Assembly (NCBI RefSeq): GCF_002786325.1 | Contig: NZ_PGTB01000001.1 | Span: 1 to 64,000 of the forward strand | Source of the DNA: Pseudooceanicola lipolyticus | GTDB lineage: Bacteria > Pseudomonadota > Alphaproteobacteria > Rhodobacterales > Rhodobacteraceae | Direction of reading: 5' to 3' | DNA length: 64,000 nucleotides | Shown here: piece after piece, positions 1-64,000 of the stretch | Numbering within the stretch: the first letter of the stretch is position 1 | Layout of the letters: the number at the start of each line of letters is the position of its first letter | The notes under the pieces: model-generated | What the model was told of the DNA's origin: nothing | The model's database searches: none | What the model saw: the letters and a program-made list of their open reading frames with translations, nothing else | Position numbers and translations under genes: made by a program

Positions 1-439
1 TCGCGGGCGAGACCGGGAAACCGTCGCGCGCATAGCCGATGGCGGGGCCGAACAGGGTGGCGAAGGGCAGGCTGCCATGGCGGCGCCAGAACGCCACCCA
101 GCCCGAGACGGCGCCCGGCACGGTGACGGTGTCCCAGCCGCGCTGGGGCATGCCATCGGCAAAACGTTCCGGCGTCCAGCCGGCCGGCGACCGGCCCGAG
201 GCGTTCAGACCGTCCAGATCGGTGCCATCCCAGCTGATCGCGAAGGCATCCGAACCCAGCCCGTTGCCGGTGGGTTCCACCACCGTCAGGCAGATCGCGG
301 CGGCCAGCGCCGCGTCGGCGGCACGGCCGCCCTGCGCCAGCATCGATAGCCCCGCCTGGGCGGCCAAGGGCTGCGAGGTGGCAACGATGTTGCGGGCCAT
401 CACCGGGGTGCGGTGGGTCGGGTACGGGGCGTCGGGCAT
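1..439 (-). CDS. ggt: gamma-glutamyltranspeptidase, N-terminal part (runs off the window)
   Basis: The translated minus strand begins MPDAPYPTHRTPVMARN and continues through a stretch with VATSQPLAAQAGLSMLAQGG, AADAALAAAI and VEPTGNGLGSDAF. This is the classical N-terminal signature of the gamma-glutamyltranspeptidase (Ntn-hydrolase) family. About 146 codons are present; the autocatalytic Thr and the small subunit lie beyond base 1. The family cleaves gamma-glutamyl amides such as glutathione. The start at 439 is 13 bases from the end of the acyl-CoA ligase gene, so it is the last visible gene of the same operon. No obvious export signal is seen, so a cytoplasmic gamma-glutamyl-amide hydrolase is possible. 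Family sure; substrate unknown. Confidence 0.85.
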   Translation of the reverse strand, partial: MPDAPYPTHRTPVMARNIVATSQPLAAQAGLSMLAQGGRAADAALAAAICLTVVEPTGNGLGSDAFAISWDGTDLDGLNASGRSPAGWTPERFADGMPQRGWDTVTVPGAVSGWVAFWRRHGSLPFATLFGPAIGYARDGFPVSPA

Positions 440-452
440 CGGTCTTGGTCCG

Positions 453-1961
453 TCAGTTCTGCGGTTCGGGCGTGGCCGGGGCAAGGCGCCCGGCGGCTTC
501 GGCCTTCAGCCGGTTGCGGTCGATCTTGTTCGTCGCCCCCAGCGGCAGCTTGTTCAGGAACCAGACCCGGCGCGGGTGCTGGTAGGCGGGGCCATGGGCC
601 AGAGTCCAGGCCTTCAGCGCCGCCTCGTCCAGACCTGCACCCGGGCGTTGGACCACGAAGGCGACGGGCTTGGTGCCCTTCACCGCGTCGGGCACGGGCA
701 CCACGCAGGATTGCAACACGTCCGCGTGGCTTTCAAGCACGGTTTCGACCTCGATGGGATAGATGTTCTCGCCGCCGGACACGAACATGTCATCGCAGCG
801 GCCGACGAAGTGATAGAACCCCTCGGCATCGCGCCGGAACACGTCGCCGGTGTTGTAAAAGCCGTCGGCAGCGAGCGCCCCTGCCGTCTTGGCCGGATCG
901 GTATAGCCGGTCATCATGCCGGGACTGCGGATTTCGAGCGTGCCCTCGCAGGCGCCGGCGGTGCCCAGCCGCACCTCGACCTCGGGATGCGGCACTCCGG
1001 CGGCGCCGGCCGGCTTGGGCCGCCCGTCGGGCGGGTCGACAAACACAACCGGGCCGCCTTCGGTGGTGCCATAGGCATTGATCAGCCGGGCATTGGGCAG
1101 GATCGACCGGGTCTCGGCCTCCAGCGCCTCGTTCACCGGGGCCGAGCCCATGCGCACGGTATGCACGCTGGACAGGTCGGTGCGGGCCAGCAGGTCGGTC
1201 TCTTGCAGCATCATCGCGATCATCGGCGGCACCGCGGTCAGCCAGCTGCAGCGATAGCGCGCAATCGCCTCGATATAGGGCCGCGCGCGGAACCGCGGCA
1301 AGATCACCGCCGTCGACCGGCTGGCGCAGGTCAAAACGGCCAGCGCCAGCGCGTTCATGTGGTACAGCGGCGCGGCGATCAGCAGACGCTCTTGTTCCAG
1401 CGCGTAATCCGCGACACGGGTCTCGGCCACCCAGCGGTGCGCGGCATGGCTGAGCAGCACCCCCTTTGGCCGCCCGGTGGAGCCCGAGGTATAGAGGATC
1501 AGCGCGGTTTCCCGCGGTTCGGGGGTGATCGCGCGGTGCAGCGGCGCAGCGCTTGCCAGCGCGTCAAAGGCGGCGCCGAAACACAGCCGGTCGACGGTGG
1601 TGCCCTCCAGCAGCGGCGCGTTGTCTTCTTCCAGCACCACCAGCGACAGGCCGGCATCCTCGACGATATAGCGGATGGTGGCAGCGGGAAAGGCGGGGTT
1701 GATCGGCACCGGCACGATCCCCGCCCGCATCGCCCCCATGACCAGCGCCAGATAATCCAGCCGGTTCAGCGAAAGCAAACCGATGCGGTCGCCCCGCACC
1801 AGCCCGCGTGCCAGCAGCCCGCCCGCCACTGCATTGCAGCGCGCGTCAAAGGCGCGATGGGTCAGGCTCTGTTCCGATCCGTCCAACCCGTGGGCGATGA
1901 ACAACGGCTTGTCCGTCCGGTCGGGCAGGGGAAAGCTGCCGAGATTGGCAAAATCGGTCAT
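453..1961 (-). CDS. AMP-dependent acyl-CoA synthetase/ligase (class I adenylate-forming)
   Basis: The 502-residue protein carries the adenylate-forming core motifs in order: ILYTSGSTGRPKG (P-loop-like A3), YGTTEGG (A5), GFYNTGDVFRRD (A7), GRCDDMFVSGGENIYPIEVE (A8) and the C-terminal ATNKIDRNRL with the catalytic Lys (A10). It should activate a carboxylic acid to its CoA thioester through an acyl-AMP. The start at 1961 is chosen because it overlaps the upstream VOC gene by ATGA; 40 further upstream codons stay open but are not protein-like. A thioesterase and an MDR oxidoreductase in the same operon suggest CoA-thioester chemistry. The acid substrate cannot be read from the sequence. Confidence 0.9.
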   Translation of the reverse strand: MTDFANLGSFPLPDRTDKPLFIAHGLDGSEQSLTHRAFDARCNAVAGGLLARGLVRGDRIGLLSLNRLDYLALVMGAMRAGIVPVPINPAFPAATIRYIVEDAGLSLVVLEEDNAPLLEGTTVDRLCFGAAFDALASAAPLHRAITPEPRETALILYTSGSTGRPKGVLLSHAAHRWVAETRVADYALEQERLLIAAPLYHMNALALAVLTCASRSTAVILPRFRARPYIEAIARYRCSWLTAVPPMIAMMLQETDLLARTDLSSVHTVRMGSAPVNEALEAETRSILPNARLINAYGTTEGGPVVFVDPPDGRPKPAGAAGVPHPEVEVRLGTAGACEGTLEIRSPGMMTGYTDPAKTAGALAADGFYNTGDVFRRDAEGFYHFVGRCDDMFVSGGENIYPIEVETVLESHADVLQSCVVPVPDAVKGTKPVAFVVQRPGAGLDEAALKAWTLAHGPAYQHPRRVWFLNKLPLGATNKIDRNRLKAEAAGRLAPATPEPQN

Positions 1962-2734
1962 CGGGCGGCCCTGCAGACCAGGTCCAGGTCGAGTGCGGCG
2001 ATGCTGAGCGTGCCGCCGGCTGCCGTTCCGGCCCAGTTGACCCCCTGGGCCGCGGTCGCGCGGGCGGCAAGCGCGGTGCAATCGTCGAAATCCAGCACGG
2101 CGCGGGCAAAGCGGTGGCGCGGCCCCTGCCGCAGCTCCAGCGCGAAGGCGCCCAGCTCCAGCAGCCAGCCGGCGTCGGCGCGTTGCACCCCAATGTCCAG
2201 TACCCGCGCGTACAGGGCGGCCTCGGCCTTGGGATCGGGGCTGTCGGCGACCAGGCGCGACATCGCGCGAAAGCCGTTGGGATGCGTCATGTCCTCGGGC
2301 CGCCAGACCAGTTCGGGGGTGAAATGCTGGCAGAAATACACCCGCCCGGCGGGAAAGACGGTGGGCGCCAGCCGCACGGTGCGGAACCGGGCGTGGCGGG
2401 TTTCGTCCGCCAATTCGACGGGACGCGAAAATGCGATCGGTTCGGCCACTGCCAGCCCCTGCGCCGTCAACCGCGCGTACAACGCGTCCGGATCGTCGGT
2501 CTTGAAGACCAGGCCGCTCAGGCCCAGCGGGCTGTCCAGCACCTCCTGGCGCTGCTTGCCGGTCTCGGGCAGGCCCACCAGTTCCAGATAGGCCCCCGGC
2601 ACCACCGCCAGGTGATTGACCGATCCCAGCGAGTGATAGCCGCGCGGGGTCAGGGCAAAGCCCAGGGCGGTAAAGATCCGCGCGGCATCCTCCATGCCGC
2701 GCAGGGTGTTTATCACCAGGTGATCCAGTTCCAT
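1958..2734 (-). CDS. VOC-superfamily (glyoxalase-like) protein
   Basis: The 258-residue protein starts MELDHLVINT and continues GMEDAARIFTALGF, the beta-alpha-beta start of a glyoxalase-like VOC module, with a second module near residue 130 (TPELVWRPEDMTHPNGF). The His after MELD and the Glu of AYLELVG fit VOC metal-ligand positions, but the full metal set cannot be confirmed by eye. VOC proteins are isomerases, lyases, dioxygenases or binding proteins. It lies 3 bases after the thioesterase stop and overlaps the ligase start by 4 bases, so it is translationally coupled. Its reaction is unknown. Confidence 0.8.
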   Translation of the reverse strand: MELDHLVINTLRGMEDAARIFTALGFALTPRGYHSLGSVNHLAVVPGAYLELVGLPETGKQRQEVLDSPLGLSGLVFKTDDPDALYARLTAQGLAVAEPIAFSRPVELADETRHARFRTVRLAPTVFPAGRVYFCQHFTPELVWRPEDMTHPNGFRAMSRLVADSPDPKAEAALYARVLDIGVQRADAGWLLELGAFALELRQGPRHRFARAVLDFDDCTALAARATAAQGVNWAGTAAGGTLSIAALDLDLVCRAAR

Positions 2735-2737
2735 CGG

Positions 2738-3166
2738 TCAGCCCGGTTTCGGCATCGAATACACACCGCGGCCACTGGCCAGCAGCCTGCCTTCGGCGTC
2801 AAAGACACTGGCCTCGCAGACCGACAGCGACTTGCCGGATTTGATCACCCTGCCGCGCGCGGTCAGGTCGCCCTGCATCGCCGGGCGGTGGTAATCGACC
2901 CGCAAATCCACGGTGGGCACCGGGTGGCCCAGCAGGGACACCAGCGACCAGTCGGCGGTCAGGTCGACCAGGGTGGCGAGAATGCCGCCATGGGTATAGC
3001 CGCCCTTGGGGTTGACCACCCATTCCGGTCGCCAGGTCGCGGTGATTTCGATCTCGCCATCGCCGACGGCGGTCACCGTCAGGCCCAGCCAGTCGTGAAA
3101 CGGGCCCCGGCGCAGTTTCTCGGTGATCTCGGCGGGGGTCATCGGGGTGTTGTCATCCAGGCTCAT
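2738..3166 (-). CDS. PaaI-type hotdog thioesterase
   Basis: The 142-residue protein has the hotdog-fold signature NPKGGYTHGGILATLVDLTADW, in which HGG followed by an acidic residue is the usual PaaI-family active-site region. The next segment, VDLRVDYHRPA, matches the family's second strand pattern. It probably hydrolyses an acyl-CoA thioester. The start at 3166 overlaps the MDR gene stop by ATGA; the frame is open upstream for another 89 codons, but that stretch lies inside the MDR gene. Having a ligase and a thioesterase in one operon suggests either CoA recycling at the pathway end or removal of dead-end thioesters. Confidence 0.85.
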   Translation of the reverse strand: MSLDDNTPMTPAEITEKLRRGPFHDWLGLTVTAVGDGEIEITATWRPEWVVNPKGGYTHGGILATLVDLTADWSLVSLLGHPVPTVDLRVDYHRPAMQGDLTARGRVIKSGKSLSVCEASVFDAEGRLLASGRGVYSMPKPG

Positions 3167-4167
3167 GGCGTCACCACCACCTTGCCCATCACGGTGCGGT
3201 CCTCGATCATCTTCAGGCCCTCTGCGGCCTCTTCCAGCGGCAGAACCTTGTCGATCACCACCTTCAGCTTCTTGTCCTGGATCAGGTCCATCAGCGCCTT
3301 GAGATTGTCCTCGTAAAACGAGTTCGAGCCGATCACCTGCAGCTCGAAGCTCCAGATATAGCGCAGATCCTCGGTGGGGTCGTAGCCGGCAGTGGCGCCG
3401 CAGACCAGGATCTTGCCGCCGCGCTTGACGCATTTCAGCGTCGGCTTCCAGGTGTTGCCGCCGGTGAAATTGACCACCACGTCAACGCCGCCCTCATGGG
3501 TGCGCCGCTGCGGTTTGCCATATTTCGCAATCGCCCATTTCGAGAAATCCTCCTCGCGGTAATTGACCACCTCGTCGGCGCCGAGCGCCTTCAGCCGTTC
3601 CATTTTGTCGGCCGAGCCGGCGCAGGCGATCACCTCGGCGCCGAGATGTTTGGCCAGCATCACGCAGCCGGTGCCGACCCCGCCAGACGCGCCCAGCACC
3701 AGCACCTTGTCGCCGGCCTTGACGGTGTTATGCGTCACCAGCATCCGGTGCGCGGTGCCATAGGCCACCGGCAGCGAGGCCGCCTCTTCAAAGGTCACGT
3801 CGGGCGGCATCAGGATCAGCTGGTCGACGGAGACGCGGCAATATTCCGCCATGCCGCCATCCAGCATCTCGCCCATCAGGCCCTTGGCCTTGTTCAGCGG
3901 GTTGACCAGCACCCGGTCGCCGACCGACCAGCCGTCGACACCGGCGCCGATCTCGGTGATCTCGCCGGCCATATCCAGCCCGATGACCACCGGCAGCGGC
4001 ACCTTGATGCCGGGCATGCCCTTGACCGTGAACACGTCGTGATAGTTGAACGATGAGGCACGGACCCGGATCACCACATGCCCTTCGTCGGCCTGGGGCA
4101 TCGGGTGGTCGGTGACGACCTCGAGATTCTCGAGGCCGCCGTGCTGCTTGAGTACAAGAGCTTTCAT
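3163..4167 (-). CDS. MDR-family NADPH-dependent oxidoreductase (quinone/enoyl reductase type)
   Basis: The 334-residue protein has the medium-chain dehydrogenase layout: GroES-like N-terminal domain (GLDMAGEITEIGAGVDGWSVGDRV, residues about 64-87) and a Rossmann domain with VLVLGASGGVGTGCVMLAK. The structural-zinc cysteine cluster of alcohol dehydrogenases is not seen, so a zinc-independent quinone-oxidoreductase or enoyl-CoA-reductase type is more likely. It opens the enzyme part of the operon, 36 bases after the importer binding-protein gene, with AAAGAAAGACGAC before the ATG. With the ligase it could reduce an unsaturated CoA ester, but that is inference. Confidence 0.85.
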   Translation of the reverse strand: MKALVLKQHGGLENLEVVTDHPMPQADEGHVVIRVRASSFNYHDVFTVKGMPGIKVPLPVVIGLDMAGEITEIGAGVDGWSVGDRVLVNPLNKAKGLMGEMLDGGMAEYCRVSVDQLILMPPDVTFEEAASLPVAYGTAHRMLVTHNTVKAGDKVLVLGASGGVGTGCVMLAKHLGAEVIACAGSADKMERLKALGADEVVNYREEDFSKWAIAKYGKPQRRTHEGGVDVVVNFTGGNTWKPTLKCVKRGGKILVCGATAGYDPTEDLRYIWSFELQVIGSNSFYEDNLKALMDLIQDKKLKVVIDKVLPLEEAAEGLKMIEDRTVMGKVVVTP

Positions 4168-4203
4168 GTCGTCTTTCTTTTTTCAGTTGAGGTATTCTGG
4201 CGG

Positions 4204-5196
4204 TCAGTTGCTCGCCATCGCGGCCTCGTAGGGGCCGGTCAGGAACTTGTGGGCGGCAAAGTCGCCCTGCACCTTGCCGACGCTTTTGAACACGTCGAAT
4301 TCGGTCTGGAACGAGGCCACCGTGCTGTCATCCATCACCACGGTATAGATCTGGTCCCACAGCGCCGCGTAAGCCTCGGCATTTTCCTGGCTGATATTCG
4401 CCGCCTCGACCAGCGCCCTGGCCACCCCCGCCTTGTCGGCGGAGCCGGCGGTCAGCGCGTCCATCATCGCGGTGACGATCCGCGGCGCGGCGTCGGGATA
4501 TTGCTCCAAATAGCTGTCGGCGATCATGCCGGCGCCCAGCACCGGGAAACTGTCGCCGCCGGCGATCTTGGCCCATTCGCTGCGAAAGCTGCCCAGTTCG
4601 CGAAACTCGGTATCCACCAGTTCCAGGCTGACGGTGCGCAGCGCGGCGGCATCGATATCGCCCTGCACCATGAATTGCGCCAGTCGCGAGTCATTGCCCG
4701 GCACCGCCTCGTAATCCGCGGCGGTCAGCCCGTAATTGCGCTCCAGAATGGCCGCCGACATCGACGAGGTGGCGCTGCCCGCCGGCGAGCTGCCGATCTT
4801 CTTGCCCTTCAGATCGGCGATCGACTGGATCGGGCTGTCCATCGGCACCACGTATTTCAGATCGGCGACCTGGGTGGCGAGGATAACGCTCATCGGCAGG
4901 CCGTCGGCAGTGACCGACAGGGCCGACCCGGCCGAGGCGGCGATGGCGAAATCGATGCTGCCGCCGGCCATCGCCTTGGTCGGGGCGTTCACGTCGGGAA
5001 AGGTGACATATTCCACCTCAAAGCCCAGGGCCTCGAAAAAGCCGCCCTGCTGCAAATAGGTGCCAAAGCCCAGGCTCATGCCCGAACTCCAATAGCCGAT
5101 GCGAAGCGGTTCGGCCGTAGCGGCGGTGGCGGAGAGGCCGAGCAGGGCGCACAGGCCCAGCCCCTTCGCCGCGGCGAAGAGTCGATCAATGTTCAT
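4204..5196 (-). CDS. ABC transporter periplasmic substrate-binding protein, NitT/TauT family
   Basis: The 330-residue protein has an export signal (hydrophobic LGLCALLGLSATAATA, cleavage probably before AEPLRIGYWSS), then the start of a type-II binding fold typical of SsuA/TauA/NrtA proteins: RIGYWSSGMSLGFGTYLQQGGFFEALGFEVEYV in outline. Motifs PTKAMAGGSIDFAIA and IADLKGKKIGSSPAGSATS match ligand-contact loops of the family. The gene follows the permease by 50 bases with AAGGAAAC upstream. The ligand is likely a small organic anion (sulfonate, carboxylate or pyrimidine-like), not resolvable here. Confidence 0.88.
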   Translation of the reverse strand: MNIDRLFAAAKGLGLCALLGLSATAATAEPLRIGYWSSGMSLGFGTYLQQGGFFEALGFEVEYVTFPDVNAPTKAMAGGSIDFAIAASAGSALSVTADGLPMSVILATQVADLKYVVPMDSPIQSIADLKGKKIGSSPAGSATSSMSAAILERNYGLTAADYEAVPGNDSRLAQFMVQGDIDAAALRTVSLELVDTEFRELGSFRSEWAKIAGGDSFPVLGAGMIADSYLEQYPDAAPRIVTAMMDALTAGSADKAGVARALVEAANISQENAEAYAALWDQIYTVVMDDSTVASFQTEFDVFKSVGKVQGDFAAHKFLTGPYEAAMASN

Positions 5197-5246
5197 TTGT
5201 GTTTCCTTGCTGTTGGATCAGGAAAGTTGGGAGGAGTCTGGAGTTG

Positions 5247-6059
5247 TCAGTTTTTCACGGCCTTCCTCCAGGAAAAGAGCCATGTTTCCATTGGTTTAAG
5301 TAGTCCGTATTCCAGCACCAGCATCAGCGCCACCAGGGTCAGCGTCCAGGCGAAGACCTGGTCGGTCTGCACCAGGTCGGCGGCCTGGCGCAGCCGATAG
5401 CCAATGCCCGAGGATGCGCCCAGCGTTTCCGCCACCAGCACCACGCGGGCGCCAAAGCCAAAGGCCAGCCGTGCGCCGGTGAAGAATTGCGGCAGGATCA
5501 TCGGCAGGTAGATCTTGCGCAGCACCTGGCCGCGGGTCATGCGGAAACTGCGCGCCAGTTCGACCAGGTCGGGATTCACCTGGCGGGTGCCCTCCCAGAC
5601 ATTGGTCAGGATCAGCGGCATCGCGGTCATGAACACCACGAAGATCGTCGTCGCCTCGGACAGCCCGAACCAGATCAGCGCAAAGATCGCCCAGATCGTC
5701 GAGGAAACGGTATTGATGATCACGATCAGCGGCTCGAAAAACTCTGCCGCCTTGGTCGACACGCCCATCAGCAAGCCCAGCAGCGCGCCAACCACCGCCG
5801 AGAGCCCGAACCCGGCCAGCACCCGGCTGAAGGTGATCCAGAAATCGCCCCAGAAGGTCGGCAGCTGCACCAGCCGCGACCAGGTGGCAAAGACCCGGTC
5901 GGGCGCCGGCAGGATAAAGGCCGGCATATTGCGCGAGGCCAGAAACCAGGCGGCAAAGACGATCACCGCGAAGGCGCCGCGCAGGACGATCTTGCGCGCC
6001 AGCGGGCTTCTCAGCGCCAGCGGCACCGGTGTGCGGGCAAAGCTGTTGGTTGCGGACAC
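5247..6059 (-). CDS. ABC transporter permease, SsuC/TauC type
   Basis: The 270-residue membrane protein has about six hydrophobic segments and the EAA loop of binding-protein-dependent permeases (LARSFRMTRGQVLRKIYLPMILPQ, residues about 168-191). The start codon is GTG at 6059. The gene ends 51 bases before the binding-protein start and begins 14 bases after the ATPase stop. It forms the membrane pore of the importer encoded by these three genes. Confidence 0.9.
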   Translation of the reverse strand: MSATNSFARTPVPLALRSPLARKIVLRGAFAVIVFAAWFLASRNMPAFILPAPDRVFATWSRLVQLPTFWGDFWITFSRVLAGFGLSAVVGALLGLLMGVSTKAAEFFEPLIVIINTVSSTIWAIFALIWFGLSEATTIFVVFMTAMPLILTNVWEGTRQVNPDLVELARSFRMTRGQVLRKIYLPMILPQFFTGARLAFGFGARVVLVAETLGASSGIGYRLRQAADLVQTDQVFAWTLTLVALMLVLEYGLLKPMETWLFSWRKAVKN

Positions 6060-6073
6060 TTCCTGCGCTCCGC

Positions 6074-6850
6074 TCAGTGATAGATCGGCACGGCGGCCGA
6101 ATGGTCCGAGCGCTGGCGCAGATCCCGGACCGCATCGCTGACCATGGGCAGGACCGGGTCGCGCGGATGCGCCAGCTGTAGCGGCACCACCTCTTTCACC
6201 CGGCCGGGGCGCGGCTGCAGGACCACGACCTCGTCGGCCAGAACCACCGCCTCTTCGACATCATGGGTCACGAAGACGATGGTCACCGCCCGCTCGGCGG
6301 CAATGCGCACCACTTCGGCATGCATCTGGCTGCGCGTGGCCGGGTCGAGTTTGGAAAACGGTTCATCCATCAGCAGGATCTGCGGTTCGGGGGCCAGGCT
6401 GCGCGCCAGGGCGACCCGACTGCGCATGCCGCCCGACAATTCGTGGGGGTAGGCATTGGCAAACTCGGCCAGGCCCACAAGCTCCAGCACCGACCGCACC
6501 CGCCGGTCCTGTTCGGCGCGCGGCAGGCCCAGCGTTTCGATGCCGAACCGCACATTCCCGGCAGCGGTGCGCCAGGGCAGCAGGCGGTCTTCCTGGAACA
6601 TATAGGCCATGGCTGCGCCGGTCTGCCCGGCGCGCTGTTCGCGGCCATCGATCAGGACCCGGCCGCCATCGCTGTCGGTCAGCCCGGCGATGATGTTCAA
6701 CAGCGTGCTTTTGCCCGAGCCCGAAGCGCCGACAATTGCCACCGATTTGCCCGTGCCGATCTCGATGCAGATATCGGACAGCACATGCAGCGGCGCGTCC
6801 CCGCGACGGTGGAACCACTTGCTGATGCCGGCCACGCTGATCCGGCTCAT
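6074..6850 (-). CDS. ABC transporter ATP-binding protein, SsuB/TauB type
   Basis: The 258-residue protein contains Walker A GASGSGKST (residues about 40-48), Q-loop YMFQEDRLLPWRT, signature LSGGMRSRVALARSL, Walker B ILLMDEPFSKLDP and H-loop FVTHDVEEAV. The LLPWRT Q-loop is characteristic of NitT/TauT importers. The first codon overlaps the GntR stop by ATGA, so regulator and importer are co-transcribed and coupled. Confidence 0.92.
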   Translation of the reverse strand: MSRISVAGISKWFHRRGDAPLHVLSDICIEIGTGKSVAIVGASGSGKSTLLNIIAGLTDSDGGRVLIDGREQRAGQTGAAMAYMFQEDRLLPWRTAAGNVRFGIETLGLPRAEQDRRVRSVLELVGLAEFANAYPHELSGGMRSRVALARSLAPEPQILLMDEPFSKLDPATRSQMHAEVVRIAAERAVTIVFVTHDVEEAVVLADEVVVLQPRPGRVKEVVPLQLAHPRDPVLPMVSDAVRDLRQRSDHSAAVPIYH

Positions 6851-7581
6851 TCGCCGGCGCCCTTCAGCACGGTCACCAGGTTCAGCGCCTCGACCACGCC
6901 GCTGGAACGCAAGGAGTCGTTTACCGTGGCCATGACATCGGCGCGGAACACCTCGACATGGCGCCGTGCCACCGCCTCGGCCTTGTCGCCATCGCCGGTG
7001 GCCATGGCGGCGATCAGTTTGATATGGTCGCCCTCGATATTGGGGCGCGCGCCACGATCGCCAAATCCCAGCGCCACCAGCCGGCCCATTTCGTCATAGA
7101 TGCCGCCCAGCATGGTGCACAGGCGGGCATTGCCCGAGGCGCGCGCGATGGCCATGTGAAAGCTGCGGTTGGCCTCGAGGAAAAAGTCGATCTGGTTGCC
7201 AATGTCGCGCGGCCGCGGCTTGCGGCACATCTCTTCCAGCCGCTCCAGCTTGCCGATATCGCATTTGCCGGCTTCCGCCGCCAGCCGGGCCGCGCGCGGC
7301 TCGAGCAGCAGGCGCAGTTCGAACAGGTCTTCGACATCCTTCAGCGTCACCGCCGACACCCGATAGCCCTGGCGCGGGATTGCCTGCACCAGCCCGCAGG
7401 CGGCCAGCCGCTGAAGCGCCACCCGGCAGGTCGCCTTGCCCAGGCCAAAGCTCTCCATCACCTCGGGTTCGCTGAGCGTGGCGCCGGGGCGGATCCGGCA
7501 CGAGACGATTTCGCGCCGGAGCGTTTCAAAAGCGGTGTCCCCCTTAAGTGCCGCCGGTGTCTTGGTCACTCCTCCGCTCAT
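6847..7581 (-). CDS. GntR-family transcriptional regulator, FCD subfamily
   Basis: The protein has an N-terminal winged helix (LRREIVSCRIRPGATLSEPEVMESFGLGKATCRVALQRLAACGLV) and an all-helical C-terminal FCD domain (LFELRLLLEPRAARLAA, FHMAIARASGN, DHIKLIAAMATGDGDKAE), which usually binds a metal and a carboxylate effector. AGGAG lies 8 bases before the ATG at 7581, so that start is preferred over an ATG two codons upstream. As first gene of the minus-strand operon it probably autoregulates the importer and enzymes, responding to the imported acid or its product. Confidence 0.9.
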   Translation of the reverse strand: MSGGVTKTPAALKGDTAFETLRREIVSCRIRPGATLSEPEVMESFGLGKATCRVALQRLAACGLVQAIPRQGYRVSAVTLKDVEDLFELRLLLEPRAARLAAEAGKCDIGKLERLEEMCRKPRPRDIGNQIDFFLEANRSFHMAIARASGNARLCTMLGGIYDEMGRLVALGFGDRGARPNIEGDHIKLIAAMATGDGDKAEAVARRHVEVFRADVMATVNDSLRSSGVVEALNLVTVLKGAGE

Positions 7582-7996
7582 CCGCATTTCTCCTGGGCAT
7601 CTCTCAGTTTGTCGTGAGCAGCTTACGAATGGGTTTCAGATCATTCCAAGAACTTTTGCCCCCGGTTCAGCACTTTTGCGGCCAAAGAATTTCCGGCGCA
7701 CAGGATTTCACCAATCGGTACCGGAATTGGCCTCGCAGCTGCGGGATTTGGGCAGTCCAAGCCCGGCGCCGCCCCGGATGCACCTGCGCTTGCCCGCTCT
7801 CGCTTACGGCTTGGTGCGAGCGGGCTGCGTGACCTGCTGCAACGGCTGACGGCGGCGAAATCCGCGGGTTTTTTCCTGTTCCCCCGAAACCTTCCAAAGC
7901 GGCATTTCAGAAACTGATTTGAAAGCGCGTTGAAAATATTTCAAAACTGGCAGGTAATCGCGCCGCGCGTGCCCGTGCGCGATGCAGGGAAATGCC
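7582..7996. promoter_or_regulatory. Divergent intergenic region between the GntR operon and lacI-like gene
   Basis: These 415 bases separate the leftward GntR operon from the rightward LacI gene and must hold both promoters. Open frames in it on both strands look like random high-GC translations. A GCGG/CCGC hairpin followed by TTTTTT occurs at about 7854-7876, but no plus-strand gene precedes it. The only site I can assign is the inverted repeat at 7930-7944. Confidence 0.5.
7930..7944. promoter_or_regulatory. Candidate LacI-family operator, inverted repeat
   Basis: TTGAAA-ATA-TTTCAA is a perfect 6-base inverted repeat with a 3-base centre, 53 bases before the LacI-like start. The half-site TTGAAAA recurs in the repeat at 8972-8997 upstream of the hpsN-like gene. 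This fits autoregulation plus control of the downstream operon. It lacks the central CG of classical LacI operators, so the assignment is tentative. Confidence 0.5.
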
Positions 7997-8980
7997 ATGT
8001 CCAAGCTGACCGCCAGAGATGTTGCCATAGCCGCCGGCGTTTCGCGCACGGCGGTGTCGCGCGCGTTTCGACAGGATCGTTCGCTTTCCGAAGACAAGCG
8101 CAACCGCATCCTGGAGGCGGCGCAGAAACTTGGCTATTTGCCGCCCTCGGCGCAAGCGGTTGCCAAATTGTCCGACCGCACGATCACCCTTGTCGCCGCC
8201 GATATGGAAAACCCCTTTTATCCGCTTGCCGCCAATGCGCTGTCGCAGGCGATTCATGCCCGCGGGCGGCGCCTGATCCTGCACGCGGTGCCCCCGGATG
8301 AAGATATCGACAGCGTTCTGCGCCAGGTCCTGGATTACAAATCCGAAGCCGCCATCGTGACATCATCGCTGATGTCATCGCGCATGGCGCGTGACTGCCG
8401 TGCCCAGAACATGCCCGTGGTGCTGTTCAACCGGGTCCAGCCCGACGAGCTTATGACCGCGGTCACCTGCGACAATTACGGCGGTGGGCGGCTGGTCGCC
8501 GACCGGTTCCTCGCTACCGGCCGCCAGAGGATTGCGATGATCGGCGGCAAAGAAAACACCTCGACCCATCTTGAACGCAGCCGGGGGTTTCGCGATTGCC
8601 TGGCCGAAGCCGGCCGAGAACCCGTTGCCGCGCCGTCGGGTGAGTTTAGCTATCGTACCGCGTTTGACGCGGCCTGCGACTTGCTTGCCCAAGCGGACCG
8701 GCCCGATGCCCTGTTCTGCGTGAACGACATCATGGCGCTGGCAGCTCTGGATGCGGCGCGGGTGGTGGGGCTGAGCGTGCCGGATGATCTGGCGGTGATC
8801 GGCTTTGATGATATCCCGATGGCGGCCTGGCCGCCTTATCGGTTGACCACGGTCCGCCAACCGCTGCGCCGGATGGTGGCCGAAACACTGGAACTGATCG
8901 AGGCGCAACTGTCCGATCCCGAGATACACGGTGCCATCCGGATCCTGCCGGTCACCCTGATCGAGCGTGACAGCGGATGA
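7997..8980 (+). CDS. LacI-family transcriptional regulator
   Basis: The 327-residue protein starts MSKLTARDVAIAAGVSRTAVSRAF, a typical LacI helix-turn-helix and hinge (NRILEAAQKLGYLPPSAQAVAKL), followed by a periplasmic-binding-protein-like effector domain with NPFYPLAANALSQA and AVIGFDDIPMAAWPPYRLTTVRQP. The ATG at 7997 is preferred over one five codons upstream because AGGGAA sits at the right distance. It lies 86 bases before the hpsN-like gene on the same strand and probably controls it. The ligand is unknown; a C3-C6 polyol or acid is usual for the family. Confidence 0.9.
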   Translation: MSKLTARDVAIAAGVSRTAVSRAFRQDRSLSEDKRNRILEAAQKLGYLPPSAQAVAKLSDRTITLVAADMENPFYPLAANALSQAIHARGRRLILHAVPPDEDIDSVLRQVLDYKSEAAIVTSSLMSSRMARDCRAQNMPVVLFNRVQPDELMTAVTCDNYGGGRLVADRFLATGRQRIAMIGGKENTSTHLERSRGFRDCLAEAGREPVAAPSGEFSYRTAFDAACDLLAQADRPDALFCVNDIMALAALDAARVVGLSVPDDLAVIGFDDIPMAAWPPYRLTTVRQPLRRMVAETLELIEAQLSDPEIHGAIRILPVTLIERDSG

Positions 8981-8997
8981 AAAATTTTCAATCCGCT
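8972..8997. promoter_or_regulatory. Inverted repeat upstream of the hpsN-like gene (candidate LacI operator)
   Basis: The left arm AGCGGAT-GAAAA (8972-8983) and right arm TTTTC-AATCCGCT (8985-8997) form a near-perfect dyad with a one-base bulge. It overlaps the regulator's stop codon and ends 69 bases before the dehydrogenase start. The core GAAAA/TTTTC resembles the repeat at 7930-7944. It could instead form an RNA hairpin, but no T-run follows it. Confidence 0.5.
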
Positions 8998-9066
8998 TTG
9001 CGAATATTGCATGGATTGCCCCGCCCGCTCTAAGCAATGCCAGGCCCTCACCAAAAGGACAGACCC

Positions 9067-10395
9067 ATGGCAATCGAATATCTGAAGACCGGCAAACCCG
9101 AGACCGAACGTGCGGAAGACGATGCAAAGGTGCGCGGCATCGTCGAATCAACGCTCAAGGATATCGAGAGCCGTGGCGATGCCGCGATCCGCGAGCTTTC
9201 GGCCAAATTCGACAAATACGAACCCCAGTCCTTTCTGCTGAGCCAGTCCGACATCGAGGCGCTGTTGCAAAAGGTGTCGACCCGCGACATGGAGGACATC
9301 AAGTTCGCCCAGGCGCAGATCCGCCGCTTTGCCGAGGCGCAGCGCAGCTCGATGACCGATATCGAGGTGGAAACCCTGCCCGGTGTCTTCCTCGGTCACC
9401 GCAACATCCCGGTGCAGTCGGTCGGCTGTTATGTGCCCGGCGGCAAGTTCCCGATGGTTGCCTCGGCGCATATGTCGGTGCTTACCGCTGCGGTCGCGGG
9501 CGTGCCGCGGATCGTGGCCTCGGCCCCGCCGGTGAACGGCGCCCCGCATCCGGCAATTGTCGCGGCGATGCATTTGGGCGGCGCGCATGAGATCTATGTT
9601 CTGGGCGGCATGCAGGCCGTTGGCGGCATGGCCATCGGCACCGAGACGATCAAGCCGGTCGACATGCTGGTCGGCCCTGGCAATGCCTTTGTTGCCGAAG
9701 CCAAGCGCCAGCTGTTTGGCCGGGTGGGTATCGACCTGTTTGCAGGACCGACCGAAACCATGGTGATCGCGGACGAGACGGTGGATGCCGAGCTCTGCGC
9801 CACCGACCTGCTGGGCCAGGCCGAACACGGCTACAACTCGCCCGCCGTGCTTTTGACCAACTCGCGCAAGCTGGCCCAGGAAACCCTGGCCGAGATCGAC
9901 CGCCTGCTGGCGATTCTGCCGACTCACGAAACCGCCTCGGCCAGTTGGCGCGACTATGGCGAAGTCATCGTCTGCGACAGCTATGACGAGATGCTGGCGG
10001 TTGCCAATGACATCGCCTCGGAGCATGTGCAGGTCATGACCGATCGGGATGACTGGTTCCTGGACAACATGCACAGCTATGGCGCCCTGTTCCTGGGCCC
10101 GCGCACCAATGTGGCCAATGGCGACAAGGTGATCGGCACCAACCACACGCTGCCCACCAAGAAGGCCGGGCGTTATACCGGTGGCCTCTGGGTTGGCAAG
10201 TTCCTGAAGACCCACAGCTATCAGCGCATCGAAACCGACGAGGCCGCTGCCCTCGTGGGCGAATACGGGTCGCGGCTGTGCATGCTGGAGGGGTTCGTCG
10301 GCCATGCCGAGCAGTGCAATGTGCGGGTGCGCCGCTATGGCGGGCGCAACGTGCCCTATGGGCAGGCGGCGCTGCATCAGGACGCCGCGGAATGA
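9067..10395 (+). CDS. hpsN: HisD-family dehydrogenase, HpsN-like (sulfopropanediol 3-dehydrogenase type)
   Basis: The 442-residue protein is full length for the histidinol-dehydrogenase superfamily. HisD metal-site residues are kept: Gln and His in [13 protein letters not shown], Asp in [13 protein letters not shown] and a C-terminal His in EGFVGHAEQ. The base pair EH in ASEHVQVMT is also kept. The region [25 protein letters not shown] differs from biosynthetic HisD (YVPGGTAAYPSSVLMN type) and matches, as I recall it, HpsN, which oxidises (R)-2,3-dihydroxypropane-1-sulfonate to sulfolactate with NAD+. No his genes are nearby; LacI and SDR neighbours favour catabolism. A dehydrogenase for another polyol is the alternative. 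AAAAGGACAG precedes the ATG. Confidence 0.65.
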
Positions 10396-11150
10396 GCGTC
10401 GCGCCGAATTTCCGGCTGGAGGGCAAGCGGGCGCTGATCACCGGGGCGGGGCGCGGCATAGGCCGCGCCATCGCCGAGGCCTATGCCGAAGCCGGCGCGG
10501 CGGTGACGCTGTGCGCCCGCTCCGAGGACGAGGTCGGGGCGCTGGCCCGTGACCTCGGCGCGCGCGGATGCCAGGCCGAGCCGATGGTGGCGGATGTCAC
10601 CGATGTCTCCGGTTTCGCACGGCTTGTCGCGGCGCGCCCGGCCTTCGACGTCTTCGTCAACAATGCCGGCACCAACCGCCCCAAACCGCTGTCCGAGGTC
10701 ACCGAAGACGACTATGACGCGGTGCTGTCTCTCAATCTGCGGGCGGCGGTCTTTGCGGCCCAGGCGGTTTCGGGCGCCATGGTGGCGGCGGGCATCGCCG
10801 GGTCGATCATCAACATGTCGTCGCAGATGGGCCATGTCGGCGCCGCCAACCGCACGCTTTACTGCGCGTCGAAATGGGCACTCGAAGGATTCACCAAGGC
10901 GCTGGCGGTGGAACTCGGGCCAAAAGGCATCCGGGTGAACACGATCTGTCCGACCTTCATCGAGACACCGATGACCCGGCCGTTTTTCGAGGATGCGGCC
11001 TTCAAGGCTTCGGTGCTCGACAAGATCAAGCTGGGCCGGATCGGTCAGGTCGAAGACGTGGCCGGCGCCGCCGTTTTCCTTGGTTCGGACGCCTCGGGCA
11101 TGATGACCGGCAGCGCCCTGATGCTGGATGGCGGCTGGACCGCCGATTAA
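10392..11150 (+). CDS. Short-chain dehydrogenase/reductase
   Basis: The 252-residue SDR has the cofactor motif TGAGRGIG (residues about 15-22), NNAG, the catalytic Ser (INMSSQMG) and YCASK (YxxxK). The C-terminal [13 protein letters not shown] is typical of classical SDRs. The start overlaps the HpsN-like stop by ATGA, so both enzymes are translated together. In hps pathways SDRs interconvert dihydroxypropanesulfonate enantiomers through a ketone, which would fit, but any adjacent polyol oxidation is possible. Its stop codon shares TTAA with the convergent flavoprotein gene. Confidence 0.88.
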
Positions 11151-12814
11151 TCGGCCGCGGCCCGGCCCGTCAGCACATCGAAAATCGACTGTGCCTCGTC
11201 CAGCGAGGCGCAGTCGCCGCGCCAGCCGACAACCTGATCGGGCCGGATCAGTGCGGCGGGTGCATCATAGAGATCGCCCACCACCGCTTCGTCGCACAAG
11301 GTCAGAACGCTCAACCGAAGCCCTCGCGACGCGGCCGCGCTACGCAAATGCTCGGCTGCCTCGGCCCCGGGCGACAATACCAGCAGCGTCCATTCGAATC
11401 CGAAGCGGTCAAACAGCGACTCGCCAGTCTGCAGCCAGGCGTGCGGTGCCCGCCCGCCCGGCTTTCCGCTTGGAACATAGACCGACGGATCGTCCGGCGG
11501 CGGCGGCGTTGTATCGTGGCAGATCACCGGCGATTGGTCATATCGCGCGCCCAGGGTGAAGCCGGGAATGGTGAATTCGTGCTGTGCGTGCCGCGCCAGA
11601 TAGGCCCCGGCCCGCGCCCGCGCGGCTTCGCCGGCCGGCCCGTCTTCTTCGATCGCCGGAGAGGGCACGAACAGGCCCACGGAATCGGCGAATTTCAAGG
11701 CGAACTGCGTATTGCGCAATGCGACCGGGCGGCGTTCGGCGGTATAGCTGTCCAGCAATGCGGGATCGGCCTGTCCTCGGATGACTGCCGCAAGTTTCCA
11801 GCCGATATTGACCGCGTCTTCAATGGCGGTGTTGTAGCCCATCCCGCCGGTCGGGGTGAACAGATGCACGGCATCGCCGCCCAGGAACACCCGGCCTTCC
11901 TGGAAACGCTCCGCCACAAGGGCGCGTCCGGCCAGCCAAGAGGCGATGCCGGTCACCCGGACCGGAATGTCGCGGCCCACGGCCTGAAGAAACAGGGCGG
12001 CGGCATCCGCCTCGGACATCGCGTCTTCGCCTGCGCGCAGCTGGGTCTGGAAGACAAAGCTGCCCCTGCCATCAACGGTGGCCAACAGCGCCCGCCGGCG
12101 GCGGTTGAAGGTCCAGTACATCCAGGCGCGCGGCACCTGAAGCGCGGAATAGAATTCCGGCGCTTCCAAATAGATCGACAACATGCGCCCGCCCATGAAG
12201 TCACGCGCGGCCGCGTCATCGCCGCCATAGCGGATGCCGGCCTGTTTGCGGATGCAGCTTTGCGCGCCATCGGCGCCGAAGAGATATGTGCCCCGCAGGC
12301 TCAGCGCCTCGCCGGTGCTCAGATCCCGCGCCGCCACAGTGACGCCTTCGGCATCTTCGGAAAACCCCGTCACCTCGGTGTTAAACCGGATGTCGACGCC
12401 GGCGCAGGCCGTGGCCTTGCGCAGGAGCGTCTGTTCAACCAGGCTCTGCGGCACCCGATGCGGCAATTCGGCGGCGTTCCAGATATGCGCCTGTTCGCGC
12501 ACGCAGCGCGCCGCGTCATCGGCACAGGGCATGCGGTGGCGCGCCAGTTCATGCCCGGCATAGGTGGTGAAATAGGCCAGGTCGGTGGGATGATCGCCGG
12601 GCATTCCCAATTGCCGAATTTCCTGCGCAAAGCCGTGGCGGCGATAATGCTCCATCGAACGGGCCTGCGTGGCATTGGCCTGCGGTGCGGTGGCTACACC
12701 GGCTTCGCGGTCCAGCACCAATGTTCTGATCCCGCGGGCGCCAAGTTCGAGCGCGAGCATCAGACCACAGGGTCCCGCGCCTGCAATGACCACATCCGCA
12801 TTCGTAGGGTTCAT
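11147..12814 (-). CDS. FAD-dependent aromatic monooxygenase (phenol-hydroxylase/MhpA-like)
   Basis: The 555-residue protein has the Rossmann FAD motif VIAGAGPCGLMLALELGARG (residues about 7-26), the conserved GD motif FLGGDAVHLFTPTGGMGYNTAIEDAVNIGWKL, and a C-terminal thioredoxin-like domain (AWLQTGESLFDRFGFEWTLLVL), the layout of class A flavoprotein hydroxylases acting on large or polycyclic phenols. The start at 12814 is supported by GGAGGACACCCC. It is transcribed leftward away from the LysR gene region and meets the SDR gene tail to tail. The neighbouring TRAP importer could supply an aromatic acid. Substrate unknown. Confidence 0.88.
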   Translation of the reverse strand: MNPTNADVVIAGAGPCGLMLALELGARGIRTLVLDREAGVATAPQANATQARSMEHYRRHGFAQEIRQLGMPGDHPTDLAYFTTYAGHELARHRMPCADDAARCVREQAHIWNAAELPHRVPQSLVEQTLLRKATACAGVDIRFNTEVTGFSEDAEGVTVAARDLSTGEALSLRGTYLFGADGAQSCIRKQAGIRYGGDDAAARDFMGGRMLSIYLEAPEFYSALQVPRAWMYWTFNRRRRALLATVDGRGSFVFQTQLRAGEDAMSEADAAALFLQAVGRDIPVRVTGIASWLAGRALVAERFQEGRVFLGGDAVHLFTPTGGMGYNTAIEDAVNIGWKLAAVIRGQADPALLDSYTAERRPVALRNTQFALKFADSVGLFVPSPAIEEDGPAGEAARARAGAYLARHAQHEFTIPGFTLGARYDQSPVICHDTTPPPPDDPSVYVPSGKPGGRAPHAWLQTGESLFDRFGFEWTLLVLSPGAEAAEHLRSAAASRGLRLSVLTLCDEAVVGDLYDAPAALIRPDQVVGWRGDCASLDEAQSIFDVLTGRAAAD

Positions 12815-12895
12815 GGGGTGTCCTCCGGTATTGCGCCGGAGACTAGGCATCCCGCCCGATTACGAAAGATTTCAAAATTTCCGGAGCGATGCGGT

Positions 12896-13807
12896 TTAGC
12901 TATCGGGATGCGCCGAGTCCGACCGCGCCAGCTGGCGCACCAGATGCACGAAATACTCGCCCGCCGGCGTTGTTCCCAGGCCGATGCGCTGCACCAGCAT
13001 GATCGGTGGCGCCGCGAAATCGACATCCAGGGGAATACAGTCAAGCCAGCCTTCCACCACCGGTGCCTCGACCCATTGCACCGGCATCATCGCCAGTGCA
13101 TCGGTCTGGATCAGCGTGACCAGGGCCGAAAGCGCGCTCTGTGTCTGGTACATCAGACGCGGCATCTGCAGCCCGGCATCGGCAAACACCTGCCGCAATT
13201 CATCGGGCGCATCGCGGGTGATCGAGGTGGTCATCCATTCGGCCTCCACCAGGTCGGCCAGAGTGCGCGCGCCGCGCAGCGGATGATCGCAGCGCCCCAC
13301 CACCACCCGGCGATTGTCGAACAGCTTGGTAACGGTCAGATCCGTGGGATGCGCATCGTCCGGGACCGGGCCGACATAGGCATCCAGAAGCCCGTTGCGA
13401 AGGTCGGTCTGCAATGTCGGAAAGAACCCTTCGACCAAGCGCAGCCGGACCGACGGAAAGCGCCGCTTGAAGGCGGCAATCACTTCGGACAGCACACCGA
13501 AATGGGCGGCGATGGAAAAGCCAAGGGTCAGTTCGCCCTCAAGCGCACCCTGCTTTTGACGCACCGCCTCGCCGGCGCGGCGCACATCGTTCAGGATCGA
13601 CATCGCCCGCAACAGGAAATCCTCACCCACCGGTGTCAGATGCACACCGCGGGCCTCGCGCACGAAAAGCTGGGTGCCCAGCGAATGCTCGAGGGCTTGT
13701 ATGCTGCGGGTGATCGCCGGCTGCGCGATCCCGGTTTCCCGGGCCGCGGCGCGCAGGCTCCCGCGCTCGGCCACGGCCACGAAATCGCGGAGTTGATTGA
13801 GCTTCAT
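12896..13807 (-). CDS. LysR-family transcriptional regulator
   Basis: The 303-residue protein opens with the LysR winged helix (MKLNQLRDFVAVAERGSLRAAARETGIAQPAITRSIQALE pattern) followed by a periplasmic-binding-like effector domain (GELTLGFSIAAHFGVLSEVIAAFKRRFP). It is divergent from dctP, with 130 bases between, and upstream of the flavoprotein hydroxylase on the same strand. The arrangement suggests activation of the TRAP importer, and perhaps of the hydroxylase, in response to an aromatic acid. Confidence 0.92.
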   Translation of the reverse strand: MKLNQLRDFVAVAERGSLRAAARETGIAQPAITRSIQALEHSLGTQLFVREARGVHLTPVGEDFLLRAMSILNDVRRAGEAVRQKQGALEGELTLGFSIAAHFGVLSEVIAAFKRRFPSVRLRLVEGFFPTLQTDLRNGLLDAYVGPVPDDAHPTDLTVTKLFDNRRVVVGRCDHPLRGARTLADLVEAEWMTTSITRDAPDELRQVFADAGLQMPRLMYQTQSALSALVTLIQTDALAMMPVQWVEAPVVEGWLDCIPLDVDFAAPPIMLVQRIGLGTTPAGEYFVHLVRQLARSDSAHPDS

Positions 13808-13837
13808 GGCACCTCTGATATCAGATTGTTATCGGGA

Positions 13838-13863
13838 TTGCATAATTGCCATCTATTTTGCAA
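13838..13863. promoter_or_regulatory. Candidate LysR binding site between lysR and dctP
   Basis: The inverted repeat TTGCA-N16-TGCAA lies in the 130-base divergent gap, with a second imperfect dyad (GATA...TATC) at 13817-13833. LysR regulators usually bind such AT-rich interrupted dyads near their own promoter and that of the divergent target. Position and symmetry are all the support there is. Confidence 0.4.
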
Positions 13864-13937
13864 CTCAGATCTCACGTATTCGAAAACAGGAGGAAATCTC
13901 ATCATCTTGGTGGGAAAAGAAAGATCGGGAGGATCTT

Positions 13938-14948
13938 ATGAAACATCGCTTGTTCACCGCAGCGCTGATCTGCGCCATGACCGCCGCAGCCCCTTCGCTT
14001 GCTGCCGATTTCACGATGAAGATCGCGTCTCCTGCGCCGCTGAATGACAAGGATGCACTTTCCGCCTGGTTCACGGCATTCGAAGCCGGCGTCGAAACCC
14101 GCAGCGAGGGGCGGATCGATGTGCAGCTCTTTCCGGGCGGGCAACTTGGCCCGATCCCGGCCACCGTCGAAGGTGTGGCGATGGGCACCATCGAGGTAAC
14201 GGTGCCGATCATCGGTTTCCTGTCGTCGCTCGATCCGCGCTTTCAGGTGCTGGACGCGCCGGGGCTTTTTGATGACGAACACCACGCGATGGCCACGCTT
14301 TCCGATCCATCGGTGCGCGCGATGTTGTCCGGCTTCGGCGCACGGTCGCATGTCGAACCGCTTGTTGTGCTTACCAGCGGTCAAAGCGTCGTGGTCTCCG
14401 ACGCTCCCATCGCCGGCGCGGCCGATCTTGCCGGTGTCAAGTTGCGCACCGGCGGCGCGACCCCGCTGCTGAACGAACCGATGGCAGCGATTGGCGCCTC
14501 GCCGGTCGCCATGTCGCTGGGCGAGGCGCTGCCGGGCATCCAGACCGGAACCATCGACGCGGCCAATATCAACATGCCGGTCGCCATTGGCTTTAAATTC
14601 GCCGATGTGGCACCGAATGCCAGCTATCTTCCCGGCAGCTTCACCATCGTGAGCGCGGTGGTCAGCAAGGATTTCCTCGGCCTGATCGGGCCGGACCTGG
14701 AGGCCATCGTGCGCGAGGAGGCGGAGCGCGCGAAAGAGGCCTATGCCCAGAAACTGGACAGCGGCGCGGCGTTCTTCGAAGGGCTCTGGACACAGCATGG
14801 TGGCCAACTCACGGTTTTCACCGAGGCGGAACGCGCCAGCTATCTGGCGGTGATGAACCAGACCGTGCAGGAAATCATTGCAACCGACGATCAGTTGCAG
14901 TCCGACTATGGGGTACTGAAAACCGCGGCTGACGCGGCGCGCCAATAG
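13938..14948 (+). CDS. dctP: TRAP transporter substrate-binding protein, DctP family
   Basis: The 336-residue protein has a signal peptide (MKHRLFTAALICAMTAAAPSLAA) and DctP-family features: FPGGQLGPIPATVEGVAMGTIEV and the ligand-contact region LAGVKLRTGGATPLLNEPMAAIGASPVAMSLGEALPGIQTGTIDA. The Arg of KLRTGG fits the family's carboxylate-binding Arg. The start at 13938 has GGGAGGA 4 bases upstream. It delivers an organic acid to DctQM encoded just downstream. Confidence 0.92.
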   Translation: MKHRLFTAALICAMTAAAPSLAADFTMKIASPAPLNDKDALSAWFTAFEAGVETRSEGRIDVQLFPGGQLGPIPATVEGVAMGTIEVTVPIIGFLSSLDPRFQVLDAPGLFDDEHHAMATLSDPSVRAMLSGFGARSHVEPLVVLTSGQSVVVSDAPIAGAADLAGVKLRTGGATPLLNEPMAAIGASPVAMSLGEALPGIQTGTIDAANINMPVAIGFKFADVAPNASYLPGSFTIVSAVVSKDFLGLIGPDLEAIVREEAERAKEAYAQKLDSGAAFFEGLWTQHGGQLTVFTEAERASYLAVMNQTVQEIIATDDQLQSDYGVLKTAADAARQ

Positions 14949-14978
14949 GCAATGCGAGGGCCGGGCAGGGAGTTTCGC

Positions 14979-15485
14979 ATGGCTGACAGAGTGATCAACG
15001 GGCTGCTTACCGTTCTTGGCCTTGCCCTGATTGCCATGGTGGCGTTGAGCGTCTGGAACGTCTTCAGCCGTTATGTCCTGGCTTCGGCAATCCTCTGGGC
15101 CGACGAGGTTCTGGTGTTTGCGATGATCATGCTTGCCTGGCTTGGTGCCATCGCCTGTGCCTGGCGCAATTTCGTGATCCGCATGGATATCCTCGTCAAT
15201 ATCCTGCCGACGGCGATACAAAGAACCTTGTCACTGATCCAGCTTTTCCTGGTTGCGGGGATTTGCCTGTGGACGGCCTGGCTGTCCTGGGGCTATGTGC
15301 TGCGGCTTTTCCGCTTTGGTATGACCAGCGACGCCGCCGGACTTCCGTTGTGGATCGTGCATGGCGCGATCACCCTCAGCCTGTTTGTGATGGCGATGAT
15401 CGCGCTGTTGCGTTTCGTCCGCCTGGCGATCTGGGGCAGGCAACAAGGCTGGCAAGGCCGGCTCGCCACGGGAGAAAAGCAATGA
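14979..15485 (+). CDS. dctQ: TRAP transporter small permease, DctQ
   Basis: The 168-residue protein has four hydrophobic segments and the DctQ-family run LWADEVLVFAMIMLAWLGAIACAWRNFVIRMDI, including the conserved W-x-x-E and the Arg-Met-Asp after helix 2. The ATG at 14979 is chosen because GGCAGGGA lies upstream at proper spacing; an ATG nine codons earlier lacks one. The gene ends in an ATGA overlap with dctM. Confidence 0.9.
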   Translation: MADRVINGLLTVLGLALIAMVALSVWNVFSRYVLASAILWADEVLVFAMIMLAWLGAIACAWRNFVIRMDILVNILPTAIQRTLSLIQLFLVAGICLWTAWLSWGYVLRLFRFGMTSDAAGLPLWIVHGAITLSLFVMAMIALLRFVRLAIWGRQQGWQGRLATGEKQ

Positions 15486-16762
15486 ATTTTGCGCTGATCA
15501 CCCTGCCGGTCCTGCTGTTGGCGGCAGGAACGCCGATCTTTGCCGGATTGCTGATCGCTGCCACCGTCGCGCTGGCCTTTTTCATGAACATACCGCTCAA
15601 CGCGGTGCATCAGAACCTTTTCGGTTCGCTCAATTTCAGCGGGTTGCTGGCGGTTCCCTTCTTTATCTACGCCGGCGAACTGATGTCGCGCGGCACCGTT
15701 TCGCAGCGCCTGGTCGATTTCGTGCATTCTTTCGTGGCGGGCGTACCCGGCGCGCTTGGGGTAACCACGGTGGGGACCGCAACCGTTTTTGGCGCGATCT
15801 CCGGTTCCAGCGCGGCGGCGGTCGCATCGGTGGGAAAGGTCATGAGCCCGTCGATGGACGCCGCCAAGTATCCCCGCCGTGTCACCGCGGGGCTGGTGAC
15901 CTCGGTCAGCGCGATCGGAATCGTCATTCCGCCCTCGATCCCGATGATCGTATACGGCGCCTCGGCCGAAGCCTCGATCCCCCGGCTTTACGCGGCGGGG
16001 GTGCTTCCGGGCTTGCTGTTGGCCGGCGCGCTTGTCGTATTTGTCATCTTCAGGGCGCGCCAGGCGGGCCATGGCGATGCACAAAGGGTCTCGGCCCGGG
16101 GCATTCTCAGCGCAACACGGCGGGCGATCTGGGCGCTGGGAGCACCGATTATTGTCCTGGGCGGGATTTACGGCGGGGTGTTCTCTCCGACCGAGGCGGC
16201 GTCCGTCGCCTGCCTTTGTGCGATGGTTGTCACCCGTTTGGTGTTCCGCGAACTCTCTTTCGCCGATATCCTGGAATCGGCCAGAACCGCGGTCCTGGCG
16301 TCCGCGCAGATCCTTGTGATCGTGGCTGCGGCGGGGCTGTTTTCCTGGGTGCTTACGGTGAATCAGATACCGCAGACCTTGGTTGGCTGGATCGCCGCCT
16401 ACGAGGTTGAACCCTGGCAGTTCCTGCTGGCTGTGAACATCCTGCTGTTGCTGTGGGGCTGTGTGATGGAACCGATGTCGGCAATTCTCTTGCTGACGCC
16501 CATGCTGGTGCCCCTGGTGGACGCGCTTGAAATCGACAAGGTGCATTTTGGGGTGGTGATGACGCTCAACCTGGCGATCGGGCTGTTTACGCCCCCGTTC
16601 GGCATCAACATCTTTGTCGCGCAATCCGTGCTGGGGATGAAAACCACCGATATCTATCGCGGCGTGTTGCCCTATTTCATGATTTTCCTGCTGGTGCTTC
16701 TGGTCGTCACCTATGTCCCGGCGATTTCCCGGATCAGCGCCGAGCTGCTTATGTTTGGCTGA
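15482..16762 (+). CDS. dctM: TRAP transporter large permease, DctM
   Basis: The 426-residue protein has about twelve hydrophobic segments and DctM hallmarks such as GSSAAAVASVGKVMSPSMDAAKYPRR, VIPPSIPMIVYG and the C-terminal AIGLFTPPFGINIFVAQSVL. It forms the Na+-coupled translocation subunit with DctQ. ATGA overlap with dctQ shows coupling. It ends 42 bases from the convergent GntR gene. Confidence 0.93.
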   Translation: MNFALITLPVLLLAAGTPIFAGLLIAATVALAFFMNIPLNAVHQNLFGSLNFSGLLAVPFFIYAGELMSRGTVSQRLVDFVHSFVAGVPGALGVTTVGTATVFGAISGSSAAAVASVGKVMSPSMDAAKYPRRVTAGLVTSVSAIGIVIPPSIPMIVYGASAEASIPRLYAAGVLPGLLLAGALVVFVIFRARQAGHGDAQRVSARGILSATRRAIWALGAPIIVLGGIYGGVFSPTEAASVACLCAMVVTRLVFRELSFADILESARTAVLASAQILVIVAAAGLFSWVLTVNQIPQTLVGWIAAYEVEPWQFLLAVNILLLLWGCVMEPMSAILLLTPMLVPLVDALEIDKVHFGVVMTLNLAIGLFTPPFGINIFVAQSVLGMKTTDIYRGVLPYFMIFLLVLLVVTYVPAISRISAELLMFG

Positions 16763-16783
16763 ACCGCCGGCGCAGGGCCGGGC

Positions 16784-16798
16784 GATCGGTTTTCGATC
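16784..16798. terminator. Possible shared hairpin between convergent dctM and GntR genes
   Basis: GATCG-gtttt-CGATC forms a short 5-base stem in the 42-base gap between two convergent genes. It lacks a clear T-run on either side, so it is only a weak terminator candidate. Confidence 0.3.
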
Positions 16799-16804
16799 CG
16801 TGAC

Positions 16805-17491
16805 CTAGCCGGCTTTTTCGACGATGCCGGATTCGACGATGATGTCGGTGGTCCGCTGCAAGTGATCTGCCATCAATTGCTGCGCGGATTTGGCATTGCG
16901 GGACAATACGGCATCAAAGATGGCCTGATGTTCCTCGTTCACGTTGCGCTGTTGCCGCGCCAAGGGCACGGACAGCGCCCGGTAACGTTCGCTGTGCTGG
17001 TACAGCAATGTGCGGATTCTCAATAACCACTCATTTGCACATCCCATGACCAGAGAATTGTGGAACACTTCATGCGCATCCACCCATTTGGGATTGATGC
17101 GCGTGACATCGCCGGGATTGCGTTCGGGAATGCGCAACAGACGATGGTGCGCGGCGACAATGAGCGTTTCCATCTCGATCGTCAGACCTGCCACCGACTG
17201 GGCCAGGCACTCACTTTCGATAAATATGCGGGTCCGCGTCAGGTTGACCAGGTCCTCTGACGAAACCGCGGGCACCGTATATCCCTTTTGCGCGGTCGAT
17301 ACTGCCATGCCCTCGGCCGACAGCCGGGCCAAGGCTTCGCGCACCGCGCCCAGGCTGACTTCGGCTTCGCTGGCAATGTCATTGATGCGTAGCCTCTGCC
17401 CAGGGGCATAGTTGCAACTTAGAATTGCCGCCTTGATCAACTCGTAGGCGGATTGTGTTTGCGTGCTGCTCATACGCGTGGCTCGAACCAT
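16805..17491 (-). CDS. GntR-family transcriptional regulator, FCD subfamily
   Basis: The 228-residue protein has an N-terminal winged helix (YELIKAAILSCNYAPGQRLRINDIASEAEVSLGAVREALARLSAEGM) and an FCD effector domain (RIFIESECLAQSV, DAHEVFHNSLVMGCANEWLL, HQAIFDAVLSRNAKSAQQLMADHL). The Asp/His pattern for metal binding is present. It lies downstream of the SMP-30 gene on the same strand, so it may be read with that operon or from its own promoter in 17492-17609. A start at 17473 is also possible. It is the best candidate regulator for the aromatic module up to 27901. Confidence 0.88.
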   Translation of the reverse strand: MVRATRMSSTQTQSAYELIKAAILSCNYAPGQRLRINDIASEAEVSLGAVREALARLSAEGMAVSTAQKGYTVPAVSSEDLVNLTRTRIFIESECLAQSVAGLTIEMETLIVAAHHRLLRIPERNPGDVTRINPKWVDAHEVFHNSLVMGCANEWLLRIRTLLYQHSERYRALSVPLARQQRNVNEEHQAIFDAVLSRNAKSAQQLMADHLQRTTDIIVESGIVEKAG

Positions 17492-17609
17492 AGCGGGGAC
17501 ATTGCGCGTCCTTCAGTGGCATAATATTTTTTGGCGGGCGATACCTATTTTTTACTTAGTACGGGAAACGCCTGCCGTCGAGGGTGTACCCCGCAATCCC
17601 CCGCAGGGT

Positions 17610-18479
17610 TCAACGCCCAAGAGGCGGCTCAGGGGCCAGCCGGGAGGATTCGACAGCTGGCTGTTCGGTTTCGGCCATGGGTAGCGAAAAGACGCTGCCG
17701 TGGCGTTCGGGCGGACCCTCCGGCAGGGTCTTTAACGTCGCCGCGCAGAGAAAAAGGCGCTCCCGGTCCGCAGCGCAGGAAATTGCCATCTGTCCCGGCA
17801 CGTCGATCTGGAAAAGATGGTCACCATCCGCCGACAGGCACAAGAACCGCTCTTCGAACAGCAAGGGCACCCAGAGACGCCCCAGCCGATCTTGGCACAG
17901 CCCGTCCGGATGCCCAGGCAGTTTGGCAAGGATGCGCCGGTCCTCGAGCGCGCCGTCCTGCCCGATCCGAAACGATGTAAGCTGTTTGCCAAAGGTTTCG
18001 CAGAGGATCAGCCGATTGCCGGCGACAATCATGCCATTCGGGAAAAAGACATCTTCGGCGACGACGCGACAGCCGTGATCAGGATGAAAGCCATGAATGC
18101 GACCGCGGTTCACCGGCTCGTCCTGGCCAAAGGCAAAGCCGGTCTCGCCCACCCAGGCCCAGCCGTCCGGACCCACGATCATATCGTTGAAATTCCCGTT
18201 CAGCCCGTCACCAAGATCAAACAACAACTCGGGCTGCGCGTCCCCGCTCCAGCGGTAAAGCCGCGCGGCCAATGAGGTTGCGTAGAGCAGATCGCCGCCC
18301 GAGGTGAAATCCATTCCCGCCGGGCGCTCGGCAACGCTCAGCACGGTTTTGGCATCCTGCCCGTCTTGCACCTGCGCGATGCGGAAATTGTGCACGTCTG
18401 AAATCCACAGCGCGCCGCGATGCCAGCGCGGCGCTTCGGGCCAGGAAAACCCCGTCGCCCAGGTGGCAAGGCGGTTCAT
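17610..18479 (-). CDS. SMP-30/gluconolactonase/LRE-family protein
   Basis: The 289-residue protein shows the six-bladed propeller pattern of SMP-30 lactonases: FSWPEAPRWHRGALWISDVHNFRI, ERPAGMDFTSGGDLLYATS, GLNGNFNDMIVGPDGWAWVGETGF, FFPNGMIVAGNRLILCET, PGHPDGLCQDRLGRLWVP. The Glu of PEAP, the Asn of GNFND and the Asp of GHPDG fit the divalent-metal site. It probably opens a lactone. The start overlaps the hydroxylase stop by ATGA, so it works with that enzyme, perhaps on a lactone formed after ring cleavage. Confidence 0.87.
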   Translation of the reverse strand: MNRLATWATGFSWPEAPRWHRGALWISDVHNFRIAQVQDGQDAKTVLSVAERPAGMDFTSGGDLLYATSLAARLYRWSGDAQPELLFDLGDGLNGNFNDMIVGPDGWAWVGETGFAFGQDEPVNRGRIHGFHPDHGCRVVAEDVFFPNGMIVAGNRLILCETFGKQLTSFRIGQDGALEDRRILAKLPGHPDGLCQDRLGRLWVPLLFEERFLCLSADGDHLFQIDVPGQMAISCAADRERLFLCAATLKTLPEGPPERHGSVFSLPMAETEQPAVESSRLAPEPPLGR

Positions 18480-20080
18480 GTCGCACTCGCCTCGGCCGCG
18501 GCGGTCAGGCACAGCCCGGACAGCAGATCGTCCACCAGTCCGCCCAGATCCGCAGGGGTCTGCGCGGTGCCGAAGAGGTAAAAATCCGGGCGTGTCAGGA
18601 CCGCGCAGATGCCCTGTTCTTCGAACCAGCGGGCATAGTCGCCCTCGGCATCGCGGGCTGACCCGCCGCCATGATCCCCGACCGAGACGATGCTGCCGCC
18701 GATCCTTTCGAGCCCCTCTTTTTGCTGCGGGTTCAAGATCTCGTTCGGGTCGAAGCCAAGGCCGAGCAGGGTAAAGCCGGTGCCAAAGACCGTATCGGCA
18801 AGCAGCACTTTGCCAGCCGTTTCGACCCGGCGTTGCAGCGACAGCGTTCCAGCCAGGTGCAACGGCGCTCCGGCCGCGTTTCGGGCGATCACGCCCTGCC
18901 GAAGCTGGGGAAAATCCGGCATGGGGGGGAGCCAGCCCTGGCGGAATTTTCGGTCGCGCTCCTCGGCCTGGGCCGGATCCAGCGTACAGGGCACTTTCCC
19001 GGCTTCGAGCGAGATTCGGGTCCATGCCTCTGTGTGCGGCGAGCGTTCGGGTTCATAGGTGTCGAGCAGCGCGTCGCTGGCGATGCCGCGCCGGACCAGA
19101 TCCATTTTCCAGGCCAGGTTGACCGCGTCACGCATGCCCGAACACATCCCCTGACCCATGAAGGGCGGCATCGTATGGGCCGCGTCGCCAGCCAGGAACA
19201 CTGGCCCGCGGCGCCATTCCCGGGCGTGCCGCGCTTCGAAGGTATAGACCAGCTGGCGCACGATTTCGAGGTCGTCCGGACCCATGCCCAGCTCGCCCAA
19301 CAGCCGCCAGGCCGCTTCTTCTGTCAGCAGGCTCTGCGGGTCTTCGCCCGGCAGCACCGCCCATTCCCAACGGCGATGCCGTTTGCCAAGCGGCAGAACG
19401 GTTGTCGGTCGCCGTGGGTCACAAATCTGTCCGCAGTCAAATTCGAAAGCCAACTCGCGTTTCTTGCGCGCGTCGATCACCAGCCATTTTTCATTAAACC
19501 CAAGGTCATCGCGTTCTATGCCCAGCGTCTGCCGCACCGAGCTGTTCGCCCCGTCACAGGCCACCAGGAAGCGTGCGGTGAAGGTCTGGGTCTCGTCTGT
19601 CACGACGGGCACATGACTTCCCGGCGCGGTTTCGGTGCGCGCGATGGTACAGCGCACGCCGCCGCCGGCTTCTTCGAAGGAAACCAGTTGCCAACCCAGG
19701 AAATCGGTGTTCGAGGGCGCGGCGGCCAGCTTGCGGCCAAGCGCGTTCTCGAACACCGGCTGAAACTGCATGTAGTCGGAATTGTAGCCCGAGACGCTTG
19801 TCTCGCCCCAGTCGAATTCCAGCAATGTTTCGCCATGTGCATTCACCCACACGTATTCGGTGGTTGGATAGCAATCGGCCAGCACGTCGTCGACGATGCC
19901 GAATTTCTGGAACAGCCGCATGATTTCGTGATCGACATGGCCCGCGCGCGGCAAGCCATAGAGATCGCGGTGTTTTTCGATCACCGCGGTCTTCATTCCG
20001 TGCTGGGCCGCGCTCATCGCCATGGTCAAGCCGACCGGTCCCCGACCGATCACGGCGATATCGTAGTCAAATGAATCCAT
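18476..20080 (-). CDS. FAD-dependent aromatic hydroxylase, MhpA-like
   Basis: The 534-residue class A flavoprotein monooxygenase has IAVIGRGPVGLTMAMSAAQHG at residues about 8-28, DGANSSVR near 180 and the GD motif FLAGDAAHTMPPFMGQGMCSGMRDAVNLAWKM, closest in wording to 3-(3-hydroxyphenyl)propionate 2-hydroxylase (MhpA). It should hydroxylate a phenolic acid to a catechol with NAD(P)H and O2. The ATG at 20080 is preferred because GGGAGGAGG lies upstream; ATGs 12 and 22 codons earlier are possible. It is divergent from the FAH/dioxygenase genes, which would process the catechol. Confidence 0.87.
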   Translation of the reverse strand: MDSFDYDIAVIGRGPVGLTMAMSAAQHGMKTAVIEKHRDLYGLPRAGHVDHEIMRLFQKFGIVDDVLADCYPTTEYVWVNAHGETLLEFDWGETSVSGYNSDYMQFQPVFENALGRKLAAAPSNTDFLGWQLVSFEEAGGGVRCTIARTETAPGSHVPVVTDETQTFTARFLVACDGANSSVRQTLGIERDDLGFNEKWLVIDARKKRELAFEFDCGQICDPRRPTTVLPLGKRHRRWEWAVLPGEDPQSLLTEEAAWRLLGELGMGPDDLEIVRQLVYTFEARHAREWRRGPVFLAGDAAHTMPPFMGQGMCSGMRDAVNLAWKMDLVRRGIASDALLDTYEPERSPHTEAWTRISLEAGKVPCTLDPAQAEERDRKFRQGWLPPMPDFPQLRQGVIARNAAGAPLHLAGTLSLQRRVETAGKVLLADTVFGTGFTLLGLGFDPNEILNPQQKEGLERIGGSIVSVGDHGGGSARDAEGDYARWFEEQGICAVLTRPDFYLFGTAQTPADLGGLVDDLLSGLCLTAAAEASAT

Positions 20081-20149
20081 GTCCCCGGTTCCTCCTCCCG
20101 TTGCCGTCAGACTCATGTCCCGGCGCAAGCCGGCAAAGTCGAACATTGT

Positions 20150-20164
20150 CCATAAAATATATTT
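20150..20164. promoter_or_regulatory. Shared 15-base promoter element, copy 1
   Basis: CCATAAAATATATTT in the 144-base divergent promoter region is repeated exactly at 22508-22522, before the ABC importer operon. A TTGACA (-35-like) follows at 20169-20174, with AATACC near 20191 as a weak -10. It may be the operator by which one regulator coordinates the hydroxylase, dioxygenase and importer units. Confidence 0.5.
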
Positions 20165-20224
20165 TTAGTTGACAAAAAGATCAAACAGAAAATACCGTGG
20201 CGCCAGACTTGAAGGAGGCTTCCA

Positions 20225-21100
20225 ATGAAATTTGTCAGATTCGAACGAGACGGAACCGAATATCTGGCGGTTGAACAAAACGGCGCGTTGCATGGTCTGC
20301 CGGTGACCGACCGCGCCTTTCCCGGCACCCTCGACGACCTGATCGGGGATGCGGAGGCGCTGGCCGCAGCGGGCCAAACGCTGGCCGCGGCCCCCGCCCT
20401 GTCAGATGCGGGCGCCCGGTATCTGCCGCCGTTCGAACGGTCGGGCAAAATTCTTTGCGTCGGATTGAACTATAGCGATCATACCGAGGAATCGGGCTAT
20501 GATCAGCCGGACTATCCCACCATTTTTGCGCGCTTTTCCAGCGGCTTGATCGCCCATGAAGCCCCGATCGTCCGGCCGTCGCTCTCGGAAACGCTGGACT
20601 ACGAAGGTGAACTTGTCGCGGTGATCGGCACGCCGGCCTCCAAGGTTTCGGAAGGTACGGCGCTGGATCATGTCGCCGGCTATTCGATTTTCAACGACGG
20701 GTCGGTGCGCGAATTTCAGCATGTCACCCCGCAATGGACGCTGGGCAAAAATTTCGACAACACCGGCGCGTTCGGTCCCTGTTTTGTCACCGCAGGCGAT
20801 CTTCCCAAGGGCGCCTTGGGGCTGACGCTGGAAACCCGGTTGAATGGCGCGGTGGTGCAATCCGCCAAGATTGACCAGATGGTCTTCTCTGTGGCGAAGC
20901 TGGTGTCTATCCTGAGCCAGAGCATGACGCTTATGCCCGGCGATCTTTTGGTCACCGGCACGCCGTCTGGCATTGGTGCCGCCCGCAAGCCCCCGCTGTG
21001 GATGAAGGCGGGCGATGTCTGCGAGGTCGAAATTGAAGGTATCGGGGTGTTGCGCAACCGGATCGTGGACGAACCCGCCAAGGCTGCGAATGCCGCATAG
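20225..21100 (+). CDS. Fumarylacetoacetate hydrolase family protein
   Basis: The 291-residue protein has a short N-terminal domain and the FAH catalytic domain with ILCVGLNYSDHTEESG, the metal ligands in LDYEGELVAVIG (two Glu) and the Asp of IFNDGSVREFQ, and LLVTGTPSGIGAARKPPLWMKAGDVCEVEIEGIG near the C-terminus. FAH-family members cleave acylpyruvates, hydrate 2-oxo-pent-4-enoates or decarboxylate oxo acids, all steps after meta ring cleavage. AAGGAGG precedes the ATG by 6 bases. It is 39 bases before the dioxygenase gene. The exact reaction is undecided. Confidence 0.9.
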   Translation: MKFVRFERDGTEYLAVEQNGALHGLPVTDRAFPGTLDDLIGDAEALAAAGQTLAAAPALSDAGARYLPPFERSGKILCVGLNYSDHTEESGYDQPDYPTIFARFSSGLIAHEAPIVRPSLSETLDYEGELVAVIGTPASKVSEGTALDHVAGYSIFNDGSVREFQHVTPQWTLGKNFDNTGAFGPCFVTAGDLPKGALGLTLETRLNGAVVQSAKIDQMVFSVAKLVSILSQSMTLMPGDLLVTGTPSGIGAARKPPLWMKAGDVCEVEIEGIGVLRNRIVDEPAKAANAA

Positions 21101-21139
21101 GCACACGGTCCGGGCGCGCAGACAGGGAGGAGACTTTGA

Positions 21140-22096
21140 ATGACCGCAATCACCGGCTTTATCAGGCCTTCCCGGCGACAGGGCGTTCTCGGGGTACACT
21201 CGATGGACCATTTCCACATGGAAGTGCCCGACCTGGAAGAAGCGCGCCAATTCTATCAAGCCTTCGGTTTGAGTGTCCGCGAGGACGGCGATGGGCTTGG
21301 CCTGTATACCTTTGGCAATGATCATCGCTGGGCCAGCCTGTCAGAAGGGCCGCGCAAGAAGATGTCGTTCTTGTCTTTCGGAGTTTTCGAAGACGATTTC
21401 GAACCGTTCCGCCGCCACGTGGAATCCCAAGGCATCGCGCTGAGAGACGCGCCGCCGGGGTTCGAATGCAACGGGTTCTGGTTTCACGATCAGGACGGGA
21501 ACCTGATCGAAGTGCGCGTCGCGGAAAAAACCTCGCCGAACCAGAAATCCACGGTCAGCAATGTTTCGGTCCCTGCCAACCAGCGGGGCACCGTCACCAA
21601 TTCCAACGCGCCGATTATTCGGCCGCGCCGCATGGCGCATATGCTGATCTTCACCCGCGACGTACCCAAGGCGATCGAGTTCTATCACCGGGTTCTCGGG
21701 CTGCGGGTGTCGGATACGTCGGGCGAGGGCATTGCCTTCATGCACGGCGTCCATGGCAGCGATCATCACCTGATCGCCTTTGCCAAGTCCGGGGCACCCG
21801 GATTGCACCATTGCAGCTGGGATCTGGAATCGATCGACCAGATCGGCCTGGGTGCCATGCAGATGGCGGACAAGGGCTATGACCGGGGCTGGGGCCTGGG
21901 CCGCCATGTACTCGGGTCAAACTACTTCCATTACGTGCGCGATCCCTGGGGCAGCTATTCCGAATATTCTTCGGATATCGATTACGTCTCGGCCGATCAT
22001 GATTGGGAAGCCGGCGATTTTGCCGCCGAAGACGCGTTTTATATCTGGGGACCAGCTGCGCCAGATGATTTCGTGCACAATTACGAGGCCGACTGA
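21140..22096 (+). CDS. Two-domain extradiol ring-cleavage dioxygenase (VOC, type I)
   Basis: The 318-residue protein has two VOC modules: N-terminal MDHFHMEVPDLEEARQFYQAFGL (residues about 22-45) and C-terminal MAHMLIFTRDVPKAIEFYHRVLGL (from about 165). In the C-terminal module the iron triad can be placed as His of AHMLIFT, His of LHHCSWDLES and Glu of YSEYSSDIDY, as in 2,3-dihydroxybiphenyl- and catechol-2,3-dioxygenases. It should cleave a catechol beside its hydroxyls. The hydroxylase across the divergent promoter could supply this catechol. It ends the short FAH operon. Confidence 0.88.
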   Translation: MTAITGFIRPSRRQGVLGVHSMDHFHMEVPDLEEARQFYQAFGLSVREDGDGLGLYTFGNDHRWASLSEGPRKKMSFLSFGVFEDDFEPFRRHVESQGIALRDAPPGFECNGFWFHDQDGNLIEVRVAEKTSPNQKSTVSNVSVPANQRGTVTNSNAPIIRPRRMAHMLIFTRDVPKAIEFYHRVLGLRVSDTSGEGIAFMHGVHGSDHHLIAFAKSGAPGLHHCSWDLESIDQIGLGAMQMADKGYDRGWGLGRHVLGSNYFHYVRDPWGSYSEYSSDIDYVSADHDWEAGDFAAEDAFYIWGPAAPDDFVHNYEAD

Positions 22097-22152
22097 CCCA
22101 CGCCGAGATACCACCGCCCTTCGAACAATCGCGCTTGGCAGCGGGGGCGACA

Positions 22153-22181
22153 GCCGCCGGTGCCCGGGGGCGGTGTTTTTT
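22153..22181 (+). terminator. Rho-independent terminator after the dioxygenase gene
   Basis: GCCGCC (22153-22158) can pair with GGCGGT ending at 22174, followed after one base by TTTTTT (22176-22181). It lies 57 bases after the dioxygenase stop and should end that transcript. Confidence 0.6.
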
Positions 22182-22624
22182 ATCGGGCGCCTGCGCGGCG
22201 GCCTGCAGACGCAATCGCGGCCCTTGCATTTTCCGGGCCTGCCGGCATTCGGTTGACCAGCCAGCCGCCAGGCTGATCAACAGTCGCTTTTGCGACATTG
22301 GGGCAAGTCGACCCAGACAGTGTAGATTCTCAATTCGCTGATTCCGCGGGCCAGAATTCCGCCACACACCCGCGGAACACGGAGGAACCAAGCAACAGGT
22401 CACCACTGTTTTCCGGCCCGTTCGAAATGCTCAACGCAGCGATATTGCGCGAGAGCACAAGTGGTTATCGGCAAAACCAGTTTGGCCACGAGCGTGGAAT
22501 TCAGCCGACCATAAAATATATTTACAAGCTAGTAATATTTATTACTATGAAAAACGTATCGTGCCGAGGCATGATCGGGAGGAGCGGCCGAGGAGGCTCG
22601 CGGGAAATCCAGGGAGGAACGACA
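22182..22624 (+). promoter_or_regulatory. Leader and promoter region of the CUT2-type importer operon
   Basis: No gene-like frame is seen in these 443 bases; a plus-strand frame entering the binding-protein gene from 22298 is not protein-like before 22625. The last 120 bases are AT-rich and include the shared element at 22508-22522 and AGTAATATTTATTACTAT (an imperfect dyad, 22530-22547). GGGAGGA precedes the ATG at 22625. Confidence 0.5.
22508..22522. promoter_or_regulatory. Shared 15-base promoter element, copy 2
   Basis: CCATAAAATATATTT is identical to 20150-20164. It lies 103 bases before the importer binding-protein gene, in an AT-rich patch that probably also contains the promoter. The exact match over 15 bases in a GC-rich genome is unlikely to be random, though AT-rich promoter DNA raises the odds. 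Confidence 0.5.
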
Positions 22625-23602
22625 ATGAAGACTTTGCTCTGCAAACCGGCAGCACTTGCACTGGCTTGTGCCTTTGCCGCCAACACTGCCAGCGCCGAGA
22701 ACGCCAAGACCATTGCACTTCTCGTCGGGCCGACACAGGACGCCTTCATCGGCACTTGGGTGGCCACCTTCGAAGCGGGGGCAAAGGCGCAGGGGATGGA
22801 TGTCAGCGTGTTTTCCAGCCCGTTTGACCCCGCACTTCAGGCGCGCCAGTTCGACGACGCCGTTGCGCAGAACTTCGACGGCATCATCTTGCAGGCGATC
22901 AGCCAGAACGCCATCGTGCCCAGCCTCACCCGCGCCAAAGAAGCCGATGTGCCGGTTCTAACCGCCATGGCGCCGCTGGCCGAGGACAGCAAGACCTTGG
23001 CCTATTCCTATATCGGGGAAGATTCGACTACCCTTGGCACCCTGGCCGCCCGCGCCATGGCCGAGGCCCTGGCCGCGCAGGGCAAGTCCTCGGGCCGCAT
23101 TGCGGCGATCACAGGGGCGCTGGCCGAAGGCGTGGCGCCGCTGCGCCTGGACGCCTTCAAGAAAACCCTCGCGGAACTTGCGCCGGATTTCGAGATTGTT
23201 GCTATTGAAGATGTGAAATGGAATCCGGTCACCGGCGAACAGGTCACCGGTCAGCTGCTGGCGCGATTTGCGGGCACCGGCGGGCTTGACGGCATCTACG
23301 GTATGAATGACCGGCTGGCCAATGCCGCGGTGCAGGCCGCGGAAACCGCGGGCATCGCGCTTGGCGGAGATGACGGTCTGATCATCGTGGGTGGCAATTG
23401 CCAGGCCCCTGGCATTCAGGGGATCATGGCCGGAACCATAGCCGCGACCGTGGAAATGTTGCCGGCAGTCTCGGCCAGCACCGCCGTACAGGTGATGCAA
23501 GACCTGCTGAACGGAGGCGAGGTCGCGCCGGAATATTTTGAACAACACGTGATCGTCACGGCTGACAACCTCGCCGATCATGCCTCGGCCTGTTCGTACT
23601 GA
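22625..23602 (+). CDS. ABC transporter substrate-binding protein, RbsB-like (CUT2)
   Basis: The 325-residue protein has a signal peptide (MKTLLCKPAALALACAFAANTASA) and the periplasmic-binding-protein fold of the ribose family: AGAKAQGMDVSVFSSPFDPALQARQFDDAVAQNFDGIIL, GRIAAITGALAEGVAPLRLDAF and GIYGMNDRLANAAVQAAE. CUT2 proteins usually bind pentoses, hexoses or autoinducers. Aromatic genes on both sides suggest a non-sugar ligand such as an aromatic glycoside or aryl ether, but this is inference. Confidence 0.9.
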   Translation: MKTLLCKPAALALACAFAANTASAENAKTIALLVGPTQDAFIGTWVATFEAGAKAQGMDVSVFSSPFDPALQARQFDDAVAQNFDGIILQAISQNAIVPSLTRAKEADVPVLTAMAPLAEDSKTLAYSYIGEDSTTLGTLAARAMAEALAAQGKSSGRIAAITGALAEGVAPLRLDAFKKTLAELAPDFEIVAIEDVKWNPVTGEQVTGQLLARFAGTGGLDGIYGMNDRLANAAVQAAETAGIALGGDDGLIIVGGNCQAPGIQGIMAGTIAATVEMLPAVSASTAVQVMQDLLNGGEVAPEYFEQHVIVTADNLADHASACSY

Positions 23603-23632
23603 CGCCAGCCCAGCCGGGTCAGGATCACAATC

Positions 23633-25183
23633 ATGGACACCCCCACAGCAAGTCTGGAGGCGGCGCAGAAACGCGCCCCTTCCCAGCCGGCGCCCCCTGT
23701 TCTTTCGGTGCAGGGCTTGGCGCGGCGCTTCGGTGCGATACAAGCGCTGAGCGACGTATCGCTTGACCTTCGCTCTGGCGAGCTCCGGGCGATACTGGGC
23801 GAAAACGGGGCGGGAAAAAGTACTCTCGTCAAGATCCTCACCGGCATCCACATGGCGGATGCCGGCGAGATTCAGATCGATGGAGCGCCCGTCAGGCCCG
23901 CAAACCCCCGCGAGGCGCAGGACCTGGGGATCAACCTGGTCTCGCAAGAGCTGAGCGTCTGCCGGGGGCTATCGGTTTTCGACAATATCCTGCTCGGATT
24001 GTCGGATCTGCCGATGTTTCACCGCCGCCCGGAATTGCGACGCCACGCGCGCGCAGCGCTGGACAGCATCGGTGCCGGCCATATCCCGCTCGACAAATCG
24101 GCCGAAGACCTCTCGACCGGCGAGCGTCAGCTGATCGAGATTGCCCGGATGATGAGCCGCGACACCCGTGTGCTGATCCTGGACGAGCCAACCGCGACCT
24201 TGTCGGATGGGGAAATCGCCTCGATCATGTCTGCGCTGCGCAAGCTGCGCGCCAACGGCTGCGCCATTCTCTATATCACGCATCGCCTGGGCGAAGTCTT
24301 CGACGTGTGCGACACCGCCACCATCATGCGAAACGGCGCAGTCGTTTCGGACGGTCCGGTTGCCGAGCTCGACAAAAGCCAGTTGATCGAACTCATGCTC
24401 GGCCGCTCGCTGGGCGACATGTATCCCGCCCATGAACCCAAGGGCGGCAAGCCGATGTTGCAGGTCACAGGGCTGCAGATACCCAACCGGACCGAAGCGG
24501 TCAGCTTCTCGGTGCCGCGCGGCCAGATCGTCTGCCTGACCGGCCAGCTGGGATCGGGTGCCGAAGATGTCGTGCGGTCGCTGTGCGGCCTGGTCAGCGA
24601 TGCCAGCGGAACGATCTCGGTCGATGATCAGGTTCTGCCCCTGGGCCGGCCGGAAAAGGCGCTGGCTGCCGGGATCCGCTTTGTCTCGGGCGACCGCGCC
24701 GAAGAAGGTATTTTCATTCAAGAACCGGTCTGGTCCAACCTTGTTGCAACGCGGCTGCGCCGCCGGTCGCAGGTGGGCTGGCTGAACCTGTACCGCCTGC
24801 GCAAGGAGGCCCGGGGCCTGGCCGCGCATGTGGGCGTGGATTTGTCCCGAATGGCAACCCGCGCCTGCGACCTCAGCGGCGGCAATCAGCAAAAACTGGC
24901 CTTCGGTCGATGGGTCGACGATCACGGCGGCAAGGTCATTGCCATGATCGAGCCAACGCGCGGCATCGATGTCGGGGCGCGGGCCGAAATCTATGCCTTG
25001 ATGCGCCGCTTTTGCGAGCAGGGCTATGGCCTTGTGATTGCCTCCACCGATTTCACCGAAGTTCTCGGTCTGGGCGACGTGGTCGTCACGATGTTCCGGG
25101 GACGGGTGATCAACAGCTACAACGCCGACGCCATCGACATGCCCCGGCTGATCGCTGACGTCACGCATCCGGAGGCCGCATGA
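23633..25183 (+). CDS. ABC transporter ATP-binding protein, two-domain RbsA-like
   Basis: The 516-residue protein is a duplicated ABC ATPase. Domain 1 has Walker A GENGAGKST (about 62-70), signature LSTGERQLIEIARMM and Walker B ILDEPTATLSDGE. Domain 2 has the expected degenerate P-loop (CLTGQLGSGAEDV) and signature DLSGGNQQKLAFGRW. This is the normal CUT2 design, with one catalytically weak site. It follows the binding-protein gene by 30 bases and overlaps the next permease by ATGA. Confidence 0.93.
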   Translation: MDTPTASLEAAQKRAPSQPAPPVLSVQGLARRFGAIQALSDVSLDLRSGELRAILGENGAGKSTLVKILTGIHMADAGEIQIDGAPVRPANPREAQDLGINLVSQELSVCRGLSVFDNILLGLSDLPMFHRRPELRRHARAALDSIGAGHIPLDKSAEDLSTGERQLIEIARMMSRDTRVLILDEPTATLSDGEIASIMSALRKLRANGCAILYITHRLGEVFDVCDTATIMRNGAVVSDGPVAELDKSQLIELMLGRSLGDMYPAHEPKGGKPMLQVTGLQIPNRTEAVSFSVPRGQIVCLTGQLGSGAEDVVRSLCGLVSDASGTISVDDQVLPLGRPEKALAAGIRFVSGDRAEEGIFIQEPVWSNLVATRLRRRSQVGWLNLYRLRKEARGLAAHVGVDLSRMATRACDLSGGNQQKLAFGRWVDDHGGKVIAMIEPTRGIDVGARAEIYALMRRFCEQGYGLVIASTDFTEVLGLGDVVVTMFRGRVINSYNADAIDMPRLIADVTHPEAA

Positions 25184-26118
25184 GTACTCTTCTCTTGTCT
25201 CGGCGACTGCCAGTTGCCGCCGATCGCATCGCGACCGCGATCCGCATCGCCGCCATCGGCTGTCTCGTCCTCTTCGCGGTGACCACGCCAGGGTTCCTGT
25301 CGGCGCCGGCCATCCGTTCCTTCCTGACCACCATGTCCTTTGTCGGCTGCGTGGCTGTCGGGATGAGTTTCATCACCATCGGCGGCAGCCTGATGTCCTT
25401 CAGCCTCGGGGTCGGGCTGTCGGCAACCACCATCGTCTTCGTCGCCGCCCTGCCGCTGGGACTGTGGCCGGCGGCCGGGCTGGCCATTCTGTTCAGCTGC
25501 CTGCTGAACGGGGTGCAGGGGCTGGTGATCGGCTATCTCAGGGCCAACCCGATTATCGTGACGATGGCCTCTTTCGCGCTGATCACAGGTATCGCAACCC
25601 AGATCACTGCAGGGCGCGGCATCTACGCCTTCGGAACCGAAACCGCCGCTTTCAAGGGCAACCTCGGGCCTGTCCCCCTGCCGCTGGCGGTGTTTCTGGG
25701 GGTGGTCGTCGCCGGGCAGGCCATACTGGGGCACACGCGGATCGGACGCCAGATCATTCTGACCGGGTCCAACCCGCGATCGGTCCTGGCTGCGGGCATC
25801 GAACCCTGGCGCCCGATCACCTGGTCTTTTGTGCTGGCCGGGTTCTTCACCGCATTTGCCGCAATTCTGATGGCCGCACGCTATGGCTCGGGCGATCTGC
25901 AACATGGCATCGGCATGGAATACCATGCGATCTCGGCCGTGCTGGTGGGCGGCACCGCCATTCACGGCGGCAGCGGTTCGATCCTGCGCACCTTTTTCGG
26001 CACGCTCATCATCGCGGTATTCCAGGCCGTCTTGGTCCTGCGCGGCTTCTCAACCGAGCTTCAGCATCTGGCCCTGGGGGTGCTCGTGTTGCTTGTCATC
26101 ATTTTGCAGCGGAAGTGA
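25180..26118 (+). CDS. ABC transporter permease, RbsC-like, first of two
   Basis: The 312-residue membrane protein carries RbsC-family segments: GMSFITIGGSLMSFSLGVGLSATTI near the second helix, ANPIIVTMASFALITGIA, and the loop GSNPRSVLAAGIEPWRPITWSFVLAGFFTA with the conserved G-x-N/D of CUT2 permeases. The start overlaps the ATPase stop by ATGA. With the next gene it gives a heterodimeric membrane pore. Confidence 0.9.
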   Translation: MSTLLLSRRLPVAADRIATAIRIAAIGCLVLFAVTTPGFLSAPAIRSFLTTMSFVGCVAVGMSFITIGGSLMSFSLGVGLSATTIVFVAALPLGLWPAAGLAILFSCLLNGVQGLVIGYLRANPIIVTMASFALITGIATQITAGRGIYAFGTETAAFKGNLGPVPLPLAVFLGVVVAGQAILGHTRIGRQIILTGSNPRSVLAAGIEPWRPITWSFVLAGFFTAFAAILMAARYGSGDLQHGIGMEYHAISAVLVGGTAIHGGSGSILRTFFGTLIIAVFQAVLVLRGFSTELQHLALGVLVLLVIILQRK

Positions 26119-26126
26119 GGATGCTC

Positions 26127-27119
26127 ATGCAACAGATCTCGGGCAACAGAAGCATGCGCCCCTTTGTCGTCCTGGCGGCGGTGGGGCTTGTCTTTCTGGC
26201 GCAGGGGGGATCGACGCTGGTTTCGGCCTCGCTGGGCTATAGCATCCTGCAGCAATTCGCGACCCTTGGTCCGATCGCGCTGGCCCTGGGCCTGACCATG
26301 ATCATCCGGCATTTCGACCTGTCGGTGGCGGGTCATGCGACGGTGGGGGGCTGTATCGCGGTTACGCTGGGCGTGGCCAGTCCGATCGGCGGCATCGCCG
26401 CTGCTGCGATTTTTGGCCTGCTTTTCGGCGCCCTCCAGGGCGTGTTGATCGTCTGGCTGCGGCTGGGTTCGATTGGCGTCACCCTTGGCGGGCTGCTGAC
26501 CTTGAACGGCATTGCCTATGTGATCACGGGAAATCAGGAAATTTCCCTGCAACGGATGGAGCTTGCCCAGTTTGTCGACGACCCGCTGTTTCTGCTGGCC
26601 TCGCCACGTTTCCTGCTGGCGGCGGCACTGGTTGTGCTGGCAGGTTTCATCGCCGCGCGAACCCGGCTTTGGCCTCAAATCCAGGCAACCGGCAGCGACC
26701 CGCAGGCCGCGGTTGTGGCCGGCGTCCCGACCGGGGTGATCACCCTGGTGATCTTCGCGCTTTCCGGCCTGCTCAGCGCCTGCGCCGGCGCCTTGCTCAG
26801 CTACAGCCTGGCGGCGGCCTCTCCAACGGCGCTGTCCAACATTCTGGTGCCGGCGGCGGCGGCGGCGATCATCGGCGGGGTCTCGCTGGGTGGCGGGCGC
26901 GGTCATCCGGTCGGCATCGCTGGCGGGGTATTGGTGCTGTGCACTCTGCAATCCTGCCTGACCGCCATCGGTGTGAAACCCTTCGCTCAGGACATCGTCA
27001 CCGGCGCGGTGCTGCTTGCGGTCGGCATCAGCGACAGTGTCGAGCTGAAGCGCCGTCTTCACGATTTACGCCGCCTCCTGCCCGGCCGGCCGCGGCCGCG
27101 CCCGACTTCCGAACTCTGA
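26127..27119 (+). CDS. ABC transporter permease, RbsC-like, second of two
   Basis: The 330-residue membrane protein repeats the CUT2 permease plan: ALGLTMIIRHFDLSVAGHATVGGCI, LGSIGVTLGGLLTLNGIAYVITG, TGSDPQAAVVAGVPTGVITLVIFALSGLLSACAG and a C-terminal GGVSLGGGRGHPVGIAGGV. TGAGG lies 6 bases before the ATG at 26127; an ATG at 26121 is the alternative. The last codons precede the GST start by 11 bases, so the GST is in the importer operon. Confidence 0.9.
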   Translation: MQQISGNRSMRPFVVLAAVGLVFLAQGGSTLVSASLGYSILQQFATLGPIALALGLTMIIRHFDLSVAGHATVGGCIAVTLGVASPIGGIAAAAIFGLLFGALQGVLIVWLRLGSIGVTLGGLLTLNGIAYVITGNQEISLQRMELAQFVDDPLFLLASPRFLLAAALVVLAGFIAARTRLWPQIQATGSDPQAAVVAGVPTGVITLVIFALSGLLSACAGALLSYSLAAASPTALSNILVPAAAAAIIGGVSLGGGRGHPVGIAGGVLVLCTLQSCLTAIGVKPFAQDIVTGAVLLAVGISDSVELKRRLHDLRRLLPGRPRPRPTSEL

Positions 27120-27130
27120 GGGAGAAACAG

Positions 27131-27901
27131 ATGGAACTTTACCACAACGATATGTCGGTCTGTGCCCAGAAGGTGCGGGTGACCATCGCCGAGAAGAACC
27201 TGAGCCCGATCGAACATCACCTCAATCTCGGGGCCGGGGACTCGCACACGCCGGCCTATCTGCAACTGAACCCGAAGGGCGTCGTGCCCACGTTGATCGA
27301 CAAGGGCAGGGTGATAGTCGAATCCACCGTCATTTGCGAATATCTTGACGACGCCTATCCCGAGATCCCGCTGCGGCCCAGCGATCCCTTTGAACGCGCG
27401 CAAATGCGCAAATGGACATTGGTGCCGGATGCCGGGCTGCACCTGTGGTGTTCAACCGTCTCCTTCGCCATCGCCTGGCGGCACCAGGACCGCAGCGAAC
27501 AGATGAAGAAATGGACGCCCCAGGTCCGGGCCGAGCGTCTGGAGGCGATCAACAGCGGTCTGGATGCCCCACTCGTCAAGCCCCACCTGCACAACTATGT
27601 CGGTGTGCTGAAAAAGATGGGCGAGGCGCTGCGATCCAACACATGGCTGACCGGCGGGTCCTACGGTCTCGCGGATATCGCGATGCTGCCCTATGTCTGT
27701 CGCTTGGATGACATGGCGCAAAACTGGATCTGGGAAGAGAGCGACGACATGCGCCCGATCACCGATTGGCTGGAACGGTGCCGGTCCCGGCCTGGCTATG
27801 CGGGGATTGCACGGCATTACAACACCGCCGTGGTCGCGAATATGAAACAGCACGGAGAACAGGCGATCGACAAGGTTAGGGAACTGTTGTCGACCGATTA
27901 G
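27131..27901 (+). CDS. Glutathione S-transferase family protein, LigF (beta-etherase)-like
   Basis: The 256-residue protein has an N-terminal thioredoxin-like GST domain (MELYHNDMSVCAQKVRVTIAEKNL; LQLNPKGVVPTLID; ESTVICEYLDDAYPE) and a helical C-terminal domain (LTGGSYGLADIAMLPYVCRL). From memory, Sphingobium LigF has very similar wording (ESTVICEYLEDVFPE, LRPADPFKRAEMRVWTK) against this protein's LRPSDPFERAQMRKWTL and CSTVSFAIAWR. LigF cleaves the beta-O-4 ether of lignin dimers with glutathione. Maleylpyruvate or maleylacetoacetate isomerase is the alternative, as an FAH-family gene is nearby. It is last in the importer operon, with GGGAGAAACAG before the ATG. Confidence 0.75.
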   Translation: MELYHNDMSVCAQKVRVTIAEKNLSPIEHHLNLGAGDSHTPAYLQLNPKGVVPTLIDKGRVIVESTVICEYLDDAYPEIPLRPSDPFERAQMRKWTLVPDAGLHLWCSTVSFAIAWRHQDRSEQMKKWTPQVRAERLEAINSGLDAPLVKPHLHNYVGVLKKMGEALRSNTWLTGGSYGLADIAMLPYVCRLDDMAQNWIWEESDDMRPITDWLERCRSRPGYAGIARHYNTAVVANMKQHGEQAIDKVRELLSTD

Positions 27902-27914
27902 TGCCCTTCGCCGG

Positions 27915-27936
27915 CGCCGGTGCATGGCAACCGGCG
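27915..27936. terminator. Hairpin between convergent GST and udh genes
   Basis: CGCCGGT-gcatggca-ACCGGCG is a perfect 7-base stem with an 8-base loop in the 70-base gap between convergent genes. It can serve both strands as a stem, though neither side has a proper T-run. Confidence 0.45.
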
Positions 27937-27971
27937 ATCAGCTATGTGGCATGGTGCAGAAACGGCATCGG

Positions 27972-28766
27972 TCAATCTTTGTAGATCGGTTCCGCAATGA
28001 ACTTGCCGCCCTGATAGACGCTTTCGGGCGCATCCTTGGGCGGGCATGGCGCGGCGGCTTCGATCTCGGCCCGGAAGGTTTCGGAATTGTCCTTGGGCCG
28101 CCAGCCGATCAGCCGCGCCGTTTCGGTATTCCACCAGCCTTCGTCATTGTCGGACACGCCCCAGATAATCGGGCAGCCCAGCATCGGAACCCGGAACACG
28201 CATTCGACGAGTCTGACAAAGTCATCCGGCGACAGCCAGGTGGCCAACATCCGCCGGTCGCGGGGCTTTTCAAAACACGACCCGATGCGGATCAGCGCCG
28301 TCTCTTGCCCGAACTTGGAATGGTAAAGCGACGCCATCGCTTCGCCGAAACACTTGGAGACACCGTAAAGGCCATCGGGTTTCTGTGGTGCCGTAGTGTC
28401 GATCACCTCGTCCTGGCGATAATACCCGATGGCGTGGTTCGAGGAGGCATACAAGATGCGCGGCAGGCCATGGGCGCGGGCGGCTTCGTAAAGGTTGTAG
28501 ACGCCGGTGATATTGCCGCGCTGAATCTGATCCCAGGGGCGTTCGACCGATACGCCGCCCAGGTGCAGAATACCATCGCAATCCTGGACCAGATCATGCA
28601 CTGCGTCCGCGTCTGCGAGATCGCAGTTCACGACCTCTTCGCCCGGCCCGGCGGGGTCAAGATCGGCGATGTCGGACAGGCGCAGCACATCGGCCAGATG
28701 CCCAAGGCGCGCTCGCGCCAGCCGTCCAAGGTTTCCGGCCGCGCCGGTGATGAGCAGTCGTTTCAA
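27972..28766 (-). CDS. udh: Uronate dehydrogenase (NAD-dependent, extended SDR)
   Basis: The 264-residue protein starts KRLLITGAAGNLGRLARARLGHLADVLRLSDI and continues DLDPAGPGEEVVNCDLADADAV, ILHLGGVSVE, YNLYEAARAHGLPRI, SSNHAIGYY, YGVSKCFGE (YxxxK), ALIRIGSC and WWNTETARLIGWRPKDN, matching Agrobacterium uronate dehydrogenase as I recall it almost motif by motif. It oxidises D-glucuronate or D-galacturonate to the aldarolactone. The start codon is TTG at 28766, supported by AAGGAG 8 bases upstream. It is divergent from the FCD regulator and close to kdgD, which completes the same pathway. Confidence 0.92.
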   Translation of the reverse strand: MKRLLITGAAGNLGRLARARLGHLADVLRLSDIADLDPAGPGEEVVNCDLADADAVHDLVQDCDGILHLGGVSVERPWDQIQRGNITGVYNLYEAARAHGLPRILYASSNHAIGYYRQDEVIDTTAPQKPDGLYGVSKCFGEAMASLYHSKFGQETALIRIGSCFEKPRDRRMLATWLSPDDFVRLVECVFRVPMLGCPIIWGVSDNDEGWWNTETARLIGWRPKDNSETFRAEIEAAAPCPPKDAPESVYQGGKFIAEPIYKD

Positions 28767-28783
28767 GGCGTCAGCTCCTTATT

Positions 28784-29005
28784 TCAGTCGTAGGGAAAGG
28801 TCATCGAGAGAGCAGGCATGTGGGTCGTCAGCATCGGTGCGATCCGGCATTCGGACGTTTCAACCACTTCCGCCGCAACGCGCGCAGGCACGAGGGAAAA
28901 GGGGTAATCCTCCAGGCGATTGTTCCAGCCGCTTCGCGACTCGGCAGGTGCGGGAACAGTCACGGCCGCGATGGCGCCGCTCAGGACCAGCTGGGTAAAA
29001 ATCAT
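28784..29005 (-). CDS. Small ORF upstream of udh, unidentified (possible gene remnant)
   Basis: This 73-codon frame has GGGGGGACAACG before its ATG and ends 17 bases before the udh TTG start. The N-terminus (MIFTQLVLSGAIAAVTVPAPAES) resembles a short signal or membrane segment; the rest (WNNRLEDYPFSLVPARVAAEVVETSECRIAPM in outline, ending SMTFPYD) looks coding but I do not recognise it. It could be a small secreted protein or the 3-prime end of a decayed gene. It shares the promoter region with udh. Confidence 0.35.
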   Translation of the reverse strand: MIFTQLVLSGAIAAVTVPAPAESRSGWNNRLEDYPFSLVPARVAAEVVETSECRIAPMLTTHMPALSMTFPYD

Positions 29006-29063
29006 CGTTGTCCCCCCAAAGGGCCATGCGGTGCGCCCGCGGATGACGGGGGTATGGCGAAAC

Positions 29064-29090
29064 ATCATATAAGCTGTCAACACATATGAT
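29064..29090. promoter_or_regulatory. Candidate operator between udh and its GntR regulator
   Basis: ATCATAT (29064-29070) and ATATGAT (29084-29090) form a perfect 7-base inverted repeat with a 13-base spacer in the divergent promoter region, 68 bases before the GntR start. The word ATGATAC at its right edge also occurs at 33037-33043. It may bind the FCD regulator. Confidence 0.5.
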
Positions 29091-29157
29091 ACGTTTGACG
29101 AAGGTTTGACAAAATCATCGCGATTCCGCTTAAGGTCTATGGCAGAAGGATAATGGC

Positions 29158-30872
<1,715 letters not shown>

Positions 30873-31152
30873 AGCTCGACGCCCTTCGCATCCACCGTCC
30901 GGAACATCGTCGCGCCTCGGGGTTCAAAAGCGCGTCAACGCGGTTCGACCATCGGCAGCATCATCTGTCGAGATAGTCTGCGTTGGCGGCACCGTGGGCT
31001 GGATTGAATGCCTCGGCCGGTTCAGTATGCTTTCTCGGCAGCTCGGGAAACGTCCCCGGATGCAAAATCCGCGACGTCGCTGTCTGCTGGCCATTGGCCC
31101 GAACGACGCTCGGGCTAATTCATCAGCGGTCAGGAACACAGAGGCGGATGCC

Positions 31153-32808
31153 ATGGACATGCTCAAGGATCGCAGGATCGCCGTTGTCGGACTCGGCCCG
31201 CGCGGCGTCGGTGCGCTTGAGGCGCTGGCAGGTCTGGCGGAAAAATTTGGGATATGCGTTCCGGTGGACCTGTTCGACCCGCACCCCGCTCCCGGTGCCG
31301 GGCCCAATTTCGATCCGGCCGAAAGCGATCTATGCCGGTTGAACATCCCGATGCGCGACATTGATTTGCGCGCGCCCGAAGCGATGGGCCTGGCGCCGCT
31401 GTCCGAATGGCTGGTCCCGCCGATCGATCGCGATTCCTTCCCGCCGCGACCGCGGCTGGGGGCATATCTGCAGCACCGTCTCGACGCGCTGATGCGCGCC
31501 CCGGGCCTGACGCTGACAAATTACGCGGTGCAGGTGGAGAACGTCAGCCGCAGAGGGCAGGCATGGCATCTGAAAGCCGGCGGGGTTTGGCGCGGGCCCT
31601 ATCGCGAAGTCCTGCTTGTGCCCGGTCAGCCTGCGACCAAACCTGATGGTCAGCTGGCGGCCTGGCAGGCGCAGGCAGCACGGTTCGGCGGAATTCTGGC
31701 GCAGGCTTACCCGGCGCGGACACTCCTTCAGCAGGCGGAAGCCTGGACTGGAAAAATGGTTGCCGTGCGCGGCTTGGCGCTGTCGTCCTTCGATGTCGTC
31801 CGGGTTCTCACCCGAGGGATGGGTGGGCGCTTTTCCAGCGCGGGCTATCAACCTTCGGGGCGTGAACCACGTTGTATCATGCCGTTTTCCCTCGATGGCC
31901 AGCCGCCTTATCCCAAACCCGGGACCGCGGAGATCGACGCAGATTTTGACCCGACATCGGACGAAACGGCGGCGTTTCGCAAGGCGCTGGCGGCCGCCGT
32001 AAACGACAGCCCCGATGCGGCGCGGGACCGTATCACCGATGCGATGATCCGGCCGGTCCAGCGCATACTGGCACGCTGCGGCGCGAAAACGACGCGGAAC
32101 GCGGTGCCCGACTGGCTTGCCACGGAATGGGCGGATCCCGGTGCTCAGGATCGTGGCGCGGCGGTGGACTGTCTGATTGATGGTATCGCCATGGCCGACG
32201 GCAACCGCCCGCCGTCTGTCGGCTATGTCGCTGGACAGGTCTGGCGCAAGTGGCAAGACACGTTGCGGCAGGGCTATAACCCGGCAGATACTCCGCCAAG
32301 GACCGCGGCACTGATCGTCGCTTTCGACGAAGGCCTGAAACGGTATTCCTATGGGCCCCCCGTCGACGCCTGCCGAGAGCTTGTGGCTCTGATCGAGCTT
32401 GGCCTGGTCTCGACCGATCTGGCCCGCGATCCGGATATCTCGCTGGTTGACGGCGGGTGGCGGCTGAGTGCCGATGGTCGCAATGCGACCGCCGAGGTGA
32501 TGATCGACGCTGTGCTTCCGTCACCCGATCCGCAACAGGTCACCGACCAGATGATCTCGGACCTGATGCAAGACGGCTGGCTGACAAAGCTTGACGATCT
32601 GGCAGCACGCACCGGCCCCGACGGTCGCCTGATCGGGCGGGATGATCGGTTTGCCCCGGGCCTGAGCCTGCTGGGACGGCTCGCACTTGGCAGCGTGATT
32701 GCCGTCGACAGCCTGCACGATTGCTTTGGGGCGGCGTCACACCGATGGGCCGAAGGCGCCCTGTCGCGTATCGCCCGGCCCGCCGCCGCTCAAACTGCCG
32801 AACATTGA
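31153..32808 (+). CDS. FAD/NAD(P)-binding protein, YdhS/COG4529-like
   Basis: The 551-residue protein begins RRIAVVGLGPRGVGALEALAG, a nucleotide-binding Rossmann motif, followed by VDLFDPHPAPGAGPNFDP and LNIPMRDIDLRAPE, as in the FAD-NAD(P)-binding proteins related to E. coli YdhS. The frame is open upstream to 30853, but there it is not protein-like; GAGG precedes the ATG at 31153. The biochemical role of the family is poorly known. It is 280 bases from kdgD and may have its own promoter; a link to uronate metabolism is unproven. Confidence 0.75.
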   Translation: MDMLKDRRIAVVGLGPRGVGALEALAGLAEKFGICVPVDLFDPHPAPGAGPNFDPAESDLCRLNIPMRDIDLRAPEAMGLAPLSEWLVPPIDRDSFPPRPRLGAYLQHRLDALMRAPGLTLTNYAVQVENVSRRGQAWHLKAGGVWRGPYREVLLVPGQPATKPDGQLAAWQAQAARFGGILAQAYPARTLLQQAEAWTGKMVAVRGLALSSFDVVRVLTRGMGGRFSSAGYQPSGREPRCIMPFSLDGQPPYPKPGTAEIDADFDPTSDETAAFRKALAAAVNDSPDAARDRITDAMIRPVQRILARCGAKTTRNAVPDWLATEWADPGAQDRGAAVDCLIDGIAMADGNRPPSVGYVAGQVWRKWQDTLRQGYNPADTPPRTAALIVAFDEGLKRYSYGPPVDACRELVALIELGLVSTDLARDPDISLVDGGWRLSADGRNATAEVMIDAVLPSPDPQQVTDQMISDLMQDGWLTKLDDLAARTGPDGRLIGRDDRFAPGLSLLGRLALGSVIAVDSLHDCFGAASHRWAEGALSRIARPAAAQTAEH

Positions 32809-33153
32809 GGACACGTTTCCTCTGCGAAACTTGCCCAAGCGCTTCAAGGCGAAGATGGGCCCCCGACGAGCAATGCTTTGGGGGTGGTCGCGTCGCGCCC
32901 CAACAGAGCTGCTCGCCTGTGCCGATCCATGATCGCGACGAGGTAAGGTCACCAGCGCCGCATTGACGGTGGGGTGATGGCTGGGCTGGCGGTGCTTTGT
33001 CTCGGCAGCGGCCGCTTGTCCGGCAGAGATATAAGTATGATACAAGTAAGGCCATATATATTTCTTAATATATTGTAATTAAATGATTTATCTAAAATAC
33101 ATGTTCTTGACCTGTGTTTTTTCCCTTCAATAGCCTCAGGGCAGGAGAACGAT
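32809..33153 (+). promoter_or_regulatory. Promoter region of the UTRA-regulator/FGGY operon
   Basis: The first 190 bases hold no recognisable gene. From about 33030 the sequence becomes strongly AT-rich: GTATGATAC (33035-33043, an inverted repeat GTAT/ATAC), CATATATATTTC, and TTGACC (33107-33112) with ATAGCC 17 bases on as possible -35/-10. GCAGGAGAACGAT precedes the start at 33154. The GTATGATAC dyad is the likeliest operator, and its ATACAAGT extension matches the site before kdgD. Confidence 0.5.
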
Positions 33154-33870
33154 ATGCTCTATCGAAATGTAGCGGTGCAGATCAGGACGGAATTCGGCGA
33201 TGGCCGTTTCTCTCCTGGAACATTGCTGCCATCTGAGAACGATTTCGTCGAAGCCTTTGCGGTCAGCCGGACCACGGTGCGCAAGGCACTTCGCGCGCTT
33301 GAGGAGGAGGGATTTATCGAGCGGCGGCAAGGGCAGGGGACGTTCCTGAAGAAGGGCGCGCTGACCCGCAGGGTGTCCAGCGGCATGGACTTCCTGTCTC
33401 ACACCAGCCTGTCGGGCGTGCGGCCGGGCACGCGGCTGGTGTCGTATCGCCGGCGCGTCCGCAGCATTGCCGAGCAGACCCTGTTCGAAACCGCCGCCGC
33501 GGATGAGGTGTTCGAACTGGTGCGCCTGCGGCTGCTGAATGGCGAGGCCTGCGTGTTGCAGACCTCGGTGCTGCCCTTCACCAAGCTGACCGAACTGCCG
33601 CGTCGCCAGTTCGAATCACGCTCGCTCTACAAGATTGTCGAGCAGGAGTTCGGTGCCCGGGTTGGCCGGATCCGCGAGGTGTTGAGCTGTGCCATCGCCC
33701 CGGTCGAGGTGCGCGAGGCGCTGGGGCTGGACGATCCGACCGCAGTCTTCGTCTCGCACCGCATCGCCCATGATCAGGATGGCCATGTGATCGAGGTTTC
33801 GCGGAACTATATCCGGCCGGACCGCTACAGTTTCGTGCAGGAATCCAGCTCGGCCGAGGTGATGGCATGA
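33154..33870 (+). CDS. GntR-family regulator, HutC/UTRA subfamily
   Basis: The 238-residue protein has the winged helix YRNVAVQIRTEFGDGRFSPGTLLPSENDFVEAFAVSRTTVRKALRALEEEGFIERRQGQGTFLKKG and a UTRA effector domain (LFETAAADEVFELVRLRLLNGEACVLQTSVLPFT; SLYKIVEQEFG; DGHVIEVSRNYIRPDRY). UTRA regulators usually sense sugar phosphates or amino sugars. It overlaps the FGGY kinase start by ATGA, so regulator and kinase are co-translated; a phosphorylated sugar is the obvious candidate effector. Confidence 0.92.
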   Translation: MLYRNVAVQIRTEFGDGRFSPGTLLPSENDFVEAFAVSRTTVRKALRALEEEGFIERRQGQGTFLKKGALTRRVSSGMDFLSHTSLSGVRPGTRLVSYRRRVRSIAEQTLFETAAADEVFELVRLRLLNGEACVLQTSVLPFTKLTELPRRQFESRSLYKIVEQEFGARVGRIREVLSCAIAPVEVREALGLDDPTAVFVSHRIAHDQDGHVIEVSRNYIRPDRYSFVQESSSAEVMA

Positions 33871-35339
33871 GCCGGGTTCTGGCCTATGACCTGGGCGGAA
33901 GCAGCCTGCGTGTCGCGGTGGTCGAGGGGGTGTCGGTGCGGCGGATGGTGCGCATTCCGCAAACCATCGACCGCGGGCCAGGCGGCGAATTCGAGGCCGA
34001 CCCGAACCTGTGGTGGTCGAATTTCTGCGCGGCCTGCCGGCAATTGCAGGCAGAGGGTGAAGACCTGGGGCAGGTCGATGCGGTGGCCGGTTGCGGGTTC
34101 ACGCGAACACAGGTTCTGGTGGATCGGGCGGGCAAGGCCGTTCATCCGGCGATCACCTTCCAAGACTCGCGCGGCACCCGGGTGCTGGCAAGCTTTCTTG
34201 AACGCGCACCGGATGATCTGGCCCAGCGGGCCGACGGGCTGAGCCCCTTTCATCCGATCGTACGCCTGTTGTGGGTGCAAGCCCGCCGGCCCGAGGTCTG
34301 GGCGCGGGTCGACAAGGTTCTTGAGCCGAAAGATTTTATGAACCTGCGGCTAACCGGCCGGGTGCGGTCGGACCTGGTGTCGCAACAGGTGATGAGCGCG
34401 TTTTTCGACGTGATCGAGGCGGATCCTCTTGCGGCGCGCGCCCTGGGTATCGCGCGCGAGATCTGTCCCGAGCCGCTGAGCCCGTTTGCCGAGGTTGGCC
34501 GGGTTGGGGGCGACCTGCCCGAGGAGTTGGCCGCCCTTGCGGGCAAACCGGTCTATTGCGGTTCAAACGATACCTGGACCTGCGTATTGGGGAGTGGCGG
34601 CCTGAACCCAGGGGCCGCCTATGGCATCTCGGGCACCTCCGACGTGTTCGGTGTGATCACCCGCGAGCGATACGAGGCGCGGCAGTTGCTGACCGTTCGC
34701 TGGGGTCCCGAACAATGGCAGCTGGGCGGTCCAAGCCAAGGCGCGGCGACCAAGCTCACCTGGGCACGCGACCGGTTCTTTCCCGGCGTTCCGGTCGAGC
34801 AGGCCCTGGCCGAGAGCTTTGCCGGGGCCGGGGACCCGCCGCTGTTCCTGCCCTACCTGGAGGGCGAGCGCACGCCCTTTTGGGATCCGGACCTGCGGGG
34901 CGCCTTTCTGGGCCTGAATGGCACCCATGACAACGCCGCCCTGCTTCGCGCTGTGGCCGAGGGGCTGAACTTTCTGTCGCGGTTGATTTTGGAGCGCGCC
35001 GAAAAGGCGACCGGCGAACAAGCTGCGCATGTCTGTTTCTCGGGCGGGTTGGCCAATAACGCGCATTTGTGTCAGCTCAAGGCCGATATCCTGGATCGCG
35101 CCATCTTTGTACCCCGCTCGCCCGAGTCCGGGCTGATCGGGGCAGCCCAGCTGTCGGGCAATAGTTCGTCGGACATCGGTCGGATCACCGCTTCAATTCT
35201 GACCGACGGCACCTGGTACCGTCCCTCGGCCCAGTGGCGCGACCGCTATGACACCTGGTTCGACCTCTTCAAATCCTCGACCGAAGTTGTCCGGGACACC
35301 TCCCGGCGGCTGGCGCGGGCCTCCTCCACACACAACTGA
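33867..35339 (+). CDS. FGGY-family carbohydrate kinase (xylulokinase-like)
   Basis: The 490-residue protein has both actin-fold halves: LAYDLGGSSLRVAVVEG (phosphate 1), TFQDSRGTRV, GISGTSDVFGVITRERYEARQ (phosphate 2 region), YLEGERTPFWDPDLRGAFLGLNGTHD and CFSGGLANNAHLCQLKADIL (adenosine site and FGGY signature 2 region). It phosphorylates a sugar or polyol, typically a pentulose or similar ketose. It is 16 bases before the BtpA-family gene and in one run with SDR, ABC importer and HAD genes. The sugar is not identifiable. Confidence 0.9.
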   Translation: MSRVLAYDLGGSSLRVAVVEGVSVRRMVRIPQTIDRGPGGEFEADPNLWWSNFCAACRQLQAEGEDLGQVDAVAGCGFTRTQVLVDRAGKAVHPAITFQDSRGTRVLASFLERAPDDLAQRADGLSPFHPIVRLLWVQARRPEVWARVDKVLEPKDFMNLRLTGRVRSDLVSQQVMSAFFDVIEADPLAARALGIAREICPEPLSPFAEVGRVGGDLPEELAALAGKPVYCGSNDTWTCVLGSGGLNPGAAYGISGTSDVFGVITRERYEARQLLTVRWGPEQWQLGGPSQGAATKLTWARDRFFPGVPVEQALAESFAGAGDPPLFLPYLEGERTPFWDPDLRGAFLGLNGTHDNAALLRAVAEGLNFLSRLILERAEKATGEQAAHVCFSGGLANNAHLCQLKADILDRAIFVPRSPESGLIGAAQLSGNSSSDIGRITASILTDGTWYRPSAQWRDRYDTWFDLFKSSTEVVRDTSRRLARASSTHN

Positions 35340-35355
35340 ACGAATAGGCAAGAGA

Positions 35356-36165
35356 ATGAAAACGCTGTTCAAGGATCGCTACAACCAGGACAAGTTCATC
35401 GTGGGTATGGTGCATACCTTGGCGATGCCCGGTTCACCCATGTACGATCGTACCGGCGGTATGAGAAAGCTGGTCAAGCAGGCCAAGAAAGAGGCGAAGA
35501 TCCTGCGGGATTGCGGCTATCACTCGGTGATGTACTGCAATGAATCCGACATGCCCTACATGCCCGTGATGGCGCCCGAGACCGTCGCGGCGATGACCGA
35601 CCTCGTGGCGGAATGCCAGGCCGAGATCGACCTGCCTTTTGGAATCAACATGCTGATCGACCCGATCGCGTCGATCTCGATTGCTCATGCCACGGGTGGC
35701 GAGTTCGTGCGCTGCTTTCTCACCGGGTCCTATGTGGGTGATATTGGCCATGTGGTTCCAGACGGCGCACGGGCGCTGCGATTGCGCGCGGATCTGCAGG
35801 CCCAGGACATCGCGCTGATCTGCAACGTGACGCCCGGATTCTCGATCACGCTGGACACTCGCCCGACGCCGCAGGTTGCGTCCGGCGCCGTTTTCCTGGG
35901 TCTGGCCGACAGCGTCTGCGTGTCCGGGCCGGCGGCAGGTCGCGAAGCCGACCTGAGCAAGATTGCCGACACTGCCGAGGCCGTGCCGGATACGCCGGTT
36001 CTGGTCGGCACCGGGGTCAGCGCCGAAAACATCCTGCGCATGGCCGAGGTCTCGGACGGATTCATCATCGGATCGTCCATCAAGGTCGATGGTCAGACCC
36101 TGAACGAGGTCGACCCGCGCCGGGCCGAAAAACTGATGAGCGTGTTCAACAAGGAATACGCGTGA
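35356..36165 (+). CDS. BtpA/SgcQ-family protein
   Basis: The 269-residue protein has the start FIVGMVHTLAMPGSPMYDR, the TIM-barrel-like run ILRDCGYHSVMYCNESDMPYMP, PFGINMLIDPIASISIAHATGGEFVRC and the C-terminal GTGVSAENILRMAEVSDGFIIGSSIKVDG, a phosphate-binding-like pattern (GTGVS, GFIIGSSIK). This matches the BtpA/SgcQ family (PF03437), first tied to photosystem I in cyanobacteria and to the sgc sugar operon in E. coli. In this operon it likely acts on a phosphorylated sugar. No catalytic mechanism is firmly known to me. It overlaps the SDR start by one base. Confidence 0.85.
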   Translation: MKTLFKDRYNQDKFIVGMVHTLAMPGSPMYDRTGGMRKLVKQAKKEAKILRDCGYHSVMYCNESDMPYMPVMAPETVAAMTDLVAECQAEIDLPFGINMLIDPIASISIAHATGGEFVRCFLTGSYVGDIGHVVPDGARALRLRADLQAQDIALICNVTPGFSITLDTRPTPQVASGAVFLGLADSVCVSGPAAGREADLSKIADTAEAVPDTPVLVGTGVSAENILRMAEVSDGFIIGSSIKVDGQTLNEVDPRRAEKLMSVFNKEYA

Positions 36166-36941
36166 TGCCAAACGCGCAAGACAGGCCTGTTGTCCTGGTC
36201 ACCGGCGCCAGTGGTGACATCGGGCTGGCCACGGCGCGTGTCGCGGCCGGAATGGGCTGGCGGATCTTCGGCACCTCGCTTGGGGTGACCGACGGTCTGG
36301 CCCAAATTGTGGGTACGGACGGGCTGGCCTTGGCTGCCGATCTGACCGACCCGGAAGCGACGCGGGACTTGGTTGAAAAGGGGTTTGCGCATTTCGGACG
36401 CCTTGACGGGCTGGTCAATTGCGCAGGGGCCTCTTCCGTCGCGCGCTTTCACGAACAGGACACCGAAAGCTGGCAGACATTCCTGGATATAAACCTGTCT
36501 TCGGCCTTCTACGTCACGCGCGCCTTTATCGACATCTGCCTGACACAGCCGCCTTCTCCGCGCTCTATCGTGCTGATCTCATCCCTGGCGGCAATCAGCG
36601 GCGGAGCCAACCCGGCCTATGGCGCGGGCAAGGGGGGTGTCTGCACGCTGACCTACAACATCGCCCAGACCTACGGGGCCCATGGGTTGCGTGCCAACGC
36701 GGTGGCCCCCGGGGTCATCGATACGCAGATGGTGCGCCAGGCCTTCCCCGGTGAGAAATTTGAGCAACTTGAGCGCGCTGTCAGTGCCCGGACGCCGGCA
36801 GGACGCCTTGGACGGCCCGAGGACGTGGCGGAACTGTGCGGCTTCTTGCTGTCAGATCGGTCTTCGTTCATCACCGGCACGGTCACCAATGTATCCGGTG
36901 GCTTCGAACTGGTGCCGCCGATCGGGATGAATCTGAAATGA
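36165..36941 (+). CDS. Short-chain dehydrogenase/reductase
   Basis: The 258-residue SDR has VLVTGASGDIGLATAR (cofactor GxxxGxG), NCAGASSVARF, catalytic Ser in VLISSLAAISGG and YGAGK (YxxxK). TGATG at 36163-36167 links it to the BtpA-family stop; a GTG one codon earlier is less likely. In this operon it probably oxidises the imported polyol or hydroxy acid before phosphorylation. It overlaps the permease start by ATGA. Confidence 0.9.
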   Translation: MPNAQDRPVVLVTGASGDIGLATARVAAGMGWRIFGTSLGVTDGLAQIVGTDGLALAADLTDPEATRDLVEKGFAHFGRLDGLVNCAGASSVARFHEQDTESWQTFLDINLSSAFYVTRAFIDICLTQPPSPRSIVLISSLAAISGGANPAYGAGKGGVCTLTYNIAQTYGAHGLRANAVAPGVIDTQMVRQAFPGEKFEQLERAVSARTPAGRLGRPEDVAELCGFLLSDRSSFITGTVTNVSGGFELVPPIGMNLK

Positions 36942-37885
36942 ACGCCAAACAAATCATCGAGAAATACGGAACGCTTCTGGCTGGAGTGGCCGTGTTCATC
37001 TTTCTGGCAATTTTTGCCAATAACTTTGCCTCCGGTGCCAATCTGTTGAATGTTCTCAAGCAGGTCAGCTTTTTAAGCATCCTGGCCATGGGCTTTACCT
37101 TCGCCCTGATCACTTCCGAGCTGGACCTGTCCTTTGCCAATGTCTGCAGCCTGTGTGCCGTCATTATCGGCTTTCTGATCATGAGCGACGTGCACTGGGC
37201 GCTGGCCTCGGTGGTGGGGCTGATCGCCGGGGTCCTTGCCGGCATGATCAACGGGTTCCTGATCACGGTGCTGAAGGTGCCATCCCTGATCGCGACGCTT
37301 GGCACCTCGGCGATGGCCAATGGGTTCGCCTTCATGATTACCGGCGGCGTGGCTTTTGTGGGGCGGTGGGACCCGAACTTCCTGTTCCTGGCACGGGGCA
37401 AGATCGGGCCGATACCGGTTCTGGTGCTGGTCATGCTGGTTGCGCTGATCGTGGCCGTTGTGCTGTCGACCCAGACCAAGACTGGCATTCAACTGCAGGC
37501 CACCGGTGAAAACGAGGAGGCGGCGCGCCGCGCGGGCATCAACACGCGTCGGCGCAAGGTGCTGGGTCTGACCATCTCGGGGCTAAGCGCGGGTGTGACG
37601 GCGATCTTGCTGACGGCGAACTTGTCCAGTGCCGCACCGCAAATGGGCGGCGATTACATGCTGTTGGCCATCGCAGCGGCCCTTTTGGGGATGACGATGT
37701 TTACCCCGGCCAAGCCGAACATCCTTGGCAGTTTTGTCGGGTCGCTGATCATCGTGATGTTGTCCAATGGGCTCGTGCTGCTGGGCGCCCAGTATTACAT
37801 TCAGGACATCGTCCTGGGCATCATCATCATTGCATCGGTCGCCATTTCGGCCACAGTTCTGAAGCAGGCGGCTTTCAGCCTGTAA
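36938..37885 (+). CDS. ABC transporter permease, RbsC-like (CUT2)
   Basis: The 315-residue membrane protein has CUT2 permease motifs: AMGFTFALITSELDLSFANVCSL, LKVPSLIATLGTSAMANGFAFMITGG, QATGENEEAARRAGINTRRRKVLGLTISGLSAGV and GLVLLGAQYYIQDIVLGIIIIASV. It is the only permease of this importer, so it should form a homodimer. It is coupled by ATGA to the SDR. Confidence 0.92.
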   Translation: MNAKQIIEKYGTLLAGVAVFIFLAIFANNFASGANLLNVLKQVSFLSILAMGFTFALITSELDLSFANVCSLCAVIIGFLIMSDVHWALASVVGLIAGVLAGMINGFLITVLKVPSLIATLGTSAMANGFAFMITGGVAFVGRWDPNFLFLARGKIGPIPVLVLVMLVALIVAVVLSTQTKTGIQLQATGENEEAARRAGINTRRRKVLGLTISGLSAGVTAILLTANLSSAAPQMGGDYMLLAIAAALLGMTMFTPAKPNILGSFVGSLIIVMLSNGLVLLGAQYYIQDIVLGIIIIASVAISATVLKQAAFSL

Positions 37886-37926
37886 ACAAAAAGAATATCA
37901 GACACTTAAACCAACGGGAGACTAAA

Positions 37927-38877
37927 ATGAAAACCTCCAGACTATTGAAGCCCATCGCGATGGCCGTCGCGGGGATCACGCTGGCCGGTCAGGCCGCGGC
38001 ATTCGAACTGGGCGTTGTCGCGTTCCAGATGTCTTCGGAAACCCATGCGCGCTGTGCCAACGCGGTCGAGGCGCGCGCCACCGAACTGGGCTGGGAGGCG
38101 CAGATCCTGAACTCCAACGGTGCCTTGCAAACCCATGCGGAACAGTTGGACAACCTGATCCAGAAGGGCGTCGACGGGCTGGTGGTCTGCATGTCCAAGC
38201 CGGTCGAGGCCGATGGGCAGTTCGAAGCGGCCAAGGCCGCCGGCATTCCGGTGATCTCGGTCATGAGCGGGTCGAGCCCGCATACTCTGTTTGACATACA
38301 GGTGAACGAATACGGTGTCGGCGCCGATGCCGCCCTGTACCTGTTGGGCATGATCAATTTCCGCGGCAACCTCCTGGTTCAGCGGTTCGAGGCCAATGCC
38401 GGCACCCGTATTCGCGGCAAGATCCTGGATTCCGTCCTGAGCGAGAACACCGCCGTTCAGATCGTCGGCGAGCACTCTATGGCCCGCACCCAGAGCTGGC
38501 GCGAGGACGTCCGCAACGGGATGCAGGCGCTGATCCTGCAGCAGACCGGGAATTTCGACGGTGTTTGGGCGTCCTTTGACGGCCAGGCCTTTGTCATCGA
38601 TGATCTGCTGCTGGCGGCAGGGATGAGCAAGGGTGATGTGCCGCTGATCTCGATCGATGGCGGCGAAGAAGCGTTTCGCCGGATCAAGGATGAGAACTCG
38701 ATGATGACGGCCACCGTTTCGATCCCCTTCGAAGAGATGGGCACGGCAGCGGTCGACGCGATGCAGGCCATTGCTGTCGAGGGGGTCGAGAAAGAGACGC
38801 TGGTGCCCGGACCCTACATGTTCATGAACGCGGTTCTGGTCGATGCCAGCAATGTCGACGAGTTCCTGAGCGAATAA
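37927..38877 (+). CDS. ABC transporter substrate-binding protein, RbsB-like (CUT2)
   Basis: The 316-residue protein has a signal peptide (MKTSRLLKPIAMAVAGITLAGQAAA) and the ribose-family fold: NAVEARATELGWEAQILNSNGALQTHAEQLDNLIQKGVDGLVVCMS, GIPVISVMSG and DGVWASFDGQAFVIDDLLLAAGM. It is 41 bases after the permease with AACGGGAGACTAAA before the ATG. The ligand is probably a sugar, polyol or sugar acid; the kinase and SDR next to it fit. Confidence 0.92.
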   Translation: MKTSRLLKPIAMAVAGITLAGQAAAFELGVVAFQMSSETHARCANAVEARATELGWEAQILNSNGALQTHAEQLDNLIQKGVDGLVVCMSKPVEADGQFEAAKAAGIPVISVMSGSSPHTLFDIQVNEYGVGADAALYLLGMINFRGNLLVQRFEANAGTRIRGKILDSVLSENTAVQIVGEHSMARTQSWREDVRNGMQALILQQTGNFDGVWASFDGQAFVIDDLLLAAGMSKGDVPLISIDGGEEAFRRIKDENSMMTATVSIPFEEMGTAAVDAMQAIAVEGVEKETLVPGPYMFMNAVLVDASNVDEFLSE

Positions 38878-38908
38878 CAACACGATTGCACGGCTTGGGG
38901 ATTCGCGA

Positions 38909-39661
38909 ATGACGACCAAAGTTGAAGTCCGAGGCATCTACAAGAACTACGGTGCCGTCGAAGCCCTTCGCGGTGTGGACGTGACCATCAGAGAGGGCGA
39001 GATCCACGCGATCTGCGGCGACAACGGCGCCGGCAAGTCCACTCTCATAAAAATCTTGTCGGGGGTGGAAATCCCCGACCAGGGCGAATTCAAGATCGAT
39101 AACCTGCCCCGTCGGTTCGAAACGCCCACCGAGGCGCTGACCAGCGGGCTGGCGACGATCCACCAGGACCTGGCGGTGGCGTCGCGCATGGCGATCTATC
39201 AGAACATCTTCATGGGGGCCGAGCTGACCCGTTCGGTGATGGGGCTGCGCCTGCTGGACAAAAAAAGGATGCGCGAAGCTTCGTTGCGCTACATGGGGCA
39301 GCTGAACAAGTCCATCACCGACATGAATACCAAGGTCGAGGCGCTGTCCGGTGGGCAGCGGCAGGCCGTGGCCATCTGCCGTGCGCTGCGGTGGAACGCA
39401 CAGATCGTCATCCTGGACGAGCCGACCGCGGCGCTTGGCGTGCGCGAGACCGAGCAGGTTCTGGAACTGATCCGGTCGCTCAAGGCCGCCGGCAAGACGG
39501 TGATCCTGATTTCGCACAGCATGAAGGACGTGGTCGCCACCGCCGATCGGGTCACAATCCTGCGACAGGGCAAGACCCAGCTGTCGATGGAGACGGATGG
39601 ATTGAACGCGGACCGACTGGCGCATTACATCCTGAGCGGGGAAACCGTGAGCAGCCACTGA
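38909..39661 (+). CDS. ABC transporter ATP-binding protein, single-domain CUT2 type
   Basis: The 250-residue protein has one ABC domain: Walker A GDNGAGKST (about 38-46), signature LSGGQRQAVAICRAL, Walker B IVILDEPTAALGVRE and H-loop ILISHSMKDV. Most CUT2 systems have a duplicated ATPase of about 500 residues (as at 23633-25183 here); this half-size form, like fructose-importer FrcA, must act as a homodimer with two full sites. It abuts the HAD gene by a TGATG overlap. Confidence 0.92.
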   Translation: MTTKVEVRGIYKNYGAVEALRGVDVTIREGEIHAICGDNGAGKSTLIKILSGVEIPDQGEFKIDNLPRRFETPTEALTSGLATIHQDLAVASRMAIYQNIFMGAELTRSVMGLRLLDKKRMREASLRYMGQLNKSITDMNTKVEALSGGQRQAVAICRALRWNAQIVILDEPTAALGVRETEQVLELIRSLKAAGKTVILISHSMKDVVATADRVTILRQGKTQLSMETDGLNADRLAHYILSGETVSSH

Positions 39662-40323
39662 TGCGCGGACTGGATCGGCCTCCGGCATTGGTGATTTTCG
39701 ACTGCGACGGGGTGCTAGTCGACAGTGAACGCCCGATGCACGAGGAGCTGCGCGCCCTGCTGGCCGAGCATGCGCTCGACCTGAGCCTTGCGGCCTGTCT
39801 CGACGCCTTCATGGGCTTGTCGATCGACGCTCTTTTGCACTCGGCCCGCGACATGGGGGCGGACCTGCCTGCTGATTTCCGGTCCCGGCTTTATGCCCGC
39901 GTTCACGCCCGGCTGGCACGCGGTACCAACCTGATCCCGGGTGTCGCCGATCTGATTGCAAGGCTTCGCGCCGCCGGGATACCCATGTGCGTCGCCTCGA
40001 ACGGCAGCGAGGCGAAGATGGAGCTGATGTTGGAGCAGCATGGTCTGTGGACGCAGTTTCGCGACCATTGCTACTCGGCTCAGACGCTCGGCGTCGCCAA
40101 GCCCGACCCCGGGCTTTTGCAGACGGCCCTGCATGGCTCGGGGGTGTCGGCCGCCCAGGCCGTTGTCATCGAAGACAGCGTCACCGGGATCGAGAGCGCG
40201 CGCCGCGCCGGGGTGACCTGCCTGCATTTCGCCCCGGCCGAGCGCGCGGTTGAAGGTGTTCTGCGGTTTGAGACGATGGCGGAAATTGGCGACGTCATTC
40301 TGTGTAACGGTCGCGGGCTTTAA
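39661..40323 (+). CDS. HAD-superfamily phosphatase, beta-phosphoglucomutase-like
   Basis: The 220-residue protein has HAD motif I FDCDGVLVDSE (nucleophile Asp and acid Asp), motif II VASNGS, the Lys of GVAKPDP and motif IV VIEDSVTGIESARRAG. The helical cap after motif I fits the PGM/phosphatase group. It should act on a small sugar phosphate. As last gene of the operon it could hydrolyse the kinase product or a dead-end phosphate, or isomerise it like beta-phosphoglucomutase. Confidence 0.9.
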   Translation: MRGLDRPPALVIFDCDGVLVDSERPMHEELRALLAEHALDLSLAACLDAFMGLSIDALLHSARDMGADLPADFRSRLYARVHARLARGTNLIPGVADLIARLRAAGIPMCVASNGSEAKMELMLEQHGLWTQFRDHCYSAQTLGVAKPDPGLLQTALHGSGVSAAQAVVIEDSVTGIESARRAGVTCLHFAPAERAVEGVLRFETMAEIGDVILCNGRGL

Positions 40324-40511
40324 GGCGAAGGCGAGGGGGCGACCGCCGGACCCTTTTGCCTCGCGATGAATGGCGGGCGGATACGCGGCAAATTTGGATC
40401 TGACCTTGTGACAATCCAAACAGGAGCGAGGCGGCCAGCGGGGGGCAGTTCAGTTGCAATGTGGTTCACATCCAGCTGGGTGCAACCGCTGGGTGGACGC
40501 GCCGCTTTGAC

Positions 40512-41693
40512 CTAGAATTCGCTTAGAACTCTGGTCGCTTGGTCGAGGGGCAATGCACGGATATCCTTTGCAACCGGGACGTCCTGCTGCCCGGCATACA
40601 CCAATAACTTTCGATTGGCCTTGATATCTTCCGCGCTCGTGTGGAACCCACGCGAGACCTTGGGGGCGGTCGTGCGTTTGATCTCGATCGCCCAGATGTC
40701 ACCCGCGGGCAGGCGAAGGACCAGATCGAGTTCGGCACCGGCCGATGTCCGGTAGAAATAGGGCTCGGTACCGGCGGGGGCCGCGGCCAGAAGAGCCTCG
40801 ATACAGAACCCCTCCCAACTTCCTCCGACAACCGGGTGCCCCAGAAGGCTTTCGGTGCGGCCCAGCCCCAGCAGGGCGTGCACGACCCCGCTATCCCTGA
40901 CATAGACTTTCGGCGATTTGACAAGACGTTTGCCGACATTTTCGTGCCAGGGCTGAAGGCGCCGTACCAGCATGAGGTCGACAAGCAAGTCGAGATAGCG
41001 TCCGATAGTCTGCCCCGAGACCCCAAGCCCTTCGGCGAGGGCGGCGGCGTTCAGCAGGCCGCCTTGGACATGCGCCAGCATGGTCCAGAACCGCCGCAGC
41101 GTCGTCGCCGGAATGCGCGGCCCGAGGGCAGGGATGTCGCGTTCCAGATAGGTGCGCAGGAAATCGAGACGCCAGTCCATGCTGGCCTGATCGCTCTCGG
41201 CCAGGAAACTGTCGGGAAAACCGCCACGCAGCCAAAGCGTGTTCATGTGATCCGACCCCACCTCGGCCAGTTGCAGAGGCGGCATCTCGATATATCTGAC
41301 ACGGCCGGCGAGCGACTCTGCCGATTGTTGCAAAAGCACGTTGGAGGCGGAGCCCAGCAGCAGGAACTGCCCTGTCCGAAAACCCTCGCGCCTGCGCCGA
41401 TCGATCTGGCCGCGCAGGCTTTTGAAGAGGCCGGGCATCTGCTGCACCTCGTCCAGGATCACCAGCTTGCCCACCTGTTCGTCCAGATACAGATCCGGCT
41501 CGCTCAGGATCTGCCTGTCCGCCTCCCGCTCAAGATCGAGATACACCGAAGGCCGCGCCGACGCGATGTCGAGCGCAAGCGTCGTTTTGCCAACCTGGCG
41601 CGGGCCCAGAAGGACCACGGCGGCTTGGCTCTCCAACGCCGATTGTACGTTTTGATGGGTCTTGCGCGGAAACATACCTTGCAAATACTCCAT
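40512..41693 (-). CDS. AAA ATPase with DUF4143-type C-terminal domain
   Basis: The 393-residue protein has Walker A VVLLGPRQVGKTT (about 26-38), Walker B KLVILDEVQQMP, sensor-like FLLLGSASNVLLQQ, then RTYLERDIP and TLRRFWTMLAHVQGGLLN winged-helix wording, and ends with the Restriction-endonuclease-like AELDLVLRLPAGDIWAIEIKRTTAPK (E-x-D...E-x-K core). This is the AAA_14/DUF4143 family of orphan ATPases, whose role is unknown and which often varies between strains. It stands alone between two catabolic operons. The ATG at 41675 is an alternative with AAGG beside it. Confidence 0.85.
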   Translation of the reverse strand: MEYLQGMFPRKTHQNVQSALESQAAVVLLGPRQVGKTTLALDIASARPSVYLDLEREADRQILSEPDLYLDEQVGKLVILDEVQQMPGLFKSLRGQIDRRRREGFRTGQFLLLGSASNVLLQQSAESLAGRVRYIEMPPLQLAEVGSDHMNTLWLRGGFPDSFLAESDQASMDWRLDFLRTYLERDIPALGPRIPATTLRRFWTMLAHVQGGLLNAAALAEGLGVSGQTIGRYLDLLVDLMLVRRLQPWHENVGKRLVKSPKVYVRDSGVVHALLGLGRTESLLGHPVVGGSWEGFCIEALLAAAPAGTEPYFYRTSAGAELDLVLRLPAGDIWAIEIKRTTAPKVSRGFHTSAEDIKANRKLLVYAGQQDVPVAKDIRALPLDQATRVLSEF

Positions 41694-41790
41694 GAAGTGG
41701 AAGATTTGCAAGGTTATTTTTGGGCGTCGTTTGAGCCCGGTCAGCGCTCCCGGATTATCTGAACTGACTTCGTAACGCAGGCTTTCGCGC

Positions 41791-43278
41791 TCATCCAGCC
41801 CGGTATGGCGGGGTGGTTGCAAGGAACCGTGCGTATGCCGCTGCGCTTGGTGGAGCGAAGGTTTCGGCAATCGGGTTTGACCGCTTCCAGGTCTTGGCCC
41901 CCATGTCCTGCATCAGCTCGTCAAAATGGCGGAAGTGGAAGGGTGCCGAACACAGCCCGCCATAGACCTGTGCCGCCGGCCGTTCCCGTCGGCGCCAATG
42001 CAGCATCTGGTCGATATTGGCATTCATCTTGGCCTGCGAAGGCTGGCGGTCAAGCTGGCCGTCCATGTAGCGCACCAGCCAGTTGGCGATCAGTTCGGCC
42101 GAAAGCACGGTGCAGAAGGACGAATTGAAACCGACAAAACCCATGTCCGGCAGGTCCGGGTTCACCGAAAGCCGATAGACCCGGTACTGGCCGTCATCCT
42201 CGATCAGTTTGTTGCGATATTCCTGCGCAAGATAGGGGATACCCAGTTTCCAACCGACGGCGAGGATCGACAGGTCGCAGGGGATCGTATCGCCGGTCGT
42301 CAGCTTGACCTCGCCCGGCTTGTAACTGTCGATGCTGCCGATGACCGGTTTGATCCGCCCGGCGTTCATCTCTTCGAACAGCCCCGGCGTGACGATCGGA
42401 AGCGAGCAAGACGCGTTCTTCTCGATCGGCGAATTCGGCACCATGTTGTGCTTCTTGAGGCCAAGTTGCAGCTTCAGTAACGTCTCCAGCCCGCGGAAGT
42501 TCGCCCAGACCAGCGGCTTGGTGATTGCCGCGACAAGGCGTGCAGCCGGACCGCGGGACCAGCCATTAAACTGCATCTCCTGCGCCCGCATATAGAGCAG
42601 CTTCTTGAAATTGATCCCGCCCACGAAATAGGGCACCCGCCACACGTTCTCGCGATAGACAAGGTGGACCGACTTGGCCCCGTTCCGCGCCGCGTTCACC
42701 GCGATATCGGTGCCGGATTTCGAGGCGCCCAACACGACGACGTGCTTGCCCTCGCACATTGCTGGGTCGGTGTAATCCGACGAATGCAGCACCACTCCCC
42801 CGGTCTCTTCGAAGGCCTCCTGCCCGGGATGGGAGAGGATGTTCTTCTCGGAAAACTGGCCGGTGCAGATCGCGACGAAGTCGAAATCCTCGGTCCATTC
42901 ATTGGCGCCTGACCGCAGCGTCAGCGTCCACCCGGCCGTGCCATTCGCGCGCCGGTCCATCGACAGAACCTCGGTATTCAGCTTGAACAGCCGCGCCAGC
43001 CGATGCTTGTTCGCGTAGGAATGCAGATAAGCGTGCACCTGCGGCCCCTTGGGCCATTCCGGATACTCGGCAGGCATGGGATGATCGGTATAGCAGTACA
43101 AATCCTTCGGCGACTGCGTCTGAACATCGGGGTAAGACCGCGACAGTTCCCACACGCCGCCAAAATCGTGGCTGCGTTCAAAGCCGCAGACCCGGTGCCC
43201 TTTTTCGTCAAAGGCCTTGGCAGCGGCGAGGCCGGACACCCCGCCACCGATCACGGCCACCTTCTTGCGATTGACCAT
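41791..43278 (-). CDS. Flavin-containing monooxygenase (FMO/Baeyer-Villiger type)
   Basis: The 495-residue protein has an FAD motif VAVIGGGVSGLAAAKAF (about 6-22), an NADPH motif VVVLGASKSGTDIAVNAARNG, and between them GVVLHSSDYTD, which fits the G-x3-H-x3-Y core of the FMO fingerprint, though the leading Phe is not where expected. LSILAVGWKLGIPYL fits the C-terminal FAD-contact region. It may oxygenate an N, S or ketone group. The start at 43278 has a full AAGGAG. It follows the cupin gene by 11 bases, so both are one unit divergent from AraC. Confidence 0.87.
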   Translation of the reverse strand: MVNRKKVAVIGGGVSGLAAAKAFDEKGHRVCGFERSHDFGGVWELSRSYPDVQTQSPKDLYCYTDHPMPAEYPEWPKGPQVHAYLHSYANKHRLARLFKLNTEVLSMDRRANGTAGWTLTLRSGANEWTEDFDFVAICTGQFSEKNILSHPGQEAFEETGGVVLHSSDYTDPAMCEGKHVVVLGASKSGTDIAVNAARNGAKSVHLVYRENVWRVPYFVGGINFKKLLYMRAQEMQFNGWSRGPAARLVAAITKPLVWANFRGLETLLKLQLGLKKHNMVPNSPIEKNASCSLPIVTPGLFEEMNAGRIKPVIGSIDSYKPGEVKLTTGDTIPCDLSILAVGWKLGIPYLAQEYRNKLIEDDGQYRVYRLSVNPDLPDMGFVGFNSSFCTVLSAELIANWLVRYMDGQLDRQPSQAKMNANIDQMLHWRRRERPAAQVYGGLCSAPFHFRHFDELMQDMGAKTWKRSNPIAETFAPPSAAAYARFLATTPPYRAG

Positions 43279-43289
43279 GATCCGCTCCT

Positions 43290-43727
43290 TCATTCCGCTG
43301 GCGGCGGCAGGAAATCGACCTCGTGCTCGGCCGAGATGCGCACCAGTTCTGCGGGGTCGGTGACGCCATCCAGGTTGATGAACAGATCGAACAGCTTGCG
43401 CGAGGGCGCGACACCGAAGACACAAGTTGCCTCGGCACCGGACACGTTGGAAATGCCATGCGCGATGCCCATCGGCATTTTGACGGTATCGCCTGGGCCC
43501 GCTTTGACGACCGTATCGCCGAATGCAACCTCGAGATTGCCAGTCAGCATGACGATCCATTCGTCCTGAGCCGGGTGAATATGCGGCGGCACGCCTGTGC
43601 CGTCGGGGATGATCGCGTGCCAGATCATCGCGTTTTCGCTGTGCAATTTGGGCGTATAGATGTGGCCCACGACATTCCACTGTTTGCCCTCGACGGATCC
43701 GTCAGAAGGGGTGACGCCTGGTTCCAT
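43290..43727 (-). CDS. Cupin-domain protein, paralogue of the one at 50842
   Basis: The 145-residue protein has cupin motif 1 GVPPHIHPAQDEWIVMLTGNLEVAFGD (two His, Glu) and motif 2 GDTVKMPMGIAHGISNVSG (His), so the metal ligands are in place. It ends ISAEHEVDFLPPPAE, nearly the same as the second cupin in this module (ISAKHEVDFLPPEEA). Single-domain cupins of this kind can be dioxygenases, isomerases or lyases. AGGAGAACCAAA precedes the ATG. It sits directly before an FMO gene, just as its paralogue sits before another flavin monooxygenase. Confidence 0.85.
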   Translation of the reverse strand: MEPGVTPSDGSVEGKQWNVVGHIYTPKLHSENAMIWHAIIPDGTGVPPHIHPAQDEWIVMLTGNLEVAFGDTVVKAGPGDTVKMPMGIAHGISNVSGAEATCVFGVAPSRKLFDLFINLDGVTDPAELVRISAEHEVDFLPPPAE

Positions 43728-43801
43728 TTTGGTTCTCCTGTTGGTGCGGGACTCAGCAGGCCCCGCTCTCAACAGCCTGCACGAGATTGCGGCGAGGCAT
43801 T

Positions 43802-43822
43802 ATCCAATTTGCGAATCCAATT
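43802..43822. promoter_or_regulatory. Direct repeat in the cupin/AraC divergent promoter region
   Basis: ATCCAATT occurs twice (43802-43809 and 43815-43822) with a 13-base period, between the leftward cupin gene and the rightward AraC gene. AraC-family proteins commonly bind short direct repeats beside the promoters they control. The second copy also extends to an inverted CCAATT/AATTGG. Confidence 0.4.
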
Positions 43823-43877
43823 GGAGCAGGGGTGCTTCAAGCTTGAAATAAACGTGACAGTCGCCCAGAGTTGCGAC

Positions 43878-44861
43878 ATGGAACAGGCCGCGCTCTCGGT
43901 ATCGAAAGACCTGCTGTCAAGATTTCCCATCTTGCGAACAGAGGACCTGTTCGAAGCGCGGGCCATTGTCGGGCAGGCGTTCTGCGACCATCAACTCGAC
44001 ATCAGGCGCGGCGCCCGCCTGCGGGTTAGCCACGACCACGTGAGTGGCACCGAGCTGTCGCTGAACGCATTGGGGTACGGTGCAGAAGTCCACATCGACC
44101 CGGGCCAGCTTCAGCGTTTCTACCTGCTGCAATTCCCCTTGGCCGGCCGCGCCAGCATTTGTCACCGGGGCGAAACGGTCGAAGCCGGCCACGACACGGC
44201 CACCATACTCAACCCCGACCGCGACACGCAGATGACCTGGGAAGAAGGGTGTCGGAAACTTCTCTTGCAAGTGAACCGTGGATTTCTCGAGCAGGTTGCC
44301 CAAGACCTGATCGGCGCGGAGTTGCCCGGAGCAGTGCGCTTTGACCCGCGCGTAGATCTGACGACACGTGGCGGACAGCACCTGTTTGCGCAGGTCGTCG
44401 CAGCCGCCCGGGCGGCCGGCGAGGGTGAGCTTTGGTGTGGCACCGCCGGTCTCAACGAAGCCTGGGCGGAACGGGAACTGGCGACGGTTCTGCTCGAAAA
44501 CCAGCCAAGCAACGTGAGCCATATGCTCTGGCGCACGCGCCGCGCCCCGACCTCGCGCGAGATGCGGCGGGCGCTGGACTATCTGCACGCCAATCTCTGT
44601 GAGCCACTCAGGGTCGAGGACATAGCGCGCGAGGCAGGGTTGAACGTCCGATCCTTGCAAATTGGTTTCAAGGCCGCTTTCGGCATGTCGCCGATGCGGT
44701 ATCTGCGCGATGTGCGGCTGGACGCGGCCCGGTATCGGCTGGCGCGGCGCAGGAACCGGGAGAACGTCACCGAAGTGGCCTATTCAGTCGGTTTTTCGCA
44801 TCTCGGCCGGTTTTCCAAGGATTACCGGGCAAGGTTTGGGGTCAACCCGAGCGCCGGGTGA
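43878..44861 (+). CDS. AraC-family transcriptional regulator
   Basis: The 327-residue protein has an N-terminal AraC_binding_2-type cupin region (LSLNALGYGAEVHIDPGQLQRFYLLQFPLAGRASICHRGETV) and a C-terminal double helix-turn-helix (ALDYLHANLCEPLRVEDIAREAGLNVRSLQIGFKAAFGMSPMRYLRDVRLDAARYRL; VTEVAYSVGFSHLGRFSKDYRARFGVNPS). This layout is shared with regulators of aromatic degradation. Upstream in-frame codons overlap the cupin gene and are not protein-like, so the start at 43878 is used despite a weak RBS. Confidence 0.88.
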   Translation: MEQAALSVSKDLLSRFPILRTEDLFEARAIVGQAFCDHQLDIRRGARLRVSHDHVSGTELSLNALGYGAEVHIDPGQLQRFYLLQFPLAGRASICHRGETVEAGHDTATILNPDRDTQMTWEEGCRKLLLQVNRGFLEQVAQDLIGAELPGAVRFDPRVDLTTRGGQHLFAQVVAAARAAGEGELWCGTAGLNEAWAERELATVLLENQPSNVSHMLWRTRRAPTSREMRRALDYLHANLCEPLRVEDIAREAGLNVRSLQIGFKAAFGMSPMRYLRDVRLDAARYRLARRRNRENVTEVAYSVGFSHLGRFSKDYRARFGVNPSAG

Positions 44862-45314
44862 CCGAAGCCCGGATGTGCAAGCCGCATGGAAGCTATGCAG
44901 CATATTGATCGCGCTGATCGCATCGAAAGTAACGGAAGGTGCCAATACTGCATCCCGTTGAGGCAGCACCGGATCAATTTATGCTCGGCCAGAAAGCGGT
45001 CACGCAATTTTGACTCCATGTGGCGGGACGCCCTCGGCATTCTCGGCCACATCCGCAGCCATTCATTCGGCACCGCTTCCCGGGAGGATGTCGTCTATCG
45101 GGGTCCGGATGGCGACTGGCCATCCGGTACCCCCACTTGGTTTCAGGAGTGATAGGTGAATGGCTAGGCAGCGGCGAAAATATATTTCAAGCACAAAAGG
45201 TTTCAGCTTGAAGTATATTCAGAGACGGGTAACCATGGCGCGAAAGACAGGTACCCTTTCCGGCGTGATCGGCCTGGGTGTCCAGCAAAAGAAGACTAAA
45301 ATGGGAAGTGCGCG
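44862..45314 (+). promoter_or_regulatory. Intergenic region before the hydrolase/LIV-importer operon
   Basis: About 450 bases without a convincing gene; short frames on both strands lack family-like wording. It contains the long inverted repeat at 45179-45219 and then GGAAGTGCGCG before the hydrolase ATG. The promoter of the downstream operon is probably here. Confidence 0.5.
45179..45219. promoter_or_regulatory. Long inverted repeat upstream of the hydrolase operon
   Basis: AATATATTTCAAGC (45179-45192) and GCTTGAAGTATATT (45206-45219) are complementary at 13 of 14 positions around a 13-base spacer. It ends 95 bases before the hydrolase start. Its length and symmetry suggest a dimeric-regulator operator; the arms are too AT-rich and no T-run follows, which argues against a terminator. 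Confidence 0.55.
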
Positions 45315-46139
45315 ATGGTTGCCTTCGCTGTAACAGACTGGGACGACGCCTATGAAAACGGGCGTAACATCCCTGGCGGGTCGGACTATCCGACCGCCTG
45401 GGAAGGTCCATCTGCCTCATTCCGCGCCAATGCAAACTCGCATCTCGACATCTCCTACGGAGAGGGAGAGCGGTGCTGCTATGACCTCTTCCTGCCGGCT
45501 GGCGCGCCGAGGGGCCTTTTTGTCTTTGTTCATGGCGGCTACTGGATGGCGCTGAACAAGTCCTACTGGTCACATCTCGCGGCCGGTCCGGTTGCAAGGG
45601 GATGGGCCGTCGCAATCCCGTCCTATGATCTTTGCCCCGATGTGACCATTGCCGAGATCACCGCGCAGATCGGTGCCGCGATCACCCACGCGGCAGGAAA
45701 GATCTCGGGTCCGGTGGTTCTCAGCGGTCATTCCGCCGGCGGCCACCTCGTCACCGCTATGATGTGCGAAGACACGCCGCTGGAGCAAAGCGTCCGGCAC
45801 CGCCTGGCCCATGTGCTGTCGATCTCGGGTCTTCACGATTTGCGGCCGTTGACCTTCATGTGGCGCAAAGAGGCACTGAAGTTGGATATGGACACAGCGA
45901 TTGCCAACAGTCCCGCGTTGAAACGGCCGCTGAACGGGGTGCGGCTGACCACTTGGGTCGGCGGTGGGGAGAGGCAGGAATTCCTGCGCCAGTCCGAGCT
46001 TTTGTCCAACATCTGGACCGGGCTGGGCTGCCTGACTCAGAATGTCGTCGCTCCAAACCGTCACCATTTCAATGTCATCGATGCGCTGGCCGACCCCGAC
46101 GGGCCAATGCTGCACACCGTGCTGGGCGAGGAGGGGTGA
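45315..46139 (+). CDS. Alpha/beta hydrolase, arylformamidase (AFMID/KynB)-like
   Basis: The 274-residue protein has the oxyanion motif VFVHGGYWMALNKSYW (about 68-83), the nucleophile elbow LSGHSAGGHL (Ser about 138) and a C-terminal HHFNVIDAL with the catalytic His. HGGYW is the hallmark of the kynurenine-formamidase-like esterase group. It should hydrolyse an aryl formamide, amide or ester. It precedes the LIV importer by about 120 bases. Since the module also has an FMO, an ester product of Baeyer-Villiger oxidation is a possible substrate. Confidence 0.85.
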   Translation: MVAFAVTDWDDAYENGRNIPGGSDYPTAWEGPSASFRANANSHLDISYGEGERCCYDLFLPAGAPRGLFVFVHGGYWMALNKSYWSHLAAGPVARGWAVAIPSYDLCPDVTIAEITAQIGAAITHAAGKISGPVVLSGHSAGGHLVTAMMCEDTPLEQSVRHRLAHVLSISGLHDLRPLTFMWRKEALKLDMDTAIANSPALKRPLNGVRLTTWVGGGERQEFLRQSELLSNIWTGLGCLTQNVVAPNRHHFNVIDALADPDGPMLHTVLGEEG

Positions 46140-46262
46140 CTCAGAAATTTGCTCGCTTGCGCAACGCGTCGCGCCGCTGAATGCGATGGTGACGCGCCGA
46201 GCGGACCGGCACACAGCCCAACAAGACGGCAGAAGCCGCAGACATCAACCAGGGAGTTCATG

Positions 46263-47450
46263 ATGAACCAAAACACCAAACTGCTCGCCTCCACCCTGCT
46301 GGCCATGGGTATGACCACCACGGCCATCGCGCAGGACGTTCCCGCTTCGGCCAACGATGACGTGCTGAAAATCGGCCTGGTCTATACCCTATCCGGGCCG
46401 CCCGCAGCGCTCGGCGAACAGGCCCGAGACGGTTTCGTGCTGGCCGCCGAAAAGATCGGCGACATCGGCGGCATGAAAACCGAGATCATCGTGGTCGACG
46501 ATGAGGGGAAACCGGACCTCGCGGCTGAAAAGGCACGCGAACTCGTCGCTCGCGACAATGTCGACTTCGTCGTCGGCCCGATCTTTTCGAACATCCTGAT
46601 GGCGATGGTTCAGCCCGTCACCTCGACCGGCACGATCCTGATCTCGACCAACGCCGGCACCTCGACCCTGGCCGGCGAAGCCTGCAACCCGAACTTCTTC
46701 ACCACCTCCTACCAGAACGACCAGAACCACGAGGTGATGGGCGCCTATGCCGAGAAGATGGGCTATAAGAACGTCTTCCTGATGACGCCGAACTACCAGG
46801 CGGGCAAGGACAGCCAGGCAGGCTTTAAACATTCCTACACCGGCGCGACCGCGGGCGAAGTCTATACCGAGCTCGGGCAACTGGACTTCTCGTCCGAACT
46901 GGCGCAGATCGCCGCGTTCCAGCCTGACGCGGTCTTCACCTTCATGCCCGGCGGCATGGGCGTGAACCTGGTCAAGCAGTACAGCCAGGCGGGCCTTTCT
47001 TCGATTCCGTTCCTGTCGGCTTTCACGGTGGATGAAACCACGCTGCCCGCCACTCAGGATGCGGCTGTTGGTATGCTGGGCGGTGCGAACTGGGCGCCCG
47101 ATATGGATAACGAAGCCAACAAGGCCTTCGTCGATGCCTATATCGCCAAGTACGACGCCGTACCCGGCACCTATGCGATGCAGGCTTATGACGCGGCCCA
47201 GCTGATCGACAGCGCCGTCAAGAAGCTTGGTGGCGACCTCACCGACCGCGACGCGCTGCGCGCCGCAATCCACGAGGCGGACTTTGACAGCCCGCGCGGA
47301 GATTTTTCCTTCGGCTCCAATAACTTCCCGATCCAGGACTTCTACCTGGTCGAGGCGGTAAAGCGCGACGATGGCTTCTATGGCACCTCGATCAAAGAGA
47401 AGATCTTTGACGATTACGTCGATAACTACGCGTCCCTGTGCAAGATGTGA
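46263..47450 (+). CDS. ABC transporter substrate-binding protein, LIV (branched-chain amino acid) family
   Basis: The 395-residue protein has a signal peptide (MNQNTKLLASTLLAMGMTTTAIAQ) and the type I fold of LivJ/K-like proteins: LKIGLVYTLSGPPAALGEQARDGFVLAAEKIG, DDEGKPDLAAEKARELV, DFVVGPIFSN, AYAEKMGYKNVFLMTPNYQAGKDSQAGFKHSY. In many soil and marine bacteria such proteins bind aromatic acids rather than leucine. AGGGAG fits the ATG at 46263 better than the ATG one codon earlier. Confidence 0.9.
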   Translation: MNQNTKLLASTLLAMGMTTTAIAQDVPASANDDVLKIGLVYTLSGPPAALGEQARDGFVLAAEKIGDIGGMKTEIIVVDDEGKPDLAAEKARELVARDNVDFVVGPIFSNILMAMVQPVTSTGTILISTNAGTSTLAGEACNPNFFTTSYQNDQNHEVMGAYAEKMGYKNVFLMTPNYQAGKDSQAGFKHSYTGATAGEVYTELGQLDFSSELAQIAAFQPDAVFTFMPGGMGVNLVKQYSQAGLSSIPFLSAFTVDETTLPATQDAAVGMLGGANWAPDMDNEANKAFVDAYIAKYDAVPGTYAMQAYDAAQLIDSAVKKLGGDLTDRDALRAAIHEADFDSPRGDFSFGSNNFPIQDFYLVEAVKRDDGFYGTSIKEKIFDDYVDNYASLCKM

Positions 47451-47480
47451 TCTGAGACCAAGGCCAGAAGGATCACGACC

Positions 47481-48398
47481 ATGATGAACCTGTTTGTCCT
47501 GCAACTTCTGAACGGCGTGCAGCTTGGCGTGCTGCTGTTTCTCATCGCGGCCGGGCTGACACTCGTGTTCGGAATCATGGACGTGATCAACTTGGCCCAT
47601 GGCGTCCTCTACATGGTGGGCGCCTATCTGATCGCCACCTTCGCGGCGGCGACCGGCAGCTTCTGGTGGGGCCTCCTGCTGACGCTGCCGGCCGCCGTTG
47701 TCGTCGGGCTGGTGGTCGAGTTCGTTGTGATGCGACGATTATACGCGCGATCGCACCTGGATCAGGTGCTCGCCACGTTCGGCCTCGTCATGATCACCAA
47801 CGAAGCGGTCAAGATGATATGGGGCACCTCGCCGCTTTCGGTGCCCATGCCCGAGATTTTCTCAGGCTCGGTGCCGCTGATGGGCCCGTTGCAATACCCG
47901 GTCTACCGGATCGCGATCATCGTGACCGGACTGGCCGTCGCCTTTGGTCTTTTCGTGATGGTCAATTATACCCGCGTCGGAATGCTGCTGCGGGCAGGGG
48001 CGACCAACCGCGATACCGTCTCGGCGCTTGGTGTCGACATCAACCGGCTGTTTGCCATCGTATTTACCCTCGGTGCTGTTCTGGCCTGCCTGGCCGGGGC
48101 GATTGTCGCGCCGATCCTCTCGGTCGATACCGGCATGGGAGAAAGCGTGCTGATCCTGACCTTTGTCGTCGTGGTGATCGGCGGCATCGGCTCGATCAAG
48201 GGGGCGTTCCTCGGCGCGCTGCTGGTTGCCGTGGTCGATACCCTTGGCGGTGTCTTCGGCCCGATCGTGCTGCGCTCGATCCTTGATCCCTCCGCCGCCG
48301 GCCAGATGGGCCGCGTTCTTGCCCCGATGCTCGTCTACATCCTGATGGCCGTGATCTTATTCGCCAAACCCGCCGGCCTCTTCGGGAGACGCGCATGA
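47481..48398 (+). CDS. livH: ABC transporter permease, LivH-like
   Basis: The 305-residue membrane protein shows LivH wording: LLNGVQLGVLLFLIAAGLTLVFGIMDVINLAHGVLYMVGAY, DQVLATFGLVMITNEAVKMIWG, NRDTVSALGVDINRLFAIVFTLGAVLACLAG and VVVVIGGIGSIKGAFLGALLVAV. The EAA-like loop is the NRDTVSALGVDINRLF part. AAGGATC lies 9 bases upstream. It overlaps livM by ATGA. Confidence 0.92.
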   Translation: MMNLFVLQLLNGVQLGVLLFLIAAGLTLVFGIMDVINLAHGVLYMVGAYLIATFAAATGSFWWGLLLTLPAAVVVGLVVEFVVMRRLYARSHLDQVLATFGLVMITNEAVKMIWGTSPLSVPMPEIFSGSVPLMGPLQYPVYRIAIIVTGLAVAFGLFVMVNYTRVGMLLRAGATNRDTVSALGVDINRLFAIVFTLGAVLACLAGAIVAPILSVDTGMGESVLILTFVVVVIGGIGSIKGAFLGALLVAVVDTLGGVFGPIVLRSILDPSAAGQMGRVLAPMLVYILMAVILFAKPAGLFGRRA

Positions 48399-49387
48399 CC
48401 GACCAAACCGCGACCGCAATGAATCCCGACCGCCCGGCGCTGTCCGGACGGGTAAAGGCCGCGCTGGTCCTCTTCGTCTTATTCGCGCTGATGCCACCGC
48501 TGGCTTCGGCCCTGAACGACCCGTTCTATATTCTGATCGGCACGCGCATCCTTGCCTATGCCATCGCCGCGATGGCACTGGATTTGATCCTTGGCTATGG
48601 CGCGATGGTCAGCTTCGGCCACGCCGCCTATCTTGGGTTCGGAGCCTATGCGGTGGCGATCCTGCAAAGCTACGGGGTCAACGACCTGATCCTTCAGATC
48701 CTCTTCGCGATCTGCATCTCTGCGGTCTTTGCCTTTGTCACCGGAGCGATTTCTCTGCGAACGCGGGGGGTCTACTTCATCATGATCACCCTAGCCTTCG
48801 GGCAAATGGCCTTCTTTTTCTTCATCTCGCTCTCGGCCTATGGCGGAGACGATGGCGTGGCGCTGGCACATCGGTCGACCGTACTGGGCTTGGACCTGCT
48901 GGGCACCGACTACGGACTTTATTACGTCACGCTCGCCATATTGATCGCGCTCTTCGCGCTGTGCCACCGCATCGTCGGCTCGCGCTTCGGGCGGGTGCTG
49001 ACCGGCATTCGGGAAAATCCGACACGTATCGAGGCGATCGGCTTCTCGCCCTTCCGCTATCAGCTGACGGCCTTCGTCATCTCGGGCTGCATAACTGCCA
49101 TTGCAGGTGTTGTGCTCGCAAATCAGGCACAGTTCGTCTCGCCCGCCTTTATGTCCTGGCACAAGTCAGGCGAATTGATCGTCATGGTCGTCTTGGGCGG
49201 TGTCGGCAACCTCGCCGGACCGATTGCCGGAGCCGTCGCGGCGCTGCTGCTTGAGGAATGGCTGGGTGCGCTGTCGAAAAACTGGAAGCTCTACTTCGGC
49301 ATCTTCCTTGTCCTGATGGTGCTTTTCTCGCCGCAGGGGATCACCGGCCTGCTGCGAAAGATGGGGATCGTGAGGGGGCAGGAATGA
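48395..49387 (+). CDS. livM: ABC transporter permease, LivM-like
   Basis: The 330-residue membrane protein has LivM wording: AYAIAAMALDLILGYGAMVSFGHAAYLGFGAYAVAIL, GVYFIMITLAFGQMAFFFF, IRENPTRIEAIGFSPFRYQLTAFVISGCITAIAGV and MVVLGGVGNLAGPIAGAVAALLL. It is coupled by ATGA overlaps to livH and livG. Confidence 0.93.
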   Translation: MTDQTATAMNPDRPALSGRVKAALVLFVLFALMPPLASALNDPFYILIGTRILAYAIAAMALDLILGYGAMVSFGHAAYLGFGAYAVAILQSYGVNDLILQILFAICISAVFAFVTGAISLRTRGVYFIMITLAFGQMAFFFFISLSAYGGDDGVALAHRSTVLGLDLLGTDYGLYYVTLAILIALFALCHRIVGSRFGRVLTGIRENPTRIEAIGFSPFRYQLTAFVISGCITAIAGVVLANQAQFVSPAFMSWHKSGELIVMVVLGGVGNLAGPIAGAVAALLLEEWLGALSKNWKLYFGIFLVLMVLFSPQGITGLLRKMGIVRGQE

Positions 49388-50136
49388 CATCGCTGGGCGT
49401 TTCCAATCTCTGCAAATCCTATGGCGCGCTCAAGGTCACGGACGACGTGTCTCTTTCGGTCGAGTCGGGCGAACTTCATGCCATCATCGGCCCGAACGGC
49501 GCGGGCAAGACGACCCTGATCTCGCAACTCTCAGGCCAGCTCAACTGCGACAGCGGTTCGGTTTTCATCGGCGATCGTGATATTTCCCGCCTGACGATGC
49601 CGCAGCGGGTGAAGCTGGGGCTGGCCCGGTCGTTCCAGATCACGTCCATTCTGCCCGGCTTTACCGCGTTGGAAAACGTTGCGCTGGCCGTTCAGGCGCG
49701 TGAAGGCTCCTCCTTCCGCTTCTTTGGAAATGTTGCCGACGAAGCGCCGCTGAACACCGCTGCGATGACCGCATTGCGCGAAGCCGGGCTCGACCACCGG
49801 GCGCAGGTGCTTGCCCGCTCGCTCAGCCACGGCGAGCACCGCAGGCTGGAACTGGCCATCGCGCTGGCGACGCAGCCAAAGGTTCTGTTGCTGGACGAAC
49901 CGCTGGCCGGAGTGGGGGGCGAGGACGCCGAGAGCTTTGTCGAGAACCTGCAAAAGCTGAAGGGCCGCTTTACCATGGTCCTGATCGAACACGATATGGA
50001 GGCGGTCTTTGCCCTGGCTGACCGCGTGTCGGTACTGGTCTACGGCCGCATCATCGCCACCGGCACCCCCGAAGCAATCCGCAACGACCCCGAGGTGCGC
50101 GCCGCCTATCTTGGGGAAGAAGAGGAGCTGGTGTGA
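49384..50136 (+). CDS. livG: ABC transporter ATP-binding protein, LivG-like
   Basis: The 250-residue protein has Walker A GPNGAGKTT (about 37-45), Q-loop RSFQITSILPGFTALENV (typical of LivG), signature SLSHGEHRRLELAIAL, Walker B LLLDEPLAGVGGED and H-loop LIEHDMEAVFALAD. The start overlaps livM by ATGA and the stop overlaps livF by TGATG. Confidence 0.93.
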   Translation: MTSLGVSNLCKSYGALKVTDDVSLSVESGELHAIIGPNGAGKTTLISQLSGQLNCDSGSVFIGDRDISRLTMPQRVKLGLARSFQITSILPGFTALENVALAVQAREGSSFRFFGNVADEAPLNTAAMTALREAGLDHRAQVLARSLSHGEHRRLELAIALATQPKVLLLDEPLAGVGGEDAESFVENLQKLKGRFTMVLIEHDMEAVFALADRVSVLVYGRIIATGTPEAIRNDPEVRAAYLGEEEELV

Positions 50137-50822
50137 TGCTGGACGTTAACGGTCTTGAGGCCGGCTACGGAGAAAGCCAGATCCTGTTTGGCATCGACTT
50201 GCGCGTGAAGGAGGGCGAAGTCGTCACCCTTCTGGGCCGCAACGGTATGGGCAAGACCACCACGATCAAATCGATCTTCGGTCTGGTCAAGCCGCGCGCG
50301 GGCAGCGTCAAGGTTGGCGGCAAGAACCTGACAGGGGCCGATCCCCACAAGATTGCGATGGCCGGTCTGGGCTATGTCCCCGAAGGCCGCCAGATTTTCC
50401 CCACTCTGAATGTCGAGGAAAACCTGCGGGCAACGGCCCGTCCCGGAAAATGGACGATCGACAAGATCTACGACCTCTTTCCGCGCCTGAAAGAGCGCCG
50501 GCGCAATATGGGCAACCAGCTTTCGGGCGGAGAGCAGCAGATGCTGGCCATCGGGCGCGCGCTGATGACCAATCCGCAGCTGATGGTGCTGGACGAGGCA
50601 ACCGAAGGCCTGGCGCCGCTGATCCGCGCCGATATCTGGTCCTGTCTTGCGCGGCTGAAACAGGAAGGCGAAGCGATCCTGGTAATCGACAAGAACGTCG
50701 ACGCGCTCACCAAGTTCGCTGACCGCCACATCGTGATCGAAAAGGGCCGCGTCGTCTGGACCGGCACCACCGAACAGATCCTTGCAACCCCCGAGGTTAA
50801 GGATCGTTTCCTCCACGTCTAA
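50136..50822 (+). CDS. livF: ABC transporter ATP-binding protein, LivF-like
   Basis: The 228-residue protein has LNVEENL and GYVPEGRQIFPTL wording of LivF, Walker A GRNGMGKTT (about 34-42), signature LSGGEQQMLAIGRAL and Walker B LMVLDEATEGLAP. The usual H-loop His is replaced by Lys in LVIDKNVDAL; LivF proteins normally read VEQN there, so the switch His is atypical in this subfamily anyway. ATG at 50136 is preferred to the GTG one codon before. Confidence 0.92.
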   Translation: MLDVNGLEAGYGESQILFGIDLRVKEGEVVTLLGRNGMGKTTTIKSIFGLVKPRAGSVKVGGKNLTGADPHKIAMAGLGYVPEGRQIFPTLNVEENLRATARPGKWTIDKIYDLFPRLKERRRNMGNQLSGGEQQMLAIGRALMTNPQLMVLDEATEGLAPLIRADIWSCLARLKQEGEAILVIDKNVDALTKFADRHIVIEKGRVVWTGTTEQILATPEVKDRFLHV

Positions 50823-50841
50823 AGTCCAAGGAGACCCCGAG

Positions 50842-51288
50842 ATGATACCAGGCGTCACGAAATCCAATACCGGTATCGAAGAGATTAGCTGGAACATACT
50901 TGGCCAGACATATGTGCCCAAGCAAAAGTCCGAAAACTCGATGGCCTGGCACGCGACCCTCCCAAAAGGCACCTTTGTGCCGCCGCATATTCATCCCACG
51001 CAGGATGAATTCATCTACGTTCTGGAAGGCCGTTTTGATGTGCTGCTGAACGGGGTCGAAACCTATGCCGAACCGGGCGATCTGATCCGGCTGCCCAAAG
51101 GCATTCCGCACGGCATCTACAACAAGACCGACCAGAGCATCAAATGCCTGTTCTGGGTCGCTCCAACTCGCAAGCTGTTCGATCTTTTCTGGGCGCTGCA
51201 CAATCTCGGGCCCGAGCCGAACCCGGCAGACGTCGTCGCCATCTCGGCCAAGCACGAGGTCGATTTCCTCCCACCCGAAGAGGCGTGA
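50842..51288 (+). CDS. Cupin-domain protein, paralogue of the one at 43290
   Basis: The 148-residue protein has cupin motif 1 FVPPHIHPTQDEFIYVLEGRFDVLLNG (His, His, Glu) and motif 2 GDLIRLPKGIPHGIYN (His). It shares with the earlier cupin the SEN-x3-WHA-x2-P-x-GT-x-VPPHIHP-x-QDE frame and the ISAKHEVDFLPP end, so the pair probably arose by duplication. AAGGAGACCCCGAG precedes the ATG, 19 bases after livF. It is 3 bases before the flavin monooxygenase gene, forming the second cupin/monooxygenase pair. Confidence 0.87.
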   Translation: MIPGVTKSNTGIEEISWNILGQTYVPKQKSENSMAWHATLPKGTFVPPHIHPTQDEFIYVLEGRFDVLLNGVETYAEPGDLIRLPKGIPHGIYNKTDQSIKCLFWVAPTRKLFDLFWALHNLGPEPNPADVVAISAKHEVDFLPPEEA

Positions 51289-51291
51289 TCC

Positions 51292-52539
51292 ATGACCGTC
51301 CTGATTGCAGGCGCGGGCATCGGCGGTCTGACCACCGCCCTGATGCTGCATGAACGTGGTATTTCCGTCGAAATCTACGAAGCCGCCCGCGAAGTGCGCG
51401 AGGTTGGGGTCGGCATCAACGTGCTGCCCCACGCCATTCGGGAACTGGCCAATCTCGGACTGCTCGACGCGCTCGACAAGGTCGGTGTCCGCACCCGCAA
51501 GCTGACTTATCTGACAAAACAGGGGCAGGAGGTTTGGAACGAACTGCGCGGCATGCATGCCGGGCATGAGGTGCCGCAGTTCTCGATTCATCGGGGCCGT
51601 CTTCAAAAGGTCATCTATGACGCGGTTGTCGAACGGCTGGGCAAAGACAAGATACACACGGGGCGTCGCCTGGCCGGTTTCATTCAGGACGAAGCGGGTG
51701 TCACCGCCCATTTCACCGACTCTGTACAGGGCGGCGACGCAACCACACACCGGGCCGAGGTTCTGCTTTGCGCCGACGGTATCCATTCGGCAGGGCGGCG
51801 ACATTTCTATCCGAACGAGGGCGCACCGTCCTGGCAGGGCGTGGTTATGTGGCGGGGAGCGGCGGAATGGCCGGTCTGGGAAGACGGCGAAAGCATGGCC
51901 ATCGGCGGCGGTCTGGGAGGCAAGTTCGTTCTCTACCCGATCGCACCCGCCGAAAAGGGCAAGCAGCTGCTGAACTGGGTCGTCAACGTCCGCATCAAGG
52001 ATCCCGAGATTTCGACCCCTCCGCCCGACAACTGGTCGCGCCAGGTCTCGCTGGCCGAAGTTCTGCCGCACGCCCTGCGCTTCCATGTTCCAGGAATGGA
52101 TATCGGCGGGCTGGTGAAGAAGACTCCAACGATCTACGAATACCCGATGGCAGATCGCGATCCGCTGCCGCGCTGGACCTTCGGCCGTGTCACGCTTCTG
52201 GGCGATGCGGCGCATCCGATGTATCCCGTGGGGTCGAATGGCGCATCACAGGCGATCCTCGACGCACGCTGCCTCGCCGATGCACTGGCCAAGGCGGAAC
52301 ATCCCCGCGCAGCACTTTGGCAATACGAAAAGGATCGCCTGCCCAAAACCGCCGAAGTGGTTCGAACCAATCGCATCGGTGGCCCGGAGCGTGTGATCGA
52401 CGAAGTTGAAAAGCGTGCCCCCGCCGGGTTCAAGTCCATCGACAAGGTCCTGTCCCATGACGACAGGAAAGCCATCGTCGGTGGCTATGCCAACATGGCC
52501 GGCTTTTCGCGGGTGACAGCAGCGCGGAGTGTCCCCTAG
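51292..52539 (+). CDS. FAD-dependent monooxygenase, salicylate-hydroxylase-like
   Basis: The 415-residue class A flavoprotein has VLIAGAGIGGLTTALMLHERG (about 3-23), EVGVGINVLPHAIREL, the DG motif LCADGIHSAGRR and the GD motif VTLLGDAAHPMYPVGSNGASQAILDARCL. It resembles salicylate and 6-hydroxynicotinate 3-monooxygenases, which hydroxylate or oxidatively decarboxylate a phenolic acid. It ends the operon of hydrolase, LIV importer and cupin. The exact ring substrate is unknown. Confidence 0.9.
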   Translation: MTVLIAGAGIGGLTTALMLHERGISVEIYEAAREVREVGVGINVLPHAIRELANLGLLDALDKVGVRTRKLTYLTKQGQEVWNELRGMHAGHEVPQFSIHRGRLQKVIYDAVVERLGKDKIHTGRRLAGFIQDEAGVTAHFTDSVQGGDATTHRAEVLLCADGIHSAGRRHFYPNEGAPSWQGVVMWRGAAEWPVWEDGESMAIGGGLGGKFVLYPIAPAEKGKQLLNWVVNVRIKDPEISTPPPDNWSRQVSLAEVLPHALRFHVPGMDIGGLVKKTPTIYEYPMADRDPLPRWTFGRVTLLGDAAHPMYPVGSNGASQAILDARCLADALAKAEHPRAALWQYEKDRLPKTAEVVRTNRIGGPERVIDEVEKRAPAGFKSIDKVLSHDDRKAIVGGYANMAGFSRVTAARSVP

Positions 52540-52630
52540 CGCCTGCCCCGCCTGGTACATGCAAAAAACTTCCTGATCACCGGTCTGCGGCCAGGTCGAC
52601 GGATTGCCGACATTAACCCGAGGCAAACAG

Positions 52631-52942
52631 CTAGTTGCCATGGGTCGGGACAAAGATGTTGGTGGTGATACCATGTGCGGCATAGATGCTTTCCGCCGCC
52701 TCGATAGTCCGGTTGGCATTTCAGCGGCATCGCCCGCCAAAGGCCTTCGCAGACACCGGGTTGCCGGTGACACGGGATTACCGGTGAGCCATGCAAGGGA
52801 CACCCAGCGCGTCCAGCCTCCGCCACATGGCCGCGTCTCCTGTTGGATGCGGCGAACCTGCTAGGATCCCGTAAATGTAATTCCAGCAGCATCGATAGTT
52901 CTCGACGGTGCGCACTGCCCGTGATGCGCTTGCGCCAAGCAT
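52631..52942 (-). pseudogene. Possible decayed coding remnant
   Basis: The 444-base gap after the flavin monooxygenase lacks an intact gene, but the minus strand has two protein-like pieces in different frames: one with VENYRCCWNYIYGILAGSP and GDAAMWRRLDALGVPCMAHR ending in a stop at 52778, and a later one with NRTIEAAESIYAAHGITTN and VPTHGN ending at 52631. This pattern suggests a frameshifted remnant. I cannot name the family. Chance coding appearance in GC-rich DNA is possible. Confidence 0.25.
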
Positions 52943-52983
52943 ATTAAAGCAGAACTTTTCACGAAGGACCCTTGCCGGCCCGG

Positions 52984-53724
52984 TCAGAGGGTCAGCCCAC
53001 CGTTCACATGCAGGGATTGACCCGTCACATAGCCTGCCGGCTCCGACAGCAGAAAGGCCGCGGTCGCTGCAACTTCCGCGGCCTGGCCGAGCCGCGCCAT
53101 CGGGATCGTCTTGGTCACCTCGGACCATTGCTCGGGTGTAAGCGACGAATGGGTGCCGGCATCTTTCGAGATAAAGCCCGGCACCACGGCGTTGACGGTG
53201 ATACCGCGCGGCGCAAGATTGGCGGCGAAGACGCGCACCTGCGCCTCCAGCGCGGCCTTGGCGGGGGCGGTGGGGGCATAGCTGTGAGTCTTGGACCGGT
53301 GGGCGCCGAATGCGCTGACACAGAGGATGCGCCCCCGATGATCGGCCAGTTTCGGTGCGATGTAGGTGCAGAGGCGCTGGAAGGCCACCGGCATCGCCTC
53401 CAGCGCAGCGTGCAGCGCGGCGGTGTCGGTGGTCTCGACGGTGCCCAGCTTGGCGTAGCCAGCGGCGAAGGCAAACCCACTCAGCGCGCCTGGTGGCAAG
53501 GGGTCCAGCCATGCTGCGATCTTGTCGATCAATGTCGGGTCTTCGGTCCGGCCCAGGCAGGTGGAGACGGTGGCGCCCGCCTTTTCACAGGCCTCGGCAA
53601 CACCGGCCAGACGATCCGCATTGGAACCGGTGTGCAGCAACAAGCCGATCCCCGGCGCGGCCAGTTGGCGCGCCAGCGCCGCACCAATTCCCGATCCGGC
53701 ACCTATGATGATGTAATGCGTCAT
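52984..53724 (-). CDS. SDR-family protein with atypical active site
   Basis: The 246-residue protein has the SDR cofactor motif IIIGAGSGIGAALARQLA, the Ser strand ILCVSAFGAH and the C-terminal PAGYVTGQSLHVNGGLTL. At the expected YxxxK it reads SYAPTAPAKAAL: the Lys can be aligned, but the residue four before it is Thr and the nearest Tyr is seven before. NNAG is also replaced by AFAAGYAK. It may be an unusual subfamily or non-canonical enzyme. GAGGAATTGAGCCG precedes the ATG; it follows the GntR gene by 42 bases and is probably in its operon. Confidence 0.82.
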   Translation of the reverse strand: MTHYIIIGAGSGIGAALARQLAAPGIGLLLHTGSNADRLAGVAEACEKAGATVSTCLGRTEDPTLIDKIAAWLDPLPPGALSGFAFAAGYAKLGTVETTDTAALHAALEAMPVAFQRLCTYIAPKLADHRGRILCVSAFGAHRSKTHSYAPTAPAKAALEAQVRVFAANLAPRGITVNAVVPGFISKDAGTHSSLTPEQWSEVTKTIPMARLGQAAEVAATAAFLLSEPAGYVTGQSLHVNGGLTL

Positions 53725-53766
53725 CGGCTCAATTCCTCCTTGGGGATGCCGGTCCTCAAGGCGGGT

Positions 53767-54462
53767 TCAGGATGAAGAACGGGTATAGACATGCCCGTAA
53801 GCGGCCTTGATCGCCGCCAGAATATCCTCGTTGCGGTGCAGGATATGGTCGCGCATGACGGCGATTGCAGCCTCGGTATCGCCGGCGCAGATGTGATCGA
53901 GGATCTCGCGGTGCTGATTCTGCGTGCGATCGCGTTGACCTTCCATGGCGATCCAGCGGATCAGGTGGATGCGACCGTTGATATTGGTAAGCAACTGCCG
54001 CAACACCTTGTTGCGGGCCAGTTCGGCAATGGTGTCGTGAAAGCGGATGTCGAGTTCGATCAGCCGGTCGACAGAGGCATCCGGGGGTTCTGCCATGCTT
54101 TCGTCCAGGAAGTCCGACAGCGCCTCGAGTTCCGCTTCCTCGGCCCGTTCGCAGGCCAGCCGCACCGTCGCGCATTCGATCTCGACCCGTGCTTCGAAGA
54201 GGTCGAAAATGACCTCCGGCTCCAGCCCCGGCACCGAGAAGCCGCGTTCCCGGTCCATCAACAATCCCTCGGCCACAAGTCGGTTCAGCGCCTCGCGCAG
54301 GGGGGTGCGGCTGATTTCAAGTTCCTTGGCCAGGGCGACCTCGTTGATCTTCTGCCCGGGCAGGAACCTGGAGCGGAGAAGTTGCTCTCGCAGCTGCGCA
54401 TGGGCGCGATGAGAGGAAGACACGTGAACGGCCTCGGTTGCGGCCTTGTTGTTCTTGTTCAT
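53767..54462 (-). CDS. GntR-family transcriptional regulator, FCD subfamily
   Basis: The 231-residue protein has the winged helix HAQLREQLLRSRFLPGQKINEVALAKELEISRTPLREALNRLVAEGLL and an FCD domain (LFEARVEIECATVRLACERAEEAE, LDIRFHDTIAELARNKVLRQLL, QHREILDHICAGDTEAA). It lies between the SDR and the MmgE/PrpD gene, all leftward. TGTATACA-type elements precede it, the divergent MmgE/AspDH promoter and tctC, making it the likely regulator of the whole module. Confidence 0.92.
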   Translation of the reverse strand: MNKNNKAATEAVHVSSSHRAHAQLREQLLRSRFLPGQKINEVALAKELEISRTPLREALNRLVAEGLLMDRERGFSVPGLEPEVIFDLFEARVEIECATVRLACERAEEAELEALSDFLDESMAEPPDASVDRLIELDIRFHDTIAELARNKVLRQLLTNINGRIHLIRWIAMEGQRDRTQNQHREILDHICAGDTEAAIAVMRDHILHRNEDILAAIKAAYGHVYTRSSS

Positions 54463-54487
54463 CGCGCGGGGCCCTCGGATTTCGTTC

Positions 54488-54507
54488 TGTATGCCGGATT
54501 GTATGTA
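54488..54507. promoter_or_regulatory. GntR operator candidate before its own gene
   Basis: TGTATGCC (54488-54495) and TGTATGTA (54500-54507) form a direct repeat with a 12-base period just upstream of the GntR start. The same word and 12-base spacing recur at 60789-60808, and a TGTATACA occurs at 55971-55978. Confidence 0.55.
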
Positions 54508-54540
54508 TTGTCGTACTTCGGCGTCAACGCACCATCAGGG

Positions 54541-55926
54541 TCAGGCATCGGGGGCCTGCGCCAGCAAGTCCATGAGCGCGCAGACATCGGGCGCGCTGAT
54601 CAGCGTTTCGCATGCCTGGGCCAGTGCCGTGCTGCGAGACTTCGAACAGACGGCGGTCGTTACCTCCGCGAATTTCAGGTCGAGCTCGTCCTGGCTGAGC
54701 GGCTGTTCCGGGTAGCCACGCGCCACTTTCGATGTCGCGGCAAGGGTCCGGCCATCCGTCAGGGTGAGAATGACTTCGCCCATGTAGAAATCCGGGAAAG
54801 CGTCGTTGAAGGTTCCAGTGTCTCGGATCACCTCGGCGGTCTTGGCAAGGCGGGCAACCTCGGGCTCGGTCTCGCGGCGGTCGATGAACAGATCGAGAAA
54901 CGACAGGCGTCCCATCGCCGCCCGGACCGGCAGGATATACTGCGCGGAATGGCCTTTGAGCGGGTTGTCGTCCACGCAATGCGCCCCGGCCTCGGCAAAG
55001 CGCAGGCTGATCTTGGCGATTTGATCGGAGGTCAGCGCATGTTCCTCGAGCAGTCCCACCAGGGCATCGAGAGCCGGGTGCAGGAAGGACACCGAGGCAT
55101 AGGGCTTGATCGCCAGTTCCATCACCCCGTCCCATCGGGTGCCGAGTTCCGCGGTCAGCGGCGCGGGATCGGCAACGCGGCTATAGGCATCCAGTACGGT
55201 GTGACCGCCGTCAAAGATGCGGTCCGGCGCGCCGAAGCCACGTTTGGCCAGCATCGCCGACATCACGCCGTTGCGCGCCGCCAATCCCATCTGGAAAGGC
55301 CGCGCATCCTCGCGCGGGTCATCCTGCCATGCGAGCAGGCCCGAGGTTTGCAGGCCGGCAAGCCCAAGCGCGCGCACGGTCTGTTCCTCGTTCAGGCGCA
55401 GCAGGAAGGCAGCGGCGGCAGCCGCGCCAAAGCTGCCTGCGACGGCGGAGGGGTGAAAGCCACGATCGTACAATTCCCGCGGGTTCATTGCCATCGAAAC
55501 GCGGTAGGTCATTTCGCACCCAAGCGCCACGGCGGCCAGTGCCTCGGCCCCGGTCCGGCCATGCGCCTCGGACAGGGCGAGGGCGGTGGGGATCATCACG
55601 GCGATCGGATGTAGGATCGCCTCGGGGTGATGCGGTTCGAAATCGGCGGCATAGCCGAGGGTCCCGTTGGCCAGCACGGCGCTGACCGGGTCCACCTTGC
55701 GATTCCGCCCGATCAGAGTGCAGGCGCCGGGCCCGGCAATGTCCTCGGCAAAATTGCCGATACCCTGCGCCGCGGTCACGCTTTTATGCGTGGCGGCGCA
55801 CAGCACGCCGATGCCGTCACTGGCCAGTTTGCGGGTATAGGCCATCACCTCGTCGGGCAGGGCGGTTGGGTCGAACCGCGAAACGAAGGCAGCAAGTGAG
55901 CGGGTAACTGGGGCGCGGTCGTTCAT
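54541..55926 (-). CDS. MmgE/PrpD family protein
   Basis: The 461-residue protein has family wording: SDGIGVLCAATHKSVTAAQGIGNFAED, LIGRNRKVDPVSAVLANGTLGYAADFEPHHPEAILHP, GCEMTYRVSMAMNPRELYDRGFHPSAVAGSFGAAAAAAFLL and RVADPAPLTAELG. MmgE/PrpD members are 2-methylcitrate dehydratases, cis-aconitate decarboxylases and iminodisuccinate epimerases. The context of amino-acid-type enzymes favours an epimerase or dehydratase of an amino polycarboxylate, but this is inference. It is divergent from the AspDH-like gene over 100 bases that hold an operator-like site. Confidence 0.88.
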   Translation of the reverse strand: MNDRAPVTRSLAAFVSRFDPTALPDEVMAYTRKLASDGIGVLCAATHKSVTAAQGIGNFAEDIAGPGACTLIGRNRKVDPVSAVLANGTLGYAADFEPHHPEAILHPIAVMIPTALALSEAHGRTGAEALAAVALGCEMTYRVSMAMNPRELYDRGFHPSAVAGSFGAAAAAAFLLRLNEEQTVRALGLAGLQTSGLLAWQDDPREDARPFQMGLAARNGVMSAMLAKRGFGAPDRIFDGGHTVLDAYSRVADPAPLTAELGTRWDGVMELAIKPYASVSFLHPALDALVGLLEEHALTSDQIAKISLRFAEAGAHCVDDNPLKGHSAQYILPVRAAMGRLSFLDLFIDRRETEPEVARLAKTAEVIRDTGTFNDAFPDFYMGEVILTLTDGRTLAATSKVARGYPEQPLSQDELDLKFAEVTTAVCSKSRSTALAQACETLISAPDVCALMDLLAQAPDA

Positions 55927-55970
55927 GGCGGATCCTTGAAAGGCAATGAAATTGGAGTTGCATATCTACC

Positions 55971-55990
55971 TGTATACATGACAGAGTACA
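55971..55990. promoter_or_regulatory. GntR operator candidate in the MmgE/AspDH divergent promoter
   Basis: TGTATACA (55971-55978, a perfect 8-base palindrome) is followed 12 bases on by AGAGTACA (55983-55990). Placed between divergent promoters, it could control both the MmgE/PrpD gene and the AspDH-AcnX operon. Confidence 0.6.
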
Positions 55991-56026
55991 GATATCAGTC
56001 AAGGCATTCGTGAGGGCGGCAAGGGC

Positions 56027-56845
56027 ATGACAGATACGACGCGGATCGTTTTGGGCGGCTTTGGCAACGTGGGCCAGCAGATCGCCGCCAAGTTGACAGC
56101 CGATCCCTCGCAAGCGCTCCGGATCGTCGCCATCGCGGCACGTGACAAACAGAAGGCCGCCGCGAATGCCGCAAAGTTCGGTCTGGAGGTCCCGGTGATT
56201 TCCGCGTCCGAGGCACCGCAATACGGTGCCATCCTCGTGGAATGCGCCACCTATAACGGCTTTCGCGACGTGGTCGAACCGACCCTGAGGGCCGGTGGCC
56301 ATGTCATCGCCGTGAGCGTTGGCGCGCTTGCCGTCAACCTTGACCTGATCGACATCGCCGAAGAGACCGGCGCCACCTTGCAGATTGCCGGTGGCACCTT
56401 GCCAGGGCTGGATATCATCCGCGCAGCGTCAGAGGACGAGATCACCTCTGTAACCCTGACCTCGCATATCAAGCCGTCGTCCTTTGCACACGAGCCGTTC
56501 ATCCATGACAACGGCATCGACCTGGCTTTGGCCGAACAGAGCGCGGTGCCCGTGTTCGAGGGCAGCGCGCGGGAGGCGGCAGGGCATTTTCCGCGCCATT
56601 TCAACGTGGCGGTGACGCTGGGGCTGGTGGGGATCGGGCTGGACCGGACACAGGTGCGCATCTTTGCCGACGGTACCTTGCCCGGTGCACGCCACACGCT
56701 CAGCGTCGAGGCCAGCGCCGCGTCGCTCGAGATGACCTCCCAGAATTATCCGTCGCCGCAGAATAACCGCACCAGCATGTTGGTGGCGCTCAGCATCCTT
56801 GCCGCGCTGCGGCGCGACCGCGCCACGCTCCGGATCGGAAGTTGA
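56027..56845 (+). CDS. L-aspartate dehydrogenase-like protein (NadX/AspDH family)
   Basis: The 272-residue protein has the NAD motif IVLGGFGNVGQQIAAKL (about 7-23), VECATYNGFRDVVEPTLRAGGHVIAVSVGALA, GTLPGLDIIRAA, HFPRHFNVAVTLGLVGIGLDRTQVRIFADGTLPGARHTLSVEA (the His of ARHTL fits the catalytic His) and QNYPSPQNNRTSMLVALSILAAL, all matching aspartate dehydrogenases. The family interconverts L-aspartate and iminosuccinate plus ammonia and oxaloacetate. First gene of a rightward operon, 3 bases before AcnX. It might reduce an imine made by AcnX instead. Confidence 0.87.
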   Translation: MTDTTRIVLGGFGNVGQQIAAKLTADPSQALRIVAIAARDKQKAAANAAKFGLEVPVISASEAPQYGAILVECATYNGFRDVVEPTLRAGGHVIAVSVGALAVNLDLIDIAEETGATLQIAGGTLPGLDIIRAASEDEITSVTLTSHIKPSSFAHEPFIHDNGIDLALAEQSAVPVFEGSAREAAGHFPRHFNVAVTLGLVGIGLDRTQVRIFADGTLPGARHTLSVEASAASLEMTSQNYPSPQNNRTSMLVALSILAALRRDRATLRIGS

Positions 56846-56848
56846 CCG

Positions 56849-58114
56849 ATGCAACTGTCCGAGCGCGACCAAACATTGCTGGACGGGGCCGCGGGCGAGG
56901 CGGCGCAGCAGGCGATGTCGGCGCTGGTCCAGCTGGGCGAGGCCTATGATGCGCCGGACATGGTCGACATCGGCTATGCCCATGTCCATGCGGGCATGGC
57001 GCTGTACAAGGGCGACGTGGAGCTGATCGAGGCCACTGCACAACAGGGTGCACGGATGGTGGTGCCGGCGTCCACCAATATTGCCAATGCCGATATGGGC
57101 GACTGGCAGGGCATCGGGGCCCCCGAAACGCTTGGCCGCTTGCAGAAACGTGCAGAAGCCGCCCACCGCAGGATGGGCAGCGCGACCTCCTTTACCTGCA
57201 CGCCCTACTGGGCCGGACACTGGCCGACTTGGAACATGCATATCGCCTCGATCGAAAGCGGGGTGACGGTGTTTGCCAATTCGGTGCTGGGCGCCCGGTC
57301 AAACCGCGACGGCTATTTTGCGGTCTATGCGGGGATGACCGGGCGCTATCCTCGCTTTGGGCTGCATCTGGACCGCAACCGCCAGCCGACCCATCGCGTC
57401 ACGGTTTCGGCCCAGCCCCGCGGCACCGCGGAATTCACCGCGCTTGGTTATGCTGTCGGAACGGCGGTGGGCAGCGGCGTGCCGCTGATCCAAGGGATCC
57501 GCAGGCGCCCTTCGCTGGATGAACTTGATGCCCTGGGGGTGGGCATGGCGACCTCGGGCGGGGTGGCGATGTTCATCCTGCCGGGCGCGACGCCGCCGTT
57601 CGGCGAAGACGCTGATGCACCTGGTCTGCCGGAGATCGAGATTGCTGAGGCGGAGATCGCCGGCGTGTTCGATACCTTCTGTACCGGGGGCGAAGCCGGG
57701 TTTGACCTTGTGCATCTTGGCTGTCCACACGCGTCATTCGAGGAAATGAAATACTATGCCGAACTGCTGGCCGGGCGTCGGGTTGCGCCGGGCGTGGAGC
57801 TTTGGATCACCACCAGCCGCGCGGTGCGCCAGACGGCGCGCGAGGCCGGTCTGCTGGCCCCGCTCCTGGCCTCGGGCGCGCGGGTTGTCACGGATACCTG
57901 CCCGATTTCCTGTCATTTCGCCTGCACATGTTCGCCGGACCCCGCGCTTGGGGTCACGCCACCGACCCTGCGGACGATCCTTGTCGACAGCGCCAAGCAG
58001 GCACATTACGTGCGCGACATGATCCAGTGCCCGACGCTGTTCACAACCAGTGAACTGGCGGTGGAATCGGCGGTCACCGGTCGTTTCGTGCCCCGGAGTC
58101 GCCGCAATGGCTGA
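56849..58114 (+). CDS. Aconitase X catalytic (large) subunit
   Basis: The 421-residue protein has AcnX (DUF521) wording: MVDIGYAHVHAGMALYKGDVELIE, PASTNIANADMGDW, SATSFTCTPYWAGHWPTWNMHIASIESGVTVFANSVLGARSNRDG, DLVHLGCPHASFEEM and DTCPISCHFACTC followed by LVDSAKQAHYV. The Cys residues in FTCTPY, LGCPH and DTCPISC are candidates for the iron-sulfur ligands. Known AcnX activities are cis-3-hydroxy-L-proline dehydratase in bacteria and phosphomevalonate dehydratase in archaea. The small subunit is separate and overlaps by 8 bases, so this is a two-subunit type. Its substrate here is unknown. Confidence 0.9.
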   Translation: MQLSERDQTLLDGAAGEAAQQAMSALVQLGEAYDAPDMVDIGYAHVHAGMALYKGDVELIEATAQQGARMVVPASTNIANADMGDWQGIGAPETLGRLQKRAEAAHRRMGSATSFTCTPYWAGHWPTWNMHIASIESGVTVFANSVLGARSNRDGYFAVYAGMTGRYPRFGLHLDRNRQPTHRVTVSAQPRGTAEFTALGYAVGTAVGSGVPLIQGIRRRPSLDELDALGVGMATSGGVAMFILPGATPPFGEDADAPGLPEIEIAEAEIAGVFDTFCTGGEAGFDLVHLGCPHASFEEMKYYAELLAGRRVAPGVELWITTSRAVRQTAREAGLLAPLLASGARVVTDTCPISCHFACTCSPDPALGVTPPTLRTILVDSAKQAHYVRDMIQCPTLFTTSELAVESAVTGRFVPRSRRNG

Positions 58115-58523
58115 GACTTCGTGGCAGGCACGCGGCGTGGTCAGGGGCGTGGCGGATGGCGCCGCCCTGGTCTCGCAAACGGCGCTTTCGTTTCTGGGTG
58201 ATCTCGATATCCGGTCGGGCCGGGTGGTGGGGCGTTCCAGCGATCTGTGCGGCGAATGTGTTGCCGGTCGGGTGCTGGTGCTGCCCGCGAGCCGGGGGTC
58301 GGCCGGGGCATGGCGGTTCCTGTACCAGCTCAAGATGCATGACACCCATCCGGCGGCGCTGATCCTGCGGGAAATGCCCGACCCCTCGGTGACGCAGGGC
58401 GCGATCCTGGCGGAGGTGCCGGTGGTGGTGGCGCCGGAAGGCACATTCTGGACCAACATGCGCGGCGGAGACATCCTGCGCGTCGATGGCAGCAGCGGCA
58501 GAATTGAACGGTGCCAGCGATGA
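58107..58523 (+). CDS. Aconitase X swivel-domain (small) subunit
   Basis: The 138-residue protein is the DUF126 type: RGVVRGVADGAALVSQTALSFLGDLDIRSGRVVG, VLVLPASRGSAGAWRFLYQLKMHDTHPAALIL and AILAEVPVV. The PASRGSAGAW loop is the conserved serine-containing swivel motif of aconitase-like enzymes. It pairs with the large subunit encoded just upstream with 8-base overlap, which ensures equal synthesis. It ends 55 bases before the flavin oxidase. Confidence 0.9.
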   Translation: MAETSWQARGVVRGVADGAALVSQTALSFLGDLDIRSGRVVGRSSDLCGECVAGRVLVLPASRGSAGAWRFLYQLKMHDTHPAALILREMPDPSVTQGAILAEVPVVVAPEGTFWTNMRGGDILRVDGSSGRIERCQR

Positions 58524-58578
58524 CTGCCATCAATGCAGGCAAGGGCGTCAAGGCTTTCGGAATGGGGAAGGATTGTAG

Positions 58579-59838
58579 ATGAAGGCGGATATCGCTGTCC
58601 TTGGGGCAGGAATCATCGGCGCTCACACCGCCGTTCAGCTTGCCGAGCGAGGGCTGAAGGTGGTGCTGGTTGATCCCGGCCCGCCGGGCGGAGAGCAGGC
58701 GGCCAGTTTCGGCAATGCCGCATGGTTGTCGTCACATTCGGTGACGCCGCCCACGTCGCCGGGGATCTGGAAACAGGTGCCGAAATGGCTGCGCGATCCG
58801 CTTGGGCCGTTGAGCCTGCGGCCTGCATATCTGCCCAAGGCATTGCCCTGGTTGCTGCAGTATCTGTCGGCGGGGGCGACGGAACAGAAACTGCGCGGAA
58901 TCGCAGCCGAATTGCGCACCTTGCTGATCGACGCGCCGAAACTGCACGCAGAGATTGCAACCCGTGCAGGCGTGCCAGAGCTGATCGATGCCGACAGCGG
59001 CCTGATGCATATCTATCCTGACCGCGCAAGTTACGAGGCCGATGGGCTTGGCTGGCGTATCCGTCGCGAATTGGGGATCGTCTGTGACGAAATCGAGGGG
59101 CCCGAACTGGCCCGGTGCCAGCCGGATCTGGCAAGAACCTACACCTTTGCCGTCAACGTGCCGGAGGCCGGGCAATGCCTGGACCCCGGCGCTTATTGCG
59201 CGGCGCTGGTCAGCTTTGCCCAGTCGATGGGCGCGCGGCGGATTGCGGCCCATGCAACCGGTTTTCGCAGCGAGAATGGCAGGCTGCGGGCCGTCGAAAC
59301 ATCACAAGGGGAGATCGCCTGCGATGCCGCCGTCATCGCCTGTGGCGCCAGATCGGCGGCGCTGGCCAGGAAGGCTGGCGACCGTGTGCCGCTTGAGAGC
59401 GAGCGGGGATACCATGTGACGGTCGAGGGCGGCGCGAACATGCCCGGGCCAACAACATCGGTGATGGTGAGCGACCGCAAGGTGGTGATCACGCGGCTGG
59501 CTCAGGGTATCCGCTGCGCCGGGCAGGTGGAGATCGCCGGCCCGGATGCGGCGCCGGACTGGCGCCGGGCCGAGATCATGCGGACCCACCTTGCCGCGAT
59601 CTTTCCGGGCCTGGATACCAGCGATGCGCGGGTCTGGCTGGGGCTGCGGCCCAGCCTGCCGGACGGCAAGCCGGTGATCGCTGCCGCACGGAACATCAAG
59701 GGTGTCGTGCATTGTTTTGGGCATGGCCATGTCGGGCTGGTTTCATCGGCGCGCAGCGGCCGGCTCGCCGCCCAGCTGGTCACGGGCGAAACCCCCGAAA
59801 TCGACCTTGCCCCGTTTTCCTCTGATCGGTTCCGCTGA
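58579..59838 (+). CDS. FAD-dependent amine/D-amino acid oxidase (DadA-like)
   Basis: The 419-residue protein has IAVLGAGIIGAHTAVQLAERGLKVVLVD (about 5-32) at the N-terminus, GGEQAASFGNAAWLS (a typical DadA second motif), the substrate-binding middle, and VWLGLRPSLPDGKPVIAAARNIKGVVHCFGHGHVGLVSSARSGRLAAQLVTGE at the C-terminus. Such enzymes oxidise D-amino acids or secondary amines such as sarcosine or proline derivatives. AAGGATTGTAG precedes the ATG. Its stop overlaps the racemase-like gene start by one base. Confidence 0.92.
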   Translation: MKADIAVLGAGIIGAHTAVQLAERGLKVVLVDPGPPGGEQAASFGNAAWLSSHSVTPPTSPGIWKQVPKWLRDPLGPLSLRPAYLPKALPWLLQYLSAGATEQKLRGIAAELRTLLIDAPKLHAEIATRAGVPELIDADSGLMHIYPDRASYEADGLGWRIRRELGIVCDEIEGPELARCQPDLARTYTFAVNVPEAGQCLDPGAYCAALVSFAQSMGARRIAAHATGFRSENGRLRAVETSQGEIACDAAVIACGARSAALARKAGDRVPLESERGYHVTVEGGANMPGPTTSVMVSDRKVVITRLAQGIRCAGQVEIAGPDAAPDWRRAEIMRTHLAAIFPGLDTSDARVWLGLRPSLPDGKPVIAAARNIKGVVHCFGHGHVGLVSSARSGRLAAQLVTGETPEIDLAPFSSDRFR

Positions 59839-60602
59839 TGAATGATCCGGTTCAACCCTATGGTGCGCCCGGTACCCATGTGGCGCGCGGCGGAAAGGCG
59901 CTGTATGGCGCACCCCTTGGCATCCTGATGCTGGAGGCGCGATTTGCCCGCGTCTATGGCGAGATGGGACATGCGCGGACATGGCCCTTTCCGGTGATTT
60001 ACCGGATCGTGCGGGGCGCCAGCCCGGACCGGGTGGTCTGTGACGGCGCGCGCGGGCTGCTGGATGATTTCATCGCCGCTGCGCGCGACCTGGTCGACCT
60101 GGGCGCAGAGGCGATCACAACGAATTGCGGTTTCCTGTCCATCTACCAGGCCGAACTGGCCCAAGCGGTGAGCGTGCCGGTGGCGACATCCTCCATGATG
60201 CAGGTGCCCTGGGTGCAGGCCACCCTGCCACCGGGCAAGCGACCGGGCATTGTGACGATCAATTCCGCCGGGCTGACGCCAGCCCATCTGAACGGAATCA
60301 ACGTCCCGCTCGACACTCCGGTGGCCGGGACCGAGGACGGGACAGAGTTCTTTCGCACCATCATCAAGGCCGAAAAGCAGGATCTCGATCTGGCGCTGGC
60401 CTGCGCAGATGTGGTCGCAGCCGCGAGGCGCCTTGTGCGCGAGAACCCGGATGTTGGCGCTATCGTGCTGGAATGCACCAATATGTCGCCTTACAGCGCT
60501 GCGGTGCAGGCGGCGAGCGGACTGCCGGTCTATGACATCTATTCGATGGTCACCTGGTTTCACGCGGGACTTCGACCCCGGAACTTTACGGCAGGCGGAT
60601 AA
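59838..60602 (+). CDS. Asp/Glu/hydantoin racemase-superfamily protein
   Basis: The 254-residue protein has the two conserved cysteines of the Asp/Glu racemase superfamily, in TTNCGFLSIYQ (about residue 96) and VLECTNMSPYSAA (about 213), and KRPGIVTINSAGLTPAHL between them. Typical activities are racemisation of aspartate, glutamate or hydantoins, and related decarboxylase or isomerase steps. Its one-base overlap with the DadA-like gene suggests it supplies or removes the D-form. TctC follows after 294 bases containing an operator-like site. Confidence 0.85.
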   Translation: MNDPVQPYGAPGTHVARGGKALYGAPLGILMLEARFARVYGEMGHARTWPFPVIYRIVRGASPDRVVCDGARGLLDDFIAAARDLVDLGAEAITTNCGFLSIYQAELAQAVSVPVATSSMMQVPWVQATLPPGKRPGIVTINSAGLTPAHLNGINVPLDTPVAGTEDGTEFFRTIIKAEKQDLDLALACADVVAAARRLVRENPDVGAIVLECTNMSPYSAAVQAASGLPVYDIYSMVTWFHAGLRPRNFTAGG

Positions 60603-60896
60603 CACCAGGCCGGGTCGACCGCAGCACAGGTGCGAACTGGCAGTGTCTGCACCGAACCGCCCGGACCCGAAATGGTCGAGACTCATCCCGCGATCGCGGG
60701 CGCAATGGCTGATTTCATGGGCGATTCCGTGATATTCCCTGTGCGTGATAAGGGGCTCCAACAAAAACCGTTGCAATGCACTCTGGTCTGTATATTGTTC
60801 TGTATACATCTCACGCGCCCCTCGGGGAGATACACTTAGAAAAGCGGACCTCAAGCATACGGCGGCTCCGCAATAACATCACAGAGAGGACCAAAC
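60603..60896 (+). promoter_or_regulatory. Promoter region of tctCBA with paired operator elements
   Basis: No gene is seen in these 294 bases. The paired words TGTATATT (60789-60796) and TGTATACA (60801-60808), 12 bases apart, match those before the GntR gene and the MmgE/AspDH promoter. AGAGAGGACCAAAC precedes the tctC ATG. The importer therefore has its own regulated promoter besides readthrough from the racemase-like gene. Confidence 0.55.
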
Positions 60897-61880
60897 ATGG
60901 CTTTCACGAAAGCTCTGCGCACAGCCCTGACCGGCCTGGCAATTCTTGCCACCGGGACACTGGCCGCCGGCGCACAGGATTTCCCGAAAAAGGACATCAC
61001 CCACATCATGCCGTGGAGCGCGGGCGGTGGGACCGACACTGTCATGCGCACTTTCCTTCACTATGCCGAGGAACCGCTTGGGGTGGGCATCCGCACCCAG
61101 AATGTCACCGGCGCACAGTCCGGTGTCGGCACGCTGCGGCTGATGAAGTCTCGGCCCGATGGCTATACCATCGGCTCCCTGACCTGGGACAGCATGATCA
61201 CCGTGCCCTACAAGAATCTCGTGCCGGGGTATGACACCGCCTCGCTGAGCTATCTTGCCAATGTCACGCTTTACCCCACGGTTCTGGCCGTCAACGCGGA
61301 CACCGGCTGGGACACGCTGGATGATTTCATCGCTGCCGCAAAGGCAGCGCCGGGTGAAGTCACCGTGTCCGATTCCGGCATCGGCGGCATCTGGCACCTG
61401 CACGCGCTCGACATGGCCGAGCAATTGGGTGTCGAACTGAACCACGTGCCCTTCCCCAACGGCTCGGCCGAACAGCGCGAGGCGCTGATCTCGGGCGAAA
61501 ACGACGCCGCAAGCCTGAGCTATGCCACCGTGTCTTCCGCTGCTGAGGCCGGGCAGGTGAAGGTGCTGGCCGTGATGGGGTCGGAACGCGATCCCAGCCT
61601 GCCGGATGTGCCGACCTTCACCGAACTGGGCTATGACGTGATCTGGGGCGGCATGCGGGTGCTGGCCGTGCCCGCCGAGACGCCGGATGAGATCAAGGCG
61701 ACCCTGACCGCAGGGTTCAAGGCCGCTTTCGACAACCCCGAGTTTCAGCAAAAGGCCGCCGACACGGGCATGAATGCCTTCTGGATGGATGGCCCCGCGA
61801 CCGAGGCCTATGTCGAGCGCACCCAGACCCGCGCCCTGAAGCTGCTGGACCGGCTGAAATCCGAGGGTGTGCTGGAATAA
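60897..61880 (+). CDS. tctC: Tripartite tricarboxylate transporter substrate-binding protein, TctC
   Basis: The 327-residue protein has a signal peptide (MAFTKALRTALTGLAILATGTLAAGA) and TctC wording: FPKKDITHIMPWSAGGGTDTVMRTFL, YKNLVPGYD, GIGGIWHLHALDMAEQLGVELNHVPFPNGSAEQREALISGENDAA and LPDVPTFTELGYDV. It gives high affinity to the TTT importer. The ligand is an anionic organic acid or amino acid; nothing more can be said from sequence. Confidence 0.93.
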   Translation: MAFTKALRTALTGLAILATGTLAAGAQDFPKKDITHIMPWSAGGGTDTVMRTFLHYAEEPLGVGIRTQNVTGAQSGVGTLRLMKSRPDGYTIGSLTWDSMITVPYKNLVPGYDTASLSYLANVTLYPTVLAVNADTGWDTLDDFIAAAKAAPGEVTVSDSGIGGIWHLHALDMAEQLGVELNHVPFPNGSAEQREALISGENDAASLSYATVSSAAEAGQVKVLAVMGSERDPSLPDVPTFTELGYDVIWGGMRVLAVPAETPDEIKATLTAGFKAAFDNPEFQQKAADTGMNAFWMDGPATEAYVERTQTRALKLLDRLKSEGVLE

Positions 61881-61907
61881 TCGGCCTTCCTGCTACCTTC
61901 TTGTACA

Positions 61908-61938
61908 GCGCCCCGACCGTATCAAACGGGCGGGGCGC
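61908..61938 (+). other. Intercistronic hairpin between tctC and tctB
   Basis: GCGCCCCG (61908-61915) and CGGGGCGC (61931-61938) are perfectly complementary, and CCGT/ACGG inside extend the stem. No T-run follows, so it is likely to stabilise or part-terminate the tctC message. This would give more binding protein than membrane protein. Confidence 0.6.
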
Positions 61939-61973
61939 ATTTCGAATGACCATGCCGGGAAAAGGCGCTTCCA

Positions 61974-62441
61974 TTGACGATGAAACCCCAAGCTGTTTTC
62001 GCGCTCCTCATCCTCGCGCTTGATGCGGCATATCTGCAGCAGGCGCTACAGTTGCCATTGCCCTTCGCCAACGGTGAACCCGGCCCATCGCTGATGCCCC
62101 TGGTGCTTGTTCTCACGCTTGGGATCGGGGCGCTTGGCGTTCTGGTGCAGGAATTGCGCGGGACTGCGACGCATGACGACGACGAGGATGCCGGTTTCAG
62201 CCTGCGCACCATCGCGCTGATCGGGCTGACCTGCGGCTTTGTCTGGGCCTTCGAGCCGCTGGGATACTGGTACGCGACACTTTCCTACGCCTTCGGCGTG
62301 GCGTGGCTGTTCGAACAGGAAAGGCTGGGGCCGGTGAAGGCCGTGCTGACCTCTGCGCTGATCGCGGTGGGCATTGCCGGTGCAGGGTGGCTGTTCTTTG
62401 TCACTCTCTTCGATCTCTTCCTGCCCGAGGGGTATAATTGA
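61974..62441 (+). CDS. tctB: Tripartite tricarboxylate transporter small membrane protein, TctB
   Basis: The 155-residue protein has four hydrophobic segments (AVFALLILALDAAYL, SLMPLVLVLTLGIGALGVLV, TIALIGLTCGFVWAFEPLGYWYATLSYAFGVAWLF, AVLTSALIAVGIAGAGWLFFVTLFDLFLP), the TctB pattern. AAGG lies 8 bases before TTG at 61974, but ATG at 61980 is a possible start. The stop overlaps tctA by TGATG. Confidence 0.85.
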   Translation: MTMKPQAVFALLILALDAAYLQQALQLPLPFANGEPGPSLMPLVLVLTLGIGALGVLVQELRGTATHDDDEDAGFSLRTIALIGLTCGFVWAFEPLGYWYATLSYAFGVAWLFEQERLGPVKAVLTSALIAVGIAGAGWLFFVTLFDLFLPEGYN

Positions 62442-63928
62442 TGTTCGCTGAACTGATGGGCGGTTTTGCCGCCCTCGCCAATCCGGAGACCTTTCTTTAC
62501 CTGGTGGGCGGGTTTCTGATGGGGCTGGTCTTTGGCGCCATTCCCGGTTTGACCGCCACGCTGGCCATTGCGTTGCTCTTGCCCTTTACCTTCGCAATGG
62601 AACTGACCAACGCGCTGGTGATGGTCATGGCCATCTTCATGTCGGGCATCTACGCGGGTTCCGTCACCGGCATCACGGTGAATATCCCCGGCGCGGCCTC
62701 CGGCGCCATCACGACCCTGGAAGGCCATGCCCTCATGAAGCGCGGAGAGGGTGCCAAGGCGCTGAGCCTCGATGCGCTGGCCTCGTCGATCGGCGGCGTT
62801 CTGGGGGCTGCGGTATTGATGTTCGTCGCCGTCCCGATGAGCCAATTCGCGCTGTTGTTTCATACGCCTGACAAGTTCGCGCTGGTCTTTATGGCGGTGG
62901 TCACCGTGGTGATCGTCGCCAAGGGGTCTATCTGGAAAAGCCTTGTGACGGTATCATTGGGTCTGATGATATCGACGGTGGGCTTTGACAATATGGTGGC
63001 GCAGGGGCGGTTCGATTTCGGCAGCGCCAACCTGATCGAAGGGATCCAGCTTTTGCCCGCTGTCATCGGTCTTTTCGCGGTTTGCGAATTGCTGCTGCAG
63101 GGGGGGGCAAAGGCCCGCGCTGCCGCCGACACGCCCGCGTTCAAGGTCAAGCACAAGGATTTCTGGCCGGATTGGAAAAAGGTGCGCGAGATCGGTTTTC
63201 TGACCTATCTGAAAAGTTCGGTGATCGGGGTCATGATCGGGATGCTGCCCGGCGGCGGTGCGTCGATGGCTTCCTTCGTCGCCTATGCCGAGGCCAAGCG
63301 CGTCAGCAAGACACCTCAGAACTATGGCAATGGATCGCACGAGGGGCTGGCGGCGGCGGAATCGGCCAACAACGCCATGTGCGGCGGGGCTGTCGTGCCC
63401 CTGCTGACACTGGGCATTCCGGGGGATTCCGTCACCGCGATCATCTTCGGAGTGCTGCTGATCCACGGCCTGGTCCCGGGGCCGGGACTTTTGACCACCG
63501 AGATGGCAACCGTCGCGCCGATGTTCGCGGCCCTGATGGTGGCGGCGGTTTTCGTCTTTCTGTCAGTTCTCGTCTTCGGACCTTATTACATCTGGCTGGC
63601 GCGGATGAACCGGGGGGTGCTTTATGCCTTTATCGCGATGATCGCGATGGTGGGCACCTATGCCTCGACCTACTCGGTGTTCCAGATGTGGATGGCGCTG
63701 GCCATCGGCATATTCGGATGGTCGCTGCGGCTGATGTCTTATCCCCTCGTACCGCTGCTGATGGGCATCATCCTTGGTCCATATCTTGAGCTCTACATGC
63801 GGCGGTCATTGATCACGTCGAACGGCGACGTGATGACGTTTTTCAGCAGTCCGATCAGCATCGGCCTGTATGCCATGACGCTTCTGTTCATCTACTTCCT
63901 GCGGTTCAAGCCGCCCAAGGCGGCATGA
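62441..63928 (+). CDS. tctA: Tripartite tricarboxylate transporter large membrane protein, TctA
   Basis: The 495-residue membrane protein has TctA motifs: GLVFGAIPGLTATLAIALLLPFTFAM, GIYAGSVTGITVNIPGAASGAITTLEGHALMKRGEG, and the second-half repeat SSVIGVMIGMLPGGGASMASFVAYAEAKRVSKTP, AESANNAMCGGAVVPLLTLGIPGDSVTAIIFGVL. About twelve segments are visible. With TctBC it forms a cation-coupled importer. Confidence 0.94.
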   Translation: MFAELMGGFAALANPETFLYLVGGFLMGLVFGAIPGLTATLAIALLLPFTFAMELTNALVMVMAIFMSGIYAGSVTGITVNIPGAASGAITTLEGHALMKRGEGAKALSLDALASSIGGVLGAAVLMFVAVPMSQFALLFHTPDKFALVFMAVVTVVIVAKGSIWKSLVTVSLGLMISTVGFDNMVAQGRFDFGSANLIEGIQLLPAVIGLFAVCELLLQGGAKARAAADTPAFKVKHKDFWPDWKKVREIGFLTYLKSSVIGVMIGMLPGGGASMASFVAYAEAKRVSKTPQNYGNGSHEGLAAAESANNAMCGGAVVPLLTLGIPGDSVTAIIFGVLLIHGLVPGPGLLTTEMATVAPMFAALMVAAVFVFLSVLVFGPYYIWLARMNRGVLYAFIAMIAMVGTYASTYSVFQMWMALAIGIFGWSLRLMSYPLVPLLMGIILGPYLELYMRRSLITSNGDVMTFFSSPISIGLYAMTLLFIYFLRFKPPKAA

Positions 63929-64000
63929 CCGGGGCCGGGGTTGTGCAAAGCGGGCGGCCACGACTGATCGCCAGCCCGGGCCCGAGCGTCTTCAGTCCGC
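63925..64000 (+). CDS. Possible start of a further gene, truncated by the window end
   Basis: An ATG overlaps the tctA stop as ATGA and opens 25 codons without a stop to the window end (MTGAGVVQSGRPRLIASPG in part). The overlap pattern is the usual one here, so a next operon gene is plausible, but the segment is too short to name. Confidence 0.35.
   Translation, partial: MTGAGVVQSGRPRLIASPGPSVFSP

Follow-up and report, generated by a model that had tools for sequence, protein, structure and literature searches.

The window, that is, the whole stretch of 64,000 nucleotides of Pseudooceanicola lipolyticus DNA analyzed here, contains an island of genes built around a two-subunit member of the aconitase X (AcnX) family (Table 1). 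The ten genes proposed in a first-pass annotation are all open frames at the positions listed, and their family assignments are supported by Pfam, with best E-values ranging from 3e-9 to 2e-127. The gene coupling that had been claimed is also borne out by short gaps and overlaps: 3 nt separate the aspartate-dehydrogenase-like (AspDH-like) gene from that of the AcnX large subunit, the two AcnX genes overlap by 8 nt, the DadA-like and racemase-family genes by 1 nt, and the TctB and TctA genes by 4 nt. However, one gene had been left out: the SDR gene, which lies 42 nt past the GntR gene on the same strand and adjoins it in close relatives, belongs to the island as well. Its product gives SDR-type NCBIfam matches, the best 25 of 129 all being under the cut-offs. 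The racemase-family protein scores above the cut-off of NF005679 (314 versus 231 bits) and keeps both active cysteines of its superfamily (in TTNCGF and LECTNM), like 15 of the 18 relatives aligned; the second cysteine is a threonine in loci L075 and L078, and L068 lacks the first stretch.

Table 1. Genes and operator-like sites of the island (positions in the window)
Feature	Position	Strand	Remarks
SDR oxidoreductase	52984-53724	-	presumed third gene of an MmgE-GntR-SDR transcript
GntR/FCD transcription factor, proposed island regulator	53767-54462	-	PF07729, PF00392
Operator-like tandem TGTAT-N7-TGTATGTA, GntR/MmgE gap	54488-54507	.	0 mismatches
MmgE/PrpD-family protein	54541-55926	-	PF03972/PF19305
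Operator-like sites, divergent MmgE/AspDH promoter gap	55959-55990	.	TGTATACA at 55971
Aspartate-dehydrogenase-family oxidoreductase (AspDH-like)	56027-56845	+	PF01958, PF03447
AcnX large subunit	56849-58114	+	PF04412, E 1.1e-107
AcnX small subunit (swivel domain)	58107-58523	+	PF01989, E 1.2e-21
DadA-like FAD amino-acid oxidoreductase	58579-59838	+	PF01266; NF001933, 206 of 383 bits
Asp/Glu-racemase superfamily protein	59838-60602	+	PF01177
Operator-like TGTATATTGTTCTGTATACA upstream of TctC	60789-60808	.	kept in relatives
TctC substrate-binding protein	60897-61880	+	PF03401
TctB	61974-62441	+	PF07331
TctA	62438-63928	+	PF01970

The common operator-like word reported in the first-pass annotation withstands statistical scrutiny. 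The 64 kb hold two copies of TGTATACA, one at the MmgE/AspDH promoter and one at that of TctC, both in the island, against an expectation of 0.06, with two or more copies in none of 100 shuffled sequences; the word is also found at the same promoters in close relatives. The longer pattern TGTAT-N7-TGTATRYA, allowing at most two mismatches, has six matches (both strands and overlapping frames included), all of them lying within 54488-60808, in the three promoter gaps of the island; six matches were obtained in none of 100 shuffles, and the expected number, 0.37, is a lower bound on chance since the pattern was composed after the sites had been seen. Co-regulation of the genes is thus supported as far as shared, conserved operator-like sites go, and the GntR/FCD protein is the putative reader of these sites. 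TGTATACA is present in 33 copies in 221 kb from 12 close loci, is absent from the 124 kb surrounding seven AcnX genes of other types and from ten plasmid loci totaling 160 kb (nine chosen by AspDH, one by AcnX), and has only three copies across 31 more distant loci, so that the gene set does not generally come with this operator.

Orthologs of AcnX, AspDH and MmgE are found in exactly the same four of 390 genomes of the order. A tblastn survey of 24 other loci having both 8-kb flanks, the neighborhood search called for by the first-pass annotation, detected near AcnX its small subunit (24 loci), AspDH (21), MmgE (20), a ThDP enzyme (16), the racemase (14), SDR (14), VOC (13), GntR (12) and DadA (10), weak matches included (ThDP, 25-33% in L047, L083 and L084; MmgE, 27-28% in L083 and L084; DadA, 34-35% in L057 and L081). 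Linkage of the gene set is kept across families, and ThDP, VOC and enolase-type genes accompany the unit in relatives. The racemase, DadA, SDR and GntR genes, each absent from 10 to 14 of the 24 loci, are therefore accessory or located beyond the flanks. Variability of the outer genes is the only argument for chance neighbors devoid of a common pathway; the shared occurrence in four genomes, the recurrence of AspDH and MmgE near AcnX and the conserved operator-like sites contradict this explanation, which we regard as extremely improbable. The transporter is exchanged between loci: Tct genes are present in ten, TRAP-TAXI genes in six and polar amino-acid ABC genes in four (two of them, L062 and L070, by weak matches), with one of these types in 19 of the 24. 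Sister modules also carry amino-acid ABC transporters.

Both AcnX subunits display the family domains together with the catalytic and iron-sulfur residues; scored separately against the model for the fused protein, they reach 269.6 and 61.6 bits. In the large subunit (L), Cys117, Cys292 and Cys351 correspond to the cluster ligands and Glu136, Ser137, Lys383 and Tyr387 to catalytic residues, Glu136, Lys383, Tyr387 and the three cysteines being invariant in 41 rows, the window included; in the small subunit (S), the catalytic Ser65 lies in the motif GSAGAWR and is invariant in 32 rows. AtAcnX, 32% identical across the aligned part, shares with the island protein the PF04412 and swivel domains, the serine base, the Glu, Ser, Lys and Tyr residues and two cluster cysteines. 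The substrate contacts, in contrast, are replaced: AtAcnX Trp35, Thr72, Asp203 and Ile206 correspond to Leu30(S), Gly67(S), His47(L) and Met50(L), and Cys71 and Asn294 to Ala66(S) and Gly/Thr138(L). The third cluster cysteine, Cys292, is at the TkAcnX position, with nothing aligned with Cys510. Since Thr72 and Asp203 hold the substrate nitrogen, according to a passage of PMC8184944, the amine contact is not conserved. As a control, positions 203/206 read Asp/Ile in 22 and Asp/Leu in two of 32 non-island AcnX rows. On the strength of these replacements we rejected an assignment as cis-3-hydroxyproline dehydratase; the first-pass annotation had named this role as one that would overturn its proposal, and the AcnX residues bear no such signature. 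Comparison with TkAcnX, the archaeal mevalonate 5-phosphate dehydratase (type IIb), gives a similar picture: both proteins are two-subunit enzymes (34% identity across the aligned part) with the three cluster cysteines at common positions, whereas the phosphate site Gly48-Val49-Ser50 and Asn53 is replaced by Ala48, Gly49, Met50 and no aligned Asn. Judging from these alignments, the island AcnX looks like neither dehydratase and would form a separate subclass. In this respect it resembles types IIc-IIf, which, according to Watanabe et al. 2021 (PMC8184944), lack the landmark residue of either known function; the paper leaves them uncharacterized and states that their characterization may help verify its hypotheses on the family; these types are likewise bacterial and two-subunit, and the comparison, made from their description in the text, assigns no single letter. 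Two loci (L085 and L086) encoding an AcnX 54-56% identical to that of the window have Ala/Gln in place of His47/Met50 and are devoid of AspDH and MmgE. Besides the own genome, a phylum-level search returned only one AcnX match, 36% identical and with the Asp/Ile signature.

The AspDH-like protein has the fold domains of L-aspartate dehydrogenase, and its His223, which is invariant in 33 rows and aligns with A. fulgidus His189, is the family histidine; none of the eight NCBIfam AspDH models reaches its cut-off (best NF009825, 203 of 253 bits). The position of its gene immediately before AcnX and its presence in most AcnX neighborhoods, together with the conserved histidine, would fit a pathway in which iminosuccinate, formed by AcnX through dehydration of a 3-hydroxyaspartate isomer, is reduced to L-aspartate by the AspDH-like enzyme, with MmgE, the racemase and DadA bringing stereoisomers in. 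Such a chain would be an iron-sulfur counterpart of the beta-hydroxyaspartate cycle, in which a dehydratase, a PLP enzyme, is paired with an iminosuccinate reductase of the ornithine-cyclodeaminase family. The logic of a dehydratase followed by an imine reductase, which the chain would share with that cycle (PMC8166194), also has a precedent within the family, AcnX followed by an imine reductase acting on cis-3-hydroxyproline (passages of PMC5144071 and PMC8184944). His47(L) and Arg70(S), from the alignment, are candidates for binding a further acidic group. Several observations weigh against this chain: the replaced nitrogen-holding residues; the ThDP enzyme, which would have no evident role if the path ended in aspartate; and locus L084, where AspDH gives no match and an aminotransferase gene is close by. 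In addition, clusters that lack this AcnX combine AspDH with genes for MmgE, the ThDP enzyme, the racemase or the oxidase (AspDH, MmgE and ThDP in Shinella L116; AspDH, racemase, DadA and ThDP in Rhizobium L101), so that AspDH may serve deamination instead of directly following AcnX. We therefore consider the 3-hydroxyaspartate chain unlikely. The same low probability applies to its general form, the iron-sulfur-based dehydration of a beta-hydroxy acidic amino acid to an imine that is then reduced, with AcnX taking the second carboxylate (candidate residues His47(L), Arg70(S) and His124(L)).

The best PDB match of the MmgE/PrpD protein is iminodisuccinate (IDS) epimerase (2hp3, E 6.5e-29), about equaled by B. 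subtilis IRG1 (E 4.4e-28), and the protein keeps H106, Y153, H158 and K274, aligned with active-site residues of both proteins; H106 and Y153 are the counterparts of the proposed bases His99 and Tyr145 of the epimerase. The remainder of the active site differs, however: IRG1 Arg100, Lys200 and Cys271, part of a site described as fully conserved between IRG1 and IDS epimerase, read Ile, Arg and Val in the alignment. The substrate could be an amino polycarboxylate of the IDS type, epimerized by MmgE and opened at its C-N bond by the AspDH- or DadA-like enzyme, the racemase and DadA using the D-aspartate half and AcnX serving a hydroxylated form; the polar amino-acid ABC importers of relatives agree with this. 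On the other hand, no lyase gene was recognized by Pfam among the island genes, and IDS, known as an EDTA substitute (title cited in PMC7347537), fits poorly with a gene set kept in many environmental lineages, which makes this proposal rather unlikely.

The co-occurrence of TctCBA, MmgE/PrpD and an aconitase-superfamily protein might alternatively denote a tricarboxylate pathway, AcnX and MmgE being a dehydratase/hydratase pair acting on an imported citrate-like acid and the AspDH-like enzyme having a hydroxy acid, not an amine, as its substrate; AspDH-family genes are indeed accompanied by sugar-type ABC transporters in some clusters. This is difficult to reconcile with the racemase and DadA-like genes downstream of AcnX on the same strand, with the amino-acid ABC transporters of relatives and with the retained family histidine, and we deem it quite unlikely. 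Because Tct-family binding proteins accept many carboxylates, it is the other enzymes and the relatives that support an amino acid as the substrate.

The ThDP enzyme added in many relatives is absent from the window. Since the own genome (439 contigs) contains no close relative of it (best 35%), the pathway ends differently there or the partner is missing; the VOC search in this genome gave only 35% and 31% matches. Glyoxylate carboligase has Val at the position of the RDER Glu; the relatives' enzyme keeps this Glu, and an assignment as glyoxylate carboligase, its second-best PDB group, was rejected for this reason. In four of seven close loci, the operator lies 37-70 nt within the predicted ThDP frame, whose start is probably predicted too early. 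Unlike the window, roseobacter plasmid loci possess a ThDP gene, which shares 59-80% identity with that of the island type. Of 51 records matching ThDP, six loci were examined (Ruegeria pomeroyi, Pacificitalea, two Leisingera, Qingshengfaniella and Ruegeria THAF33), and all six have the same operator 8-mer 39-81 bp upstream of this gene. Racemase, DadA-like, Tct or TRAP genes are again among the partners there; AcnX, AspDH and MmgE gave no match within the retrieved stretches. A literature search on the P. aeruginosa PA3505 locus, which we take to be an AspDH/ThDP/SDR cluster, found no paper on its function.

Altogether, we favor, as reasonably probable, the view that the island is a regulon, induced by its substrate, for the breakdown of an acidic amino acid, or of a compound resembling one, with at least two carboxylates. 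The GntR/FCD protein would bind operators of the TGTATACA type at three promoters, those of MmgE-GntR-SDR, AspDH-AcnX-DadA-racemase and TctCBA. The compound would be imported by TctCBA, its D- or N-substituted forms being handled by the racemase and the DadA-like oxidase; the AspDH-like enzyme would convert the L-amino acid reversibly into the corresponding imine or 2-oxo acid, and MmgE/PrpD would epimerize or dehydrate a polycarboxylate form. AcnX, with two subunits and a TkAcnX-type iron-sulfur site, would dehydrate a beta-hydroxy-carboxylate intermediate by anti elimination, with Ser65(S) as the base and the hydroxyl leaving at Lys383 and Glu136. The analysis establishes the gene set, its linkage, the shared conserved operator-like sites, the catalytic residues and the loss of both AcnX substrate signatures; the reading of these sites by the GntR protein, the reactions, their order and the substrate are inferences. 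The co-regulated unit, the cross-family linkage and the amino-acid flavor (polar amino-acid ABC genes in some relatives) proposed in the first-pass annotation are thus retained; the action of AcnX on a beta-hydroxy-amino acid and the hand-over of an imine to AspDH are considered unlikely, given the replaced AtAcnX amine contacts and the AspDH genes of AcnX-free clusters.

Consistent with the first-pass annotation, which knew of no described pathway with this combination, a literature search found no paper combining AcnX with AspDH or MmgE. The recurrence of the gene set in related bacteria makes the functional question testable: the island links one AcnX subclass to recurring partners, to a likely regulator and to an operator, and named isolates are at hand (including Sedimentitalea, Pseudooceanicola, Salipiger and Stella), so that the AcnX substrate can be sought directly. 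If true, the AcnX/AspDH imine route would be the first activity for this bacterial two-subunit AcnX subclass.

The ten genes assigned to the island by the first-pass annotation (GntR, MmgE/PrpD, AspDH-like, AcnX large and small subunits, DadA-like, Asp/Glu-racemase-family and TctCBA) are open frames with the proposed boundaries and family matches, and packing is tight inside each presumed transcript. An SDR gene on the GntR strand, 42 nt beyond GntR, was counted in the set because it adjoins GntR in close relatives. Among 390 genomes of the order, 76 contain AcnX matches of some kind and four an ortholog (82–100% identity), the next-best AcnX reaching 36%; orthologs of AspDH (76–100%) and MmgE (75–100%) are confined to the same four genomes, each of a different genus, and two others have AspDH matches of 32–38%. 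At the class level, AcnX of 62–63% identity occurs in two more genomes among 385; at the phylum level, none of 398 genomes besides the window's own contained island-type AcnX, the only match (36%) being of another type.

One scan of genome contigs gave 43 AcnX loci, mostly from Alphaproteobacteria and a few from records whose titles name Burkholderiales, Acidimicrobiia or other groups; the large subunit was covered over 90% in 41, 24 of which had at least 8 kb on both flanks. These 24 loci contain, near AcnX, its small subunit (24), AspDH (21), MmgE (20), a ThDP enzyme (16), racemase (14), SDR (14), VOC (13), GntR (12), DadA (10) and an enolase-type protein (5), counts that include matches as weak as 25% for ThDP, 27% for MmgE and 34% for DadA. 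The transporter type swaps (TctCBA at 10 loci, TRAP-TAXI at 6, polar amino-acid ABC at 4, two of them weak), 19 of the 24 having one of any type. Around seven control AcnX genes of other types, AspDH (32%), Tct (26–35%) and a partial SDR were each matched at one locus, and MmgE and the island-type racemase at none. The association of AcnX with AspDH and MmgE, for which a neighbourhood search had been proposed, is borne out by both the locus counts and the joint occurrence in the same four genomes.

The common operator-like word suspected at first reading was also recovered: the 8-mer TGTATACA has two copies in the 64-kb window (expected 0.06; none of 100 shuffles reaches two) and 33 in 221 kb from 12 loci of close relatives. 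The longer pattern TGTAT-N7-TGTATRYA, composed after the sites were seen, has six matches with up to two mismatches over both strands, against 0.37 expected, and every one falls in one of the island's three promoter gaps. No copy of the 8-mer lies in the 124 kb surrounding the seven control AcnX genes or in 160 kb from ten plasmid loci, nine of them chosen through AspDH and one through AcnX, and 31 more distant island loci hold only 3 copies in 497 kb. Being dense in close relatives and rare in distant loci, the operator is therefore a feature of close relatives, with further copies beyond them at L073 and L081. It lies 36–50 bp from the MmgE match in 11 close loci retaining the divergent MmgE/AspDH pair, and 94–104 bp (seven loci) or 178–181 bp (two loci) before TctC. 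In seven close loci whose ThDP gene is >80% identical to the L082 query, it stands 45–68 bp upstream in three and 37–70 nt inside the frame start in four, where that start is probably too early. Relocated genes carry their own copy (MmgE in L052, the DadA operon in L053).

Related modules occur without this AcnX. A Rhizobium locus (L101) contains an amino-acid ABC transporter, racemase (37%), DadA (43%), AspDH (41%) and ThDP, the last in two pieces; a Shinella locus (L116) contains a binding protein, MmgE (49%), AspDH (44%), ThDP (59%), an amino-acid ABC transporter and GntR, its 4.6-Mb record lacking AcnX of the island subclass and having only a 32% AcnX far away. Since such clusters still have AspDH or MmgE, these two can exist apart from AcnX, which looks like a step added in the island lineage. 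Of six roseobacter plasmid loci, five were chosen among 51 records matching ThDP and one through its racemase. All six carry a ThDP gene 59–80% identical to the island's with TGTATACA 39–81 bp upstream, and each also has one or more genes of the racemase, DadA-like, Tct or TRAP kinds; they look like a wider roseobacter regulon. The regulator beside ThDP is GntR in four (38–42% to the window's) and LysR in two, and a cystathionine gamma-lyase-like gene is also among the varying partners. At L084, which has no AspDH match, AcnX has a class I/II aminotransferase nearby, along with a pair of racemases and a remote MmgE; the locus also encodes an Ldh_2-type dehydrogenase, an acyl-CoA dehydrogenase and a further ThDP enzyme. 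L083, L084 and L087 (one bacterium MAG, two Acidimicrobiia MAGs) all have same-clade AcnX flanked by two racemase genes.

AcnX residues were mapped by alignment to solved AtAcnX (cis-3-hydroxyproline) and TkAcnX (archaeal mevalonate 5-phosphate dehydratase), with roles from excerpts of PMC8184944. The window AcnX keeps the base Ser65(S) (S, small subunit), Glu136, Ser137, Lys383, Tyr387 and Asn77, and its cluster cysteines (Cys117, Cys292, Cys351) are the TkAcnX set; the [3Fe-4S] cluster of TkAcnX crystals is regarded as derived from [4Fe-4S] (PMC8184944, excerpts). In place of the four cis-3-hydroxyproline-specific contacts stand Leu30(S), Gly67(S), His47 and Met50, and in place of Cys71 and Asn294 stand Ala66(S) and Gly138; the TkAcnX phosphate site is missing. 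The initial proposal, AcnX dehydration of a β-hydroxy-amino acid to an imine reduced by the AspDH-like enzyme, stands in part: β-hydroxy-acid dehydration is well supported by the residues. The amine contacts are lost, which argues against a simple repeat of hydroxyproline chemistry. The imine hand-over to AspDH, like the position of AcnX in the step order, we can at most infer.

Cluster and catalytic residues are invariant in 41 large-subunit rows (40 loci plus the window; L067, below limits, was left out), with His47 in 39, and Ser65, Ala66, Gly67, Trp69 and Arg70 in 32 small-subunit rows; the loci were found via two peptide patterns, PYWAGHW and [ML]V[DE]IGYAH, so the search itself accounts for part of the invariance in those stretches, that of His124 among it. 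In a midpoint-rooted FastTree tree with 75 tips, the 41 rows group as one clade (support 0.849). The His47/Met50 positions are Asp/Ile in 22 and Asp/Leu in 2 of 32 non-island rows; His at the former is shared by one remote non-island row, L045 (26% identity). The island AcnX fits the groups that Watanabe et al. (PMC8184944, excerpts) give without landmark residue and function. His47 and Arg70(S), both basic, the latter near Ser65(S) in sequence, suggest that the substrate may bear a further anionic group. Another two-subunit group (L104, L007, L008, L010), with Ala47, Tyr/Trp50, Leu77 and Cys292, likely has a different substrate. AcnX of L085 (MAG) and L086 (Chitinasiproducens palmae) has Ala47/Gln50 and no AspDH or MmgE match nearby, and may belong to a sub-branch that acts on a different substrate; in L086 its neighbours are an ABC transporter, an AMP-binding enzyme and an enoyl-CoA hydratase.

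The relatives add a VOC protein, an enolase-superfamily protein and a ThDP enzyme that retains its catalytic Glu; ThDP matches in the window's own genome reach no more than 35%, and those to VOC are distant as well (35% and 31%). The AspDH-like protein keeps the family His, but its score reaches none of the eight listed NCBIfam AspDH cut-offs; the racemase keeps two cysteines in the window and in 15 of 18 relatives. MmgE is closest in the PDB to iminodisuccinate epimerase and B. subtilis IRG1; both proposed bases are kept (roles per excerpts of PMC7347537), and the alignment reads as three pocket changes.

Coordinates of features in the window and in other loci
Feature	Record	Position (strand)	Remark
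SDR gene	window	52984-53724	
TGTATACA	window	55971; 60801	
VOC/glyoxalase-like stretch	window	2132-2629 (-)	35% identical to L082 island VOC; far from island, probably unrelated
Cupin-like, then FAD-monooxygenase-like protein (by eye)	window	50782-52539 (+)	past the SDR gene, in the direction in which relatives carry ThDP
Second AspDH-family gene (37%)	L113 (own genome, contig C349)	9204-10022	near transport genes (by eye)
R. pomeroyi megaplasmid ThDP locus	L115	11119-14354	
AcnX of other two-subunit group	L104 (Paroceanicella plasmid)	8001-9688	beside IlvD-type dehydratase, FAD oxidoreductase and TRAP genes

In the literature searched, we found no paper pairing AcnX with AspDH or MmgE, in keeping with the initial view that no described pathway has this combination; the families are already known, and the function of the AcnX subclass, the regulon and the partners are undescribed there. 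Most likely, the island encodes an inducible pathway that handles an acidic amino acid. Once this had been taken up, racemase and DadA would handle the D forms and AspDH the L form, the ThDP enzyme of many relatives would act on the 2-oxo acid produced, and MmgE and AcnX would epimerise or dehydrate a hydroxylated polycarboxylate.
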